This document shows positions 1-46,273 of a stretch of DNA of 46,273 nt, in pieces. The stretch is from an uncultured Verrucomicrobiales bacterium (GTDB taxonomy: Bacteria; Verrucomicrobiota; Verrucomicrobiia; Verrucomicrobiales; Akkermansiaceae): the NCBI GenBank assembly GCA_913060685.1, contig CAJXVQ010000002.1, positions 1 to 46,273 of the forward strand, in the 5' to 3' direction. Every line of letters begins with the position of its first letter. The stretch's first letter is position 1. Under the pieces are notes generated by a model. The model was given only the letters and a program-made list of their open reading frames with translations. It was not told the origin of the DNA and did not search any database. The position numbers and the translations under genes are program-made.

Positions 1-48
1 CGAGATCAGCCTCGGTCTCGTGGGCTCGGAGATGTGTATAAGAGACAG
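1..48. other. Residual Nextera (Tn5) i7 adapter, left end
   Basis: Bases 30-48 are the 19-bp Tn5 mosaic end AGATGTGTATAAGAGACAG. They are preceded by the Nextera i7-side primer segment and an 8-base index, CAGCCTCG, which I recognise as the N710-type index. This is library adapter, not genome. The false peptide MGSEMCIRD arises from reading through it. The same adapter is present inverted at the other end of the contig. Confidence 0.98.
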
Positions 49-49
49 G

Positions 50-1234
50 GGGGAGTTTTTCGATGGCGGCTTGGGCAGTCGCAACTTTTGCTTCGAGGGT
101 GGCGAGTTGGGTTTGTTGAGACTTGGTGGGGGCGGGGATGTAGGGTTCGGAGTTGCCCGACTTTACGGCACGGCCGAACTCGGGGATGTTGTTAAAGAAG
201 GCGAGCATCTCGTAGTAGTTCTTCTGCGAGAGGGGATCGTATTTATGATCGTGGCAACGGGCGCATCCCATGGTGAGGCCAAGCCAAACGGTGCTGGTGG
301 TGTCAACGCGGTCGACGGCATTTTCGAGGAGGAATTCCTCGACGACGAGTCCGGCCTCGGAATTGTAGCGATGGTTGCGGTTGAAGCCGGTGGCGATCTT
401 TTGATCGAGGGTGGCGTTGGGGAGAAGGTCGCCGGCGAGCTGCTCGATGGTGAATTGATCAAAGGGTTTGTTGGCGTTGTAGGCCTCAATGACCCAGTCG
501 CGCCATCGCCACATGATACGAGGTCCGTCGTACTGATAGCCATCGGTGTCGGCGAAGCGAGCGGCTTCGAGCCAGGGAAGAGCCATCGTTTCGCCATAGC
601 GGGGGGAAGCGAGGAGGCGATCGACGGCACGTTCGTAGGCTCCGGGTTTATCGTCGGCGAGGAAGGCCGAGACTTCTTCGAGTGTGGGAGGGAGACCGGT
701 GAGGTCGAGGGTCACGCGGCGGAGAATCTTTTCGCGGGGGGCCTCGGGAGAAGGGCGGAGTTGTTTCCGGTCGAGGGTGCGAAGGATGAAGTGGTCGATG
801 GGGTTTTTGGGCCAGGCCGGACTGGAGACTTTGGGGAGCTTTGGGGTTTCGGGTTTGACAAAGGCCCAGTGCTTTTCCCATTTGGCACCTTGTTTGATCC
901 AGTCGCGGAGGGTTTGTTTTTCGATGGCGGTGAGTTGGTGGCGGGAATCGGGAGGGGGCATGACCTCGTCCGGATCACGATTGAGGATACGGTAGATCAG
1001 GTCGCTTTTGTCGGGTTTGCCGGGAACGATGGCCGGGAAGCCGTCGCGGTCGGCTTTGGCGTCCTCTTCCTGATCGAGGCGGAGTTTTGCTTCGCGGGTC
1101 TCGGAATCGGGTCCGTGACAAGCGAAACAGGCGTCGGAAAGGATGGGGAGGACGTCGCGATTGAAGCTGATTTCTCCCGTCGCTGATACGATCAAGATCA
1201 GAGTGAAAAGAAGAGAACGAGAGAAGAGAGCCAT
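50..1234 (-). CDS. PSCyt1-DUF1549 secreted protein (DUF1553-type), 3' end missing
   Basis: Read from the ATG at 1234, the protein starts with a hydrophobic signal peptide (about residues 1-20), then a cytochrome-c-like PSCyt1 domain with a CFACH heme-binding motif near residue 31. A DUF1549 domain follows, with the family's typical stretches LTGLPPT, SPRYGE and FDQFTIEQLAGDLLP. A second heme-like motif, CARCHDH, lies near residue 340. The frame runs open into the adapter at base 49, so the C-terminal DUF1553 part is lost at the contig edge, not by mutation. About 395 codons remain of a family that usually has 700-1100. These proteins are abundant in Planctomycetes and Verrucomicrobia, usually beside DUF1501 genes, and are thought to act in the cell envelope; their reaction is unknown. 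An AAAGGA ribosome-binding-like sequence lies about 10 nt before the ATG. Confidence 0.9.
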
Positions 1235-1413
1235 CGGGGGGAGATCCTTTCATACGAGGAAGGAGGTGGGAAGCTCTCGAAATTTGTCCGCTGAAAATTT
1301 CAAGGTCTGATTCCGGACTTGCGTCCGTCTTTGGCTTCTTCTTGATTGATTGTCACTCCGTGACGTTGATTTCGCTTGAAGTCGGGTGCGATTTCACGGC
1401 AAGCCTTGTGAAG

Positions 1414-2427
1414 ATGAGCGCGTTCATGGGTCTGACATTTCGCCAACTTCAATTACGGATGAAGGAGGAAGGGCTGAACCCGGTTCATGCCCCGGTGGTT
1501 TTTCGATCGCTTCACCGGAAGGCGGCGAGAATGACGAATCATGGGGATCGAGTCGATGAATGGCTGGCGAGGCATCCGGGAGTGGCTCCCGAAGTGGTGC
1601 GTGATATCGCGAGTGGAGATCAGGTGACGCGTAAGTTTCTTTTGCGATTGGAGGACGGGCGCGAGGTTGAAACAGTTTTGATGGGATACGAGGGGCGCTA
1701 TACGGCCTGTGTGAGCAGTCAGGTGGGGTGTGCGATGGGATGTGTCTTTTGTGCGACCGGAAAGATGGGGTTTCTCCGTCATCTCACGGCGGGAGAAATG
1801 GTGGCGCAGGTTCATTTTTTGAATGAACACTTGGCGGCGAATGAGAAGTCTCCGCTCCGGAATGTCGTGATGATGGGGATGGGCGAACCCTTGCACAATT
1901 TCGGGCCGGTGATGGCTGCGCTTGATGTGATCACCGACGCGCGTGGGGTGGGAATTGCGCCCACGAGGGTGAGCATCAGCACGGTGGGGCATATTCCGGG
2001 GATTCAGAAACTGGCGGCTTTGAAGCGGAAGTATTCTCTCGCGGTCAGTTTGCATGGCGCGAGCGATGAAGAACGTGGGGCTTTGATCCCCGTGAACAAG
2101 CGCTGGCCGATTCGTCAGTTGTTGGAGGCGTGCCGATCTTACTCCGAGGTGACCGGTCAGAAGGTCCTCATTTCCTGGACGCTCATCGCGGGTGCGAATG
2201 ATAGTGACGATCATGCCACCCGTCTTGCGGAGCTGCTGCGTGGGATGAAGGTGCAAGTGAATCTCATTCCGCTGAATCCGACCGAGGATTTTGAAGGTCG
2301 TCCGCCATCTGATGAGAGGACTTTGGAATTTCAGCGGATTTTAAGGGAGTCGGGAGGGCTGCCGGTTACGATTCGCCAGCGCCGGGGGATTGATGTTGGA
2401 GCGGGTTGCGGACAGTTGGCGGGTTAG
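1414..2427 (+). CDS. rlmN: 23S rRNA (adenine-2503-C2)-methyltransferase RlmN
   Basis: Radical-SAM enzyme that methylates C2 of A2503 in 23S rRNA and A37 of some tRNAs. The protein, numbered from the ATG at 1414 (337 aa), shows the CxxxCxxC iron-sulfur motif at C106, C110 and C113. C99 lies seven residues before the cluster, as does C118 in the E. coli enzyme, and C332 near the C terminus matches the methyl-carrying C355 of E. coli. GMGEPL (SAM binding), SVSLHGA-type and SISTVGHIPG segments are also present. A TTG at 1342 would add 24 residues. I prefer 1414 because the RlmN-like N-terminal domain begins just after it and because the 1342-1413 stretch holds a small hairpin (GTCAC TCC GTGAC, 1352-1364). 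It stands alone, divergent from the gene at 1234 and convergent with the next gene. Confidence 0.95.
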   Translation: MSAFMGLTFRQLQLRMKEEGLNPVHAPVVFRSLHRKAARMTNHGDRVDEWLARHPGVAPEVVRDIASGDQVTRKFLLRLEDGREVETVLMGYEGRYTACVSSQVGCAMGCVFCATGKMGFLRHLTAGEMVAQVHFLNEHLAANEKSPLRNVVMMGMGEPLHNFGPVMAALDVITDARGVGIAPTRVSISTVGHIPGIQKLAALKRKYSLAVSLHGASDEERGALIPVNKRWPIRQLLEACRSYSEVTGQKVLISWTLIAGANDSDDHATRLAELLRGMKVQVNLIPLNPTEDFEGRPPSDERTLEFQRILRESGGLPVTIRQRRGIDVGAGCGQLAG

Positions 2428-2521
2428 CTTTTTTGTGGTGGCAGAGGTGGCTCGTCATTGAAAAGGTCCGGCTCAGGCGTCTCCGGCGTCTGTTGGGTCA
2501 AACCCGTGGAGATTTTCCCTG

Positions 2522-5500
2522 TTAATCCGGAAGGGAGTCTCGATCAGGGTCGAGGGAGGAGACTTTGGTGGGGATTTGCACGGCGTTGCCATCGTTATAA
2601 AGAGTGATGACTTCGGCGGGGGTGAGGACGCGGTTCCAGATGGCGACTTCGTCGATGAGACCATCGAAGTTACGACCGGTTCCGGAGCGGTGACCGCCGA
2701 TGACGAGGCCTCCGTTTTCCGCGACTGGTGCTGCGATGGGGAGGATGTGCTCGATGACGAGAGTGCCATTGAGGAAGAGTTGGAGCTTGGAGGTGTCGAA
2801 AGTGACAACGACGTGGGTCCAGTCGGAGAAAAGGGTGCGGGCGACCTCAAAATTGAATCCTCCCTGGCCAATCATTCCGGGGGCCTGCTGTGAACCGACC
2901 GCTCTGGGAACGAGGGTTTCGGTAGAGAGTTGGAGCTTGATTTTTTCGGGATCCGAAGTCGTGCGGAGCCCGACAGATATAGCGTAGCCGGTGGTGGAGG
3001 CGCTGGGGAGGTTGGCGTGGTTGTTCACCTTGGTCTCGAGAATGAAGTGCCGTTCCGATGATCCATGCGCGGGGAGGGTGGTGGCCTTGCACCAGCTGGA
3101 AGCGGTGTAGACGGCGGTGTTGTCATCGAGGAAACTGCGGGGGACGCTGAAGTATTGGTCGCCGGCGCGGGAGAGGTTGAGGGCACCGCCGCGGACACCT
3201 TTGGCGGGATCGATGGTGGCTCCGTTTTCGAGAGTGCCGTCGATGCGGTCGCCGAGGACGGAGGAGTTCGTGGTGTCGCCATCGAAGGTCCAGAGGGCGC
3301 GGAGGTCTTCGGCGAGGCCTTTGCCAACTTTGGGAGAAAGGTCGGTATAGGGTATGGTCATTTCCAAATTGGTGACGCCATCGGCATCGAGGTATCGGAC
3401 GGTGAGTTCGGGGATACTTTTGGAGGTATCGGCGGTCATGGTAAGGAATTGGTTTTGGCGCTCCCGGCTCCACTCGATGGACGGGTGGTAAACGTTGAGG
3501 GAGGCGATGACGCTTTTGTGCCCGGGCGACATGATGAAGTCGTGGAGGTCGTAGCCGACGCGTTGCGGGTGGCGAAGGTAGCGGGCGACGTGGATGTCTC
3601 CGCCGAAGAGGACAACGCCGGGGATCTTTTCGTTTTTGATGGTGTCAAGAAGAGCATCGCGTTCGGTGTAGTAGGTGAACATGTCATCGGTTTCGCTGTT
3701 CTTTTTGTCCTGCCAGATTTGGCCTTGAAGGATGACTTTGAAGGGGGCCTTGGAATTACGAATGGCATCGAGGATCCACTGCCACTGGATGGAGCCGAAG
3801 CAGGTCGATTGGTTGGGATCGACGGGAGAAGGGGCGGTTTGTGAGAACCAGCGGGGGTCGAGGAGGAAGACCTCCATCGCGCCCATATCGACCTTGTGGT
3901 AGACGCCTTCGTGATTGAGGCCGTATTTATCGTGGGCGCGATATTCGGTGAAAGCCTTGCGGGTTCGGACCTTGCGATCCGCAGCACTGAGTCCGTTGCC
4001 GTTGTTGAGTCCGAAATCGTGATCATCCCAGGTGCCGACGGTGGAAACGCTTTTTCCGAGGGCCGCGAGGGAAGTGACCTTGAGAAAATGACGATGCTTT
4101 TGGCGGATGAGAGTGAGATCGGCGGTGTCGATGTAGGGCGTGTCTCCGGAGAGGCAAAGGAGGTCGAGATTGTGCTTGGCCATTTCTTCCCAGACCCGGA
4201 AGGAAGTGTCATTGGCGCAAGAGATGAAGCCAGCGGTGACGACCTTGCCCATGCGTGCGGTGGAGACGGTCGTGAATTTGTGATCGGCATCATCACCTGC
4301 AAAGAGTGTGGTGGTGGTATCGGCGTTTACCCTTTCGATTTTGTAGCGGTAGGTGGTTTCGGGAGTGAGTGCGGTGAGGTGGAATTTGGCAACGTGGTCG
4401 TTTGCGGCGAGGCTCTGCGAGTCCGTGGAAGTGACGGCGACGCCGGCGGGAGTCATGGCGGTGAGGCGGAGGTTGATTTCCTGCTGACCGGGGCTGTAGA
4501 GAAAGTAAGCCTCTGTGGTTTTAACGGTGCCGAGGTATGGGCCGAGGGGATCGGTGGGTCCATCGATATTGATGGTGATTTGTTGAGTCGTGGCGATGGT
4601 GTTGTTGAGCGCAACGAGGGTGAAGGTCTTTGGGGAGTTGATGACGACCGATTGGCTGCTGGAAGGGGCGAGGTTGTTGAGTCCGTCAACGATGGTTACG
4701 GAAGTGGCGTCGGTGACATCCCACGCGAGGGTGGTGGCTCCGCCGAGGAGGACCGTATCAGGAGTGGCGGTGAAGGAAGTGATGGTTGGCGCAGCAGGTC
4801 CCGGATCGGGGCTGCCGAGTGGATGTCCGTTGAGGCCGAGGGCGAAGACGGTGGCGAGTTCAGTGGTGTCGAGGGCGCGATCCCAGAGGGCGACTTCGTC
4901 GATGAGTCCATCGAATCCGCGATTGGTGGTGCTGCTTCGGGGGGCTCCGAAGTTCAATCCATTTCCGTTGAGGTTGGCGGTGGGGATGGTGAGATTGCCG
5001 AGGTGTGAGCCATCGAGATACGTGCTGATGGTGGTGGATCCGCCAGCGGAAGTGTAGGTCTGGGCGACGTGGTGCCAGCCGGGAATGGCGGCGTCGGCGA
5101 TGTCGAGGGACGGGCCCTGGGTGTAGGACTGGCCGTCGTTGAGCCCGCTGTCTCCGAGCCCGAGGTCGCGGATGCCAAATGAGACATCGAAGTCGTTGCT
5201 GGACTCAAAAACGAAGTGTCGCTTTGAGCCGCTGGGCGAGGTGATGGGATCATTGAGACGATACCAGGCGCTGATGGTGAAATTCTCGCCAAGGGTGGTT
5301 CCGGTTCCGAAGCTGGCGACGAGATTCATGTGGTCGTTGTCGGCCCCTTGAAGTGACATGGCCTTGCCGACCCGGCCTCCGGAAGTGGCGGCGGTGGGTG
5401 AGTTGACGGCGGTGCCATCGGGAAGGGAGCCGGAGGCGTTGGCATAGTCGGATTCGAAGGGGTAGTAGCCGACGAGATTAGCGTCGACGGTGGCTTCAAG

Positions 5501-5545
5501 AGGAGTCAGGCCGAGGGCGATGAGGAGGACGAGTTTACGGAGCAT
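2522..5545 (-). CDS. Secreted PhoD-like metallophosphatase flanked by two LamG domains
   Basis: A 1007-aa protein with a signal peptide (about residues 1-19). A LamG/concanavalin-like domain spans about 25-240, an Ig-like stretch about 250-328, and a purple-acid-phosphatase-type N-domain about 335-427. A PhoD-like catalytic domain covers about 432-700, and a second LamG domain about 745-985. Metal-ligand motifs are visible: SGDTPYID (466-473), TWDDHD (505-510) and GGDIHV (648-653). It probably hydrolyses phosphodiesters or phosphomonoesters outside the cytoplasm, with the LamG domains binding polymers or surfaces; the substrate is not predictable. The C terminus ends in DPDRDSLPD. That resembles the start of the calcium-binding DxDxDGLPD linkers common in these bacteria, which normally continue further, so the tail may have been shortened. 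The gene is divergent from the FG-GAP gene across 260 bp. Confidence 0.88.
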   Translation of the reverse strand: MLRKLVLLIALGLTPLEATVDANLVGYYPFESDYANASGSLPDGTAVNSPTAATSGGRVGKAMSLQGADNDHMNLVASFGTGTTLGENFTISAWYRLNDPITSPSGSKRHFVFESSNDFDVSFGIRDLGLGDSGLNDGQSYTQGPSLDIADAAIPGWHHVAQTYTSAGGSTTISTYLDGSHLGNLTIPTANLNGNGLNFGAPRSSTTNRGFDGLIDEVALWDRALDTTELATVFALGLNGHPLGSPDPGPAAPTITSFTATPDTVLLGGATTLAWDVTDATSVTIVDGLNNLAPSSSQSVVINSPKTFTLVALNNTIATTQQITINIDGPTDPLGPYLGTVKTTEAYFLYSPGQQEINLRLTAMTPAGVAVTSTDSQSLAANDHVAKFHLTALTPETTYRYKIERVNADTTTTLFAGDDADHKFTTVSTARMGKVVTAGFISCANDTSFRVWEEMAKHNLDLLCLSGDTPYIDTADLTLIRQKHRHFLKVTSLAALGKSVSTVGTWDDHDFGLNNGNGLSAADRKVRTRKAFTEYRAHDKYGLNHEGVYHKVDMGAMEVFLLDPRWFSQTAPSPVDPNQSTCFGSIQWQWILDAIRNSKAPFKVILQGQIWQDKKNSETDDMFTYYTERDALLDTIKNEKIPGVVLFGGDIHVARYLRHPQRVGYDLHDFIMSPGHKSVIASLNVYHPSIEWSRERQNQFLTMTADTSKSIPELTVRYLDADGVTNLEMTIPYTDLSPKVGKGLAEDLRALWTFDGDTTNSSVLGDRIDGTLENGATIDPAKGVRGGALNLSRAGDQYFSVPRSFLDDNTAVYTASSWCKATTLPAHGSSERHFILETKVNNHANLPSASTTGYAISVGLRTTSDPEKIKLQLSTETLVPRAVGSQQAPGMIGQGGFNFEVARTLFSDWTHVVVTFDTSKLQLFLNGTLVIEHILPIAAPVAENGGLVIGGHRSGTGRNFDGLIDEVAIWNRVLTPAEVITLYNDGNAVQIPTKVSSLDPDRDSLPD

Positions 5546-5805
5546 TTGATGGAGGGCGGATTGGAGCTGACCTTGGGGTGATGCGGATCATCTCGCGGAG
5601 GAGATGGCGTTTTTGAGCGCGTGTTTGATGAGAGGCTGTCACGGCTTGTGGGGGAGTTTATGATGAATTGCTATCGCTACCCAAGCCTTCAAAATTTCAC
5701 GGCTGAAGTAAGGGAGAACGAGGTTTTCGGTTCTGCGTGAATCGTCGTGGGTGGATGGATTTGCTTGATTTGATTGAAGCTGTAGGATGATCTTCGAACT
5801 CCAGT

Positions 5806-8154
5806 ATGAAGAGAACCTATCACAGAGCCATTGTCGGAAATGTCAGGGGAGCCACTTTGATCGTGATGACTATCCTAGGGCTGGGATGCCTTGTCTGGTT
5901 TTTTGTCAATCGGAGTGAGCCATCACCAGTCGACGAAGAGGAGAACGCTGGAACAAAATCTGAGTGGCCCGAGCCGGCAAATGCCCAATCGGCGGATCAT
6001 CAGCGGATGCTTGCTGAGTTGGCGGAAATTTTGGGGAAGACACCTGACGAGAATATTTGGCTGGGCGACCAAAAGGCGCGTCAATTACGCGCAGAGCTTA
6101 AGGGGCTGCCAGCCGATGCTCCGCTTTCCAAGATTGGCCAAGTGAAGACAGACTTGGCAAAGGCCGAGCTCAGATTGGGAAACGAAAAGGAAGCCATCCA
6201 ATTGCTGAGAGAGTGCGATACGGAATTGATTCCGAAGTTGGCGCAGGGATGGCCAAGAGCCCAGGCTTTGGCGGTTTCGAATTCACTGAGGTTCAATCTC
6301 GCGGTGGCCTACATGCGTCTGGGTGAGACGGAGAATTGTTGCCAGCGGAATTTGCCGGAGAGCTGTATCATGCCGATTCAAGGACAAGGAATTCACACCA
6401 ATCAACGGGGGTCGCGAAATGCCATCGCTTATTTCACAGCGATTCTCAAAAACTCAGAGGGTCAATCGATTGATCGCTTGCGATCCCGCTGGCTGCTGAA
6501 CATCGCCTATATGACGATTGGCGGGTATCCTCAGGATGTTCCGGCCGAGCACCTGATTCCAATGGATGCGCTTATGTCTTCGGAGCCGTTCCCCCACTTT
6601 TCCAATGTGGCAGGAAAGCTCGGGCTGGGGACCTATAGTCTTTCCGGGGGCACGATTGCGGATGATTTTGACAACGATGGGAATCTCGATCTTGTCGTTT
6701 CGTGCTTCGATCCTTCCGGGCAGATCAAGCTGTTTTGCAACAATGGCGACGGGAGTTTTACGGATCGCACGAACGATGCCGGGCTCTCCGGAATTACGGG
6801 AGGGCTGAATCTGGTTCAGGCTGATTTTGATAATGATGGCTGGCTCGATATCTTGGTTTTGCGTGGAGCGTGGCTTGGTGGAAACGGACGGCATCCCAAT
6901 TCCCTTCTCCGCAATGACGGAGTGGCCGGAGCTGCGCAATTTACTGATGTCACATTTTCAAGTGGTCTCGGAGAGGTGCATCAGCCGACCCAGACGGCAG
7001 CTTGGGCTGATTTTGATCATGATGGTGATTTAGACCTTTATATCGGAAATGAAGCCGGGGCGAATGCGGGTAAGGACGCGCCCAGTCAGTTGTTTCGAAA
7101 TAATGGGGATGGAACTTTCACTGATATCGCTTCGACTGCAGGCGTGACCAATGACCGGTTTACCAAGGCGGTTGTGTGGGGAGACTACGATGGTGACCGC
7201 TATCCCGATCTCTATGTGTCCAACTTTCTGGATCAAAATCGGATCTATCACAATAATGGCGACGGCACCTTTACCGACCTCGCTGTCGAGTTGGGGGTGA
7301 CCTCACCTCTCGAAAGTTTTCCTGCCTGGTTTTGGGATTTTGACAATGATGGGAATCTCGACATCTATGCTTCCTCCTGGGCCGGAGATATTGGTGCCCT
7401 GGCTGCCGATGCCTTGAATTTGCCCCATAAGGCGGAGATGGATTGCCTCTATCGTGGTGATGGTCAGGGCGGGTTTGAGAACGTCGCCAAGAGAATGGGC
7501 CTGACCCGGCCGACCGGGCCCATGGGATCGAACTTTGGTGATCTCAATGGCGATGGATTTCTGGATTTCTATCTGGGAACAGGGGAGCCCAAGTTTATGA
7601 ACTTGATGCCTAACGTGATGTTCCTGAACAGAGGGGGAGAGAAATTTGTGGATGTGACAAAATCAGGTGGCTTTGGGCATCTCCAAAAAGGACATGCCGT
7701 TGTTTTTGCGGATCTGGATAACGATGGCGATCAGGATGTTTTTGAACAGATGGGTGGAGCGTATCCGGGAGATCAATTCTTCGATGCTCTTTATGAAAAT
7801 CCGGGGATGGGGAACAACTGGATCACTCTCAGATTGATTGGAGTCGATTCCAACAAGTCGGCGATTGGGGCGCGGATCAAGGTCGATGTGATTGAGAATG
7901 AATCCGGGCAGCGCCGGAGCATCTTTAAGTGGGTGGGCAGCGGCGGAAGCTTTGGGGCCAATCCGCTTCGGCAAAATATTGGGCTGGGGAGTGCCGGGAA
8001 GATTGAGAAGCTGGAAGTTTTTTGGCCGACCACGGGAAAGACTCAAGAGTGGGCCAAGGTTACTCTGAACTCTGCGATTGTGATCACCGAGGGGCAGGAT
8101 CAATTGGTGGTTGGAAAATCCAAGAGCATGATGTTGAAGTCTGCGGCTGAGTGA
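5806..8154 (+). CDS. Membrane-anchored FG-GAP/VCBS repeat protein with C-terminal ASPIC/UnbV domain (CRTAC1-like)
   Basis: A 782-aa protein. An N-terminal membrane anchor (about residues 15-34) is followed by a helical, TPR-like region (about 65-240). Then comes a beta-propeller built from FG-GAP/VCBS repeats. At least seven calcium-binding DxDxDG-type loops can be read, for example DFDNDGNLD (287-295), DFDNDGWLD, DFDHDGDLD and DLNGDGFLD. The C-terminal section (about 695-765), with SAIGARIKV and LRQNIGLG, is the ASPIC/UnbV domain. This combination is the CRTAC1 family, very common in Verrucomicrobia and Planctomycetes and presumed to act at the cell surface in binding or adhesion. No enzymatic residues are evident. 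The gene is monocistronic. A weak GGTTT/AAACC inverted repeat lies about 20 bp after the stop and may help termination. Confidence 0.9.
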   Translation: MKRTYHRAIVGNVRGATLIVMTILGLGCLVWFFVNRSEPSPVDEEENAGTKSEWPEPANAQSADHQRMLAELAEILGKTPDENIWLGDQKARQLRAELKGLPADAPLSKIGQVKTDLAKAELRLGNEKEAIQLLRECDTELIPKLAQGWPRAQALAVSNSLRFNLAVAYMRLGETENCCQRNLPESCIMPIQGQGIHTNQRGSRNAIAYFTAILKNSEGQSIDRLRSRWLLNIAYMTIGGYPQDVPAEHLIPMDALMSSEPFPHFSNVAGKLGLGTYSLSGGTIADDFDNDGNLDLVVSCFDPSGQIKLFCNNGDGSFTDRTNDAGLSGITGGLNLVQADFDNDGWLDILVLRGAWLGGNGRHPNSLLRNDGVAGAAQFTDVTFSSGLGEVHQPTQTAAWADFDHDGDLDLYIGNEAGANAGKDAPSQLFRNNGDGTFTDIASTAGVTNDRFTKAVVWGDYDGDRYPDLYVSNFLDQNRIYHNNGDGTFTDLAVELGVTSPLESFPAWFWDFDNDGNLDIYASSWAGDIGALAADALNLPHKAEMDCLYRGDGQGGFENVAKRMGLTRPTGPMGSNFGDLNGDGFLDFYLGTGEPKFMNLMPNVMFLNRGGEKFVDVTKSGGFGHLQKGHAVVFADLDNDGDQDVFEQMGGAYPGDQFFDALYENPGMGNNWITLRLIGVDSNKSAIGARIKVDVIENESGQRRSIFKWVGSGGSFGANPLRQNIGLGSAGKIEKLEVFWPTTGKTQEWAKVTLNSAIVITEGQDQLVVGKSKSMMLKSAAE

Positions 8155-8274
8155 ACTCGCCAGAATTTTCCTATGGTTTTTAACAAACCGTCAGGTGAGG
8201 TGTCAATTTTCTGAGGCGGGCAATACGGGCGATCTTGAACGAGCTTAATTTTTCCATTGTCTTTTTTAGGGCTG

Positions 8275-8577
8275 TTACTGCTTCTCGAAATAGTCCGGAG
8301 TTCCGCACGGGGCGTAGTCCTTGATGTCGGAGTAGGGAGCCCAGAGGCCGAGTTCGTTCACAAAATGGGCGAGTGCGGTGAAGTCATGCTTCTTGTATTG
8401 TGCCTCGGGAAGAGCGGGGGTGGTGCGGAGGCCGTTGCAAGGGAAGCAGACCTCGATGGTTCTTTTGGGAACGCCTTTCTGATCGCAGAAGATGAAGATT
8501 TGGTGGGGCGAGGAGCACGCGACGTTTGGCGCGGGTTCGGTCTCTAAGAAGACGAGATTGAGGAGTCTCTTCTTCAT
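8275..8577 (-). CDS. Small hypothetical protein with paired cysteines
   Basis: A 100-aa reading frame lies 47 bp downstream of the DUF1552 gene on the same strand. Its composition looks more protein-like than that of the overlapping plus-strand frame. It contains an SSPHQIFIFCDQKG beta-type segment and then EVCFPCNGL with a CxxC pair, followed by an aromatic, charged C terminus. It resembles the C-terminal part of short secreted or cytoplasmic proteins of Verrucomicrobia that carry a similar CxxC, but I cannot name a family. There is no signal peptide and no convincing ribosome-binding site. The frame stays open upstream of the ATG, so this may be the remnant of a longer gene. No function is assigned. 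Confidence 0.5.
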   Translation of the reverse strand: MKKRLLNLVFLETEPAPNVACSSPHQIFIFCDQKGVPKRTIEVCFPCNGLRTTPALPEAQYKKHDFTALAHFVNELGLWAPYSDIKDYAPCGTPDYFEKQ

Positions 8578-8624
8578 GGGGGAGATGGGCCGGGTTTTTG
8601 AAGCGGACAGGACGTCCGCGTTCT

Positions 8625-10019
8625 TTAGAGGCCGCGGAGCTCCCGGTCGGCGTTGCCGATGGATTTGGTGGGGACGCCCATGCGTTTCATCATGCCGACG
8701 TAGAGGCTGGCGAGGGGAGCGTTGTCATCGGTCTTGAGATGGCGACCGGTTTTGAGTTGGCCGTTGGCTCCTCCGGCGAGGACGACGGGAATGTCTTTGG
8801 TGGCGTGGGCATTGCCATCGCGGATGCCGGAGCCGAAGAGGACCATGGAGTTGTCGAGGACGTTGGAGTTGCCCTCGGGGAGGCTCTTCATTTTTTGAAG
8901 AAGGTAGGCGAGCTGCGCGGAGTGCCAGGTGTTGATGCGCTCGTATTGGTCGAGCTGTTTGGAGTCGCCCTTATGGTGCGAGATGGAGTGGTGGCCGCCG
9001 CTGACTCCATCGAGGAATGAAAAGTTTTTTCCGGAGACGGCGTTGCCAAACATGAAGGTGGCGACGCGGGTGGAGTCGGTCCAGAAGGCCAATGCGATGA
9101 GGTCGAGCATGAGGCGGGCGTGCTCGGTGTGGTCGATGCGTTGGACGGAGCCGAGGCCCTTTTTGTTCCCACCCATGGCGGTGCCGATGCGCTTGTTGAG
9201 GGCGGCGAGTTGGCGGGCCGCGTCTTCGCTGATGTTTTGTCCGGCCCCGATTTGTGAGGCTTCGTTTTCAATGCGACGTTCGACTTCGCGGACGCTTTCG
9301 AGGTATTGTTCGAGCTTGTGCTTGTCCTCGGTACCGAGGGTGCGCTTGAGCGAGTTGGCGTCTTCGAGGACGATGTCGATTACGGATTGGTCCTCGGATT
9401 TCCCCTTGCCGGATTTGTCGGTGTTTCGGAAGAGCCGGTCAAAAGCGCTCTGCGGGTTGATTTCGCAAGGGAGGGGGACGTCGGGCTTCTTCCACGAAAT
9501 GTGGGAGCCGTAGAGGCGGGTCAGATTGACGTTGCGGTCGACACCGGAGGTGATGGGCTCGGTGCCGAGTTCCATGGAGGGGAGCTTGGTCTGGCGACCA
9601 ATGGCTTCGGCGGCGAGCTGGTCGATGGAGATTCCGTTAGCGGAGACATCGGAGCCTTCAGTGGAGGCAATGGTGGTGCAGGTGAGCCAGCCGGCGGTTT
9701 TGTAGTAGTGGCCGTCACCCTTGTGGGAGGGTTTGTTGGTGAGCCCGCTGATCACGGTGAGGTGTTCTTTGATGGCCTCGAGCGGGCTCAGGATGGGGGA
9801 AAGCTTGAAGGATTTACCGCTACCGCTGGGAGTCCATTTGTCGGGGCGGACGCCGTTGGGCATGAAGAGGCAGGCCATGCGGACAGGGTCACCGGAGGAG
9901 GCGGCCTGTCCGTAGAGGGGGCGCATTGCTTCCAGGAAGGGAAGGGCGAGGGTGGCGCCGGCGCCGCGGAGGAGTTGGCGGCGGGAGAGTTGCCAGCGCT
10001 TGGTTTGGATGTGAGCCAT
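8625..10019 (-). CDS. DUF1552 family secreted protein (Tat signal)
   Basis: A 464-aa protein. The N terminus carries a twin-arginine signal (SRRQLLRGAGATLALPFLEA, about residues 12-31), so export is probably folded and Tat-dependent. The rest fits DUF1552 throughout, with FMPNGVRPDKW, LTVISGL, FWTDSTRVATFMFGNA and the C-terminal GSGIRDGNAHATKDIPVVLAGG block typical of the family. DUF1552 genes normally sit beside a DUF1587/1592/1588/1585 partner, as at 34230-38983 in this window. Here that partner is missing on either side, so this copy is an orphan. The biochemical role of the family is unknown; it is predicted to act in the periplasm or at the cell surface. Transcription probably continues into the small gene at 8577. 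Confidence 0.9.
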   Translation of the reverse strand: MAHIQTKRWQLSRRQLLRGAGATLALPFLEAMRPLYGQAASSGDPVRMACLFMPNGVRPDKWTPSGSGKSFKLSPILSPLEAIKEHLTVISGLTNKPSHKGDGHYYKTAGWLTCTTIASTEGSDVSANGISIDQLAAEAIGRQTKLPSMELGTEPITSGVDRNVNLTRLYGSHISWKKPDVPLPCEINPQSAFDRLFRNTDKSGKGKSEDQSVIDIVLEDANSLKRTLGTEDKHKLEQYLESVREVERRIENEASQIGAGQNISEDAARQLAALNKRIGTAMGGNKKGLGSVQRIDHTEHARLMLDLIALAFWTDSTRVATFMFGNAVSGKNFSFLDGVSGGHHSISHHKGDSKQLDQYERINTWHSAQLAYLLQKMKSLPEGNSNVLDNSMVLFGSGIRDGNAHATKDIPVVLAGGANGQLKTGRHLKTDDNAPLASLYVGMMKRMGVPTKSIGNADRELRGL

Positions 10020-10172
10020 GGGAGAGAGTGCTTGGGGTGTCGAAGAAAGTTTGCCGACGGTGAGCTATACGGAGAGGCTAGCTTCATTTTATCGATTTCG
10101 CCAAGGTCTTGTTTACGTTGGGAATCATTAATGGTTTGGAAAGCTTAAGTAATTCTGCTAAGACTCAAACTC

Positions 10173-10691
10173 ATGAAAGTGGTGTCGTTATTCCTCGGGC
10201 TCGCGATAGCCGTGCTTGCGTTGACGTCCTGTGGTAGACAGGTGAAGGCCCGCGATCCGGTGGTCTATCAGTTTAAGTCTGGAAAGACGGCCTTATACCA
10301 GAACGGACTGTCCTACGCTCCGAAGAGGGCACCAGCAGCGGTGCATCGTGCGATTGAGGCGGGGAATCGCTTGCAGAATAAGTCCTATAAATGGGGCGGT
10401 GGTCATGCCGTGCTGAATGACTCGGGATATGATTGCTCGGGGGCGGTGTCCTATGTCTTGCGGGAGGCGGGGTTGCTCAAGGGGCAAATGACTTCCAAGG
10501 GTTTCTTGAATTATGGTAAGCGGGGTGAGGGGAAGTGGATCACCGTATACGTGCGAAATGGCCATGTCTTCCTGACGGTCGCCGGTCTGCGACTCGACAC
10601 CGGTTGGGGTGGCGGGCGGAAGGGTCCACGCTGGCAGCCGACGTCACGTCCGGGAAAAGGGCATGTCATGAGACATCCGGCGGGGTATTAG
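10173..10691 (+). CDS. NlpC/P60-type lipoprotein (putative peptidoglycan endopeptidase)
   Basis: A 172-aa protein with a lipoprotein signal peptide ending in LALTSCG (lipidated Cys20). The mature part has the NlpC/P60 core. The motif SGYDCSGAVSYVL places the catalytic cysteine at C88, and NGHVFLTVAG places the catalytic histidine at H131. A later histidine (H164 or H168) or a polar residue may complete the triad. NlpC/P60 enzymes usually cut D-Glu-to-diamino-acid bonds in peptidoglycan stem peptides, so a role in wall turnover at a membrane is likely. At 172 aa it is short, with no SH3b binding domain visible. It ends about 50 bp before the DUF1549/DUF1553 gene on the same strand and may be co-transcribed with it. 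Confidence 0.78.
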   Translation: MKVVSLFLGLAIAVLALTSCGRQVKARDPVVYQFKSGKTALYQNGLSYAPKRAPAAVHRAIEAGNRLQNKSYKWGGGHAVLNDSGYDCSGAVSYVLREAGLLKGQMTSKGFLNYGKRGEGKWITVYVRNGHVFLTVAGLRLDTGWGGGRKGPRWQPTSRPGKGHVMRHPAGY

Positions 10692-10742
10692 GGAAATGAC
10701 TTCCAGCGATAGAAGCGATCCCTTGAATCGGTAATAGAGGCT

Positions 10743-12686
10743 ATGGTGTTTGGCCGAATCATGGCTTGCCTTGGAATGGCAACGGGCTTCCTTTCGGGAG
10801 CTGACGAGTATTGGGCCTTTGCTCCGGTGCTGGACCCGGCTGCGCCTGTCGTCAGCAACTCCGAATGGGCGCGCGAAGACCTGGATCGCTTCATCTTGGC
10901 GGGGATCGCGAAGAGAGATTCCCTTCCGACCAAGTCTGCTGAGAAACGCACCTTGGTGAGGCGCGCCTATCTCGATCTTCACGGCCTCCCTCCCTCGACC
11001 GGGCAAATCAAAGCCTTTTTAGAGGACAAACGCGGGGATGCCTGGGAAAAGCTCATCGATGAATTGCTGGAGTCGCCCCGATACGGCGAACGCTGGGGAC
11101 GCCATTGGCTTGATGTCGCCCGCTATGCCGACACCAATGGCATGGACGAGGATATTGCCCATCCGTCTGCGTGGCGGTATCGCGACTACGTCATCGATTC
11201 CTTCAATCAAGACAAGCCCTTCGATCAATTCATCATCGAGCAACTGGCTGGCGATCTCCTTCCCGCGAAAGATCTTGCCCAAAAGCGCGCGCAAACTGTG
11301 GGTCTGGGCTTCCTTTCCGTTGGTCCGAAAATGCTCGCTTGCGACGACCCCGATAAGATGCGGCGCGACATTGTCGACGAGCAAATGGACACGATGGGTC
11401 GGGCCTTTCTCGGGATGACGATTGGTTGTGCCCGTTGCCACGACCACAAGATCGATCCCATCTCCATCGAGGACTACTACGGGCTCGCCGGGATCTTCAT
11501 GTCCACCAAGACGCTCACGAAATACTCGGTGGTGGCAGAATTTCACGAACATAACCTCACCGAAGAAAGCCATCAAAAGAAGTGGCAGGAGGTGAGGAAT
11601 TTGGAGGCCGCGCAGAAGAAAAAGGAAACCCCAAAGGAAGAGAAGGAGCGCCTTGGCAAGGAAATCGCTGCTCTCAAAAAAGACCTGCCCGCTCCCTTTC
11701 AGGTCATGGGGGTGACCGAGTATCCTACTCAGAATGTCAAAGTTCACCTGCGTGGTGACTACCTCACGCTGGGCGACGAAGTTCCCCGTGGTGTTCCTTC
11801 GGCTTGGACTGCGGGCAAGAAAATCGTGATGCCCGGAAAGCAAAGCGGGCGACTTGAACTGGCCCGCTGGATTGCTTCGACAGAGAACCCGCTCACCTCC
11901 CGCGTTATCGTGAACCGACTTTGGCGTTGGCATTTTGGACGAGGGATCGTGCCGACCCCGGACAACTTTGGCGGCTTGGGTGAACAGCCCACCCACCCCG
12001 AGCTTCTGGATCATCTCGCTCGCAAGTTCGTGGCATCAGGTTGGTCTGTCAAAGCGATGCATCGTCTCATGATGAACTCGGCGACCTATCGTCAATCGGC
12101 GCAGGCTGACCTTGCTCTTTTGGAGTATGACCCGGAAAATAAACTCTTCGCCCGCTGGCAGCGCCGACGGGTGGAAGCGGAAGTGATTCGCGACAGTATT
12201 CTACTGAAATCGAAGCGCCTCGACTCGACGATGGGGGGCTCGATGTTGGTGGTGCAACCCTCGAAGTATGTCGACCGTGGCCGCCTCCAGGGTCACTCCC
12301 TGGTGCCAAGGAGAACGGTCTATCTGCCGGTCTATCGAAGCAGCGGATACGATGGTCAAAAGGCCTTCGACACGGCTGATCCTGCCGTCTCCGATGGAAA
12401 TCGCCGCAGTTCCACGGTGGCGGGACAGGCCCTCTACTTGATGAATAGTGAGTTGATACACGAGTCGTCGCGGGCGCTTGCTGACGTCGTTATTTCTACC
12501 AGGGGTAGTGAGGGTGTCCGTGATCGCACCGCTTGGTTGATCGAGCATCTCCTGGGTCGCGAGGCGACCGAAAAAGAACTCCTCCAGGGCGAGGAGTTTG
12601 TGAGCGGGTATGGCGAGAAAAAGGAGGCATGGGCAGCCTTCATCAGAGTGCTATTTTCCAGTAACGAATTTTTATACGTAGAGTAA
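10743..12686 (+). CDS. DUF1549/DUF1553 secreted protein lacking the PSCyt1 domain
   Basis: A 647-aa protein. After a short signal peptide (about residues 1-20) it goes directly into WAFAPV and DUF1549 (about 45-250), which includes LHGLPPS, SPRYGERWGRHWLDVARYAD and the heme-like motif CARCHDH (229-235). A charged, lysine/glutamate-rich helical linker (about 285-320) leads to DUF1553 (about 365-620, with TSRVIVNRLWRWHFGRGIV and ATYRQSA). Unlike the gene at 1234, it has no N-terminal cytochrome-like PSCyt1 domain. The DUF1501 gene starts 6 bp downstream, the standard two-gene arrangement of these families. Joint action in the periplasm on an envelope or extracellular substrate is the usual assumption; no activity has been shown that I know of. 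Confidence 0.9.
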   Translation: MVFGRIMACLGMATGFLSGADEYWAFAPVLDPAAPVVSNSEWAREDLDRFILAGIAKRDSLPTKSAEKRTLVRRAYLDLHGLPPSTGQIKAFLEDKRGDAWEKLIDELLESPRYGERWGRHWLDVARYADTNGMDEDIAHPSAWRYRDYVIDSFNQDKPFDQFIIEQLAGDLLPAKDLAQKRAQTVGLGFLSVGPKMLACDDPDKMRRDIVDEQMDTMGRAFLGMTIGCARCHDHKIDPISIEDYYGLAGIFMSTKTLTKYSVVAEFHEHNLTEESHQKKWQEVRNLEAAQKKKETPKEEKERLGKEIAALKKDLPAPFQVMGVTEYPTQNVKVHLRGDYLTLGDEVPRGVPSAWTAGKKIVMPGKQSGRLELARWIASTENPLTSRVIVNRLWRWHFGRGIVPTPDNFGGLGEQPTHPELLDHLARKFVASGWSVKAMHRLMMNSATYRQSAQADLALLEYDPENKLFARWQRRRVEAEVIRDSILLKSKRLDSTMGGSMLVVQPSKYVDRGRLQGHSLVPRRTVYLPVYRSSGYDGQKAFDTADPAVSDGNRRSSTVAGQALYLMNSELIHESSRALADVVISTRGSEGVRDRTAWLIEHLLGREATEKELLQGEEFVSGYGEKKEAWAAFIRVLFSSNEFLYVE

Positions 12687-12692
12687 ACGATT

Positions 12693-14081
12693 GTGAGCTT
12701 ATGTGATCATCGAGCGGGACTCCCGCTCTCCCGCCGGGAAATGTTACAGCGATCCGGAACTGGATTCGGAGCTCTCGCTTTGCAGGCGATGCTTGCCCGT
12801 GAGGCTTCCGGGAAAACCAAAGCCCCACCGCTTCCCGGCACTGCCAAGCGGGTCATCTTTCTCTTCATGCACGGCGGCCCATCGACCGTGGATCTGTTCG
12901 ACCCCAAGCCCCTCTTGGCGCGTGACTCCGGAAAGCCCTTCCCTCTCAAAGCGCCCCGCATCACTTCCCACAAGTCCAAGAATCTCCTCCTGAAATCTCC
13001 CTGGTCCTGCCAGCAGCACGGCGAAAGCGGAGCCCAGGTTTGTGACTTGCTCCCCAATATCGCCTCCATCGCGGACGACCTTTGCTTTGTGAAGTCGATG
13101 CACTGTTCCAACTCGCGACACGGCGGCGCGCTTCTGGAATTACACACCGGTTCGGACACCTTCACCCGTCCGGCGATGGGGTCGTGGATCAACTACGGTC
13201 TCGGAAGTGAAAACGAAAATCTCCCCGGCTTCATCACGATTAATCCCAGCGGAAGCCACGGCGGAGCAGGGGCCTGGTCTTCGGCTTTTCTTCCGGCCAA
13301 ATACAGTGGCACCCGCATTGGCGGAGGGTCTGGAAAGATGAAAGTGCCCTTTATTGACAACCCGCTTCATGACCGCGGGAAGCAGCGCAAGGAACTGGAC
13401 CTCCTCGCTTCATTCAACCAAGAGCACCTTGCCCAACGTGGTGCGAACAGCGAACTGGAATCGCGTATCGCTTCCTACGAACTTGCTTTCAAAATGCAAA
13501 TGGAAGTGCCCGGCGTGCAGGACATTTCCAGTGAACCGGCCCATGTCAAAAAACTCTACGGCGCTGACGTGGACCCTACGAAATCCTTCGGCGAACAATG
13601 CCTCATGGCCCGTCGCTTTAGCGAAGCCGGCGTGCGTTTTGTGCAGGTCACTCATCGTTATTGGGACTCCCATGGCAACCTTAAGAGAGATCACGAAAAG
13701 CTCAGTGCGGAGATGGACAAACCGGTTGCCGGGCTCATCTCCGATCTGAAACAACGCGGGCTCCTTGACGAAACCCTCGTTCTTTGGGGGGGCGAATTCG
13801 GACGCACTCCCACCGCGCAGGGCAATGACGGCCGCGATCATAATCCCCACGGCTTCACCATGTTCATGGCTGGAGGCGGGATCAAACCGGGAACCGTTTA
13901 TGGTTCGACAGACGACTACGGTTACTACGCTAAAGACAAGCCGGTCCACTTCCACGATCTCCACGCCACCATCCTCCACCTCATGGGAATCGATCACGAA
14001 GAGTTTACCTACCGCTACGCCGGTCGCGATTTCCGCCTGACCGACGTCGCGGGCAAGGTTGTGAACGGAATCATCGCCTGA
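12693..14081 (+). CDS. DUF1501 family secreted protein (Tat signal), partner of the DUF1549/1553 gene
   Basis: A 462-aa protein starting at a GTG 6 bp after the upstream stop codon. It has a twin-arginine signal, SRREMLQRSGTGFGALAL (about residues 13-30). DUF1501 belongs to the alkaline-phosphatase/sulfatase-like fold. Visible family blocks are IFLFMHGGPSTVDLFDPKP (about 54-72), VCDLLPNIASIADDLCFVKSMH, WGGEFGRTPTAQG and GRDHNPHGFTMFMAGGGIK, the last two carrying likely metal ligands. It is probably exported folded and works with the protein encoded just upstream. The substrate is unknown. The ORF ends 37 bp from the convergent NTF2-like gene. A CCCGG/CCGGG inverted repeat with an 11-nt loop in that gap may act as a weak shared terminator. 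Confidence 0.9.
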   Translation: MSLCDHRAGLPLSRREMLQRSGTGFGALALQAMLAREASGKTKAPPLPGTAKRVIFLFMHGGPSTVDLFDPKPLLARDSGKPFPLKAPRITSHKSKNLLLKSPWSCQQHGESGAQVCDLLPNIASIADDLCFVKSMHCSNSRHGGALLELHTGSDTFTRPAMGSWINYGLGSENENLPGFITINPSGSHGGAGAWSSAFLPAKYSGTRIGGGSGKMKVPFIDNPLHDRGKQRKELDLLASFNQEHLAQRGANSELESRIASYELAFKMQMEVPGVQDISSEPAHVKKLYGADVDPTKSFGEQCLMARRFSEAGVRFVQVTHRYWDSHGNLKRDHEKLSAEMDKPVAGLISDLKQRGLLDETLVLWGGEFGRTPTAQGNDGRDHNPHGFTMFMAGGGIKPGTVYGSTDDYGYYAKDKPVHFHDLHATILHLMGIDHEEFTYRYAGRDFRLTDVAGKVVNGIIA

Positions 14082-14118
14082 GAAAGATCCGCAGACTCCC
14101 GGGACATTTTCTTCCGGG

Positions 14119-14694
14119 CTAAGACTTGCGGCGAAGTTTGCCGATGAGCCAGGTCAGAATCACGCCTGCGCCAAGCCCGATGCCGAGAGCGAGCCAGAGC
14201 GCCGACTTGGCGGTGTTGAGGATGGGGTTGTCGAGCGCGTTGAGAGAAACGTGGTAAGCGCTCACGAGCCATTTACCATCCTGCAGAATGAAGGTGACTG
14301 TCCAGCGGCTGTCGAACTCGTAGGACTTGCCAAGAAGATCGTATTCCGCAACGACGTGACCGGTGGAGATGGCCGTGTCGCCACCATGGAGGACGGAGAG
14401 TTGGTCCGCTTCGTGGGGGATTTTGAATTTCACGAAGGCATCTTTTCCCATGCGGTCGTAAAAGGCGCGGAGCTCGGCGATGCCGTGGCTGGTTTCCCCA
14501 TTTTGCCAGGTGACAAGGATGTCGGGATGGGTGTAGGCGAGCATGCGCTCGACATCGCGTGACTCGATGGCCGAGATGATCCCGGTGCGGGTGTCCCGAA
14601 GTTGTTGATGGATGGGGTCCTCCGCATTGGGAGCAGGTTCTTGAGCTCCGCTTGGAAGGATGAGGAGAGTGAGGGCGAGAAAAAGAAGTTTCAT
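14119..14694 (-). CDS. SnoaL/DUF4440-like (NTF2 fold) protein with signal peptide and C-terminal membrane helix
   Basis: A 191-aa protein from the ATG at 14694. An upstream TTG at 14709 is possible but would overlap the MFS stop codon. It has a signal peptide (about residues 1-18). An NTF2-like cone domain follows (about 28-145), with IISAIESRDVERMLAYTHPD and WTVTFILQDGKWLVSAYHVS, the latter typical of DUF4440/SnoaL-like proteins. Near the C terminus there is a transmembrane helix (about 162-184) and a basic tail, which would tether the domain to the membrane facing outwards. NTF2 folds bind small hydrophobic ligands or act as cyclases, so a link to the product of the adjacent P450 and sulfotransferase is plausible but unproven. 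It is the last gene of the operon, 11 bp after MFS. Confidence 0.75.
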   Translation of the reverse strand: MKLLFLALTLLILPSGAQEPAPNAEDPIHQQLRDTRTGIISAIESRDVERMLAYTHPDILVTWQNGETSHGIAELRAFYDRMGKDAFVKFKIPHEADQLSVLHGGDTAISTGHVVAEYDLLGKSYEFDSRWTVTFILQDGKWLVSAYHVSLNALDNPILNTAKSALWLALGIGLGAGVILTWLIGKLRRKS

Positions 14695-14705
14695 AACCCA
14701 ACCAT

Positions 14706-16019
14706 TCAAGCCGAAATTTGCTCTCGCGTAAATGAAAGAGCGACCGGAGTGGCGAGAAGGCAGAGGGCGGCTGCCGAGGCCGCAAGGGCCGGGAAGTCCA
14801 AATTATGCTGACGGTAAGCGAGGGAGCCCAGAAGCGCCACGCCGAGCGCGCTGGCGACGCGGGCCGCAGTGCTGTTGATGCCGGCGGCGAGGCCATGGTG
14901 CCGGGACGGGACGGAGGAGAGAATGGTGGCACTGAGAGGAGCAGCGCAGAAGCCGAGGCCAACGCCCAGAAGGAGAAGAGGAAGCAAGATCGCGATGGGA
15001 TGTTGCTCGAATCCCGGCCAGAGAAGGGTGGCAAATCCTGCCGAAGAAAACAGAGTGCCGAGAGTGAGCGGAAGGCGGGGGCCGCGACGATCGAGAAGTT
15101 TGCCGGCAATTGGGGAACAGGCGGCGAGGAGAATGATGGAGGGAAGTTGCAGGAGTCCCGCAGTGGCGGGAGTGAAATGCAGGACCTCGATGAGATAGCT
15201 GGGCAGAAGATAGGTGAAGCCCGCCCAGGCCGAATAGACCAGCAGGGAAATGAGCGTGGCCAGGACAAGCGACCGGGATCGAAAAACGGCACGGGGAAGA
15301 AGCGGATGAGCGGTGGTTCTTTGCTGAAAAATAAACAGGGTGAACACCACGGCGGTGGCCACAAGAAGGGAGGGTTGATCAATCAGAGCAATCGATAAGC
15401 AAGCGAGTCCACCGACGAGAAGCAAGGCGCCGAAGAAGTCGAGCGGAGGCGGTGATCGATCCTTTTTCGTATCGACCGCAGTGCGGGTTGCGGTAATGAT
15501 GAGCGCCGCGATCGCGAGGGGGACATTGATGAAAAACACGCCACGCCAAAATCCTTGCTGGACGAGAAGCCCGCCCACGACCGGACCGAGAGCTGTTGCG
15601 ATCAGGGTGAAGATGCTCCAGATTCCGATGGCGCGGCCGAGCGAATGGCCCGGAGTGACGCGGGCAATCATGGCCAGGCTCCCGGGAATCATGAGTGCCG
15701 CCGCCATGCCTTGGAGGGCGCGGAAGACGATGAGAACGGTGACGTTGGGAGCGAGACCGCAGGCGATGGAGGCCAGTCCGAAGCTGGCGATGCCGAAGAG
15801 AAAGACCCGGCGGGTGCCGTAACGATCGCCGAGGGAGCCACCGAGGAGAAGAAGGGCCGCGAGGGGGATGGCGTAGGCGTTGTGAATCCAGAGGAGGGCG
15901 GAGTCGCTGGTGGAGAGCGAGGCTCGCAGGGCTGGTAGCGCGACGGTGAGGGCCGTGGTGTCGATGAATGCCATCCCGGCGGCGATGGCAGCGGCGGCGA
16001 TGGTGAATGGTCGGCTCAT
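14706..16019 (-). CDS. MFS transporter, DHA2-like drug/metabolite exporter
   Basis: A 437-aa integral membrane protein with about 12-14 hydrophobic segments. Family marks include the motif-A-like GGSLGDRYGTRRVF between helices 2 and 3, FRALQGMAAALMIPGSLAMI (helix 4), and GPVVGGLLVQQGFWRGVFFINVPLA (motif C and the DHA2-type FFINVP). It probably exports a small molecule by proton antiport. Its ATG overlaps the stop codon of the P450 gene by four bases (ATGA, 16016-16019), which implies translational coupling. The natural inference is that it exports whatever the P450 and sulfotransferase make. A role as a general multidrug pump is the alternative. Confidence 0.88.
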   Translation of the reverse strand: MSRPFTIAAAAIAAGMAFIDTTALTVALPALRASLSTSDSALLWIHNAYAIPLAALLLLGGSLGDRYGTRRVFLFGIASFGLASIACGLAPNVTVLIVFRALQGMAAALMIPGSLAMIARVTPGHSLGRAIGIWSIFTLIATALGPVVGGLLVQQGFWRGVFFINVPLAIAALIITATRTAVDTKKDRSPPPLDFFGALLLVGGLACLSIALIDQPSLLVATAVVFTLFIFQQRTTAHPLLPRAVFRSRSLVLATLISLLVYSAWAGFTYLLPSYLIEVLHFTPATAGLLQLPSIILLAACSPIAGKLLDRRGPRLPLTLGTLFSSAGFATLLWPGFEQHPIAILLPLLLLGVGLGFCAAPLSATILSSVPSRHHGLAAGINSTAARVASALGVALLGSLAYRQHNLDFPALAASAAALCLLATPVALSFTREQISA

Positions 16020-17251
16020 GAATGTGTTTGGGTTCGAGCTTGGATGCGCAAGGGCATGCTGCCCCGGACGCGCAGGGTGATGGCGGGATCGGGTACAGGG
16101 AAAGCGGCGTTGACCGGAGTGAATTGAAAATTCGAGAGGAGGGCCGAGGCAATGAGATGCGCTTCCATGAGGGCGAATTCTTTTCCGATGCAGACCCGCG
16201 GGCCGAGGCCGAAGGGGAGGTAAGCTTTTGGTGTTGGGGAGAGAAAACGGTCGGGCTGGAACGAATCGGGATTTTCCCAGAACCCGGGGTGACGGTGGAT
16301 GGTGTAGGGGCAGGCAACCACGGAGGCATTGCGAGGGATGGTGCAGCCCGCGATTTCATCGGCTCCGAGAGCGTGGCGTTCGATAATCCAGATCGGTGGT
16401 GAGAGGCGCAGGGTTTCCTGAAGGGCGCGGTCGAGGGCCTCTGAGTCGCCTGCACATCGCGACTGTTCCCCGGGGTGATGAGCGAGATAAGCGAAGAGCC
16501 AGGTGAGGGCGTTGGCCGTGGTTTCATGGCCTGCCAGGAGAAAAGAGATCGCTTCGTTGCGCACTTCCCCGGGGCTGCTTGTGCCCGTGCGAATCAGTTC
16601 CAACAGATCGGGTGTTTCCGGAGGGGCGGTGCGTGCCGAAATGATCTCGTCGACGGTCTGATTGATTTGGTGCATCGCTCGCCGAAACGCGCGGGACTTT
16701 CGACCGGTGAGCGACCCGAGTCGGGCAAAGGTTTGCGTGAGGACGAGCGTGACGGGTTCTTCGAGGGAGGTGACGATTTTCTCACTGAGATGAGCTCCAA
16801 AGAGCGCGCGGGCGACGATGCGGAAAGTGGTCGCCATGAAAGCGGTCGATGCCTCGACCTGGGAATGAGGTGACCAACGCCCGACGAGTGCTGCGGCCTC
16901 CTCCTCCATGATGGTGGAGAAGCCGGTAATGGCGGCACGATGAAAGGCGGGTTGGAAGTGCAGGCGTCGACGCTTCCATTCCTCGCTGTTGGTGGTGAGG
17001 AGTGCTTCTCCGCAGATGTCGCGGATAAAATGAGTGCTGCGGGTGTCCTTGTCATAGTTGGACGCGTTCTTCTTCAGGACGTGCACGATGGCGTCCGGGT
17101 GGTTAATGAGGTAGACCTTGTGTGGGCCGAGACGAAATTTCACAAGGTCACCGTGGTCCCGCACGCTGCGAACAATCAACCCAAGGGGATCACGGCGGAA
17201 CTGGTTGAGATGACCCAGAAATGGAAGGGCGGGGGGAGAAGGGGGAATCAT
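16016..17251 (-). CDS. Cytochrome P450
   Basis: A 411-aa soluble P450 from the ATG at 17251; a TTG at 17263 would add only four residues. The I-helix oxygen-activation motif AGHETT is at about 240-245, the K-helix ExxR (ETLR) at about 279-282, a PYTIHRHPGFWENPDSFQPDRF stretch follows, and the heme loop FGLGPRVCIG places the axial thiolate at C354. All catalytic hallmarks are intact. It is a class I bacterial monooxygenase that would need ferredoxin and reductase from elsewhere, since none is encoded here. The overall look (PPSPPALPFLGHL start, WKRRRLHFQPAFH) resembles fatty-acid, terpenoid or steroid type P450s, but the substrate cannot be read from sequence. It lies 24 bp after the sulfotransferase and overlaps the exporter, so it is the middle of a tailoring cassette. 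Confidence 0.93.
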   Translation of the reverse strand: MIPPSPPALPFLGHLNQFRRDPLGLIVRSVRDHGDLVKFRLGPHKVYLINHPDAIVHVLKKNASNYDKDTRSTHFIRDICGEALLTTNSEEWKRRRLHFQPAFHRAAITGFSTIMEEEAAALVGRWSPHSQVEASTAFMATTFRIVARALFGAHLSEKIVTSLEEPVTLVLTQTFARLGSLTGRKSRAFRRAMHQINQTVDEIISARTAPPETPDLLELIRTGTSSPGEVRNEAISFLLAGHETTANALTWLFAYLAHHPGEQSRCAGDSEALDRALQETLRLSPPIWIIERHALGADEIAGCTIPRNASVVACPYTIHRHPGFWENPDSFQPDRFLSPTPKAYLPFGLGPRVCIGKEFALMEAHLIASALLSNFQFTPVNAAFPVPDPAITLRVRGSMPLRIQARTQTHS

Positions 17252-17275
17252 GACGAGAGGCAAAGGCGGTTCTGG

Positions 17276-18394
17276 TCAGGATTGATCAGGGTCGTAGTTC
17301 CAAAGTTCAAGCTCGGGGCGGCAGACCTCGTTCACCATTGCGCGCGTGGCGTCATCGAGCCGATCGAAACGATTTTTGCGATACGAGGACTGTGAGGAAA
17401 TGTATTTTTCGAAAGTGGGCTGAAGGGTGTTGAAATGAGGGATATCAAGTTCTTCGTACACGCTCCGCAAGGCGGAAAGTGGGTCGGTTTCGAGTTCGTG
17501 AAAACTCAGTTCATGGAAGCGGCCGGGAGGAATGAGGGGGCGTTGCGCGTGGTAGGCGTCATGCAGGGTGCGGTAGCGCCCAAGGAGTTGGGAATCGAGT
17601 TGGCTGCGATCAGGTCTTTGAAGATAAGTATACCAGGCTGCGGTGTCCCAATAGTGGCGGTTGGAGCGGAAAACGTCGTGGGGATGGCGGTGAATGTGGA
17701 CGAAGCGGGCGTCGGGGAACATCTCGAGTAAGAGCCGGATGCGGGCGGTGTGTGGAGGAGATTTTAGAACGAGAGGGCGTGCGTATTTGTAGGTGAGCTT
17801 TTTGCAGAACCAGAGGAAGGCGTCCTTCCATTCGTCAATCTCAGCCTTGGGAACGTCGTCGAAGGTGAGGTAGCGATCGAAGTGTTCCTGCCGCTTTGGA
17901 AACGAGATGCCAAGGTAGAGGGATTTCAGGGTGTCGAGACAAGGGGCGAACTCATCTTCCTGGGGAAGGGCGAATCCCATCGCCATGTTGTCCATGGGGC
18001 GTTTATTGGGGACGAGGCGGGCGAATCGGCGGGTGTTGGTCTCCTCGGTGGTGAGGAAGGTGAGAGGGTTAACCACCTGATAGGTGTTGGAGAAGGCGAA
18101 GTTTTTGGTGTCGAGAGCGAGGAGGTTGTGGAGGTGGGTTGTCCCGCTGCGCCAATGGCCGAGAATGAAAAGAGGAGGGCCCGTCAGTTCGGTGGCCCGA
18201 ATCTCAGGATCAAGTTTTCGCTCCTTGCGGGCCGAGAATGAATTCATGCACGCCGCCGCAGTCACGAAGGCGGCCCGGTGCCAGTAGGCCGGGCTAATCG
18301 GATTCTCCCGGAGAAGTTCAATCCAGCGGTCGAGCGTGATTCCCGCGAGGTAGTTGTTGGCGGTGGACCAACGGTGTTTGAGAGCAGAAGACAT
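17276..18394 (-). CDS. PAPS-dependent sulfotransferase (Sulfotransf_3-like)
   Basis: A 372-aa cytoplasmic protein from the ATG at 18394. The reading frame extends upstream to 18670, but that part is arginine/proline-rich and overlaps the porin promoter, so I exclude it. The 5'-phosphosulfate-binding loop is clear (FILGHWRSGTTHLHNLL, with the P-loop-like RSGTT), and the 3'-phosphate-binding strand-helix is VHIHRHPHDVFRSN with an SPPHT segment before it. The enzyme would transfer sulfate from PAPS to a hydroxyl group. As first gene of an operon with a P450 and an exporter, a plausible sequence is hydroxylation, sulfation and export of a lipid, sterol or terpenoid-like compound. That pathway is inference; the enzyme class is well supported. 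Confidence 0.88.
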   Translation of the reverse strand: MSSALKHRWSTANNYLAGITLDRWIELLRENPISPAYWHRAAFVTAAACMNSFSARKERKLDPEIRATELTGPPLFILGHWRSGTTHLHNLLALDTKNFAFSNTYQVVNPLTFLTTEETNTRRFARLVPNKRPMDNMAMGFALPQEDEFAPCLDTLKSLYLGISFPKRQEHFDRYLTFDDVPKAEIDEWKDAFLWFCKKLTYKYARPLVLKSPPHTARIRLLLEMFPDARFVHIHRHPHDVFRSNRHYWDTAAWYTYLQRPDRSQLDSQLLGRYRTLHDAYHAQRPLIPPGRFHELSFHELETDPLSALRSVYEELDIPHFNTLQPTFEKYISSQSSYRKNRFDRLDDATRAMVNEVCRPELELWNYDPDQS

Positions 18395-18719
18395 CCTATG
18401 CCATGATGCTAGGCCAGCAGGAGCGGAGGAACAGGGGAAAGTCAGGGCCGCACGCACCGCAGGAATTTGCTTTTGGGGCGGGGAGCTTGGGAGTGCCCTT
18501 GAGAGGATCGGAGAGGGGAGAGAAGGGTGATTCAATGCGGAGGAGAATTCATCGATCATTAAGATCGCGGCGAGTCCCTTCTTGACCGCCCGACGATGAT
18601 TGATAACCCTTTTCACCCTGGTATATTTTAACTCAACCCTCAGTGGCCGGACTCTGGGGTCCCCCCGCAACGCAAGTTGTCGACGGCGGGTGATTAACTC
18701 CCGGACAAAGAATCAAATC
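18395..18719. other. Divergent intergenic region between sulfotransferase operon and porin
   Basis: A 325-bp stretch without a gene that I accept. It holds a good sigma-70-like promoter for the porin (18600-18627). For the sulfotransferase operon on the other strand I could not identify a convincing promoter. The upstream extensions of both neighbouring reading frames cross this region but look like non-coding translation. Confidence 0.6.
18600..18627 (+). promoter_or_regulatory. Predicted sigma-70-type promoter of the porin gene
   Basis: TTGATA (18600-18605) and TATATT (18622-18627) are separated by 16 bp. Each hexamer matches the consensus at five of six positions. Transcription would start near 18634, giving an untranslated leader of about 85 nt before the porin ATG at 18720. 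The prediction is from sequence only. Confidence 0.45.
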
Positions 18720-20093
18720 ATGAAAAAAGCAATGCAATCGTCCTCAGTGTTCCTGCTCGCCCTGAGCGCGAGCGTGGTGCTTTCACCCACTGCCCGGGGA
18801 GGAGACTCGCTGGTTTCCTCCACCGACGCGGCCTCCGCACCGGCCGTGCCCGGCGGAATCCTGCCGCTCCCCGACTACTCCGGTGATTTTCTCGAACGTG
18901 CCTACCTTCTTGGCGACTTGGGTGGCAAACGCTCCGAGTGGGCCAAGAAGGGATTCACCTTCGATATCGATTACAACCAGTATTTCCAAGACGTTGTGGA
19001 TGGCGGGACGTCCACCGGCTCCGGCTATGGGGGAACGATCGACTATAATCTCACCATCGACTTTGACCGTATGGGGCTGATCCCCGGCGGTCTGCTCCAG
19101 GCGCGCGCTGTGTCGCGCTACGGGCGCTCGGTCAATGGTCTCAGCGGCACCTTGCTTCCGGTCAACATGGACGCGACGCATCCCACCACCTCGGCCCTCG
19201 ATGACGAGGTCGGGCTCTACCTCCCGATGATCACCTATACCCAGTTCCTCAGCGATAAGTTGTCCCTGAGTGTCGGCAAGTTCGACACCTTTGACTCCAC
19301 CAACGAGTTTGCAGGGGGGCGTGGCAGGAGTCAGTGGTGGAACCTGCACCTGGCCGCTCCCTCATCTCCGGCTCTGGTCGTCCCCTACAGCACCCTGGCG
19401 GGCGCGATTGTCGTCTCGCCCAGCCCGAACCTCTCGATCACGGCGATGGTGGGCACGAGTCAAGATACCTCAAACCATTCCGGGTTCGATTACCTCGACG
19501 ACGGCCTGATGGCAATGCTCATCGTGAATTACCAATACCAGTGGGGTGATCTGCCCGGTGGTTTCACCCTTATGCCCGGATTCGGCTGGAACGGTGACTT
19601 CAACAAAATCAACGGCAGCATCAACTTACCACCAGGTGGGGCTCTGGAACCCAGCACCAAGGATGAGACGTGGTTCATTTCGTATGATCATTGGCAGTAT
19701 CTGTGGCTGGAAGGTGGGAAGGGACGACCAGTGGACACCAGCAACGGACGTCAGGATTTACAAGGAGTAGGCGTATTTACCCGATTCCAATTTACCGACA
19801 ACGACACCCACCCCATCGACTCCTTCATCAGTGCCGGGTTGAGCGCCAGGGGACTCATCCCAAACCGCGACAACGACACCATGGGGATCGCATACAACTA
19901 CAATAGTGTGCAAGAAACGCGCCTCGGCGGGATCCTCGGAATCGGGGACTCGTCCTCGCTTTGGGAGGCCTACTACAATATTGAAATCAGTCCCGCCATC
20001 CACTTGACCCTGGATGCGCAGGTGGTTGACTCGGCCCTACCGGGCACGGACACGGCTATGATCCTGGGAACGTCGATGCAAATCCGGTTCTAG
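18720..20093 (+). CDS. OprB-like carbohydrate-selective porin
   Basis: A 457-aa outer-membrane protein. The ATG at 18720 begins a clear signal peptide (MKKAMQSS..., cleavage probably after about residue 27). The mature protein has the OprB-family start, with AYLLGDLGGKRSEWAKKGFTFDIDYNQYFQDV, then alternating beta-strand segments. SVGKFDTFD and the final strand ending in MQIRF, a C-terminal phenylalanine typical of outer-membrane barrels, also fit. OprB porins allow diffusion of sugars and other small solutes. The reading frame is open 120 bp upstream but that part lacks a signal-like sequence. It faces the DUF3604 gene tail to tail. Confidence 0.85.
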   Translation: MKKAMQSSSVFLLALSASVVLSPTARGGDSLVSSTDAASAPAVPGGILPLPDYSGDFLERAYLLGDLGGKRSEWAKKGFTFDIDYNQYFQDVVDGGTSTGSGYGGTIDYNLTIDFDRMGLIPGGLLQARAVSRYGRSVNGLSGTLLPVNMDATHPTTSALDDEVGLYLPMITYTQFLSDKLSLSVGKFDTFDSTNEFAGGRGRSQWWNLHLAAPSSPALVVPYSTLAGAIVVSPSPNLSITAMVGTSQDTSNHSGFDYLDDGLMAMLIVNYQYQWGDLPGGFTLMPGFGWNGDFNKINGSINLPPGGALEPSTKDETWFISYDHWQYLWLEGGKGRPVDTSNGRQDLQGVGVFTRFQFTDNDTHPIDSFISAGLSARGLIPNRDNDTMGIAYNYNSVQETRLGGILGIGDSSSLWEAYYNIEISPAIHLTLDAQVVDSALPGTDTAMILGTSMQIRF

Positions 20094-20419
20094 ATCCCCA
20101 AGCAAGGGAGCATCTGCGGCGATTATTACCAGGAAAGGCTTTTCTTAGAACGGGCTGGACGGCGATCCGGGAGTCTGGGAGTGAGCGCCTGTTGCCGCCC
20201 ACAAGACGGAAGGCTGCCGCCAATTTGTCAAATATCTACGGAGCGCCCGCAGCGCGACACAGCGCCTGCCTGTTTTGCGGTTTCCATGTCGAATACGCAG
20301 ATCTCCGACATGGAGGCTTCTTGGGAAAACGCCGGCAGGGCAAAAAGAACGGCCGCTGGGATGATCGTCGTTTTTATGAAATGTAAATTTTTCAGACCTT
20401 TCCCCTTTTGCTTCGATTC
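20094..20419. other. Convergent intergenic region with a long imperfect hairpin
   Basis: A 326-bp gap between two convergent genes. The short open frames here have no protein-like character. The main structure is an imperfect inverted repeat from 20264 to 20341. Its inner stem is a perfect 8 bp, CCATGTCG at 20284-20291 pairing with CGACATGG at 20306-20313, with outer arms GCCTGCC and GGCAGGGC. It may terminate transcription from both sides or be a remnant repeat. Confidence 0.5.
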
Positions 20420-22321
20420 TTACGGCGTATACCAGATTGGAGTCGTGTAAGCGCGGTCCTGGATGGCGGTGGGGCAGCCTTCCGGCAGCTTCATCTTGAA
20501 GAATTTGGCGTCGTAGGTCGTCCAGCGTGGGGTGGGGATCTCGATGACACGGACGTAGTAGAAGGCGCGTTCTTTGGCGTCGAATTCCGGGTCCTTCCAG
20601 TAGGCCAGCAGGAGCGGATCACCGATGGTGTTCTTGTAGCTGGCATCCGCCACGTCCACGGTGTTGCCCACGGAAGGAAGCTTGCCATTGGCATCCATCT
20701 TACGGTCACCCGACCAAGCGACGTCGTAGACCTTTTCCTGCAGTTCGCCCTTCTCATCCATCCAGCCTTTGATGACCTGAATGCGGTCGAGGTTGGCGCC
20801 GTCGGCGTCGCGGAGGGCGCGGACCAGCAGCGAGGGGACCTTGCCCTCGGGCGCGTTGGCCAGATCGCCGCCCATCGGCACGCCCTTCTGGTAGCCATAC
20901 TTGGCGAAATCGTGGCGCTGCACGTCATCCTCCACAAAGTCGAACCCGCCGAAAACACGCACCATGAGCCGCGTGCCGGTGGTGGCATAGACTTCCTTGC
21001 GGGACATGGCATCCCACAGAGCTTCGCGCGTATTGTCCGTGGCCCAGACGGCGGCGAGCCCGGAGGCGCTGGAATCCCGGGCCAGATTTTGCTGGGTTGG
21101 GTCGTCAAAGTAGACGCCGGTGATGGGCTCATCGTAGCGCTCAGGCTTCCCGGTAGGTTCCAGACCGGTAATCTTGCCGAAGAAGTTATCTTCCGTGGTG
21201 GTGGCCAAACCTGTGTGGGAATCGGTCGAACCGATCATGCCGAATTTGAATGGATTCACCCCGAACTTTTTCTCATAGGCCAGTCCGCGCTTGAGCGCTT
21301 CACGGGCATATTCGCCCGGCAGCATGGCGGCGGTGTGGATCGTGGTCCCGAAGCTCCCCTTGTCCCAGGTCTCGAAGTCCGCAAATTCATCGTTGCGTGA
21401 GAGGGCGGGATGGGCCTCGCCGTCGCCTTTCATCTGCGTGACTTCGTAGAGTGGTTCCCAGCGCATGCGGCGCTGCGCGTAGTCGCGATCGAGCGGCTTT
21501 TTCGTCGTGAGCGTGATCTCGTCGAACATCAGCCCACTGGAGAGGTTGCCGTTGTGCGGAATGGCGAGCAGGCGGACGCCGATTTTCTTCTCGGTATCGC
21601 TCATCCACTGCCACAGCTCCTCCGGGTCTTGCGTGTCATATTGCGAGATCGGCAGGATCTGGTCGGCCTTGGCCTTGCCGTCGCGGAAAATGACATTGCG
21701 ATGCAGGTTGTTGCCCTCCGGACTGGAGGTCCACTCGAAGCCGATGAAGGCGGTGAACTTGCCCGGCTGGTTGTATTTCTCGGCGGCGGCGGTGATGCGC
21801 TCCCACATCGTGCGCGTGATGGAGTCATTGCCTTTCAAGGGATCTTGACGGGTCTGCATTCCCTCGCCCCACACCTTGTAGGCCTCCTGCGGCTTGCCGC
21901 TCTTGACAAGGTCGTGCACCTTGCGGCCGAACGCGGTCTTCAGAAGCTCCGGGTTGGATTCGGCGATCATCGGCGCGAGGCCGAGGTTTTCGGAATGGTC
22001 GGCGACAACCAGGAAATCGAGAGGGCGCTGTAACCGCGCGCGCACTCCCTCACTCGAGGTGACGACCTCACCGAGCGCAAATCGATACGCCTCCTCCGGC
22101 CCCAGTCGGCAGCCCAGCATCCCGGCGTCCGTGGAAAACGAAGTGTGCTGGTGGGTGTCACCGAAATAGACGCGGTCCGGGTAGCCCTGGTCCAGATAGG
22201 GCGAATATTCGGCCTTTCCGAGAGTGACATTGTCGTCGCCGAGAAAGACGTCCTGGGCAAAAGTCGGCAGCGTAAAGTTGGCAAGAGCCAGCGTGAGGAG
22301 GGCAGGTGCGGTTGGTTTCAT
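20420..22321 (-). CDS. DUF3604 protein, secreted, PHP-superfamily-like
   Basis: A 633-aa protein from the ATG at 22321. It has a signal peptide (about 1-22). The N-terminal motif YFGDTHQHTSFSTDAG (D55, H57, H59) and LVVADHSE (D108, H109) are metal-ligand arrangements like those of PHP phosphoesterases. Further likely ligands are in IPHNGN and GSTDSHTG. The whole length matches DUF3604, with TTIHTAAMLPGEYAREALKRG, VYATTGTRLMVRVFGG and a C-terminal YYVRVIEIPTPRWT block. Homologues are exported, widespread in marine bacteria, and of unproven substrate. Metal-dependent hydrolysis in the periplasm is the best inference. The frame extends upstream to 22426 without signal-peptide character, so the start at 22321 is preferred. 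Confidence 0.88.
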   Translation of the reverse strand: MKPTAPALLTLALANFTLPTFAQDVFLGDDNVTLGKAEYSPYLDQGYPDRVYFGDTHQHTSFSTDAGMLGCRLGPEEAYRFALGEVVTSSEGVRARLQRPLDFLVVADHSENLGLAPMIAESNPELLKTAFGRKVHDLVKSGKPQEAYKVWGEGMQTRQDPLKGNDSITRTMWERITAAAEKYNQPGKFTAFIGFEWTSSPEGNNLHRNVIFRDGKAKADQILPISQYDTQDPEELWQWMSDTEKKIGVRLLAIPHNGNLSSGLMFDEITLTTKKPLDRDYAQRRMRWEPLYEVTQMKGDGEAHPALSRNDEFADFETWDKGSFGTTIHTAAMLPGEYAREALKRGLAYEKKFGVNPFKFGMIGSTDSHTGLATTTEDNFFGKITGLEPTGKPERYDEPITGVYFDDPTQQNLARDSSASGLAAVWATDNTREALWDAMSRKEVYATTGTRLMVRVFGGFDFVEDDVQRHDFAKYGYQKGVPMGGDLANAPEGKVPSLLVRALRDADGANLDRIQVIKGWMDEKGELQEKVYDVAWSGDRKMDANGKLPSVGNTVDVADASYKNTIGDPLLLAYWKDPEFDAKERAFYYVRVIEIPTPRWTTYDAKFFKMKLPEGCPTAIQDRAYTTPIWYTP

Positions 22322-22761
22322 GACAGTTGTTTCCGCTCTTATACTATCTGCGATTTTATCGCGCCATATCAAAACCAACTTTATGCAGTTGGCTTGGAGT
22401 GAAAATAAATTTTCCCTTGTCTGCATACTCTCGGTTCACAGCCATGTCTTCGTCACGACCAATGTCAAAAGTTTCGTATGCTGTGAATCATCCGTAAACA
22501 GTGGTCTCAAGATCCAAGCAGCCCATTTTTCTTGTCGTTAAAATATCGCGCAACACGAGAGGGGCCATTTTGAACGGCGTTCTTCAGCTTGCGCCTGAGG
22601 TGATTGCGGTCCAAAAAGTTCTAAAAACGTAGAATCGTTATGCGCCGCTCCGGCCTTTCAGTCATGCTTGCCACCCCCGCTCCCGCGACGGGAGCTGTCG
22701 GCAAGGAGGAACCGGTGGTCTTCGAGCCGCGGGTTAGTGCCGGAGAAGCAGGCTATGTGAA
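22322..22761. other. Intergenic region upstream of DUF3604 with two inverted repeats
   Basis: About 440 bp without a supportable intact gene. It contains CCAACT/AGTTGG (22375-22392, 6-nt loop) close to the DUF3604 start, and TTCACAGC (22435-22442) repeated inverted as GCTGTGAA (22480-22487). Either could be a regulator site. On the minus strand a TATAAG-like -10 element lies near 22340, but I found no well-spaced -35 element. Confidence 0.4.
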
Positions 22762-23099
22762 GAAGCCGCCGTCGCCGTGGACGACAAGTGGAAGTTCGAT
22801 CTGGAGTGTGCCTGGGATGAACTCCAGATTCGGCGGATCGGTCGCAATGAGCTCACCGCGATTGAAAACCTCCAAGCCTACGCCAGCGAACCTACGCCTC
22901 CGTGGATCACGAAGGCGACGAGGTTCTCGAGTTCGCCCAGCGCATCATGAGTTTCATCGTCAACCATCAGGGCAAGGTCTACGATTGCGATCCGGGCGAG
23001 GACACCGCCAAGACCGCAGCCTCCCTGATTGCCTACCAGCCGGACAAGGGCTGGACCACGGTTCCCGCCAACGGAGTCGATGAGGCAGGCGCGGAGTAG
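22762..23099 (+). pseudogene. DUF2950 gene remnant (frameshift and internal deletion)
   Basis: Two pieces in different frames match consecutive parts of the DUF2950 family. The first, near 22777-22885, reads DDKWKFDLE...IRRIGRNELTAIENLQAYA, the family's KW(R/K)FD ... RRIGRNEL ... AY core. At about 22888 the frame must shift by one base to continue as YASVDHEGDEVLEFAQRI. The next residues are MSFIVNHQGKVYDCDPGEDTAK, which is the family's far C-terminal MTFIVNxxGxVYxxDLGxDTA block. The intervening roughly 80 residues (the HGYYF and GGFALVAWP region) are missing, so there is also an internal deletion near 22946. No N-terminal signal peptide or start is recognisable. It is a dead gene, not a novel small protein. 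The final reading frame stops at 23099. Confidence 0.75.
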
Positions 23100-23180
23100 G
23101 GGAGAAACTGCAGAGGGGGCTGCGACACGTCTCCACCCCGCCCATACCAGTTTCGGATGACGGTCGCGGTGAGCTCAGGG

Positions 23181-24821
23181 CTACCGGTCCGCGAGGTGGA
23201 GCCGGAGGATGCGTTTCACTTCCCGGATGGTCTCCGGGTTGCGGGTCACGCTGTGACCGGAAGGCACGATCAGTTCGCTGTCGACACCCGTCAGGTGGGA
23301 TGACCAGTAGGGAACGACTCCGTCCGAGCTGTCGCCCTTGCCCCGGTCGGCGATCACCGAGTGAAGACGGACACCGGGGCGGAATGGTAGCTCGGGAACG
23401 ATTTTGAACATTGGTCGTTCCGGAGACAGGCTCTTGATTCCGTTGGGAAGCCAGGTGCTGCCTGCCCCCCCTCTCCGGCGTAGCCGTTCCTCGGGTCCGA
23501 GGATCCAGGGATCGGCGATCGCCGCGGTGTTGCGCACGACGGCATCGGCAAGATCTACGGTGAGCATCTTCGGAAGAACGATCAGTTTCGACAACGCGTT
23601 GGAGAGCTGTCGATCCGCTATCGGGCTGCCCCGGTGCGGCGCGGCAAGGAAGACAGCCCGGCTCACGAGAGGCAGCGGTTTCCAGAGGAATCCGTCGGCA
23701 ACCAGTTGGCGTTCGTCGGGTCGCAGCTCCAGTTGATCGATTGGTTTCTTGAAGACGTAATCATAGACGGTGTTACCCGGGTCGCGCAGGCTTGCCTGGG
23801 TGATCAGGCCGCCCATGGAGTGGCCGACGATCACCGTGCGGTCGAGGTGGCGCACGCCGAGCCGGCGAGCCAACCCGGTGGCTGCGGCGAAGTGGCTACG
23901 GAAGCGGGTGGCCGAGAGCATCCATGGGACACCAGTCGAATAGCTGTAGAACCAGACTTGGTAATTGCGGCGGAACCACGGCTCACCGAGCAGTTTATTG
24001 ACCATTTGAGCGAAGGTGTCGGGCGCGGATCGCAGACCATGCACGAAGATCAGGGGGATGCGGTCCGGGTCGGGCTGCTGGGCAAAGAACAGCCCCTCGA
24101 CATCTCCGATTCGTTCGGGTCGCAGCACGTTAATGATCTTGTGCTGGTCGAGCGCGCTCATGCGCCAGTAGAGCGCATGAGCCGCCGACCAGTCGGTTTC
24201 GAGGGGGTGCTCGACCCGGCCGAGGCTGACCGATTCGGCGCGATAGGGCTGCCGGAACTCCCATGTCGGCAACGGGCCCCGATCGAAACGCAGCAGGGCG
24301 GTGATGTTGGCCGCACCACCGGAGGGCAGCGGGGAGTGCAGGGATTGATAGATCCCGGTGCTTTGGTCGACCCAGCCGACCAGCGGCAGACCCAGGCCCT
24401 CGACCTGTTGGCGTGTGCCGACCTTGCTGACATCGACCCGGGAGGCGGGGAAGAGGGTGCCGCGCAGTGCGGGGTCCAGCTGTCCGGAAGCTCTCTCCGC
24501 CAGGCGGGTTCCGATGGTGTCGGCAGCCTTGGCCCAGTCGCCATCGGCGCGGCGCAGATCGTCAAAGGCGGCAGCGAGCGAGTTGTTGTAGGCAAGGCGG
24601 GCCGCCGGCCACTTCGGGCGCAGGCCCCTGTTGCCGAGCACCTGCCAGGCGGCCCGGGCGTCGGCGATGTTGCCATCAACGGTCTGGGCACGGGGAGCGG
24701 GTGGCGGGCGCATGAATGGCGCCACGGTCGGCGCCCCGCATCCGGTGAAAAGCAGTGCTGCCGCGAAAAGCGAAAGCGCCGGGGTGGAGCTCCAGGGTTG
24801 ATGTGAGACTCGCAGGATCAA
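23181..24821 (-). CDS. Alpha/beta-hydrolase lipoprotein (lipase/esterase-like)
   Basis: About 546 aa from a TTG at 24821, chosen because it gives a standard lipoprotein signal ending in LLFTGC (Cys28). A TTG at 24887 would add 22 residues ahead of it. The catalytic half has the oxyanion segment PLIFVHGLRS (about 256-265), the nucleophile elbow GHSMGG (Ser335), a cap-like region, and a C-terminal VPSGHSVTRNP with the likely catalytic histidine. The N-terminal about 220 residues are of unknown function. The layout (helical lipoprotein N-domain, then a PGAP1/lipase-like hydrolase) is seen in Verrucomicrobia and Planctomycetes outer-membrane-associated esterases. It is transcribed divergently from the broken TPR gene. 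The start codon is the least certain part. Confidence 0.78.
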   Translation of the reverse strand: MILRVSHQPWSSTPALSLFAAALLFTGCGAPTVAPFMRPPPAPRAQTVDGNIADARAAWQVLGNRGLRPKWPAARLAYNNSLAAAFDDLRRADGDWAKAADTIGTRLAERASGQLDPALRGTLFPASRVDVSKVGTRQQVEGLGLPLVGWVDQSTGIYQSLHSPLPSGGAANITALLRFDRGPLPTWEFRQPYRAESVSLGRVEHPLETDWSAAHALYWRMSALDQHKIINVLRPERIGDVEGLFFAQQPDPDRIPLIFVHGLRSAPDTFAQMVNKLLGEPWFRRNYQVWFYSYSTGVPWMLSATRFRSHFAAATGLARRLGVRHLDRTVIVGHSMGGLITQASLRDPGNTVYDYVFKKPIDQLELRPDERQLVADGFLWKPLPLVSRAVFLAAPHRGSPIADRQLSNALSKLIVLPKMLTVDLADAVVRNTAAIADPWILGPEERLRRRGGAGSTWLPNGIKSLSPERPMFKIVPELPFRPGVRLHSVIADRGKGDSSDGVVPYWSSHLTGVDSELIVPSGHSVTRNPETIREVKRILRLHLADR

Positions 24822-24937
24822 ACCAGCTGGACCATAGCCGCCCGGTGGGCGGTTAGCAACACTACGGGCACATTGGGAGGCAGGCAATCAGCCTTCACGC
24901 TGGAATCTTCAAATACGCCCTAATCAATATATTTGAT

Positions 24938-26524
24938 GTGGATCTTCTCGATCTTGCCACTAAAGGCAAACGGGGCGCGCTTGAGGTAATCCATGGCGAC
25001 TGGCGAGCCCAGATCTTTGCCCACGTCAAAAATTTCTTGCGCTATATCGTGGAGGAGGCGCTGTCGGGGCGAAGCAGCAAGCTGTCGCAGCGGACGATTG
25101 CCCATGGGGTCTACGACCGGGATGAGAGTTTTGATCCCGGAATTGATCCTCTGGTGCGGATGCAAGCAGGGCGGGTTCGGCGGGCTCTGGAGCACTTCTA
25201 TCTGACGGAGGGGCGGCATGACGCGATCGTAATCAGCTTGCCGAAGCGCACCTACCAGCCCGAGTTCAGTGTGAACGGGCACGCGGAGAGGGGGCCGGCC
25301 CGCGAGGGCGATGGAATGCCGTTCCTGATGGTTGCTCCGTTTCTGAACCACACCGGAAGTGAGGAATTCGAGTTCATAGCACAAGGACTGGGCTCCGATC
25401 TGGCGGTGGCTCTGGATCAATACCAAGTGGGTCGTGTGATTCTGCTTCACGTGAGTGGTAGAGACGAAGCGGGCGCGGAGAAGGAGGCTGGGAAAGAATG
25501 CAGGGACAGATGTGGCTTCGTGGTTAGAGGCAGGGTTTCGCAATCATCCGGCTTTCTTCGTGTCTCGATTCGACTCGAAGAATTCGACATTCATATCCTC
25601 CGCTGGTCGGAACAAATGCGGTATCAACTCGGCTCCGGAAAGCGCGACCAATTTCTGGACGAACTGGTTGAGCGTATGGCGGCCAGCATCGCCGAAGAGG
25701 AAGGAATCATCGCGCAGCATGTCTTCACCCGGATTGGAAATGTGCCGGTGCTCGGAGCCAGCGCCTATGAGGCGCTTTTGCATCTCTATCATGCCGAGCA
25801 CTGCGGAACCTTGGAGCTTTATGAGAAGGCGCTGGTGGGCTTGCAGCACGCGGTGAAAGCCTCCCCGCGAGATGGGCGGCTTTGGAGTGGACTGGCACGG
25901 TTGTGCACCCTTAATCACATTTTGGAGATGTTTCCGGAACTCCAAATCCCCATGGAAGAAACCGTCCAGTATGCGGAAAAAGGAGTCGCCCTCAGAGGAT
26001 CGGACCAGCGGGCATGGTGCATCCTGGGGTTTGCACAGACTATTGCGGGAAACCTGGAGCGAGGACACGAGGCCACCCTCACCGCCCTCGCGAAGAATCC
26101 CGATTCCCTCTTCTTCCGTGATGCCGTCGGCTACCTGCTGATTTTACAAGGAGACTACGAACGCGGCGCGACCCTCTCCAGGGAAGCGGTGGAGCTCAAT
26201 CCCTTTGTGAGGGACACGGTATTCTGCGGATTGTGGCTGGAGGCATTCCGCCGGTAGGAATTCGATGAGGCTCACGCTTGGGCGGCGCGTTACATGGAGC
26301 ACAATGTTTTCTGGGCACCCGTGATGCGGGCAGCGGCTCTGGCGCATCTCGGCCGCCACAGCGAGGCCCAAACCTCTCTCGAACACCTCCTCCTGGTGTG
26401 TCCGGATTTTCGCGAAAGCGGCCCCAGACTGATCCGCAAGGGTATCAAGATGGAGGATCTGGCCCGCCGGGTTGAGGAAGCCTTACAGATGGTGGGCATG
26501 GATTTCTCGGGGCAAGGCCATTAG
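24938..26524 (+). pseudogene. TPR regulator-like protein (TolB-N/adenylate-cyclase-related) interrupted by an in-frame TAG
   Basis: From the GTG at 24938 the frame encodes 439 aa, then meets TAG at 26255-26257, and continues open in the same frame to 26524 for another 88 aa. The downstream part (FDEAHAWAARYMEHNVFWAPV, AHLGRHSEAQTSLEHLL) is an obvious continuation of the TPR array, so one nonsense change, most simply CAG to TAG, splits the gene. The N terminus (about 1-110) has the family's RYIVEEALSGRSS, VYDRDESFDPGIDPLVRMQAGRVRRAL and LPKRTYQPEF segments. Then comes a TolB-like segment, MVAPFLNHTGSEEFEFIAQGLGSDL (about 128-153), and TPRs from about 275. Such proteins are often annotated as cyclase-related regulators. 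The truncated form could still fold. A sequencing error is possible. Confidence 0.75.
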
Positions 26525-26720
26525 CGTCAGCTTAAGAGGTCAATCCAAGTATCTTCAAGGGGTTTGTGGTCTTGGTGTGCATCTCATTTTGAGATGACGG
26601 ATGTCGGGCTGGTCGTTCCACAATTTCTCCATGCTGCGACATTTCACGATCGGGGCACTCCAATCATCTTTGCAGAACTTATTTCGTTACGGGCCCTTGG
26701 GGTCAGGTATACAAATCACC

Positions 26721-28367
26721 ATGACCTGGAAATCTTGGCCGCGCCGCTACTGGACATCCTTCTCATATGTTGGGCTGATTCTGGCGGCGCTCTTTTTCGC
26801 CACCTCGCTTTCGCCCTCGCTACTGCCTCGCTTCTACCCGGTGCAGGGGATTCTTTCCGGCCTCGCTCTCACAATCGGATATGGGATCGGCTGCCTCATC
26901 GTCAGGCTGTGGCAATACCTTGAGCTGCCGGAACCTCGTGGCAAATTCCAGCGCATCTTCAAATGGGCGCTCGCTACCGGGGCGGTCGTGATCGCCGGAT
27001 TCTTTCTATGGCGGGCCACCATCTGGCAGAACTCGATCCGCGAACTGATGGAGATGGCACCAGCGGGAAGCGCCTTTGCTGAGCGGGTTGCCGTAATCGC
27101 AGCTCTCGTCGGCGCCGTTCTGATCGCTTTGGCACGGGTATTTGGAAGATGTTGGAGCTTCGTCGACAAGCGCTTAAGTCGTGTCATTCCCCGGCGGGTC
27201 TCGAATGTTGTCAGCCTCGCTCTTGTCGGGACATTCTTGATCACCGCCTTCAATGGCATCTTGGCCCAGCGGGCCTTAAGAGCCGCGGACGCGATTTACC
27301 TGAGGATGGACGGGCTTATCGAAGAAGGAATCGAAAAGCCGACTGACCCGATGGTATCGGGAAGTCGCGAGTCGCTGATCCCTTGGAAGTCGATCGGCCG
27401 ACAGGGGAAAAATTTTATAGTTGGGGGACCGACACAAGCAGAGATCGGTGAATTTTGGGGGAAGCCGGCCCTCACCCCGCTGCGCGTCTATGCCGGACTC
27501 GGATCGTCCGAAACACCCGGGGAACGTGCGAAGCTCGCGTTTCTTGAACTCAAGCGGATCGGTGGGTTCGAGCGCTCTGTATTGGTCGTGGGAACTCCGA
27601 CAGGCACCGGCTGGTTGGATCCCGGTGCGGTCGATACATTGGAATTTTTGCACGGTGGAGACACCGCGATCGTAAGCATGCAGTATTCCTACCTCGCAAG
27701 TTTTCTAACGATTATGGTCGAACCAGATCGCTCTCGAGATGCTGCGACCGCTCTTTTCGATGAGATCTACGGTCACTGGAAGACGCTTCCGAAAGACCAA
27801 CGCCCAAAGCTGTATCTTCACGGGCTGAGCCTCGGATCACTTGGTTCGGAAGCGTGCATCGATTTGATCTCGCTATTTGACGATCCGATCCAGGGTGCCG
27901 TCTGGAGTGGCCCTCCGTTCCCGAGTGAAGGATGGTCTGAGATTACCAAAGACCGGAACCCGGGCTCGCCCGCCTGGTTGCCGGAATTCCGGGACGGATC
28001 GATGATCCGCTTCACCTCCCGAGAGAATGCCCTCGACCGGGCGGGAGATCGCTGGGGGCCGATGCGCTTCGTCTTCATTCAACATGCGAGTGATCCGATC
28101 TCGTTCTTCTCTCCCGATCTGCTGTATCGGAAGCCGGCCTGGCTCGAGGGCGAACGAGGCCCCGATATCTCTCCCTACCTTGAGTGGTACCCGGTCGTGA
28201 CCTTCCTGCAAGTCGCTTGCGATATGCCAATGGGAGGCACAGTGCCCCACGGATACGGGCATTTGTACACCCCCGCGAGCTATATCGATGCTTGGATCGC
28301 CGTCACCGACCCGCCGGATTGGAATCCGGCCAAATCCGAGCGGATCAAGCGCCACTTTGAGAAGTGA
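26721..28367 (+). CDS. Multi-pass membrane alpha/beta-hydrolase (Abhydrolase_9/DUF2319-like)
   Basis: A 548-aa protein from the ATG at 26721; the frame is open to 26601 but the added residues are not family-like. Five hydrophobic helices occupy about residues 13-180, starting with the family's RRYWTSFSYVGLILAALFFATSLSPSLLPR. A hydrolase domain follows (about 255-540). The nucleophile elbow is LHGLSLGSLGSEA (Ser370), and WSGPPFPS and FIQHASDPISFF are typical conserved blocks. A likely catalytic histidine is in VPHGYGH near residue 510. The enzyme family is widespread and presumed to hydrolyse lipid-like or ester substrates at the inner membrane; the physiological substrate is unknown. It has no close operon partner, with 161 bp to the next gene. 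Confidence 0.85.
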   Translation: MTWKSWPRRYWTSFSYVGLILAALFFATSLSPSLLPRFYPVQGILSGLALTIGYGIGCLIVRLWQYLELPEPRGKFQRIFKWALATGAVVIAGFFLWRATIWQNSIRELMEMAPAGSAFAERVAVIAALVGAVLIALARVFGRCWSFVDKRLSRVIPRRVSNVVSLALVGTFLITAFNGILAQRALRAADAIYLRMDGLIEEGIEKPTDPMVSGSRESLIPWKSIGRQGKNFIVGGPTQAEIGEFWGKPALTPLRVYAGLGSSETPGERAKLAFLELKRIGGFERSVLVVGTPTGTGWLDPGAVDTLEFLHGGDTAIVSMQYSYLASFLTIMVEPDRSRDAATALFDEIYGHWKTLPKDQRPKLYLHGLSLGSLGSEACIDLISLFDDPIQGAVWSGPPFPSEGWSEITKDRNPGSPAWLPEFRDGSMIRFTSRENALDRAGDRWGPMRFVFIQHASDPISFFSPDLLYRKPAWLEGERGPDISPYLEWYPVVTFLQVACDMPMGGTVPHGYGHLYTPASYIDAWIAVTDPPDWNPAKSERIKRHFEK

Positions 28368-28528
28368 TTGTCATAAGCCGGCCTCCGCTACCGGCATTCA
28401 ATCCTCACAAAACGCGCTCATTCAGATCGTTTCAGGGGACAGACATCGATGAAACGAAGCTCAGCAGTCCAGTTTCATAAGAGTAACGTCCTTGCCTGAG
28501 GCTCGAGGTTTCGTGAAGGTGGCTACGG

Positions 28529-30889
28529 ATGATCGACCGCAATACAGATACAGCAGGAACCGCCAGCCCGCGAGGCTTCCGGCGGATCCGGACGCGCCTC
28601 GTGTTCTGGACGATCCTGGTTTCTGCGCTTTTCCAGTTGCCTCTCGCCCTTTTCGATTTCTTCGAGACGCGCAGGGTGGTGCTCGATGCCGTCCGTGCAC
28701 AGGGGCGTTCCCTCGCGACGCTCGGACGCGCTCGCATCGATGCCAGGAAAGACGCCGTCGAGCACAGCGCGAATACGTTTGCAGCATTGCTCAACGACCG
28801 CGAAAGCAGCGCGGGCCCGGCATCTCTCCTGCGCAAACTCCGTTCCTTCGTGCGATCGAATGACGACATCTTTGGCTCGACCATCGCGCTCTCGAACGAA
28901 CGATTTGCCCCATACTTCTACCGCGGTGATGACGGGGAGCTCGTTCAACAAGATCTGGACAGTGCCGACTATGACTATCGCACAAAAGATTGGTTCAAGC
29001 TCCCGATCGCGAGTCTCGAGAGCACTTGGTCGGAGCCCTACTTCGACGAGGGTGGCGGCGATGTCTTGATGACGACTTTCTCCGTCCCGTTTTTTTACGA
29101 GGGCGAGCTCAAGGGAGTCGTCACGGCCGATCTGTCTCTGGCGCACCTCGAGCAGATTGCAAGCGCCGTCGAGAACACGGAAGCGGGCTACTGTTCCATC
29201 GTTGCCCGTTCCGGAAAATTCCTCTACCATCCGGACGGTGCGCACCTGGAGGGCTCGACAATCGGTCAACTGGCACGCACCCATGACAACGCAGCACTCG
29301 CGCAGGTGAGCCGGGAACTCGCGGCGGGAAAGTCGGGCTTCGTCCAGACGAAGCACGGGCTTGTGACAGGCCGACCGGGAGTCTTGGTCTACGATTCCGA
29401 TCCTGAATCCGGCTGGTCGCTGATCGTATTTCTTGATCAACAGGACCTGCTTGCCGGGCTCACCCGTCTCACTTGGATCCGCGCCATCGTCGGGCTCATC
29501 GGTTTACTCTTGCTGATCACGATCGTCGCCATCACCGCGCATCGGATCACACGGCCGTTGCGGAAGCTGTCGGCGAGCGCCAACGAGATTGCCAGAGGTA
29601 ATCTGGATCGTCCGATACCTGAGATCGAATCCGGCGATGAGATCGGCGCGCTCGGGCAGTCGTTCTCCCGCATGCGCAGGGATCTCCGGCAGCACGTCGC
29701 AGATCTCACCGCCGCGACCGCCGCGAAGCAGAAACTTGAGAGCGAGCTCGAGGTCGCCCACCAGATTCAGCTCGCGATGGTGCCGGGGAATGGCAATGCC
29801 GAAGAGGAACAGCCGAACTTCCAGCTGGCGGCAAAACTCATCCCGGCTCGAGCAGTCGGTGGCGACTGGTATGACTATTTTCTCTCGGGTGAGGACCAGT
29901 TGGAAATTGTCATCGGGGATGTCTCCGACAAGGGCGTGCCCGCGGCAATGTTGATGTCGAAGACCGTTTCGTCCATCCGCGCTGCCGCCCGCAGCTCGCA
30001 GGCACCGGCGGCGATCCTTTCCCAGGCGAACGCAGAGTTCTCAAAGAACAACGACACCTGCATGTTCGCCACGATCTTTTATGGCATTTTGAATCTTTCG
30101 ACCGGTGAACTTGAGTGGGCGAGTGCCGGACACAACCCTCCAGTTCTGCTGAAAGCCGGCGGGGAGGCGCAGTTCCTCAAGCCCCGGACGAGCTTGCCGA
30201 TCGGGCTGTCCGCATCCAGCTGCTACGAGACCTCTACGTTGAGATTAGAGCCCGGGGATACGCTCGTGCTCTATACCGATGGCGTGACCGAAGCCTTCGA
30301 CCCTGCACAGAGGCTCTTTGGAGACGAGCGCCTGATGGAGACGGTTGGAAGCTCCATTCCGGCGGTTCCGATCGTGATCAACCAAGACATCCTCACTGCC
30401 GTTTCAGATTTTGCGAACGGGGCTGATCAATCGGATGATATTACTCTGCTCACTCTGAGGTTCGGAAATTTCAAGATGAGCAACCGTCAAACATTCACCT
30501 CCACGACCGCAGCCACGGCCGGGCTCAAGCGCGTGCGCCTGGATCTGGTTGATTTTCTCGGCGGCCATCTGAGTGACTCCCACATGATCGACAACGCTGC
30601 GACGATTACCGCCGAAGTTCTCGACAATCTGAGGGAGCACACTCCGACCGATGGTGCTTTCGCGGTTCACGCCGAGATCTGCGACGGCGGGCTTGTGCTC
30701 AAGTTCGTCGACGAGGGACCCGCATTCGATCCGCTCAAGATGCCTCCGTCGGGTATCGAGAAGGAGATTGGCGGGCATGGCCTGCAGATCGTCAGGGCGC
30801 TGGCGACGAATTTGAGCTACGAGCGCAGCGCCAGGGGGGAGAACATTTTGACCGCACAGATTTCCCCGGGCGACAATGATGGTTGTTAG
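28529..30889 (+). CDS. Sensor with Cache-HAMP-SpoIIE phosphatase and C-terminal anti-sigma-type kinase
   Basis: A 786-aa bifunctional partner-switching protein. Transmembrane helix 1 is at about 23-42, followed by an extracytoplasmic dCache-like sensor (about 60-300, with YDYRTKDWFKLP), helix 2 (about 316-337), HAMP (about 338-390) and a short coiled coil. The SpoIIE/PP2C serine phosphatase follows (about 400-645), with metal ligands in GGDWYD (D446), GDVSDKG (D464), YTDGVTE (D584) and QSDDIT (D636/D637). The last section (about 655-783) is a HATPase_c/RsbW-like kinase with the N-box EVLDNLREH (E696, N700), FVDEGPAFDP (D728) and GGHGLQIVR. It could both phosphorylate and dephosphorylate the STAS protein encoded 27 bp downstream, under control of a periplasmic signal. 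No sigma factor is nearby. Confidence 0.9.
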   Translation: MIDRNTDTAGTASPRGFRRIRTRLVFWTILVSALFQLPLALFDFFETRRVVLDAVRAQGRSLATLGRARIDARKDAVEHSANTFAALLNDRESSAGPASLLRKLRSFVRSNDDIFGSTIALSNERFAPYFYRGDDGELVQQDLDSADYDYRTKDWFKLPIASLESTWSEPYFDEGGGDVLMTTFSVPFFYEGELKGVVTADLSLAHLEQIASAVENTEAGYCSIVARSGKFLYHPDGAHLEGSTIGQLARTHDNAALAQVSRELAAGKSGFVQTKHGLVTGRPGVLVYDSDPESGWSLIVFLDQQDLLAGLTRLTWIRAIVGLIGLLLLITIVAITAHRITRPLRKLSASANEIARGNLDRPIPEIESGDEIGALGQSFSRMRRDLRQHVADLTAATAAKQKLESELEVAHQIQLAMVPGNGNAEEEQPNFQLAAKLIPARAVGGDWYDYFLSGEDQLEIVIGDVSDKGVPAAMLMSKTVSSIRAAARSSQAPAAILSQANAEFSKNNDTCMFATIFYGILNLSTGELEWASAGHNPPVLLKAGGEAQFLKPRTSLPIGLSASSCYETSTLRLEPGDTLVLYTDGVTEAFDPAQRLFGDERLMETVGSSIPAVPIVINQDILTAVSDFANGADQSDDITLLTLRFGNFKMSNRQTFTSTTAATAGLKRVRLDLVDFLGGHLSDSHMIDNAATITAEVLDNLREHTPTDGAFAVHAEICDGGLVLKFVDEGPAFDPLKMPPSGIEKEIGGHGLQIVRALATNLSYERSARGENILTAQISPGDNDGC

Positions 30890-30916
30890 ATCCAACCCGA
30901 TGCCGTAATTAGAGCC

Positions 30917-31291
30917 ATGAGCTTGGACATCTCCACTAACGCCCTCCAGACGATCGCGACCAAAGTCATTTTGAGCGGCAGCCTCGATTCCGATACCGCG
31001 CCATCGCTGGATCAGCGCTTGGATCTGATTTTGGCTGGCAAGACGAACCGCCTGGTGTTTGACATGAGCAAGCTGAATTTCGTCAGTAGCGCCGGACTGC
31101 GAGTCATTTTCAAGGCGCAGAAGAACGTTGAGGCACAGGGCGGGGAAGTGGTCATGGTCAATCTCCGCCCACAAGTGGAAAAAGTGTTCGAGATCGTCAA
31201 GCAGTTGCCCTCGTGGTCGATCTTCCAGAACGATGCCGAGATGGACGACTACCTCCAGGTGATTCAATCACGGGCTGCCGACCAATCGTGA
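30917..31291 (+). CDS. STAS-domain anti-sigma-factor antagonist
   Basis: A 124-aa single STAS domain with the hallmark segment NFVSSAGLRVIF. Ser58 aligns with the phosphorylated Ser58 of Bacillus SpoIIAA. VILSGSLDSDTA (about 17-28) and VVMVNLRPQVEKVFEIVKQL (about 78-97) also fit. It is the likely substrate of the phosphatase/kinase encoded 27 bp upstream on the same strand: unphosphorylated it would bind an anti-sigma or other partner, phosphorylated it would release it. The final target is not in this window. Confidence 0.9.
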   Translation: MSLDISTNALQTIATKVILSGSLDSDTAPSLDQRLDLILAGKTNRLVFDMSKLNFVSSAGLRVIFKAQKNVEAQGGEVVMVNLRPQVEKVFEIVKQLPSWSIFQNDAEMDDYLQVIQSRAADQS

Positions 31292-31510
31292 AAGGTCTTA
31301 TCAAATTCCCGTTGCCGACCGGTGCGGGTTCTGTTCTGGATTTTTGCAGGCAGTCGGCAGCTTGTTGCACGTGTCGTGCTGCGTGCCCAGCGCGAGAAGT
31401 TACGGCAGGAATTTGCCTTTGGGGTTGAACGCGTGAGGGGCTGTTATCTCCACCTTCGATAGCTAGAACATATTAGTAGCCGAACCCTAAAAACGTTCTA
31501 ATCTCTTCCT

Positions 31511-31984
31511 ATGCGTCAGTGGAAACAATCAACGGCAAACTTCCTTTTTCTTTTGCTCTGTCTAGCCCTGTCTTCCTGTGATGACAGCAAAACTCCGGCC
31601 AACACATCCAAAATCGACAACGGTCCGGTTGGCACGTGGAAGATCGACAGTGAGGCCACGCTCGCTGCAAACCAGGCGCAGATCTCCAGCGAGCTCGAAG
31701 CCATCCCCGCGCCACAGCAGGCGGAGGCCAGAGCCAAGCTGGAGGAAATGTTCAAAAGCGTCGAAGGAACCATGGAATTCAAGGCAGACAAGACCCTCGT
31801 CTCGACTACGGTCTTCAATGGAAACGAGATGGTGATGCAGGGCACCTGGGAGATTGATGGTGATAAGGTGACCTCGACAGCGAAGGGCCCGAACGGAGAG
31901 CAGATCTCAACTGGCACCATCGAGGACGGCCTCCTCAGTCTTTCTCCCGACCAAATCCAGTTCGTGGTGCTAAGACGAGAGTGA
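31511..31984 (+). CDS. Small lipoprotein of unknown function
   Basis: A 157-aa protein with a lipoprotein signal peptide ending LALSSCDD (Cys23). The Asp at position +2 after the cysteine would, by the enterobacterial rule, favour inner-membrane retention. The mature part has a helical charged section (about 50-85) and then a beta-rich section, MEFKADKTLVSTTVFNGNEMVMQGTWEIDGDKVTST, like lipocalin-type proteins that carry a GTW...DG pattern. A repeat-like resemblance exists between GTWKID near residue 42 and GTWEID near 116. I cannot assign a role. It stands alone. Confidence 0.75.
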   Translation: MRQWKQSTANFLFLLLCLALSSCDDSKTPANTSKIDNGPVGTWKIDSEATLAANQAQISSELEAIPAPQQAEARAKLEEMFKSVEGTMEFKADKTLVSTTVFNGNEMVMQGTWEIDGDKVTSTAKGPNGEQISTGTIEDGLLSLSPDQIQFVVLRRE

Positions 31985-32030
31985 TCTTCACCTCATGAGT
32001 CGAACAGAAGTAGGGAGCATTCGGGCTTAG

Positions 32031-33974
32031 CTACTTCTGGTCTTGTTTCTCACGCTCGACCGACTCGTTCACTGCACGGTCGAACTCATCGCGGAACACC
32101 GCATCCGCATCGGCGGCTGATGTTTTCGGATTCAGATAGGGGCGGCGCCGGGGCGTGGAATCACCCCCTTCCCAACGCAGCTTTTTGAACTTGGGAATCA
32201 CCCCTTTCCACGTTTGCTTCACCTTACCCGGGCTTTGCTTCTGCCCCGGCGTCAGGATCAGGCTGGTCGCAAAATCATAGCTGGCAAGTTCCTCGCCAGA
32301 CTCCGAGACGAACTTGTTCATGGGCAGCGAGATGGCGTGCTTACCTGCTTCGGCCAAGGCCACCAAGGCAACATAAGGCGTGGGCTTGCGGCCCGTATAG
32401 CCCCGCCAGCGATCGACATCGATCACCACCGCCAGAGTTTCGCCAGGCGCGGTTGTCGTGATCTCGAAGGCGAGCGCCGCGCCCTTTGGCCCGACGAAGG
32501 CTGGGTCGTTGATCTTGCGAGTTTCGAAATTCCAGTGCTCCCGATTGTTCGCCGCGATGATGGACCAATCCTGCCATCCACGGGCAAAGTCATCGATCAG
32601 GCGCTGACGCTTCACCGTCGCCTTCACTCCGGCGGCCTTCAATTGATTCGGATAGGCCTCACGATACTCGCTGGTGAGCGTCAGCAGTGAGCTCTCAGGG
32701 TAGCCCCGGGGCATCACAATTTTCTCGCCGGTCTCGTAAATGACGTTGGCAAAGGCGAACAAAGGCTCGCCGGGATTCATTACCGGACACTCGGCTGAAA
32801 AAACACCACCGTCACGCACGACTTCCGCCGAGCGCCAGAAACGCGCGCGGGGGTCACGATCGTAACCATAGTAGATCTCCACCCGCTCGAGTTGATGTGG
32901 CCCGGAGAGATCGGGTCGCACTGTAAAACGTGGCACGCCATTCTTCGTTTTCAAATCTAACGTCGCCTTCGCGGTCTTTGGGAAGACGAATGATTTCTTG
33001 AGGTGCGAATCGAACCAACGGATGCGCGCCATCATGTTGTTCACGGTGAAGCGGTGGTTCATGTGCGGGGTGAACGAGGTGCGACTCTGCGCCACTTCAG
33101 GGAGTGATCGAAACCCGCGGATCACAAACTCCATCGGCGAATTAAAATCGTTGGTCGCCCCGAGAAACATCACCGGGCAACGCACCAGCGGCCAGTAGTA
33201 TTGGGAATCGACCGTCTTCAAATACAGATCCCGCTCGGGGCCCTCTGCCATCCGCCTGGCCGAGCCCGGAATGCCGACGATGTCGGTGTAGAGATAACCG
33301 CTGCCTCCAACGGACGGCGAGGCCGCCTTGATTCGTGGATCGATTGCCGTCAGCACCGTCAGGCGTCCCCCCATGCTGTGCCCTTGGAGGCCGATGCGAT
33401 TTCCGTCACATTGCGGTTGCTGTTCCAGAAAAGTAATGGCCCGCCGCGCCGCCGCCGCGTAGAGAATCCATGAACTATTCCACGGGTGGGCCTGCGAGTG
33501 GATCGTTCCCTTCCCCGGTTCCACCCCATTGTGATGTTTGGGATCGAGAAACCCGGCAGGAATTCCCTGCCAGTCGGTATTCGGATCAGCCTCTTGGCCA
33601 ATGACTTTCCCGCCCCAGTTTACCGAGATCGACGCATAGCCACGCGCTGCGTAAAACTGCACCAGGTCCTTGCGGGCGCGCTGTCCGCCACCGTGCGCTT
33701 GAATGAGACCAGGCAGCCCCTTCGCTCCGTCCGGGAATGCATAGAAGGCCGCGACCCTCGTCTTCTTTCCCGCGAATGTGCCAACCACGAAACGCACGTA
33801 GCGGGTGACGATTCCGTCCGCAGATTCCTCGCGCACCACCTCGGCCTCCAGCGGCTCCGCACGCGCATCAAAGTCGGCCCAGGTTTTGGTAACAGTCCGG
33901 GGGACTTCCTGTGCAGAACTGTCGATGAGGATCAGACAGAATAAGGCGGCGAACAAAATAGTAGGTGTTCTCAT
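32031..33974 (-). CDS. Secreted acetyl-xylan-esterase-like (AXE1) hydrolase
   Basis: A 647-aa protein with a signal peptide (about 1-21). The AXE1/dienelactone-hydrolase-type catalytic domain covers about 35-330: LIQAHGGGQR (oxyanion region, about 91-99), the nucleophile elbow GLQGHSMGGRL (Ser200), GATNDFNSP (Asp276) and PHMNHRF (His307) give a full triad. The C-terminal half (about 345-647) is beta-rich, with PDLSGPHQLERVEIYYGYDRDPRARFW and a later CBM-like portion, probably a substrate-binding or structural module. It would remove acyl groups from polysaccharides or related esters outside the cell. No glycoside hydrolase or PUL gene is adjacent, so the substrate is open. The start at 33974 begins the signal peptide directly. 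Confidence 0.85.
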   Translation of the reverse strand: MRTPTILFAALFCLILIDSSAQEVPRTVTKTWADFDARAEPLEAEVVREESADGIVTRYVRFVVGTFAGKKTRVAAFYAFPDGAKGLPGLIQAHGGGQRARKDLVQFYAARGYASISVNWGGKVIGQEADPNTDWQGIPAGFLDPKHHNGVEPGKGTIHSQAHPWNSSWILYAAAARRAITFLEQQPQCDGNRIGLQGHSMGGRLTVLTAIDPRIKAASPSVGGSGYLYTDIVGIPGSARRMAEGPERDLYLKTVDSQYYWPLVRCPVMFLGATNDFNSPMEFVIRGFRSLPEVAQSRTSFTPHMNHRFTVNNMMARIRWFDSHLKKSFVFPKTAKATLDLKTKNGVPRFTVRPDLSGPHQLERVEIYYGYDRDPRARFWRSAEVVRDGGVFSAECPVMNPGEPLFAFANVIYETGEKIVMPRGYPESSLLTLTSEYREAYPNQLKAAGVKATVKRQRLIDDFARGWQDWSIIAANNREHWNFETRKINDPAFVGPKGAALAFEITTTAPGETLAVVIDVDRWRGYTGRKPTPYVALVALAEAGKHAISLPMNKFVSESGEELASYDFATSLILTPGQKQSPGKVKQTWKGVIPKFKKLRWEGGDSTPRRRPYLNPKTSAADADAVFRDEFDRAVNESVEREKQDQK

Positions 33975-34229
33975 GTGGGAAATTCTTAGGTAGCGGATTC
34001 CAATCTACGGCGAGGAAGTGTCGTCCACCAGCGTCATCGCACCCCTCGCCCTTTCTGGCAAAAGCCTCTTGAACATTCCCTCGTCGTCTTACCTTTCTTC
34101 TCCTTGTAGTTCGAAGCGATTTACAAAATGTCCAGATTCGAGCCCGGAGCGGAATCGACAACCATTCCCGTTTCCTGCATTCTCAATTCCGTGAACGTAA
34201 ACACCTTCGTGCCGACCTACTTTTAAGAC

Positions 34230-35516
34230 ATGAAAAACCAATTCAATCGCCGTCACTTTCTTCGCGGAACCGGTGCGCTCATCGCACTCCCCGCGCTGGA
34301 GTCCATCGGCTTCCGCCGCTTCGCCTCGGCGGCAACCACCGCGCCGGTCACGCCGCCCAAGCGTTCCGTCTTTCTCGGAATTGGATTCGGGGTGACCAAG
34401 GAAACCTGGTATCCCAACCAGAAAGAAACCGGGGCCGACTATCAACTCTCTCCGGGCCTCGCCCCTCTGGCACGGCACAAGTCTGACTTCACCGTGGTGC
34501 AGGGCCTTGCGAACCAATACAGCAACGAAGCACACTGGGGCAGCACGTTTTGGCTCACTGGCGCCAATCGCTTTTCTGTTCCGGGACAGAGCATGGCCAA
34601 TAGCATCTCCGTCGATCAGGTCGTGGCTCAGCGGCTGGGACAGGACACGCGCTTTTCCTCGATCCAGCTCGACAGCACCGATGGCTCGGGTCATGGCCCC
34701 GGCCTCTCGCTCGCGTGGGATCAACGCGGCAAACCGGTCTCGGGACAAACGGATCCGGTTCAGGTTTTTCACAAACTCTTTTCGGCCGACGCCCTGCCTT
34801 TGGATCAACGCCAGGCCGCCATTGCCGAAAACCGCAGCGTCCTCGATGCCGTCCTCACCGAAGCGAAACGGGTTCAGCGCGGCCTCTCCAAAACCGACAC
34901 CGACAAGCTGGACGAATATTTCCAGGGCATCCGGGATATCGAGACCCGCCTGGGCAAGGACGAAGCCTGGCTCGACGTCCCCAAATCGAAGCCTCCCATG
35001 GATGAACCCGAACCAGGTTTGAAGGGTAAGGACGAGATCGAGATCATGTATCAACTCATCGTTGCCGCGATGCAGACCGACAGCACGCGGGCCCTGACCT
35101 ACCGCATGCCGTGCCATTCGCTCTTGCAGAGTTTGGATATCTCCGTGGCGCCTCACAATATGAGTCACTACTCTCCGGGCGAGCGCATGCTGGCGTCCCA
35201 GGCCCGGGACAATGCGCACAGCGAATTGCTGGCCGGGCTGATCGACAAACTCAAGGCAACAAAAGAAGCCGACGGATCGAGCCTCTTCGATCATACCGCG
35301 CTGGCCTTTGGCTCGAACATCAGCTCCATTCACTACCTCGATAATTGCCCCACCGTACTCACCGGCGGTGGAGCCAATCTTAAGCTGGGGCAGCATCTTG
35401 TCCTACCGAAGGACACCCCGCTCTGCAACGTGTGGCTGACGATACTCAATGGAATGGGCATCGATGTCGAACGACATGGAGATAGCTCCGGAATCGTCAA
35501 AGCACTGCAGGCATGA
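34230..35516 (+). CDS. DUF1552 family secreted protein, second copy (Tat signal)
   Basis: A 428-aa protein with twin-arginine signal NRRHFLRGTGALIALPALE (about 6-24) and DUF1552 blocks LGIGFGVTKETWYP, FTVVQGLANQ, MQTDSTRALTYRMP and the C-terminal GSNISSIHYLDNCPTVLTGGGA. It is shorter and clearly diverged from the copy at 8625-10019, so it is not a recent duplicate. Unlike that copy it is followed by a DUF1592-type partner, the usual pairing. The pair is separated by 113 bp holding two hairpin repeats. The stop codon overlaps an upstream ATG of the partner's frame, but I place the partner's start at 35630. Confidence 0.9.
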   Translation: MKNQFNRRHFLRGTGALIALPALESIGFRRFASAATTAPVTPPKRSVFLGIGFGVTKETWYPNQKETGADYQLSPGLAPLARHKSDFTVVQGLANQYSNEAHWGSTFWLTGANRFSVPGQSMANSISVDQVVAQRLGQDTRFSSIQLDSTDGSGHGPGLSLAWDQRGKPVSGQTDPVQVFHKLFSADALPLDQRQAAIAENRSVLDAVLTEAKRVQRGLSKTDTDKLDEYFQGIRDIETRLGKDEAWLDVPKSKPPMDEPEPGLKGKDEIEIMYQLIVAAMQTDSTRALTYRMPCHSLLQSLDISVAPHNMSHYSPGERMLASQARDNAHSELLAGLIDKLKATKEADGSSLFDHTALAFGSNISSIHYLDNCPTVLTGGGANLKLGQHLVLPKDTPLCNVWLTILNGMGIDVERHGDSSGIVKALQA

Positions 35517-35561
35517 TGCAATTCTCCAAGGCAAGTGAGCTGAAAGCTCAAAGGCACAAAG

Positions 35562-35620
35562 CCCCGGATTTCAATCCGGGGTATAGAACCCCAACAAAAC
35601 AAGGCGTCCTGAAAGGACGC
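35562..35620. repeat. Two palindromic repeat hairpins between DUF1552 and DUF1592 genes
   Basis: Hairpin 1 is CCCCGGAT - TTCA - ATCCGGGG (35562-35581, 8-bp perfect stem). Hairpin 2 is GCGTCCT - GAA - AGGACGC (35604-35620, 7-bp perfect stem). Such short GC-rich palindromes in tandem are typical of dispersed intergenic REP-like elements in these phyla. Both lie in the open upstream extension of the next gene and are the reason I reject the earlier start at 35513. Confidence 0.65.
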
Positions 35621-35629
35621 AGGCATGCG

Positions 35630-38600
35630 ATGAATCTCTTCGCCCTCACTTTCCTCCACCTATCTCTGACACCCTGCCTGATCGCAGAACGCACCCCAAC
35701 CTTTCCTGAAAAACACGCTCCCTTCATCAAGAAGTATTGCTTCGAATGCCACGATGCCTTTAGCGAAGAAGGCAAGGTAAACCTCGAGGATCTTCCTTAT
35801 CAAATTACGAACATCAAAGATGCCGAGCTGTGGCAGAAAGTCCTCAATGCGATGAACTCCGGCGAGATGCCTCCGGAGGACGAACCGCAGCCAAAGAACG
35901 AAGAAAAAGCCGACTTTCTTCATGACCTCGCCAACACCATGGTCGCGGCACGCAAATCGCTTTCCGACTCGGGCGGCGAAATTTCAATGCGCCGCCTCAA
36001 CCGCCGGGAATACCGGAATACCATCGAGCAACTCATCGGCGTTAAGGTCGATACCTCCTCCCTGCCATCCGATGGCGGCTCCGGAACATTTGATACGGTC
36101 GGTGCCTCCCAATTCATCTCCAGCGATCAGATTGAGCAGTATCTCAAACTCGGTCGCAGCGCGATTGACGAATTGTTCGAACGGCAGGCTGCCCTGACCC
36201 AGGAGTCGCGAGTCTTCCGAGTCGAACCGGAAAAGACGGTCAACGTCCAGAGCCTCAAGAAAATGGCGAAGATGGAGGAAACCAACAAACGCTATCTGCT
36301 CTGGAAGGCCGAAGTGGATAAAGCGGCCCTCGACCCGGAAAACAAAAAAGTCATGGACGAGCTTCGTAAGAAGTTCCCCGGACTCGATGACAGATGGCGC
36401 CTCCGGCTCTACCAGAATGCCGACCTTCTGAAGAAAGGACCCGATGCCAAAAAATTCGGTTTCCGGGATGCCAATGCCGCCTCGTTTTCCAATCAGGGTG
36501 GATACGGAAGATCTTACGCCTACATCAAGCACTACGCCGGACTGCCTCACAGCGACCGGGGCACTTACCTGAAGCTGGCCTGGGAAATCCAACGCATCGA
36601 CCTCACTCCCAAGCCGAAGGATCTTCCCCCGGGAACTTACAAACTGAGAATTCGAGCGGGAACGGTGGAAGGTTCCCCGGCCTCCCGACACTTCATCGAG
36701 GTCGGCCATCCGCAACGGGTGAATCAGGTGCCTGCCGGCTTCGCCAGCCTTCCGCTCAGCAGTCATCAGGTCACCGGCACCATCGAAAACCCAGAGATCA
36801 TTGAGACGACCGTCGAGGTCGGCGCCAATACCCCACGCGAGTTTGCCATCCAGGAGCGACGCCCGACCGATAGAAAAAGTGTTCGTGATACCTTCAACCG
36901 AGGCAAAAGAGAGAACGGCTACGGACTTCCTCCCGCGATCTGGGTTGATTGGGTCGAGTTGGAAGGTCCCATCGCCGCCGCGCCAAGCACCTGGAAACAG
37001 CGACGCGAAGTCGAAGAGCATGCCAATCGTAAAGTCGGCGGCACTTACAACGGCTACTTCAAAGGAGGCAATGAACAGGCCAAGGCCTTCTTGAAAACCG
37101 GTCAGCCGAAAAAAGGCATCGTGGACGAGAAGGAAGCGAAATTCCGCATCAAGCAATTTGAGGAGCACGGCCCGAGCTACCGCCGTTACCTCAACAACCC
37201 GCTCACACAGACCGGCTCTTTCCTGACGATCTCGGAGGTCAATAAGAATGAGTTGATCGCGCTGCCTCCGGAGCACCCATCCGGCTGGCTAAAAACAAAG
37301 CACGCGGTCGAGACGCTTCCGCCCGGCGACTACAAATTGCGCTTCCGGATCGGCGCTGTTGAAGGCACGCCAACGGAACGACATTTTGTCGATCTTGGCG
37401 CTTCTCCCGATAAGAACCAATTTACGCATCTGAAGACCTTTCAAGTGACGGGGTCAACCGACGCCCCCCAGACTCTCGAACTCCCGATCACTCTCACCAA
37501 GGACGGCCCCCGCAAATTCGCTCTCCGCGAGAAGCGTGACCCGAAGAACGACAACAAGCGCTATCAGACCGCCCGAAAAGAAACCGGCCTGGGCCCGGAT
37601 CCCGCGCTGTGGATCGACTGGGTCGAGTGGGAAGGTCCGCTGAATTCATCCGATGGCGCTTCCAACAAGCTGGACTGGTTGGTCAGCAGCGAAGCCGACC
37701 CGAACGAGTCGTCGCGAGCCCGAAAGATCTTCGAACAATTTGCGATCATGGCTTTCCGGGGAGCTCGTCCCGATCGCGACTTTATCGATCGCTTGTCAGT
37801 CATTTTTGAATCCCGTCGCGCCAAGGGGGATCCCTTTGATCTCGCGATTCGATTGCCCCTCAGCGTCATTCTCGCCTCGCCCGGATTTCTTTACCTCAAT
37901 GAGCCCGCCGGTGAATCCGAACACCGGACACTCACTGATCGCGAACTGGCGGTTCGTCTTTCCTATTTCCTCTGGAGTGCCCCGCCTGATCAGGAACTGC
38001 TCGCCTTGGCGGAACAGAAGGAACTGAGCCAAGCGGATATTCTTCGCCAACAAGTTGATCGTCTCATTGCCGATCCCCGCTCCGACGAATTCGTCTCCGG
38101 CTTCGTGCATCAATGGCTCGACATGGAGCGGCTCGACTTCTTCCAGTTCGACGTCTCCCTGCATCGCGAGTTTGACGAGAGCACCCGCTCCGCCGCCCGC
38201 GAGGAGGTCTATCAATCATTCGCCCACCTCCTTCGCGATTCCAAAGAAGGCCGGATGGGCAAACTCCTTAAAAGCGACTACGTCTTCATCAACGGCCTGC
38301 TCGCGACCTACTACGACATCGATGGGGTGACCGGCGACGAGTTTCGCAAAGTGTCCCTCCCAGCCGATTCCCCACGCGGGGGCCTCTTGGGCATGGCTGC
38401 GATCCACGCCATGGGCAGCGACGGCGTCGAAAGCAGTCCGGTCGAACGCGGTGCCTGGGTCCTTCGTCACCTCCTTCACGATCCGCCACCACCGGCGCCC
38501 CCGAACGTGCCTCAGATCTCGCGCCTCGCCGACAAACCACTCACCACACGCGAGCGTCTCGCCGCCCACATGGAAGAAGCCCAGTGCGCCAGCTGCCACC

Positions 38601-38983
38601 GCAAGATCGACCCGATCGGATTTGGTCTCGAAAACTTCGACGCCGCCGGCAAGTGGCGCACGACAGACAGCCACCGCACCAAAGACAAAAGCGGCAGGAA
38701 CTGGAGAAAGGGAAAAACCTGGAAGATCGATCCCTCGGGCGCCTTCCACAAAGGCCCCAAGTTTGCCAGCTACCAGGAAATGCGCGACCTCATCGCAGCC
38801 CGTGAAAAAGACTTCTCCCGCGGCTTCACCGAACACCTCATCGAATACGCCCTGGGCCGACCCTTCGGCTTCACCGACGAAGATCTCGCTCTCGAGATCA
38901 CCTCAAAAGCGAAAGCAAAAAACTACTCAGTGAACGAGTTCATCCAAGCCCTCGTTCACAGCGAACCCTTCCACCGGAAATAA
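35630..38983 (+). CDS. DUF1587/DUF1595/DUF1592/DUF1588/DUF1585 secreted heme-motif protein with duplicated internal domain
   Basis: 1117 aa from the ATG at 35630, which starts a signal peptide (MNLFALTFLHLSLTPCLIAE). A PSCyt-like motif, CFECH, is at 37-41, DUF1587 at about 120-185, DUF1595 at about 696-756 and DUF1592 at about 767-896. DUF1588 follows at about 913-1011 with a second motif, CASCH (986-990), then DUF1585 at about 1041-1111. Between DUF1587 and DUF1595 are two copies of a roughly 110-residue domain (about 333-448 and 564-671). Both start PG(T/D)YKLR and contain VEG(S/T)P..RHF, REFA/RKFA, and end W(V/I)DWVE.EGP. Most relatives carry one such insert, which explains the large size. 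The role is unknown; two c-type heme motifs suggest electron transfer or heme binding in the periplasm together with the DUF1552 protein. Confidence 0.9.
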   Translation: MNLFALTFLHLSLTPCLIAERTPTFPEKHAPFIKKYCFECHDAFSEEGKVNLEDLPYQITNIKDAELWQKVLNAMNSGEMPPEDEPQPKNEEKADFLHDLANTMVAARKSLSDSGGEISMRRLNRREYRNTIEQLIGVKVDTSSLPSDGGSGTFDTVGASQFISSDQIEQYLKLGRSAIDELFERQAALTQESRVFRVEPEKTVNVQSLKKMAKMEETNKRYLLWKAEVDKAALDPENKKVMDELRKKFPGLDDRWRLRLYQNADLLKKGPDAKKFGFRDANAASFSNQGGYGRSYAYIKHYAGLPHSDRGTYLKLAWEIQRIDLTPKPKDLPPGTYKLRIRAGTVEGSPASRHFIEVGHPQRVNQVPAGFASLPLSSHQVTGTIENPEIIETTVEVGANTPREFAIQERRPTDRKSVRDTFNRGKRENGYGLPPAIWVDWVELEGPIAAAPSTWKQRREVEEHANRKVGGTYNGYFKGGNEQAKAFLKTGQPKKGIVDEKEAKFRIKQFEEHGPSYRRYLNNPLTQTGSFLTISEVNKNELIALPPEHPSGWLKTKHAVETLPPGDYKLRFRIGAVEGTPTERHFVDLGASPDKNQFTHLKTFQVTGSTDAPQTLELPITLTKDGPRKFALREKRDPKNDNKRYQTARKETGLGPDPALWIDWVEWEGPLNSSDGASNKLDWLVSSEADPNESSRARKIFEQFAIMAFRGARPDRDFIDRLSVIFESRRAKGDPFDLAIRLPLSVILASPGFLYLNEPAGESEHRTLTDRELAVRLSYFLWSAPPDQELLALAEQKELSQADILRQQVDRLIADPRSDEFVSGFVHQWLDMERLDFFQFDVSLHREFDESTRSAAREEVYQSFAHLLRDSKEGRMGKLLKSDYVFINGLLATYYDIDGVTGDEFRKVSLPADSPRGGLLGMAAIHAMGSDGVESSPVERGAWVLRHLLHDPPPPAPPNVPQISRLADKPLTTRERLAAHMEEAQCASCHRKIDPIGFGLENFDAAGKWRTTDSHRTKDKSGRNWRKGKTWKIDPSGAFHKGPKFASYQEMRDLIAAREKDFSRGFTEHLIEYALGRPFGFTDEDLALEITSKAKAKNYSVNEFIQALVHSEPFHRK

Positions 38984-39134
38984 ATATAGGATGCTGCCAT
39001 GCTTTGAAAATCACAGCCCCACTCCTTCCACGAAGACCCCGCACGGAAACTCACCGACCAAGAAATCGAGAAGATAAAACGCAAAGCCGCAAACCTAATG
39101 CGCCACCTCGAAAAGGTCAAAAGTAGCGCCCTAC

Positions 39135-39527
39135 CTACTCACTCGCCGGATTCACGAGAGTGATCGGAGATTTCGTGAATCCTCGGGGATCACGAGTCAC
39201 AATCGTCTCAGCCTGAACCGCGAGCGCCGACGCAATCTGCATCGCATCTTCTATATCTCCGCTGCTATGCGCTAAGGCAACGGCAAGATCTTTGTGCTCC
39301 ACGGGAGCGATCGTGCACACCTTGGTAATTTCTTGAATGAAGGTCAGTGCGTCCTCTTTTGTTTCCAACCTACCTAAAATATAGGCGAGATTGGAGACGG
39401 TGTGCCACGACAGAAAACAAGCGTGATTCTCAATCGCTTCCGAAAGAATCTCGTAAGATTTTGTGAAATGTGGCTCACGTCTTAAGGCCACATCAAGCAG
39501 GACATTGGTATCGAAAAATATCTTCAT
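39135..39527 (-). CDS. PIN-domain toxin (VapC-like)
   Basis: A 130-aa PIN-domain ribonuclease. It opens with KIFFDTNVLLDVALRREPH, giving the first metal-binding acid D6. SWHTVSNLAYIL follows, then DIEDAMQIASA with D91 and D94 as central acids, and TRDPRGF near the end (D113). Length and motif order match PIN_3 toxins. It would cut RNA to stop growth when the antitoxin is lost. The start codon overlaps the antitoxin stop by four bases (ATGA, 39524-39527). Confidence 0.88.
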   Translation of the reverse strand: MKIFFDTNVLLDVALRREPHFTKSYEILSEAIENHACFLSWHTVSNLAYILGRLETKEDALTFIQEITKVCTIAPVEHKDLAVALAHSSGDIEDAMQIASALAVQAETIVTRDPRGFTKSPITLVNPASE

Positions 39528-39814
39528 CCCTGCTCGGTGTATTTCTCCCAGATCGCCTGCCCTTTGGGGTCATCTTCAAAAGCTTTTTCGCCCTCCACCA
39601 TGGCAGGCCGCTTTCCCCACGAGTTCAGAAATTCCAAGGCATGCTTCTTCTCATCATCGGACGGAGTTTCTCCAAACTGCTCCTGATAGTCCTCAAATGA
39701 GATCACCACGGCAACAGGCCGCCCCTGCTTCTCAATCGTCACGGGCTCCTTCTGAGCCTTATTCATCAAGGCTCCAAAATGAGTCTTGGCTTCGGATGCG
39801 GAAATCGTCGTCAT
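39524..39814 (-). CDS. Phd/YefM-family antitoxin
   Basis: 96 aa from the ATG at 39814; upstream alternatives at 39832 and 39859 would place the start inside or next to the operator. The N terminus, MTTISASEAKTHFGALMNKAQKEPVTIEKQGRPVAVVISFEDY, is the Phd/YefM DNA-binding fold. The acidic C terminus would wrap and inhibit the PIN toxin. Such antitoxins usually repress their own promoter, and a 19-bp imperfect palindrome lies 28 bp upstream. Confidence 0.9.
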   Translation of the reverse strand: MTTISASEAKTHFGALMNKAQKEPVTIEKQGRPVAVVISFEDYQEQFGETPSDDEKKHALEFLNSWGKRPAMVEGEKAFEDDPKGQAIWEKYTEQG

Positions 39815-39841
39815 GCCGATACCGTAGCACATTTTAATCAA

Positions 39842-39860
39842 AATGGTCAATTTGATCATT
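39842..39860. promoter_or_regulatory. Predicted antitoxin operator palindrome
   Basis: AATGGTCAA - T - TTGATCATT forms a 19-bp palindrome with one mismatched pair, in an AT-rich stretch flanked on both sides by further AATCAAA sequences (39835-39869). It lies 28-46 bp upstream of the antitoxin ATG, where autoregulation by Phd/YefM proteins would be expected. Confidence 0.6.
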
Positions 39861-39892
39861 TAAATCAAAGAGCCAATATTGCCATTCTCCCA

Positions 39893-40098
39893 CCCCAACG
39901 GGGCAGACTAACGCAGCCCAGCGGGCTGGGTTTCTCTTCCCCTCAAACCACCAAGCCCTGTAGGGGCGATCTAACCTCCCGTGAACTTTCTCACTCCGAG
40001 ATCACCCCACCATTAGATCGCCCCTTCAGGGCTCCTCATTCTCCGCGTCCTGACACCCCACGCGTTGCGTGAGGCTACGTTAGATTGCCCCGTTGGGG
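39893..40098. repeat. Nested palindromic repeat block (REP/BIME-like)
   Basis: A roughly 206-bp unit in which small palindromes are arranged as a large inverted repeat. Outer arms 39893-39910 and 40081-40098 match inverted at 16 of 18 positions and each contains CCCCAACGGGG or its complement. Inner arms 39954-39974 and 40013-40033 match at 20 of 21. A third palindrome (AGCCC AGC GGGCT, about 39915-39927) is partly mirrored near 40056-40077. The centre is about 38 bp. No transposase is in the window. It resembles non-autonomous REP-like elements mobilised by RAYT transposases, but that link is inference. Confidence 0.7.
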
Positions 40099-40122
40099 CG
40101 CAAGATCACCTCCTTGACTCAC

Positions 40123-40144
40123 GATAGTATCACGTGATACTATC
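40123..40144. promoter_or_regulatory. Perfect 22-bp palindrome directly upstream of fic start
   Basis: The half-site GATAGTATCAC is followed directly by its exact reverse complement GTGATACTATC, with no spacer. It ends 5 bp before the GTG start codon of the Fic gene and occupies the place of a ribosome-binding site, none being visible. A bound dimer would block transcription or translation initiation. The Fic protein has a C-terminal winged-helix-like segment and is itself the best candidate ligand. Confidence 0.65.
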
Positions 40145-40149
40145 ACGCC

Positions 40150-41175
40150 GTGACTCCTCCCTTCACCATCACGCCCCTCATCCTCCGCTGGGTCAGCCAG
40201 ATCGAGCGACTGATCGGGCGGATCGAAGGCCTCGATCAACCCAAGCTCCAGCCTCATCTTCGCAAGACCAATCGCGTCCGCACCGTTCACGGGAGCCTTG
40301 CCATCGAGGGAAACACTCTCGACCTCGACCAAATCACCGCCCTCATGGAAGGAAAGCGCGTCCTCGGTCCACAGGAAGAAATCCGCGAAGTCCTCAATGC
40401 CATCCAAACCTACGATGACTTAGCCGCCTTCGATCCCCTCCAAGCCAAGTCTCTCCTCAAAGCCCACAAGCAAATGATGGAGGGCCTCATCCCAAATGCC
40501 GGGGAATGGCGCCGCAAAAATGTCGGCATCCTCAAAGGCTCCACCGTCTCCCACATCGCACCCCAGGCCGACCGCGTTCCCTACCTCATGGACGATCTTT
40601 TTGCCTTCCTCGCGAAAGACGACCTCCACCCCCTCATTCGCTCCAGCATCTTCCACTACGAGCTCGAATTCATCCATCCCTTCCAGGATGGAAATGGCCG
40701 CATCGGCCGCTTTTGGCAGAGTCTCCTTCTCTACCACTACCATCCCGCCTTCGAGTTCATCCCCATCGAATCCCTCATCAAGGATCATCAGCAGGAATAC
40801 TACCAAGCCCTGGAAAAATCCGACCGCGCCGGCGACTCAACCCACTTCGTCGAATTCTCTCTGGAAATGATCCACCGCGCCCTCGAAGACTTCCTCCAAA
40901 ACTTTAGCCCCAAACCACTCACCGCTGAAGAACGACTCGACCGCGCCGCACAGGAATTCTCCAAGCAAAAATTCTCCCGAAAAGACTACCTCGCCCTCTT
41001 CAAAACCATCTCCACCGCCACCGCGAGTCGCGATCTCAAACACGGCGTCGAATCCGGACTCCTCCAAAAGAAAGGAGCCAAAGCCCAAACGGCGTACGAA
41101 TTCAAAAAGCCCTCAGGGAAGCTTGGAGCGTCGCCCTCCATCTCACAAAATGAGATTCGGCCCGAATCTCCCTGA
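40150..41175 (+). CDS. Fic-family AMPylator with N-terminal inhibitory motif and C-terminal winged helix
   Basis: A 341-aa protein from a GTG start. The active-site loop HPFQDGNGRIGR (176-187) is complete, with catalytic His176, so transfer of AMP or another nucleotide moiety to hydroxyl groups is expected. The inhibitory helix motif SLAIEGN (S49 to N55, with E53) precedes the Fic core, making it a self-restrained class II Fic protein. The about 260-320 region, EERLDRAAQEFSKQKFSRKDYLALFKTISTATASRDLKHGVESGLLQKKG, looks like a winged helix-turn-helix domain. The combination usually indicates a chromosomal regulator or standalone toxin-like module. Its start abuts a perfect palindrome, suggesting autoregulation. 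The extreme C-terminal about 20 residues are low in conservation character. Confidence 0.9.
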   Translation: MTPPFTITPLILRWVSQIERLIGRIEGLDQPKLQPHLRKTNRVRTVHGSLAIEGNTLDLDQITALMEGKRVLGPQEEIREVLNAIQTYDDLAAFDPLQAKSLLKAHKQMMEGLIPNAGEWRRKNVGILKGSTVSHIAPQADRVPYLMDDLFAFLAKDDLHPLIRSSIFHYELEFIHPFQDGNGRIGRFWQSLLLYHYHPAFEFIPIESLIKDHQQEYYQALEKSDRAGDSTHFVEFSLEMIHRALEDFLQNFSPKPLTAEERLDRAAQEFSKQKFSRKDYLALFKTISTATASRDLKHGVESGLLQKKGAKAQTAYEFKKPSGKLGASPSISQNEIRPESP

Positions 41176-41226
41176 CGGAATAATCATTATGGAGTCTGAC
41201 TTACAACGAGTTAATCGGCCTCTTTT

Positions 41227-41259
41227 AAAACATGTCTGGCATGAATGGCATGTTTTTTT
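41227..41259 (+). terminator. Putative intrinsic terminator after fic
   Basis: AAAACATG (41227-41234) pairs perfectly with CATGTTTT (41249-41256) around a 14-nt loop and runs into further T residues. The stem is AT-rich, so strength is uncertain. It could also serve, on the other strand, the beta-helix gene ending at 41289. Confidence 0.4.
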
Positions 41260-41288
41260 GGGGGCGGAAGATTCTGGCGGGCTATGTT

Positions 41289-43160
41289 TCAGGGAGCGGT
41301 TTGAGCTCCGAAGCGGTAGTAGACGTTTGGAGAGGGCGGGTTTGGATCGGTGACGGTGATGCTGGTGGCTCCGACGAGGGCGCTGACTCCGGCCACCGGG
41401 GTGCTCGTAGCAGTCGGGCCGTCGTAGCGGTAGATCTCGGTGTAATTTTCCAGGTCCGTTGTCCGCTCAATGATCCAGCGGGTGTCGACTGCCGCGATGG
41501 GGTTGAAGCCGAAGGTGATTTCGATTTCGCCCGCGCCATTGGTGATGACTTCCGGGTTGTTGGGCGAAGCGGGATCGGAGATCAGGACGCCGGTGCCGAG
41601 GGCGTATTCGGCGCCGTTGGCTGTGGGGTCTTCGTCGGCATTACCGGAGAAGCTGGCATCCAGTCCTTCGCTGATCATCTCGGTGGCCCAGACGCCGTAG
41701 CCGGCGGCATTGCCGGACTCATAGGCTCCGATGTCGGGAGCGCCCACCCGGGTGAAGCTACGTTGATCGGTGAGGAGTGCGCTCGCTCCAGCGGCGTTGA
41801 TGGCTGGTGAGCCGGCGCGCAGCGCTATTGTCTGAGTGGACCCGCCGTAGTCGCCGAGTGGCGCGAGCAAGGGATCGATCGGATTGGCCGGCGTGCCCAC
41901 GAGCAAACCTTCGGGAAACGCCGTCTCAACCGATTCGTTGCTTCCGATGAGATTCGTGCCCGTTCCCGAGATCGGGCCGCTTCCGGTGTCACTTAGGATA
42001 TCGGCGGCCATAGGCGCGGAGTTACCAGCGACAATGCTATTTTCAATTTCTATAGCGCCCCCACTGATCCGAATCCCGCCTGCTGAGATCGTTGCGGTAT
42101 TATTGGCGACTGTGCTGTGCTTCAATCTGATGGTGGCTCCGTTTGTGTAGAGACCTCCCGCGCTATCTGCCTCATTGCCGCTCACGGTGCAATTCACCAG
42201 ATCGATCACCGCCGTCGGGCGGTAGCTGAATAGTGCCCCGCCCCCTGCTGTCGCCCTATTTCCCACGAGGGTGCAGCTCTGCATGGTCAGTGAACTGACA
42301 GTGTCTGCATAAACCGCCCCTCCAAGATATTCGCTGCCTTCCGTCATCGTAAGGTTGCTCAGAGACACCTCGCTCACTCCCGAGATGAGAAAGATGCGAG
42401 ACGCATCGTTGCCGGAAATCGTGATGCCGTCGGAGAGTGCAGAGGCATCGACGCTCAGGCTCTTATCCAGCGTCAGCTGGCTTCCGCCCAGCGTAATCGT
42501 CCCGCCGGAGAGCCCGGCATCAAAGTCCACGGTCTCGCCCGCCGCCGCATTGGCGATGGCCTGCCGCAGCGATCCCGGGACCGTGTCCGCCGTTAGGTAG
42601 GCCCGCTTGTCGGTGTGCACTGTGTGGCCCGTGGAGTCAGTGTAGTTGCGGGTATCGACGAGGAACAGACTTCCCGATGCCGCTGGGATTCCAGCCACCG
42701 CAAAACTAAGATTCCCGCCCAGCAACCCGGCATCGTCATCCATCGCAGCCACTTCGAACGTGTCGGTCAGTCGATCCCCAGCAACCCGTTGGTAGGAAAG
42801 GAACCCGGCATCGATTTGAGCCTGGGTAAACATCGCGCCCGCGCCTTGCGAGATCCCGTTCAGAAAGAGCGTCCCGTGGACCGGGCCAGTCACCAGCGTG
42901 AACGTGATGGTGCCGCCGCCCGTCACTTTGAGCATCGCCATGGTAATCGTGAACGAATCCCCCCCGGAATCCGTGATGCCCGTGTTGGCGATCAGGTCAG
43001 GGGCTCGCGTATCGACCGAGAATAGCGGCGTCGAGTCTTGGTAGTTCCGCGTGTCGAGGAGGAACGGAGTGGAGTCTCCGGAGGTCGCGTGAGCGAACGG
43101 CACCGCGACAAGCGATGCGATCGCCAACAGGATTTGGACGAATGGTTGGGGAAGTCTCAT
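41289..43160 (-). CDS. Secreted right-handed beta-helix protein with choice-of-anchor Q-type region
   Basis: A 623-aa protein with a signal peptide (about 1-26). Two related short segments follow, [12 protein letters not shown] (about 33-44) and [12 protein letters not shown] (about 165-177), each preceding a new section. Between them is a cadherin/CSPG-like beta domain ([17 protein letters not shown]). From about 195 a parallel beta-helix runs with repeated patterns such as [27 protein letters not shown] and [21 protein letters not shown] block typical of choice-of-anchor Q proteins follows ([23 protein letters not shown], about 440-462). The C-terminal about 130 residues are an Fn-like/autoanchoring region. 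It is probably an exported adhesin or polysaccharide-binding protein; no catalytic residues are apparent. It starts 222 bp after the DGR template repeat in the same direction. Confidence 0.83.
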
Positions 43161-43381
43161 GATGGTTTGTGGTGATAGGGAAATGAATCGCCGGCCCGGG
43201 CCTTCGCGGCAGGCGAGCCTGCGGCTACCAGCCCGGGCGCGACTGTGTTGTTCGTTCCCCGCGCATGACGCGCAGGAAACAGGCCGTGGCCGGTGGGCTT
43301 TCTATCGGGTCGCCAGGCGGGTCCATGGACGCCGCCTGTTCCGCCCTGGTGCGCTTCCGGAGAAGGCGCCCCTCGCAGAAT

Positions 43382-43512
43382 CCCCCTCGCACTCCGAAAT
43401 CCGATGTTGTTGTTCTCGTTCACCGGATTGTTGTTGTTGCGATTGGCGCAGCGGAGGTTGTTCGTGTTGTTGTTCCACGAGCCGCCCCGCAGCACGCGCG
43501 CCCCGGAGGCTG
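43382..43512 (-). repeat. DGR template repeat (TR)
   Basis: A 131-bp segment aligning gap-free with the VR at 45006-45136. On the coding (minus) strand the core (43474 down to 43405) is a run of AAC/AAT codons in the VR frame: [27 protein letters not shown]. That is the signature of an adenine-mutagenised template. All 61 positions outside the core are identical to VR. The TR overlaps the last 93 bases of the RT gene (43420-43512). A GCGCTTC/GAAGGCGC imperfect hairpin lies at 43351-43369, 12 bp beyond the TR. Confidence 0.96.
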
Positions 43513-44580
43513 TCTTCCGACCGGGCCTAATTGTTCAGCGAGTTCGCGGCGCAAGTTGGCGACCAAGCCCGCGGTGTCTGCCTGCAAAGCGTGGCCACGC
43601 CAGCTCATCCAGCGCGCCGTCAGCGCTTCCTTTGTGAGGGTCCCTGCGGTGTATTGCCGCACGTTCCACCGCAGCCGCCGCCGTGCCGCGACCACGTTCG
43701 GACGGCAGAGGCGCTGCTTGCCCGGCCAGACCCGCTGGCCGAGGAAGGTCACCCCGTCTGCCACGCGGTGGGTGCGTGATTTGCCTGCGTGCAGCCGCAG
43801 CCTGACCTGTGCGAGACGCTCGACGATGGCTGCCCGCCATTCGCGCAGCTCGCCCTTGTCGTCCGAGAAGAGCAGGAAGTCATCAACGTAGCGCAGGTAG
43901 CCGTGGCAGTGGAGCTCCTGTTTCACCCAGTGGTCGAAGGGCGTGAGGTAGATGCCGCCGAACCACTGGCTGGTGAGGTTGCCGATCGGCAGCCCGACGC
44001 GGCGCTCCGCCGCCTCTGCCAGATCGTCGCCAGGGAAGAGATTGCAGACTGGCTCCTGCGGGTTGCTGTGATCGATGAGGGTGTCCATCAGCCACAGCGT
44101 GTCGCGGCAGCGGACGGTACGACGCACGATCTGTTTGAGGATCTCCAGGTCGATGCTGGGATAGAATTTGCGGATGTCGCATTTCAGTACGTAGCGGTAG
44201 CGCTTGGTCAATTCCCGGCAGCGCCGGATCGCGGCGTGGGTGCCCATGCCGTCCCGGTTCGAGTAAAGGTCGTGGATCATGCGCTTTTCAAACAACGGCA
44301 TCACCACCCGGCACAGCGCGTGGTGCACCACCCGGTCGCGGTAGGGCGCGGCACTGATGAGACGCCGCTTGGGCCGGTGGATGAACCGCTCCCGATAGTC
44401 GCCCGGTCGATAGGACTGCTCCACCAGCTCCCGGCGCAGCTGCAGGAGCTCCCGCTCGCGGCTCGTGCGGAACTCCCCGACATCGTGCCGCAAGCGCTTG
44501 CCACGCTCACAGCTCCGCGCCGCCAACAAGAGATTCTCGAAGGAGATGATCTGTGGGTAGAGCTGGTTGTAGGTCTTCAT
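43420..44580 (-). CDS. DGR reverse transcriptase
   Basis: A 386-aa group-II-intron-like RT of the DGR clade. The ATG at 44580 begins [29 protein letters not shown], the usual DGR RT opening; a 44604 extension overlaps avd and is rejected. The first catalytic aspartate is in [13 protein letters not shown] (D135), the DGR-typical [12 protein letters not shown] lies at about 196-207, and the YVDD box is at 231-234. [19 protein letters not shown] and [14 protein letters not shown] belong to the finger/thumb end. It would copy TR RNA into adenine-mutagenised cDNA with Avd. The recognisable protein ends near LAEQLG. The remaining about 34 residues, mostly read from the TR in another frame ([19 protein letters not shown]), include the stop codon inside the TR. 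This tail is unusual and probably non-essential. Confidence 0.96.
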
Positions 44581-44587
44581 GCTCAGT

Positions 44588-44929
44588 TTAGGCGGTGGCC
44601 GCATTCTTCAACCAGCCGCCGATCATGCGGCCGACCTCGTCGATCTTCTCCGACACCACTCCGTAGCGTTTGTGGCTGAAAAACTTCATGTCGTGCGCCA
44701 GACGGACCAAGTGGCGGGTCAGCTCCAGCAGCAGATTCGCTTCCTGCAGGTGCTCGCGCTTCTCGCGACTATAGTAGGCGCGGATGCAACGCTCCTGCAC
44801 GTCGAGCAACCGGGTCTGGATCCGGTCCGCCAACAGGAACTTCTGGTCACGCGGAAACTTGCCCAGCTGCGGGATGAGATAGAGCAGCAGATCGTGCAGC
44901 TTGGTCAGGACATTGTCGCTATTCGCCAT
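44588..44929 (-). CDS. avd: Accessory variability determinant (Avd), four-helix bundle protein
   Basis: A 113-aa basic helical protein matching the Avd/23S-IVP-like four-helix-bundle family, with LLLYLIPQLGKFPRDQKFLLADRIQ (about 14-38), LLELTRHLVRLAHDMKFFSHKRYG (about 67-90) and a C-terminal VSEKIDEVGRMIGGWLK. In characterised DGRs Avd forms a pentameric barrel that binds RT and the template RNA and is required for mutagenic cDNA synthesis. It ends 7 bp before the RT start and begins 70 bp after the target gene, so the three are probably one transcription unit. Confidence 0.94.
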   Translation of the reverse strand: MANSDNVLTKLHDLLLYLIPQLGKFPRDQKFLLADRIQTRLLDVQERCIRAYYSREKREHLQEANLLLELTRHLVRLAHDMKFFSHKRYGVVSEKIDEVGRMIGGWLKNAATA

Positions 44930-44955
44930 TTTCGCTTTTTGCTAAAAAATTCCGC

Positions 44956-44973
44956 CCGGGGGCAAGCCCCCGG
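44956..44973 (-). other. GC-rich hairpin downstream of VR (DGR cruciform or terminator)
   Basis: CCGGGGGC - TT/AA - GCCCCCGG is a perfect 8-bp stem, or a 7-bp stem with a 4-nt loop. It lies 32 bp past the 3' end of VR, between the target stop codon and avd. In the Bordetella phage DGR a hairpin just after VR enhances retrohoming, and this element has a comparable stem. On the coding strand it is followed after 7 nt by six T residues, so it could also attenuate transcription into avd. Confidence 0.6.
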
Positions 44974-44999
44974 AACCCCCAAGAGTAAAAGAAAAAAGG

Positions 45000-46193
45000 T
45001 TAAAGCCCCCTCGCACTCCGAAATCCGACGACGAAGCCCTCGTTCACCGGATCGTTGCTGAAGCGGTTGGCGCAGCGAAGGAAGTCCGAGCCGTCGAACC
45101 ACGAGCCGCCCCGCAGCACGCGCGCCCCGGAGGCTGAAGTCGGACCGCGAGGATCAGTCGCAGGTGAGGAGTCGTAGTAACTTCCATCATACCAATCCCA
45201 GCACCACTCAAACACGTTTCCCGCCATGTCGTAGAGCCCGTAGCCGTTGGCTCTGTTGACCCCCGCGGGCAACTGGCCGCCGTCGTAAAATCCGACAGGG
45301 GTGGTACCAGGAAAATTGTTATCAAACGGATCCCCACTTCCGTTGTAGTTGGCATCTGCGCCGCCGATCGTATTCCCCCATGGGTAAGTGTTGCCCACCA
45401 AGGTCCCGCGCGCCGCCTTCTCCCACTCCGCCTCGGTGGGGAGACGGAAGCCCTTCGCCGCCCAGTTCGCGAAGGGGGCCGTCCCTTCCCCGGTCTTGAA
45501 GACCGTGGTGAACCCCGCATCGGTGTAATACACCGGTGTCAGCCCCTCCTTCTCCGAGCGCGCGTTGCACCATTTCACCGCGTCAAACCAGTTTATGGTG
45601 TGCACCGGGTGGAAGGCGCCCTGACCTGAGCCGGCGTTGCCGAAGATGTAGCCGTTGGCGGGCTGCACTGCCCAAGCATGCACGTCGTCCCACAGAGCCT
45701 TGGTCACCTCAAACTGGTCGAGGTAGAACGCGCTCACCGTCACGGTGTGCACGAGTCCCTCGGGAGCAGTCGTCCCATTTCCCATCTCGAACGGCCCCGC
45801 CGGAATCAGCACCATCCCCGCCGGCGGCGGGCCGGGCGCAAAGCCGTCGTTGGCGATGACCCGCACCACCATGGTAGCGTTGAACTGCTGGTTGAAATCG
45901 ACCGAGGCGTCCCACACCAGCGCCTTCGCCGCGGGCGTCGGCGTGGCGGTCACGCTGGTATCGCCGCTCAGCGCGGTCACCGGCACGGTGAAGCTCGTCC
46001 CGGAATCGTCCGAGATCTCCACCGACATTGAGAGGGTGTCGGAATCGGCATCGGAGACCTCGAAGGTGATATCGACCAACTTCGTCCCGGCCTGCTGGGC
46101 GGAGACGACATTGGCGACCACCGGGTCGGCGGCGTGGAGCGGGAGGGCGGCGAGGAGGGCAAGCGCGGAGCCTGCGAAGTGGCGAAGTTTCAT
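45000..46193 (-). CDS. DGR target: secreted formylglycine-generating-enzyme-fold variable protein
   Basis: A 397-aa protein with a signal peptide (about 1-21, cleavage near LHAAD). A beta-sandwich Ig/FnIII-like domain (about 22-118) follows, then a proline-rich hinge (FAPGPPPAG), then an FGE-sulfatase/SUMF1-type C-type-lectin fold (about 125-397). Family blocks include MVLIPAGPFEMGNG, FYLDQFEVTKALW, VNWFDAVKWCN-like, RLPTEAEWEKAARG, GLYDMAGNVFEWCWDWY and RVLRGGSW...FRSARG. FGE-fold proteins without the copper-site cysteine pair bind ligands and do not modify sulfatases; this is the usual class of DGR target. The last about 43 codons are the VR. Varied residues are 366-371, 378, 379, 381 and 386-389; residues 376, 380 and 384 are variable in TR coding but unchanged. 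The 5' region is cut off 32 bp upstream of the ATG by the contig end, so no promoter is visible. Confidence 0.95.
   Translation of the reverse strand: MKLRHFAGSALALLAALPLHAADPVVANVVSAQQAGTKLVDITFEVSDADSDTLSMSVEISDDSGTSFTVPVTALSGDTSVTATPTPAAKALVWDASVDFNQQFNATMVVRVIANDGFAPGPPPAGMVLIPAGPFEMGNGTTAPEGLVHTVTVSAFYLDQFEVTKALWDDVHAWAVQPANGYIFGNAGSGQGAFHPVHTINWFDAVKWCNARSEKEGLTPVYYTDAGFTTVFKTGEGTAPFANWAAKGFRLPTEAEWEKAARGTLVGNTYPWGNTIGGADANYNGSGDPFDNNFPGTTPVGFYDGGQLPAGVNRANGYGLYDMAGNVFEWCWDWYDGSYYDSSPATDPRGPTSASGARVLRGGSWFDGSDFLRCANRFSNDPVNEGFVVGFRSARGL
45006..45136 (-). repeat. DGR variable repeat (VR)
   Basis: The 131-bp counterpart of TR at the 3' end of the target gene, ending two codons before the stop. 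Relative to TR, 22 bases differ, all between 45029 and 45098. Twenty are at TR coding-strand adenines, changed to G, T or C (examples: AAC to TTC, AAC to GGC, AAC to GTC, ACG to TCG, ATC to GTC). Only two are elsewhere, both silent third-position changes (CTC to CTT, AAT to AAC). The unmutated 3' flank, GGATTTCGGAGTGCGAGGGG, is the likely initiation-of-mutagenic-homing site. Confidence 0.97.
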
Positions 46194-46225
46194 GACTGGT
46201 TGGGAGGATTATTCTTACATTATAG

Positions 46226-46273
46226 CTGTCTCTTATACACATCTCCGAGCCCACGAGACCGAGGCTGATCTCG
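46226..46273. other. Residual Nextera (Tn5) i7 adapter, right end
   Basis: CTGTCTCTTATACACATCT (46226-46244), the reverse complement of the mosaic end, is followed by the i7-side adapter and index CGAGGCTG. It mirrors the left end exactly and shows that genomic sequence stops at 46225. Confidence 0.98.

Follow-up and report, generated by a model that had tools for sequence, protein, structure and literature searches.

A complete diversity-generating retroelement with a conserved hairpin 3' of its template

About 31,000 diversity-generating retroelements (DGRs) are listed by Roux et al. 2021 (PMC8144416), and that survey describes most cellular DGR target clusters as carrying a signal peptide or an N-terminal membrane segment. 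In DiGReF (PMC3521204), group 2 is defined by a TR downstream of the reverse transcriptase (RT) and group 3 by a TR that overlaps an end of the RT open reading frame (ORF). For phage DGRs, a further study (PMC3240598) describes a hairpin 4-34 bp after the VR, with a GC stem of 7-10 bp and a 4-nt GRNA loop. Here we describe a locus at one end of a 46,273-nt stretch of DNA (the window), which is a complete DGR of known kind on the minus strand. Repeat and profile searches recovered the target with its terminal VR, avd, RT and TR, intact and on a single strand as the preliminary description had reported, and in the order that it had given, VP-VR-avd-RT-TR. The features are as follows.

45000-46193, minus strand: target (variable protein), 397 aa; PF03781, E 3.1e-52; nearest solved chain 2y3c
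45003-45136, minus strand: VR core (the repeat reaches 45147); direct repeat with TR; 3' end near-invariant and IMH-like
44956-44973, minus strand: GC-rich inverted repeat, 29 nt 3' of VR; 7-bp stem and 4-nt loop CTTG; terminator-like match in a scan
44588-44929, minus strand: avd, 113 aa; PF22296, 2e-21; NF033474, 4e-32, above cut-off
43420-44604, minus strand: DGR RT, open frame of 394 aa; PF00078, phrog_1423, tree, and IGNLTSQ and YVDD motifs
43379-43512, minus strand: TR core (the repeat reaches 43523); direct repeat with VR
43161-43378, minus strand: interval from TR to the next gene, candidate for the Sp part of the template RNA; position like that of the BPP-1 Sp
43193-43239, minus strand: conserved hairpin; fold, R1 model (38.3 bits) and covariation
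41289-43160, minus strand: downstream exported-looking protein with FxxDTR motifs and cadherin-like and beta-helix domains, from domain searches
46227-46273, no strand: sequencing adapter (presumably Nextera) at the contig end, non-biological; its letters recur at the end of another contig of the assembly

The RT matches PF00078 (E 1.5e-18) and phrog_1423 (5e-106), and its nearest solved chain is 8ub7 (E 1.5e-46), which we take to be the BPP-1 RT. Its IGNLTSQ motif is similar in other DGR rows, whereas outgroup rows carry QGxxxSP. The preliminary description had proposed a search of the RT against DGR profiles and its placement in a DGR phylogeny; in the tree, 7 outgroup rows split from the 42 others with support of 100/100, and the window RT groups with DGR RTs. 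The rows of this tree are a chosen part of the fetched sequences (11 viral rows from 36 viral loci fetched), leaving out L002, L015, L020 and L024, which are broken or short, and L017 and L021, which gave no match. A reading of the locus as a defence system was discarded, PADLOC having returned general RT matches only. The longest RT frame shares 17 nt with avd; the likelier start is the ATG at 44580, shortly after the avd stop, because the relative L029 starts there. At its other end the frame stops inside TR (43420), with its last 93 nt in the repeat. One may postulate that this TR-coded tail is a functional, conserved part of the RT under dual coding, as the frame enters TR identically in the window, L028 and L029. 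Across the host's taxonomic order, however, the RT frame varies relative to the target frame (target frames were taken by longest ORF, and some are wrong), and the RT stops ahead of TR in 9 of 26 loci. We rejected conserved dual coding given these varying frames and consider it highly improbable; the run of the RT frame into TR is probably incidental.

TR and VR form a 145-nt direct repeat (43379-43523 and 45003-45147) that is 81% identical, and TR adenines, read on the minus strand, account for 23 of the 27 mismatches. Within the 134-nt core, differences occur at 21 of 36 template adenines versus 2 of 98 other positions (Fisher p 6e-13). One of the 21 is the border adenine at 45005, and the variable stretch of 45029-45098 delimited in the preliminary description proved to be bounded by the first and last changed adenines ahead of that border. 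The 3' end of the VR core reads ..GAGGGGGCTT, and its TR counterpart reads ..GAGGGGGATT. A stop codon is unreachable from every adenine-bearing template codon that we tried, and adenine change could alter the target's tip at as many as about 19 codons. We found no remote VRs in the same genome; TR and VR aside, the search gave three weak matches, each 21-32 nt long (on contigs C539, C391 and C588), none of which continues across the variable part, and the C539 match was judged to be chance once its contig was viewed in full. Contig C391 also carries an FGE-type paralogue that is 54% like the target. The GC-rich inverted repeat 3' of VR matches the phage consensus in stem, loop size and distance, whereas its CTTG loop departs from GRNA as given in PMC3240598; the repeat may correspond to the homing hairpin or cruciform, terminate transcription of the target gene, or do both. 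At L029 a clear VR-side hairpin was not discerned in the sequence.

The target contains a domain of the FGE-sulfatase/C-type-lectin type (PF03781) with VR at its C-terminus, and a signal-peptide-like stretch was seen by eye at its N-terminus. Among solved chains the nearest to it is 2y3c (E 2e-27), from a variable protein of Treponema denticola that we take to be the DGR target TvpA. Aligned to 6muj, the target is missing both positions of the cysteine pair that presumably forms the FGE catalytic site, which suggests a C-type-lectin/FGE fold without the active-site cysteines. The proposal that an exported host protein is diversified is probably correct, given the signal-peptide-like stretch and the relationship to 2y3c; the target is probably exported, and it probably binds varied outside ligands (particles, cells or phage).

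Whether the cassette belongs to the host chromosome depends on its surroundings, where the preliminary description had seen no phage gene in 46 kb. Pfam detected no virion, packaging or integrase families on the 36 window proteins. A PHROGs search of 30 of the 36, at E 1e-3 or 1e-5, gave matches outside the DGR for a PhoD/LamG protein (2522-5545; two 'virion structural protein' families, E 3e-13 and 3e-7), for an MFS protein (5e-63, function of the family unknown) and for radical SAM, Fic, SpoIIE-type and antitoxin proteins; we read all of these as shared domains. On the visible side, then, no phage context was recognised beyond domain-level PHROG matches; on the other, the contig breaks off in adapter and shows just 33 nt upstream of the target. 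As phage-borne DGRs are numerous and the contig stops this close to the target, the cassette could in principle belong to a prophage or satellite with its remaining genes past the contig end. Nevertheless, ordinary genes extend over 46 kb on the other side, and a contig of a sister genome (C313, which would join contig C438) opens with the target's missing first 112 residues and continues with ordinary DUF1588/1592 and DUF1552 genes, making it the probable continuation of the sister target. In addition, the three-row RT clade of the window includes none of the 11 viral tree rows (36 viral loci fetched), and PHROGs gave no tail family for the target. A phage or satellite origin past the contig end is consequently most improbable, and the best explanation as a whole, which we hold with high confidence, is a DGR among ordinary genes in the chromosome of a Verrucomicrobiota bacterium, whose nearest named relative is a Verrucomicrobiales MAG. 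Among 49 loci, the FxxDTR neighbour lies beside the DGR in three (the window, L028 and L029) and beside a further copy on contig C417 of the sister, all in a small clade; we rejected it as a general DGR partner on this count, in which part of the 49 contigs stop early.

The sister genome, from the same genus (G026), also carries the cassette, and comparing the two tests naturally and cleanly whether change in a host-encoded target is confined to adenines. The sister VR departs from that of the window at 16 of 35 shared template adenines and at 2 of 99 other VR sites; elsewhere in the target, 63 of 595 sites differ. Fisher tests gave p 2e-9 and 0.004. Relative to their surroundings in the target, VR adenine sites thus change faster and other VR sites slower in this one sister genome, which is the pattern predicted by repeated overwriting from TR. 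Strict identity of VR in a related genome had been put forward as evidence against diversification; the sister VR instead differs, mainly at template adenines, so the DGR has been active and has altered the tip of a single binding protein that is probably exported. It may also be active at present. The sister also carries a second VR (VR2, on C417) beside a cassette copy without RT, TR or hairpin, which we did not accept as proof of action in trans. An alternative scenario is an intact cassette that has ceased to act, its VR having diversified in the past and now drifting. The two non-adenine differences in the window's own VR core would fit such drift, as would the presence of the cassette in just 2 of 27 genomes of the genus (E 1e-20); moreover, three changes in the sister TR (zero-based positions 80, 81 and 120 of the 145-nt repeat) are absent from both of its VRs, so homing there may be old. 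All cassette frames remain open, however, the hairpin 3' of TR is retained, and the non-adenine VR sites are better conserved than the rest of the target, as expected under continued overwriting from TR. We therefore consider an extinct element unlikely.

TR is separated from the next gene by 218 nt (43161-43378), a region partially conserved with L029, whose RT is 63% identical. Within it, 139 nt beyond TR, is a hairpin with a 9-bp stem, an internal loop GGUA/GAA and an apical stem-loop in the predicted fold; the R1 model scores it at 38.3 bits, the window being a training row of R1. The hairpin covaries across DGR alignments, although the rows of alignment A1 were chosen by eye for the motif, so that the A1 and A2 counts lean towards the hairpin structure. 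A putative second structure lies just 3' of TR, where only two lineages align. Of 26 TR-last loci in the host's order, 19 have the hairpin 3' of TR and on its strand (15 served as training rows and 4 were first noticed by eye), as do 14 of 36 viral DGR loci outside the discovery set; it is thus found in many but not all DGRs, template-first phage DGRs among them. The models gave no match in the other 7 of the 26 template-last loci (one of which, L105, is cut by the contig end), in 22 of the 36 viral loci, in 8 of 11 named records, BPP-1 included, and in the DGR-bearing genomes G044, G046, G053 and G057 within a scan of 58; Rfam returned no match at E up to 1. As the hairpin ends 32 nt ahead of the start codon of the next gene, it might be a terminator or a regulator of that gene, outside the DGR RNA. 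This is very unlikely given that a terminator scan does not list it and that in viral DGRs its matches fall between TR and RT; the hairpin is probably part of the known Sp RNA. At loci with a known TR and a model match, the hairpin is 74-169 nt 3' of TR in any gene order. We give roughly even credence to the broader proposal that one hairpin (a stem, an AGUAG/CGAAA internal loop like a bulged-G loop-E, and an apical stem) serves as a portable template-RNA handle in DGRs of Verrucomicrobiota, phages, at least one spirochaete and, with weak scores, archaeal viruses, so that the RNA unit of TR plus hairpin, not gene order, would define the element. If this holds, the RT mRNA of template-last elements would itself end, on its 3' side, in the hairpin, an arrangement that would help RT and Avd to load in cis. 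The hairpin provides a searchable RNA mark independent of gene order and a mutation site for testing how RT and Avd find the template.

These observations are consistent with a mechanism in which one transcript would span avd, RT, TR and the Sp region (a scan found no sigma-70-like promoter in 42900-46273). RT and Avd would bind the Sp RNA that follows TR, the hairpin probably being one part of it, and cDNA would start near the TR 3' end (IMH*), with the RT misreading template adenines. The cDNA would then replace the target VR as far as the IMH border, beside the GC-rich DNA hairpin. In the target, a probably exported protein of C-type-lectin/FGE fold that probably binds varied outside ligands, this would open up to about 19 tip codons to change.

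The preliminary description had considered the template-last order noteworthy, which was not borne out: this order occurs in DiGReF, and TR follows RT in 26 of 29 loci with a detected TR within the host's taxonomic order, so template-last can be the usual layout within a host group. For this set, loci with flanks were fetched for all RT matches but the two weakest (G071:C17 and G375:C92); at L084 two pieces of TR/VR were joined, and at L078 TR was extended by hand. The BPP-1 DGR (mtd-avd-TR-brt) resembles the present element in its Avd, its homologous RT (34.8% identity) and its adenine bias, and, as described in PMC3240598, in using the region between TR and brt as Sp and in the GC hairpin after VR; it differs in that TR precedes RT, the target is a phage tail protein, the VR-hairpin loop is different and the hairpin models do not score its Sp. 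TvpA of Treponema denticola, compared at the protein level, is an FGE-fold protein that aligns across the VR region (2y3c, E 2e-27). DiGReF groups 2 and 3 (PMC3521204) share a TR after RT or overlapping the RT ORF end, while section 13 of that paper describes no RNA element. Finally, the cellular DGRs of Roux et al. 2021 (PMC8144416; six clades) are likewise host-encoded, their targets bearing a signal peptide or membrane segment. DGRs that reside in a host genome and act on an exported target are thus already known, and the present cassette is one more of the kind.

The preliminary description had claimed a complete diversity-generating retroelement (DGR), and the target gene with its variable repeat (VR), avd, the reverse transcriptase (RT) gene and the template repeat (TR) do all lie on the minus strand, with adenine-biased mismatches between the repeats:

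46193-45000, minus strand, target gene, first in transcription order
45136-45003, minus strand, VR, inside the target gene
44973-44956, minus strand, GC-rich inverted repeat between VR and avd
44929-44588, minus strand, avd
44604-43420, minus strand, RT
43512-43379, minus strand, TR, after RT
43378-43161, minus strand, intergenic stretch between TR and the downstream protein gene
43160-41289, minus strand, downstream exported-looking protein, FxxDTR-type

The repeat spans 145 nt at 81% identity, and within its 134-nt core TR and VR differ at 21/36 template adenines versus 2/98 other bases (p 6e-13); the DGR is real and complete. Variable codons of the VR are chiefly AAC or AAT, and the 19 adenine-bearing codons of the TR would by simple counting allow ~7e18 protein variants, none with a stop. 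A near-terminal adenine of the TR (..GGGGGATT) is C in the window VR, and the same end difference recurs in L028 (the cassette record of the sister genome G026), in the further relative L029 and in the sister genome's second VR, which marks the border of transfer there; adenine-derived changes affect 13 VR codons before it. A VR-side hairpin, 29 nt after the VR, has a 7-bp GC stem and also scores as a terminator. Its stem and distance agree with those of phage DGRs as given in PMC3240598 (GC stems of 7-10 bp, GRNA loops, 4-34 bp after VR), although its loop is CTTG rather than GRNA. Positions 46227-46273, like the end of L006, another contig of the same assembly, are sequencing adapter and not biological.

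The RT matches Pfam RVT_1 and PHROG phrog_1423 (5e-106) and carries the motifs IGNLTSQ and YVDD; its nearest solved chain is 8ub7 (1.5e-46), which we take to be the BPP-1 RT. Avd matches NF033474 above the cut-off, and a PDB sequence search at E 0.01 returned no chain for it. The target has an FGE-type domain, and its nearest solved chain is a T. denticola variable protein, to whose C-terminal part the VR aligns. Because both cysteine positions that we presume to be active-site residues of the formylglycine-generating enzyme 6muj are absent from the aligned target, the latter is most likely a binding protein.

As the preliminary description had proposed, we placed the RT in a tree, built from a selection of 49 RTs; it fell among the DGR rows, with the 7 non-DGR rows apart at 100/100. 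The window and L028 RTs (97% identical) paired at 100/99 and were joined by the L029 RT (63%) at 100/100; this clade contains none of the 11 viral rows, and as far as can be seen the DGR is host-encoded. FxxDTR-repeat exported-looking proteins, whose domains otherwise differ, lie directly downstream of the DGR in all three clade members (41289-43160; L029:5246-7918). Just past this neighbour in the window, at 39135-41175, a Fic protein (PADLOC SoFic, 2e-48) accompanies a pair resembling a PIN/Phd toxin-antitoxin system. At 14273-18670, genes for an MFS transporter, a cytochrome P450 and a sulfotransferase stand in a row with two frames that Pfam does not match, and together they resemble a small biosynthetic cluster.

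In the genus, 2/27 genomes have an RT match at E 1e-20: the window's and G026, where the cassette lies on a 4.4-kb contig and is letter-for-letter identical to L028. Strict identity of the VR between relatives, which the preliminary description had named as evidence against its reading, was not found: the two VRs differ at 16/35 positions where both TRs have adenine, at 2/99 other core sites, and the target outside the VR at 63/595 sites over the extent of the G026 contig (Fisher tests, p 2e-9 and 0.004). The DGR is probably still working.

On contig C417 of G026 (~30000-32700) lies a second target gene, with a VR that is 80% like the TR. There only the start of avd remains, fused to sequence that lies 3' of the TR in the intact copy and followed by an FxxDTR-type protein; by eye, the deletion ends share CCGGT at the junction. 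Most of avd, the RT, the TR and the RNA hairpin considered below have been lost by deletion while the diversified VR was kept; no RT or TR was found at this copy, and the hairpin model gave no match on the two records spanning it (L143, L144). As this VR has six non-A core mismatches to the sister TR (80, 81 and 120 being window TR letters; 97, 108 and 117 unique to it), its diversification either preceded the deletion or took place, at a slower pace, in trans, an action inferred in other systems (PMC10907252).

Layout and setting, singled out as remarkable in the preliminary description, proved ordinary. RT matches at E 1e-20 or better occur in 33/386 genomes of the order (39 matches), and among 37 loci, some sharing a genome (window, L028, L043, L072-L105), 29 had a detectable TR/VR pair and eight had none found; TR follows RT in 26 of the 29 and precedes it in three (L079, L082, L085). 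DiGReF (PMC3521204) already contains both the TR downstream of the RT (group 2) and the TR overlapping an end of the RT frame (group 3). One template-first locus, L085, is from the same family (G339), and in the tree its RT (L058) forms a pair with that of BPP-1. The RT frame enters the TR by at least 1 nt in 17/26 template-last loci and by more than 10 nt in 14/26, traversing the whole TR in some. That the TR-coded RT tail is a conserved protein part was rejected, because the RT frame relative to the target-gene frame varies across loci.

The element of more than ordinary interest in the window DGR is an RNA hairpin 139 nt beyond the TR (43193-43239, minus strand). When up to 330 nt after the TR were folded at 26 loci (25 of the order plus L029), one hairpin recurred, its internal loop being [AG]GUA / GAA; among the template-last loci of the order it was found in 19/26. 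In an alignment of 16 rows chosen by eye, 84.6% of cells are paired and 13/14 pairs have changes on both sides; covariation was 0.70 versus 0.25 in shuffles (reached by 0/500) and at most 0.20 when slid, but these rows had been selected for the motif, and a fair test must be sought elsewhere. Rfam 15 gave no match over 42900-46273 at E up to 1.

A search model of the hairpin, R1, run on 53 sources at E up to 1, matched its 16 training rows and eight others: six 3' of a TR (L028, L095, L097 and L102, previously spotted by eye, with L030 and L079) and two at loci lacking a detected TR (L081 and L104), 288 and 624 nt past the RT frame. With the same limit of E up to 1, a scan of both strands of 36 viral DGR loci (353,543 bases) yielded eight matches, the best at 0.015; each lies on the strand of the TR and 80-98 nt past it. 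The model R2, whose training set also took in four of these viral loci and the spirochaete row L030, was searched at E up to 5 against 59 sources outside that set. It gave 11 matches, every one of them on the strand of the TR and 76-152 nt past it; four copy a training row exactly or nearly so, and L079 was already known from R1. Overall, 14/36 viral loci have a match, ~8 different DGRs by equal RT identity. On 58 whole genomes R2 gave three matches with E no worse than 0.1, each of them at a DGR; as all three are training rows or a near-copy, this indicates a low false-positive rate, not reach.

With filters off and E up to 5, R2 gave nine matches on 11 named records (10 new), six of them misplaced (E 1.3 to 4.3) and three correctly placed: Chromohalobacter phage YPCBV-1 (E 0.007) and the archaeal viruses vir525 (E 0.99) and ANMV-1 (E 1.3), the latter two supported by place, not score. 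In YPCBV-1 (L146) the hairpin lies between TR and RT, and the target, annotated as SUMF1/EgtB/PvdO family, shares its domain type with the window target. R2 did not find the hairpin in BPP-1; by eye, and uncounted, a similar arrangement (stem, CAAUAG / UGAAAA, stem) lies 33 nt after the annotated TR.

A limited literature search, part of it barely informative, turned up no paper describing a conserved RNA motif of DGRs. On the simplest reading, the hairpin would be a shared core of the DGR spacer RNA, and the RT message of template-last DGRs would carry this hairpin/spacer unit at its 3' end; in BPP-1, according to PMC12875486, the spacer 3' of the TR primes cDNA and adopts a fold by which bRT-Avd is recruited.
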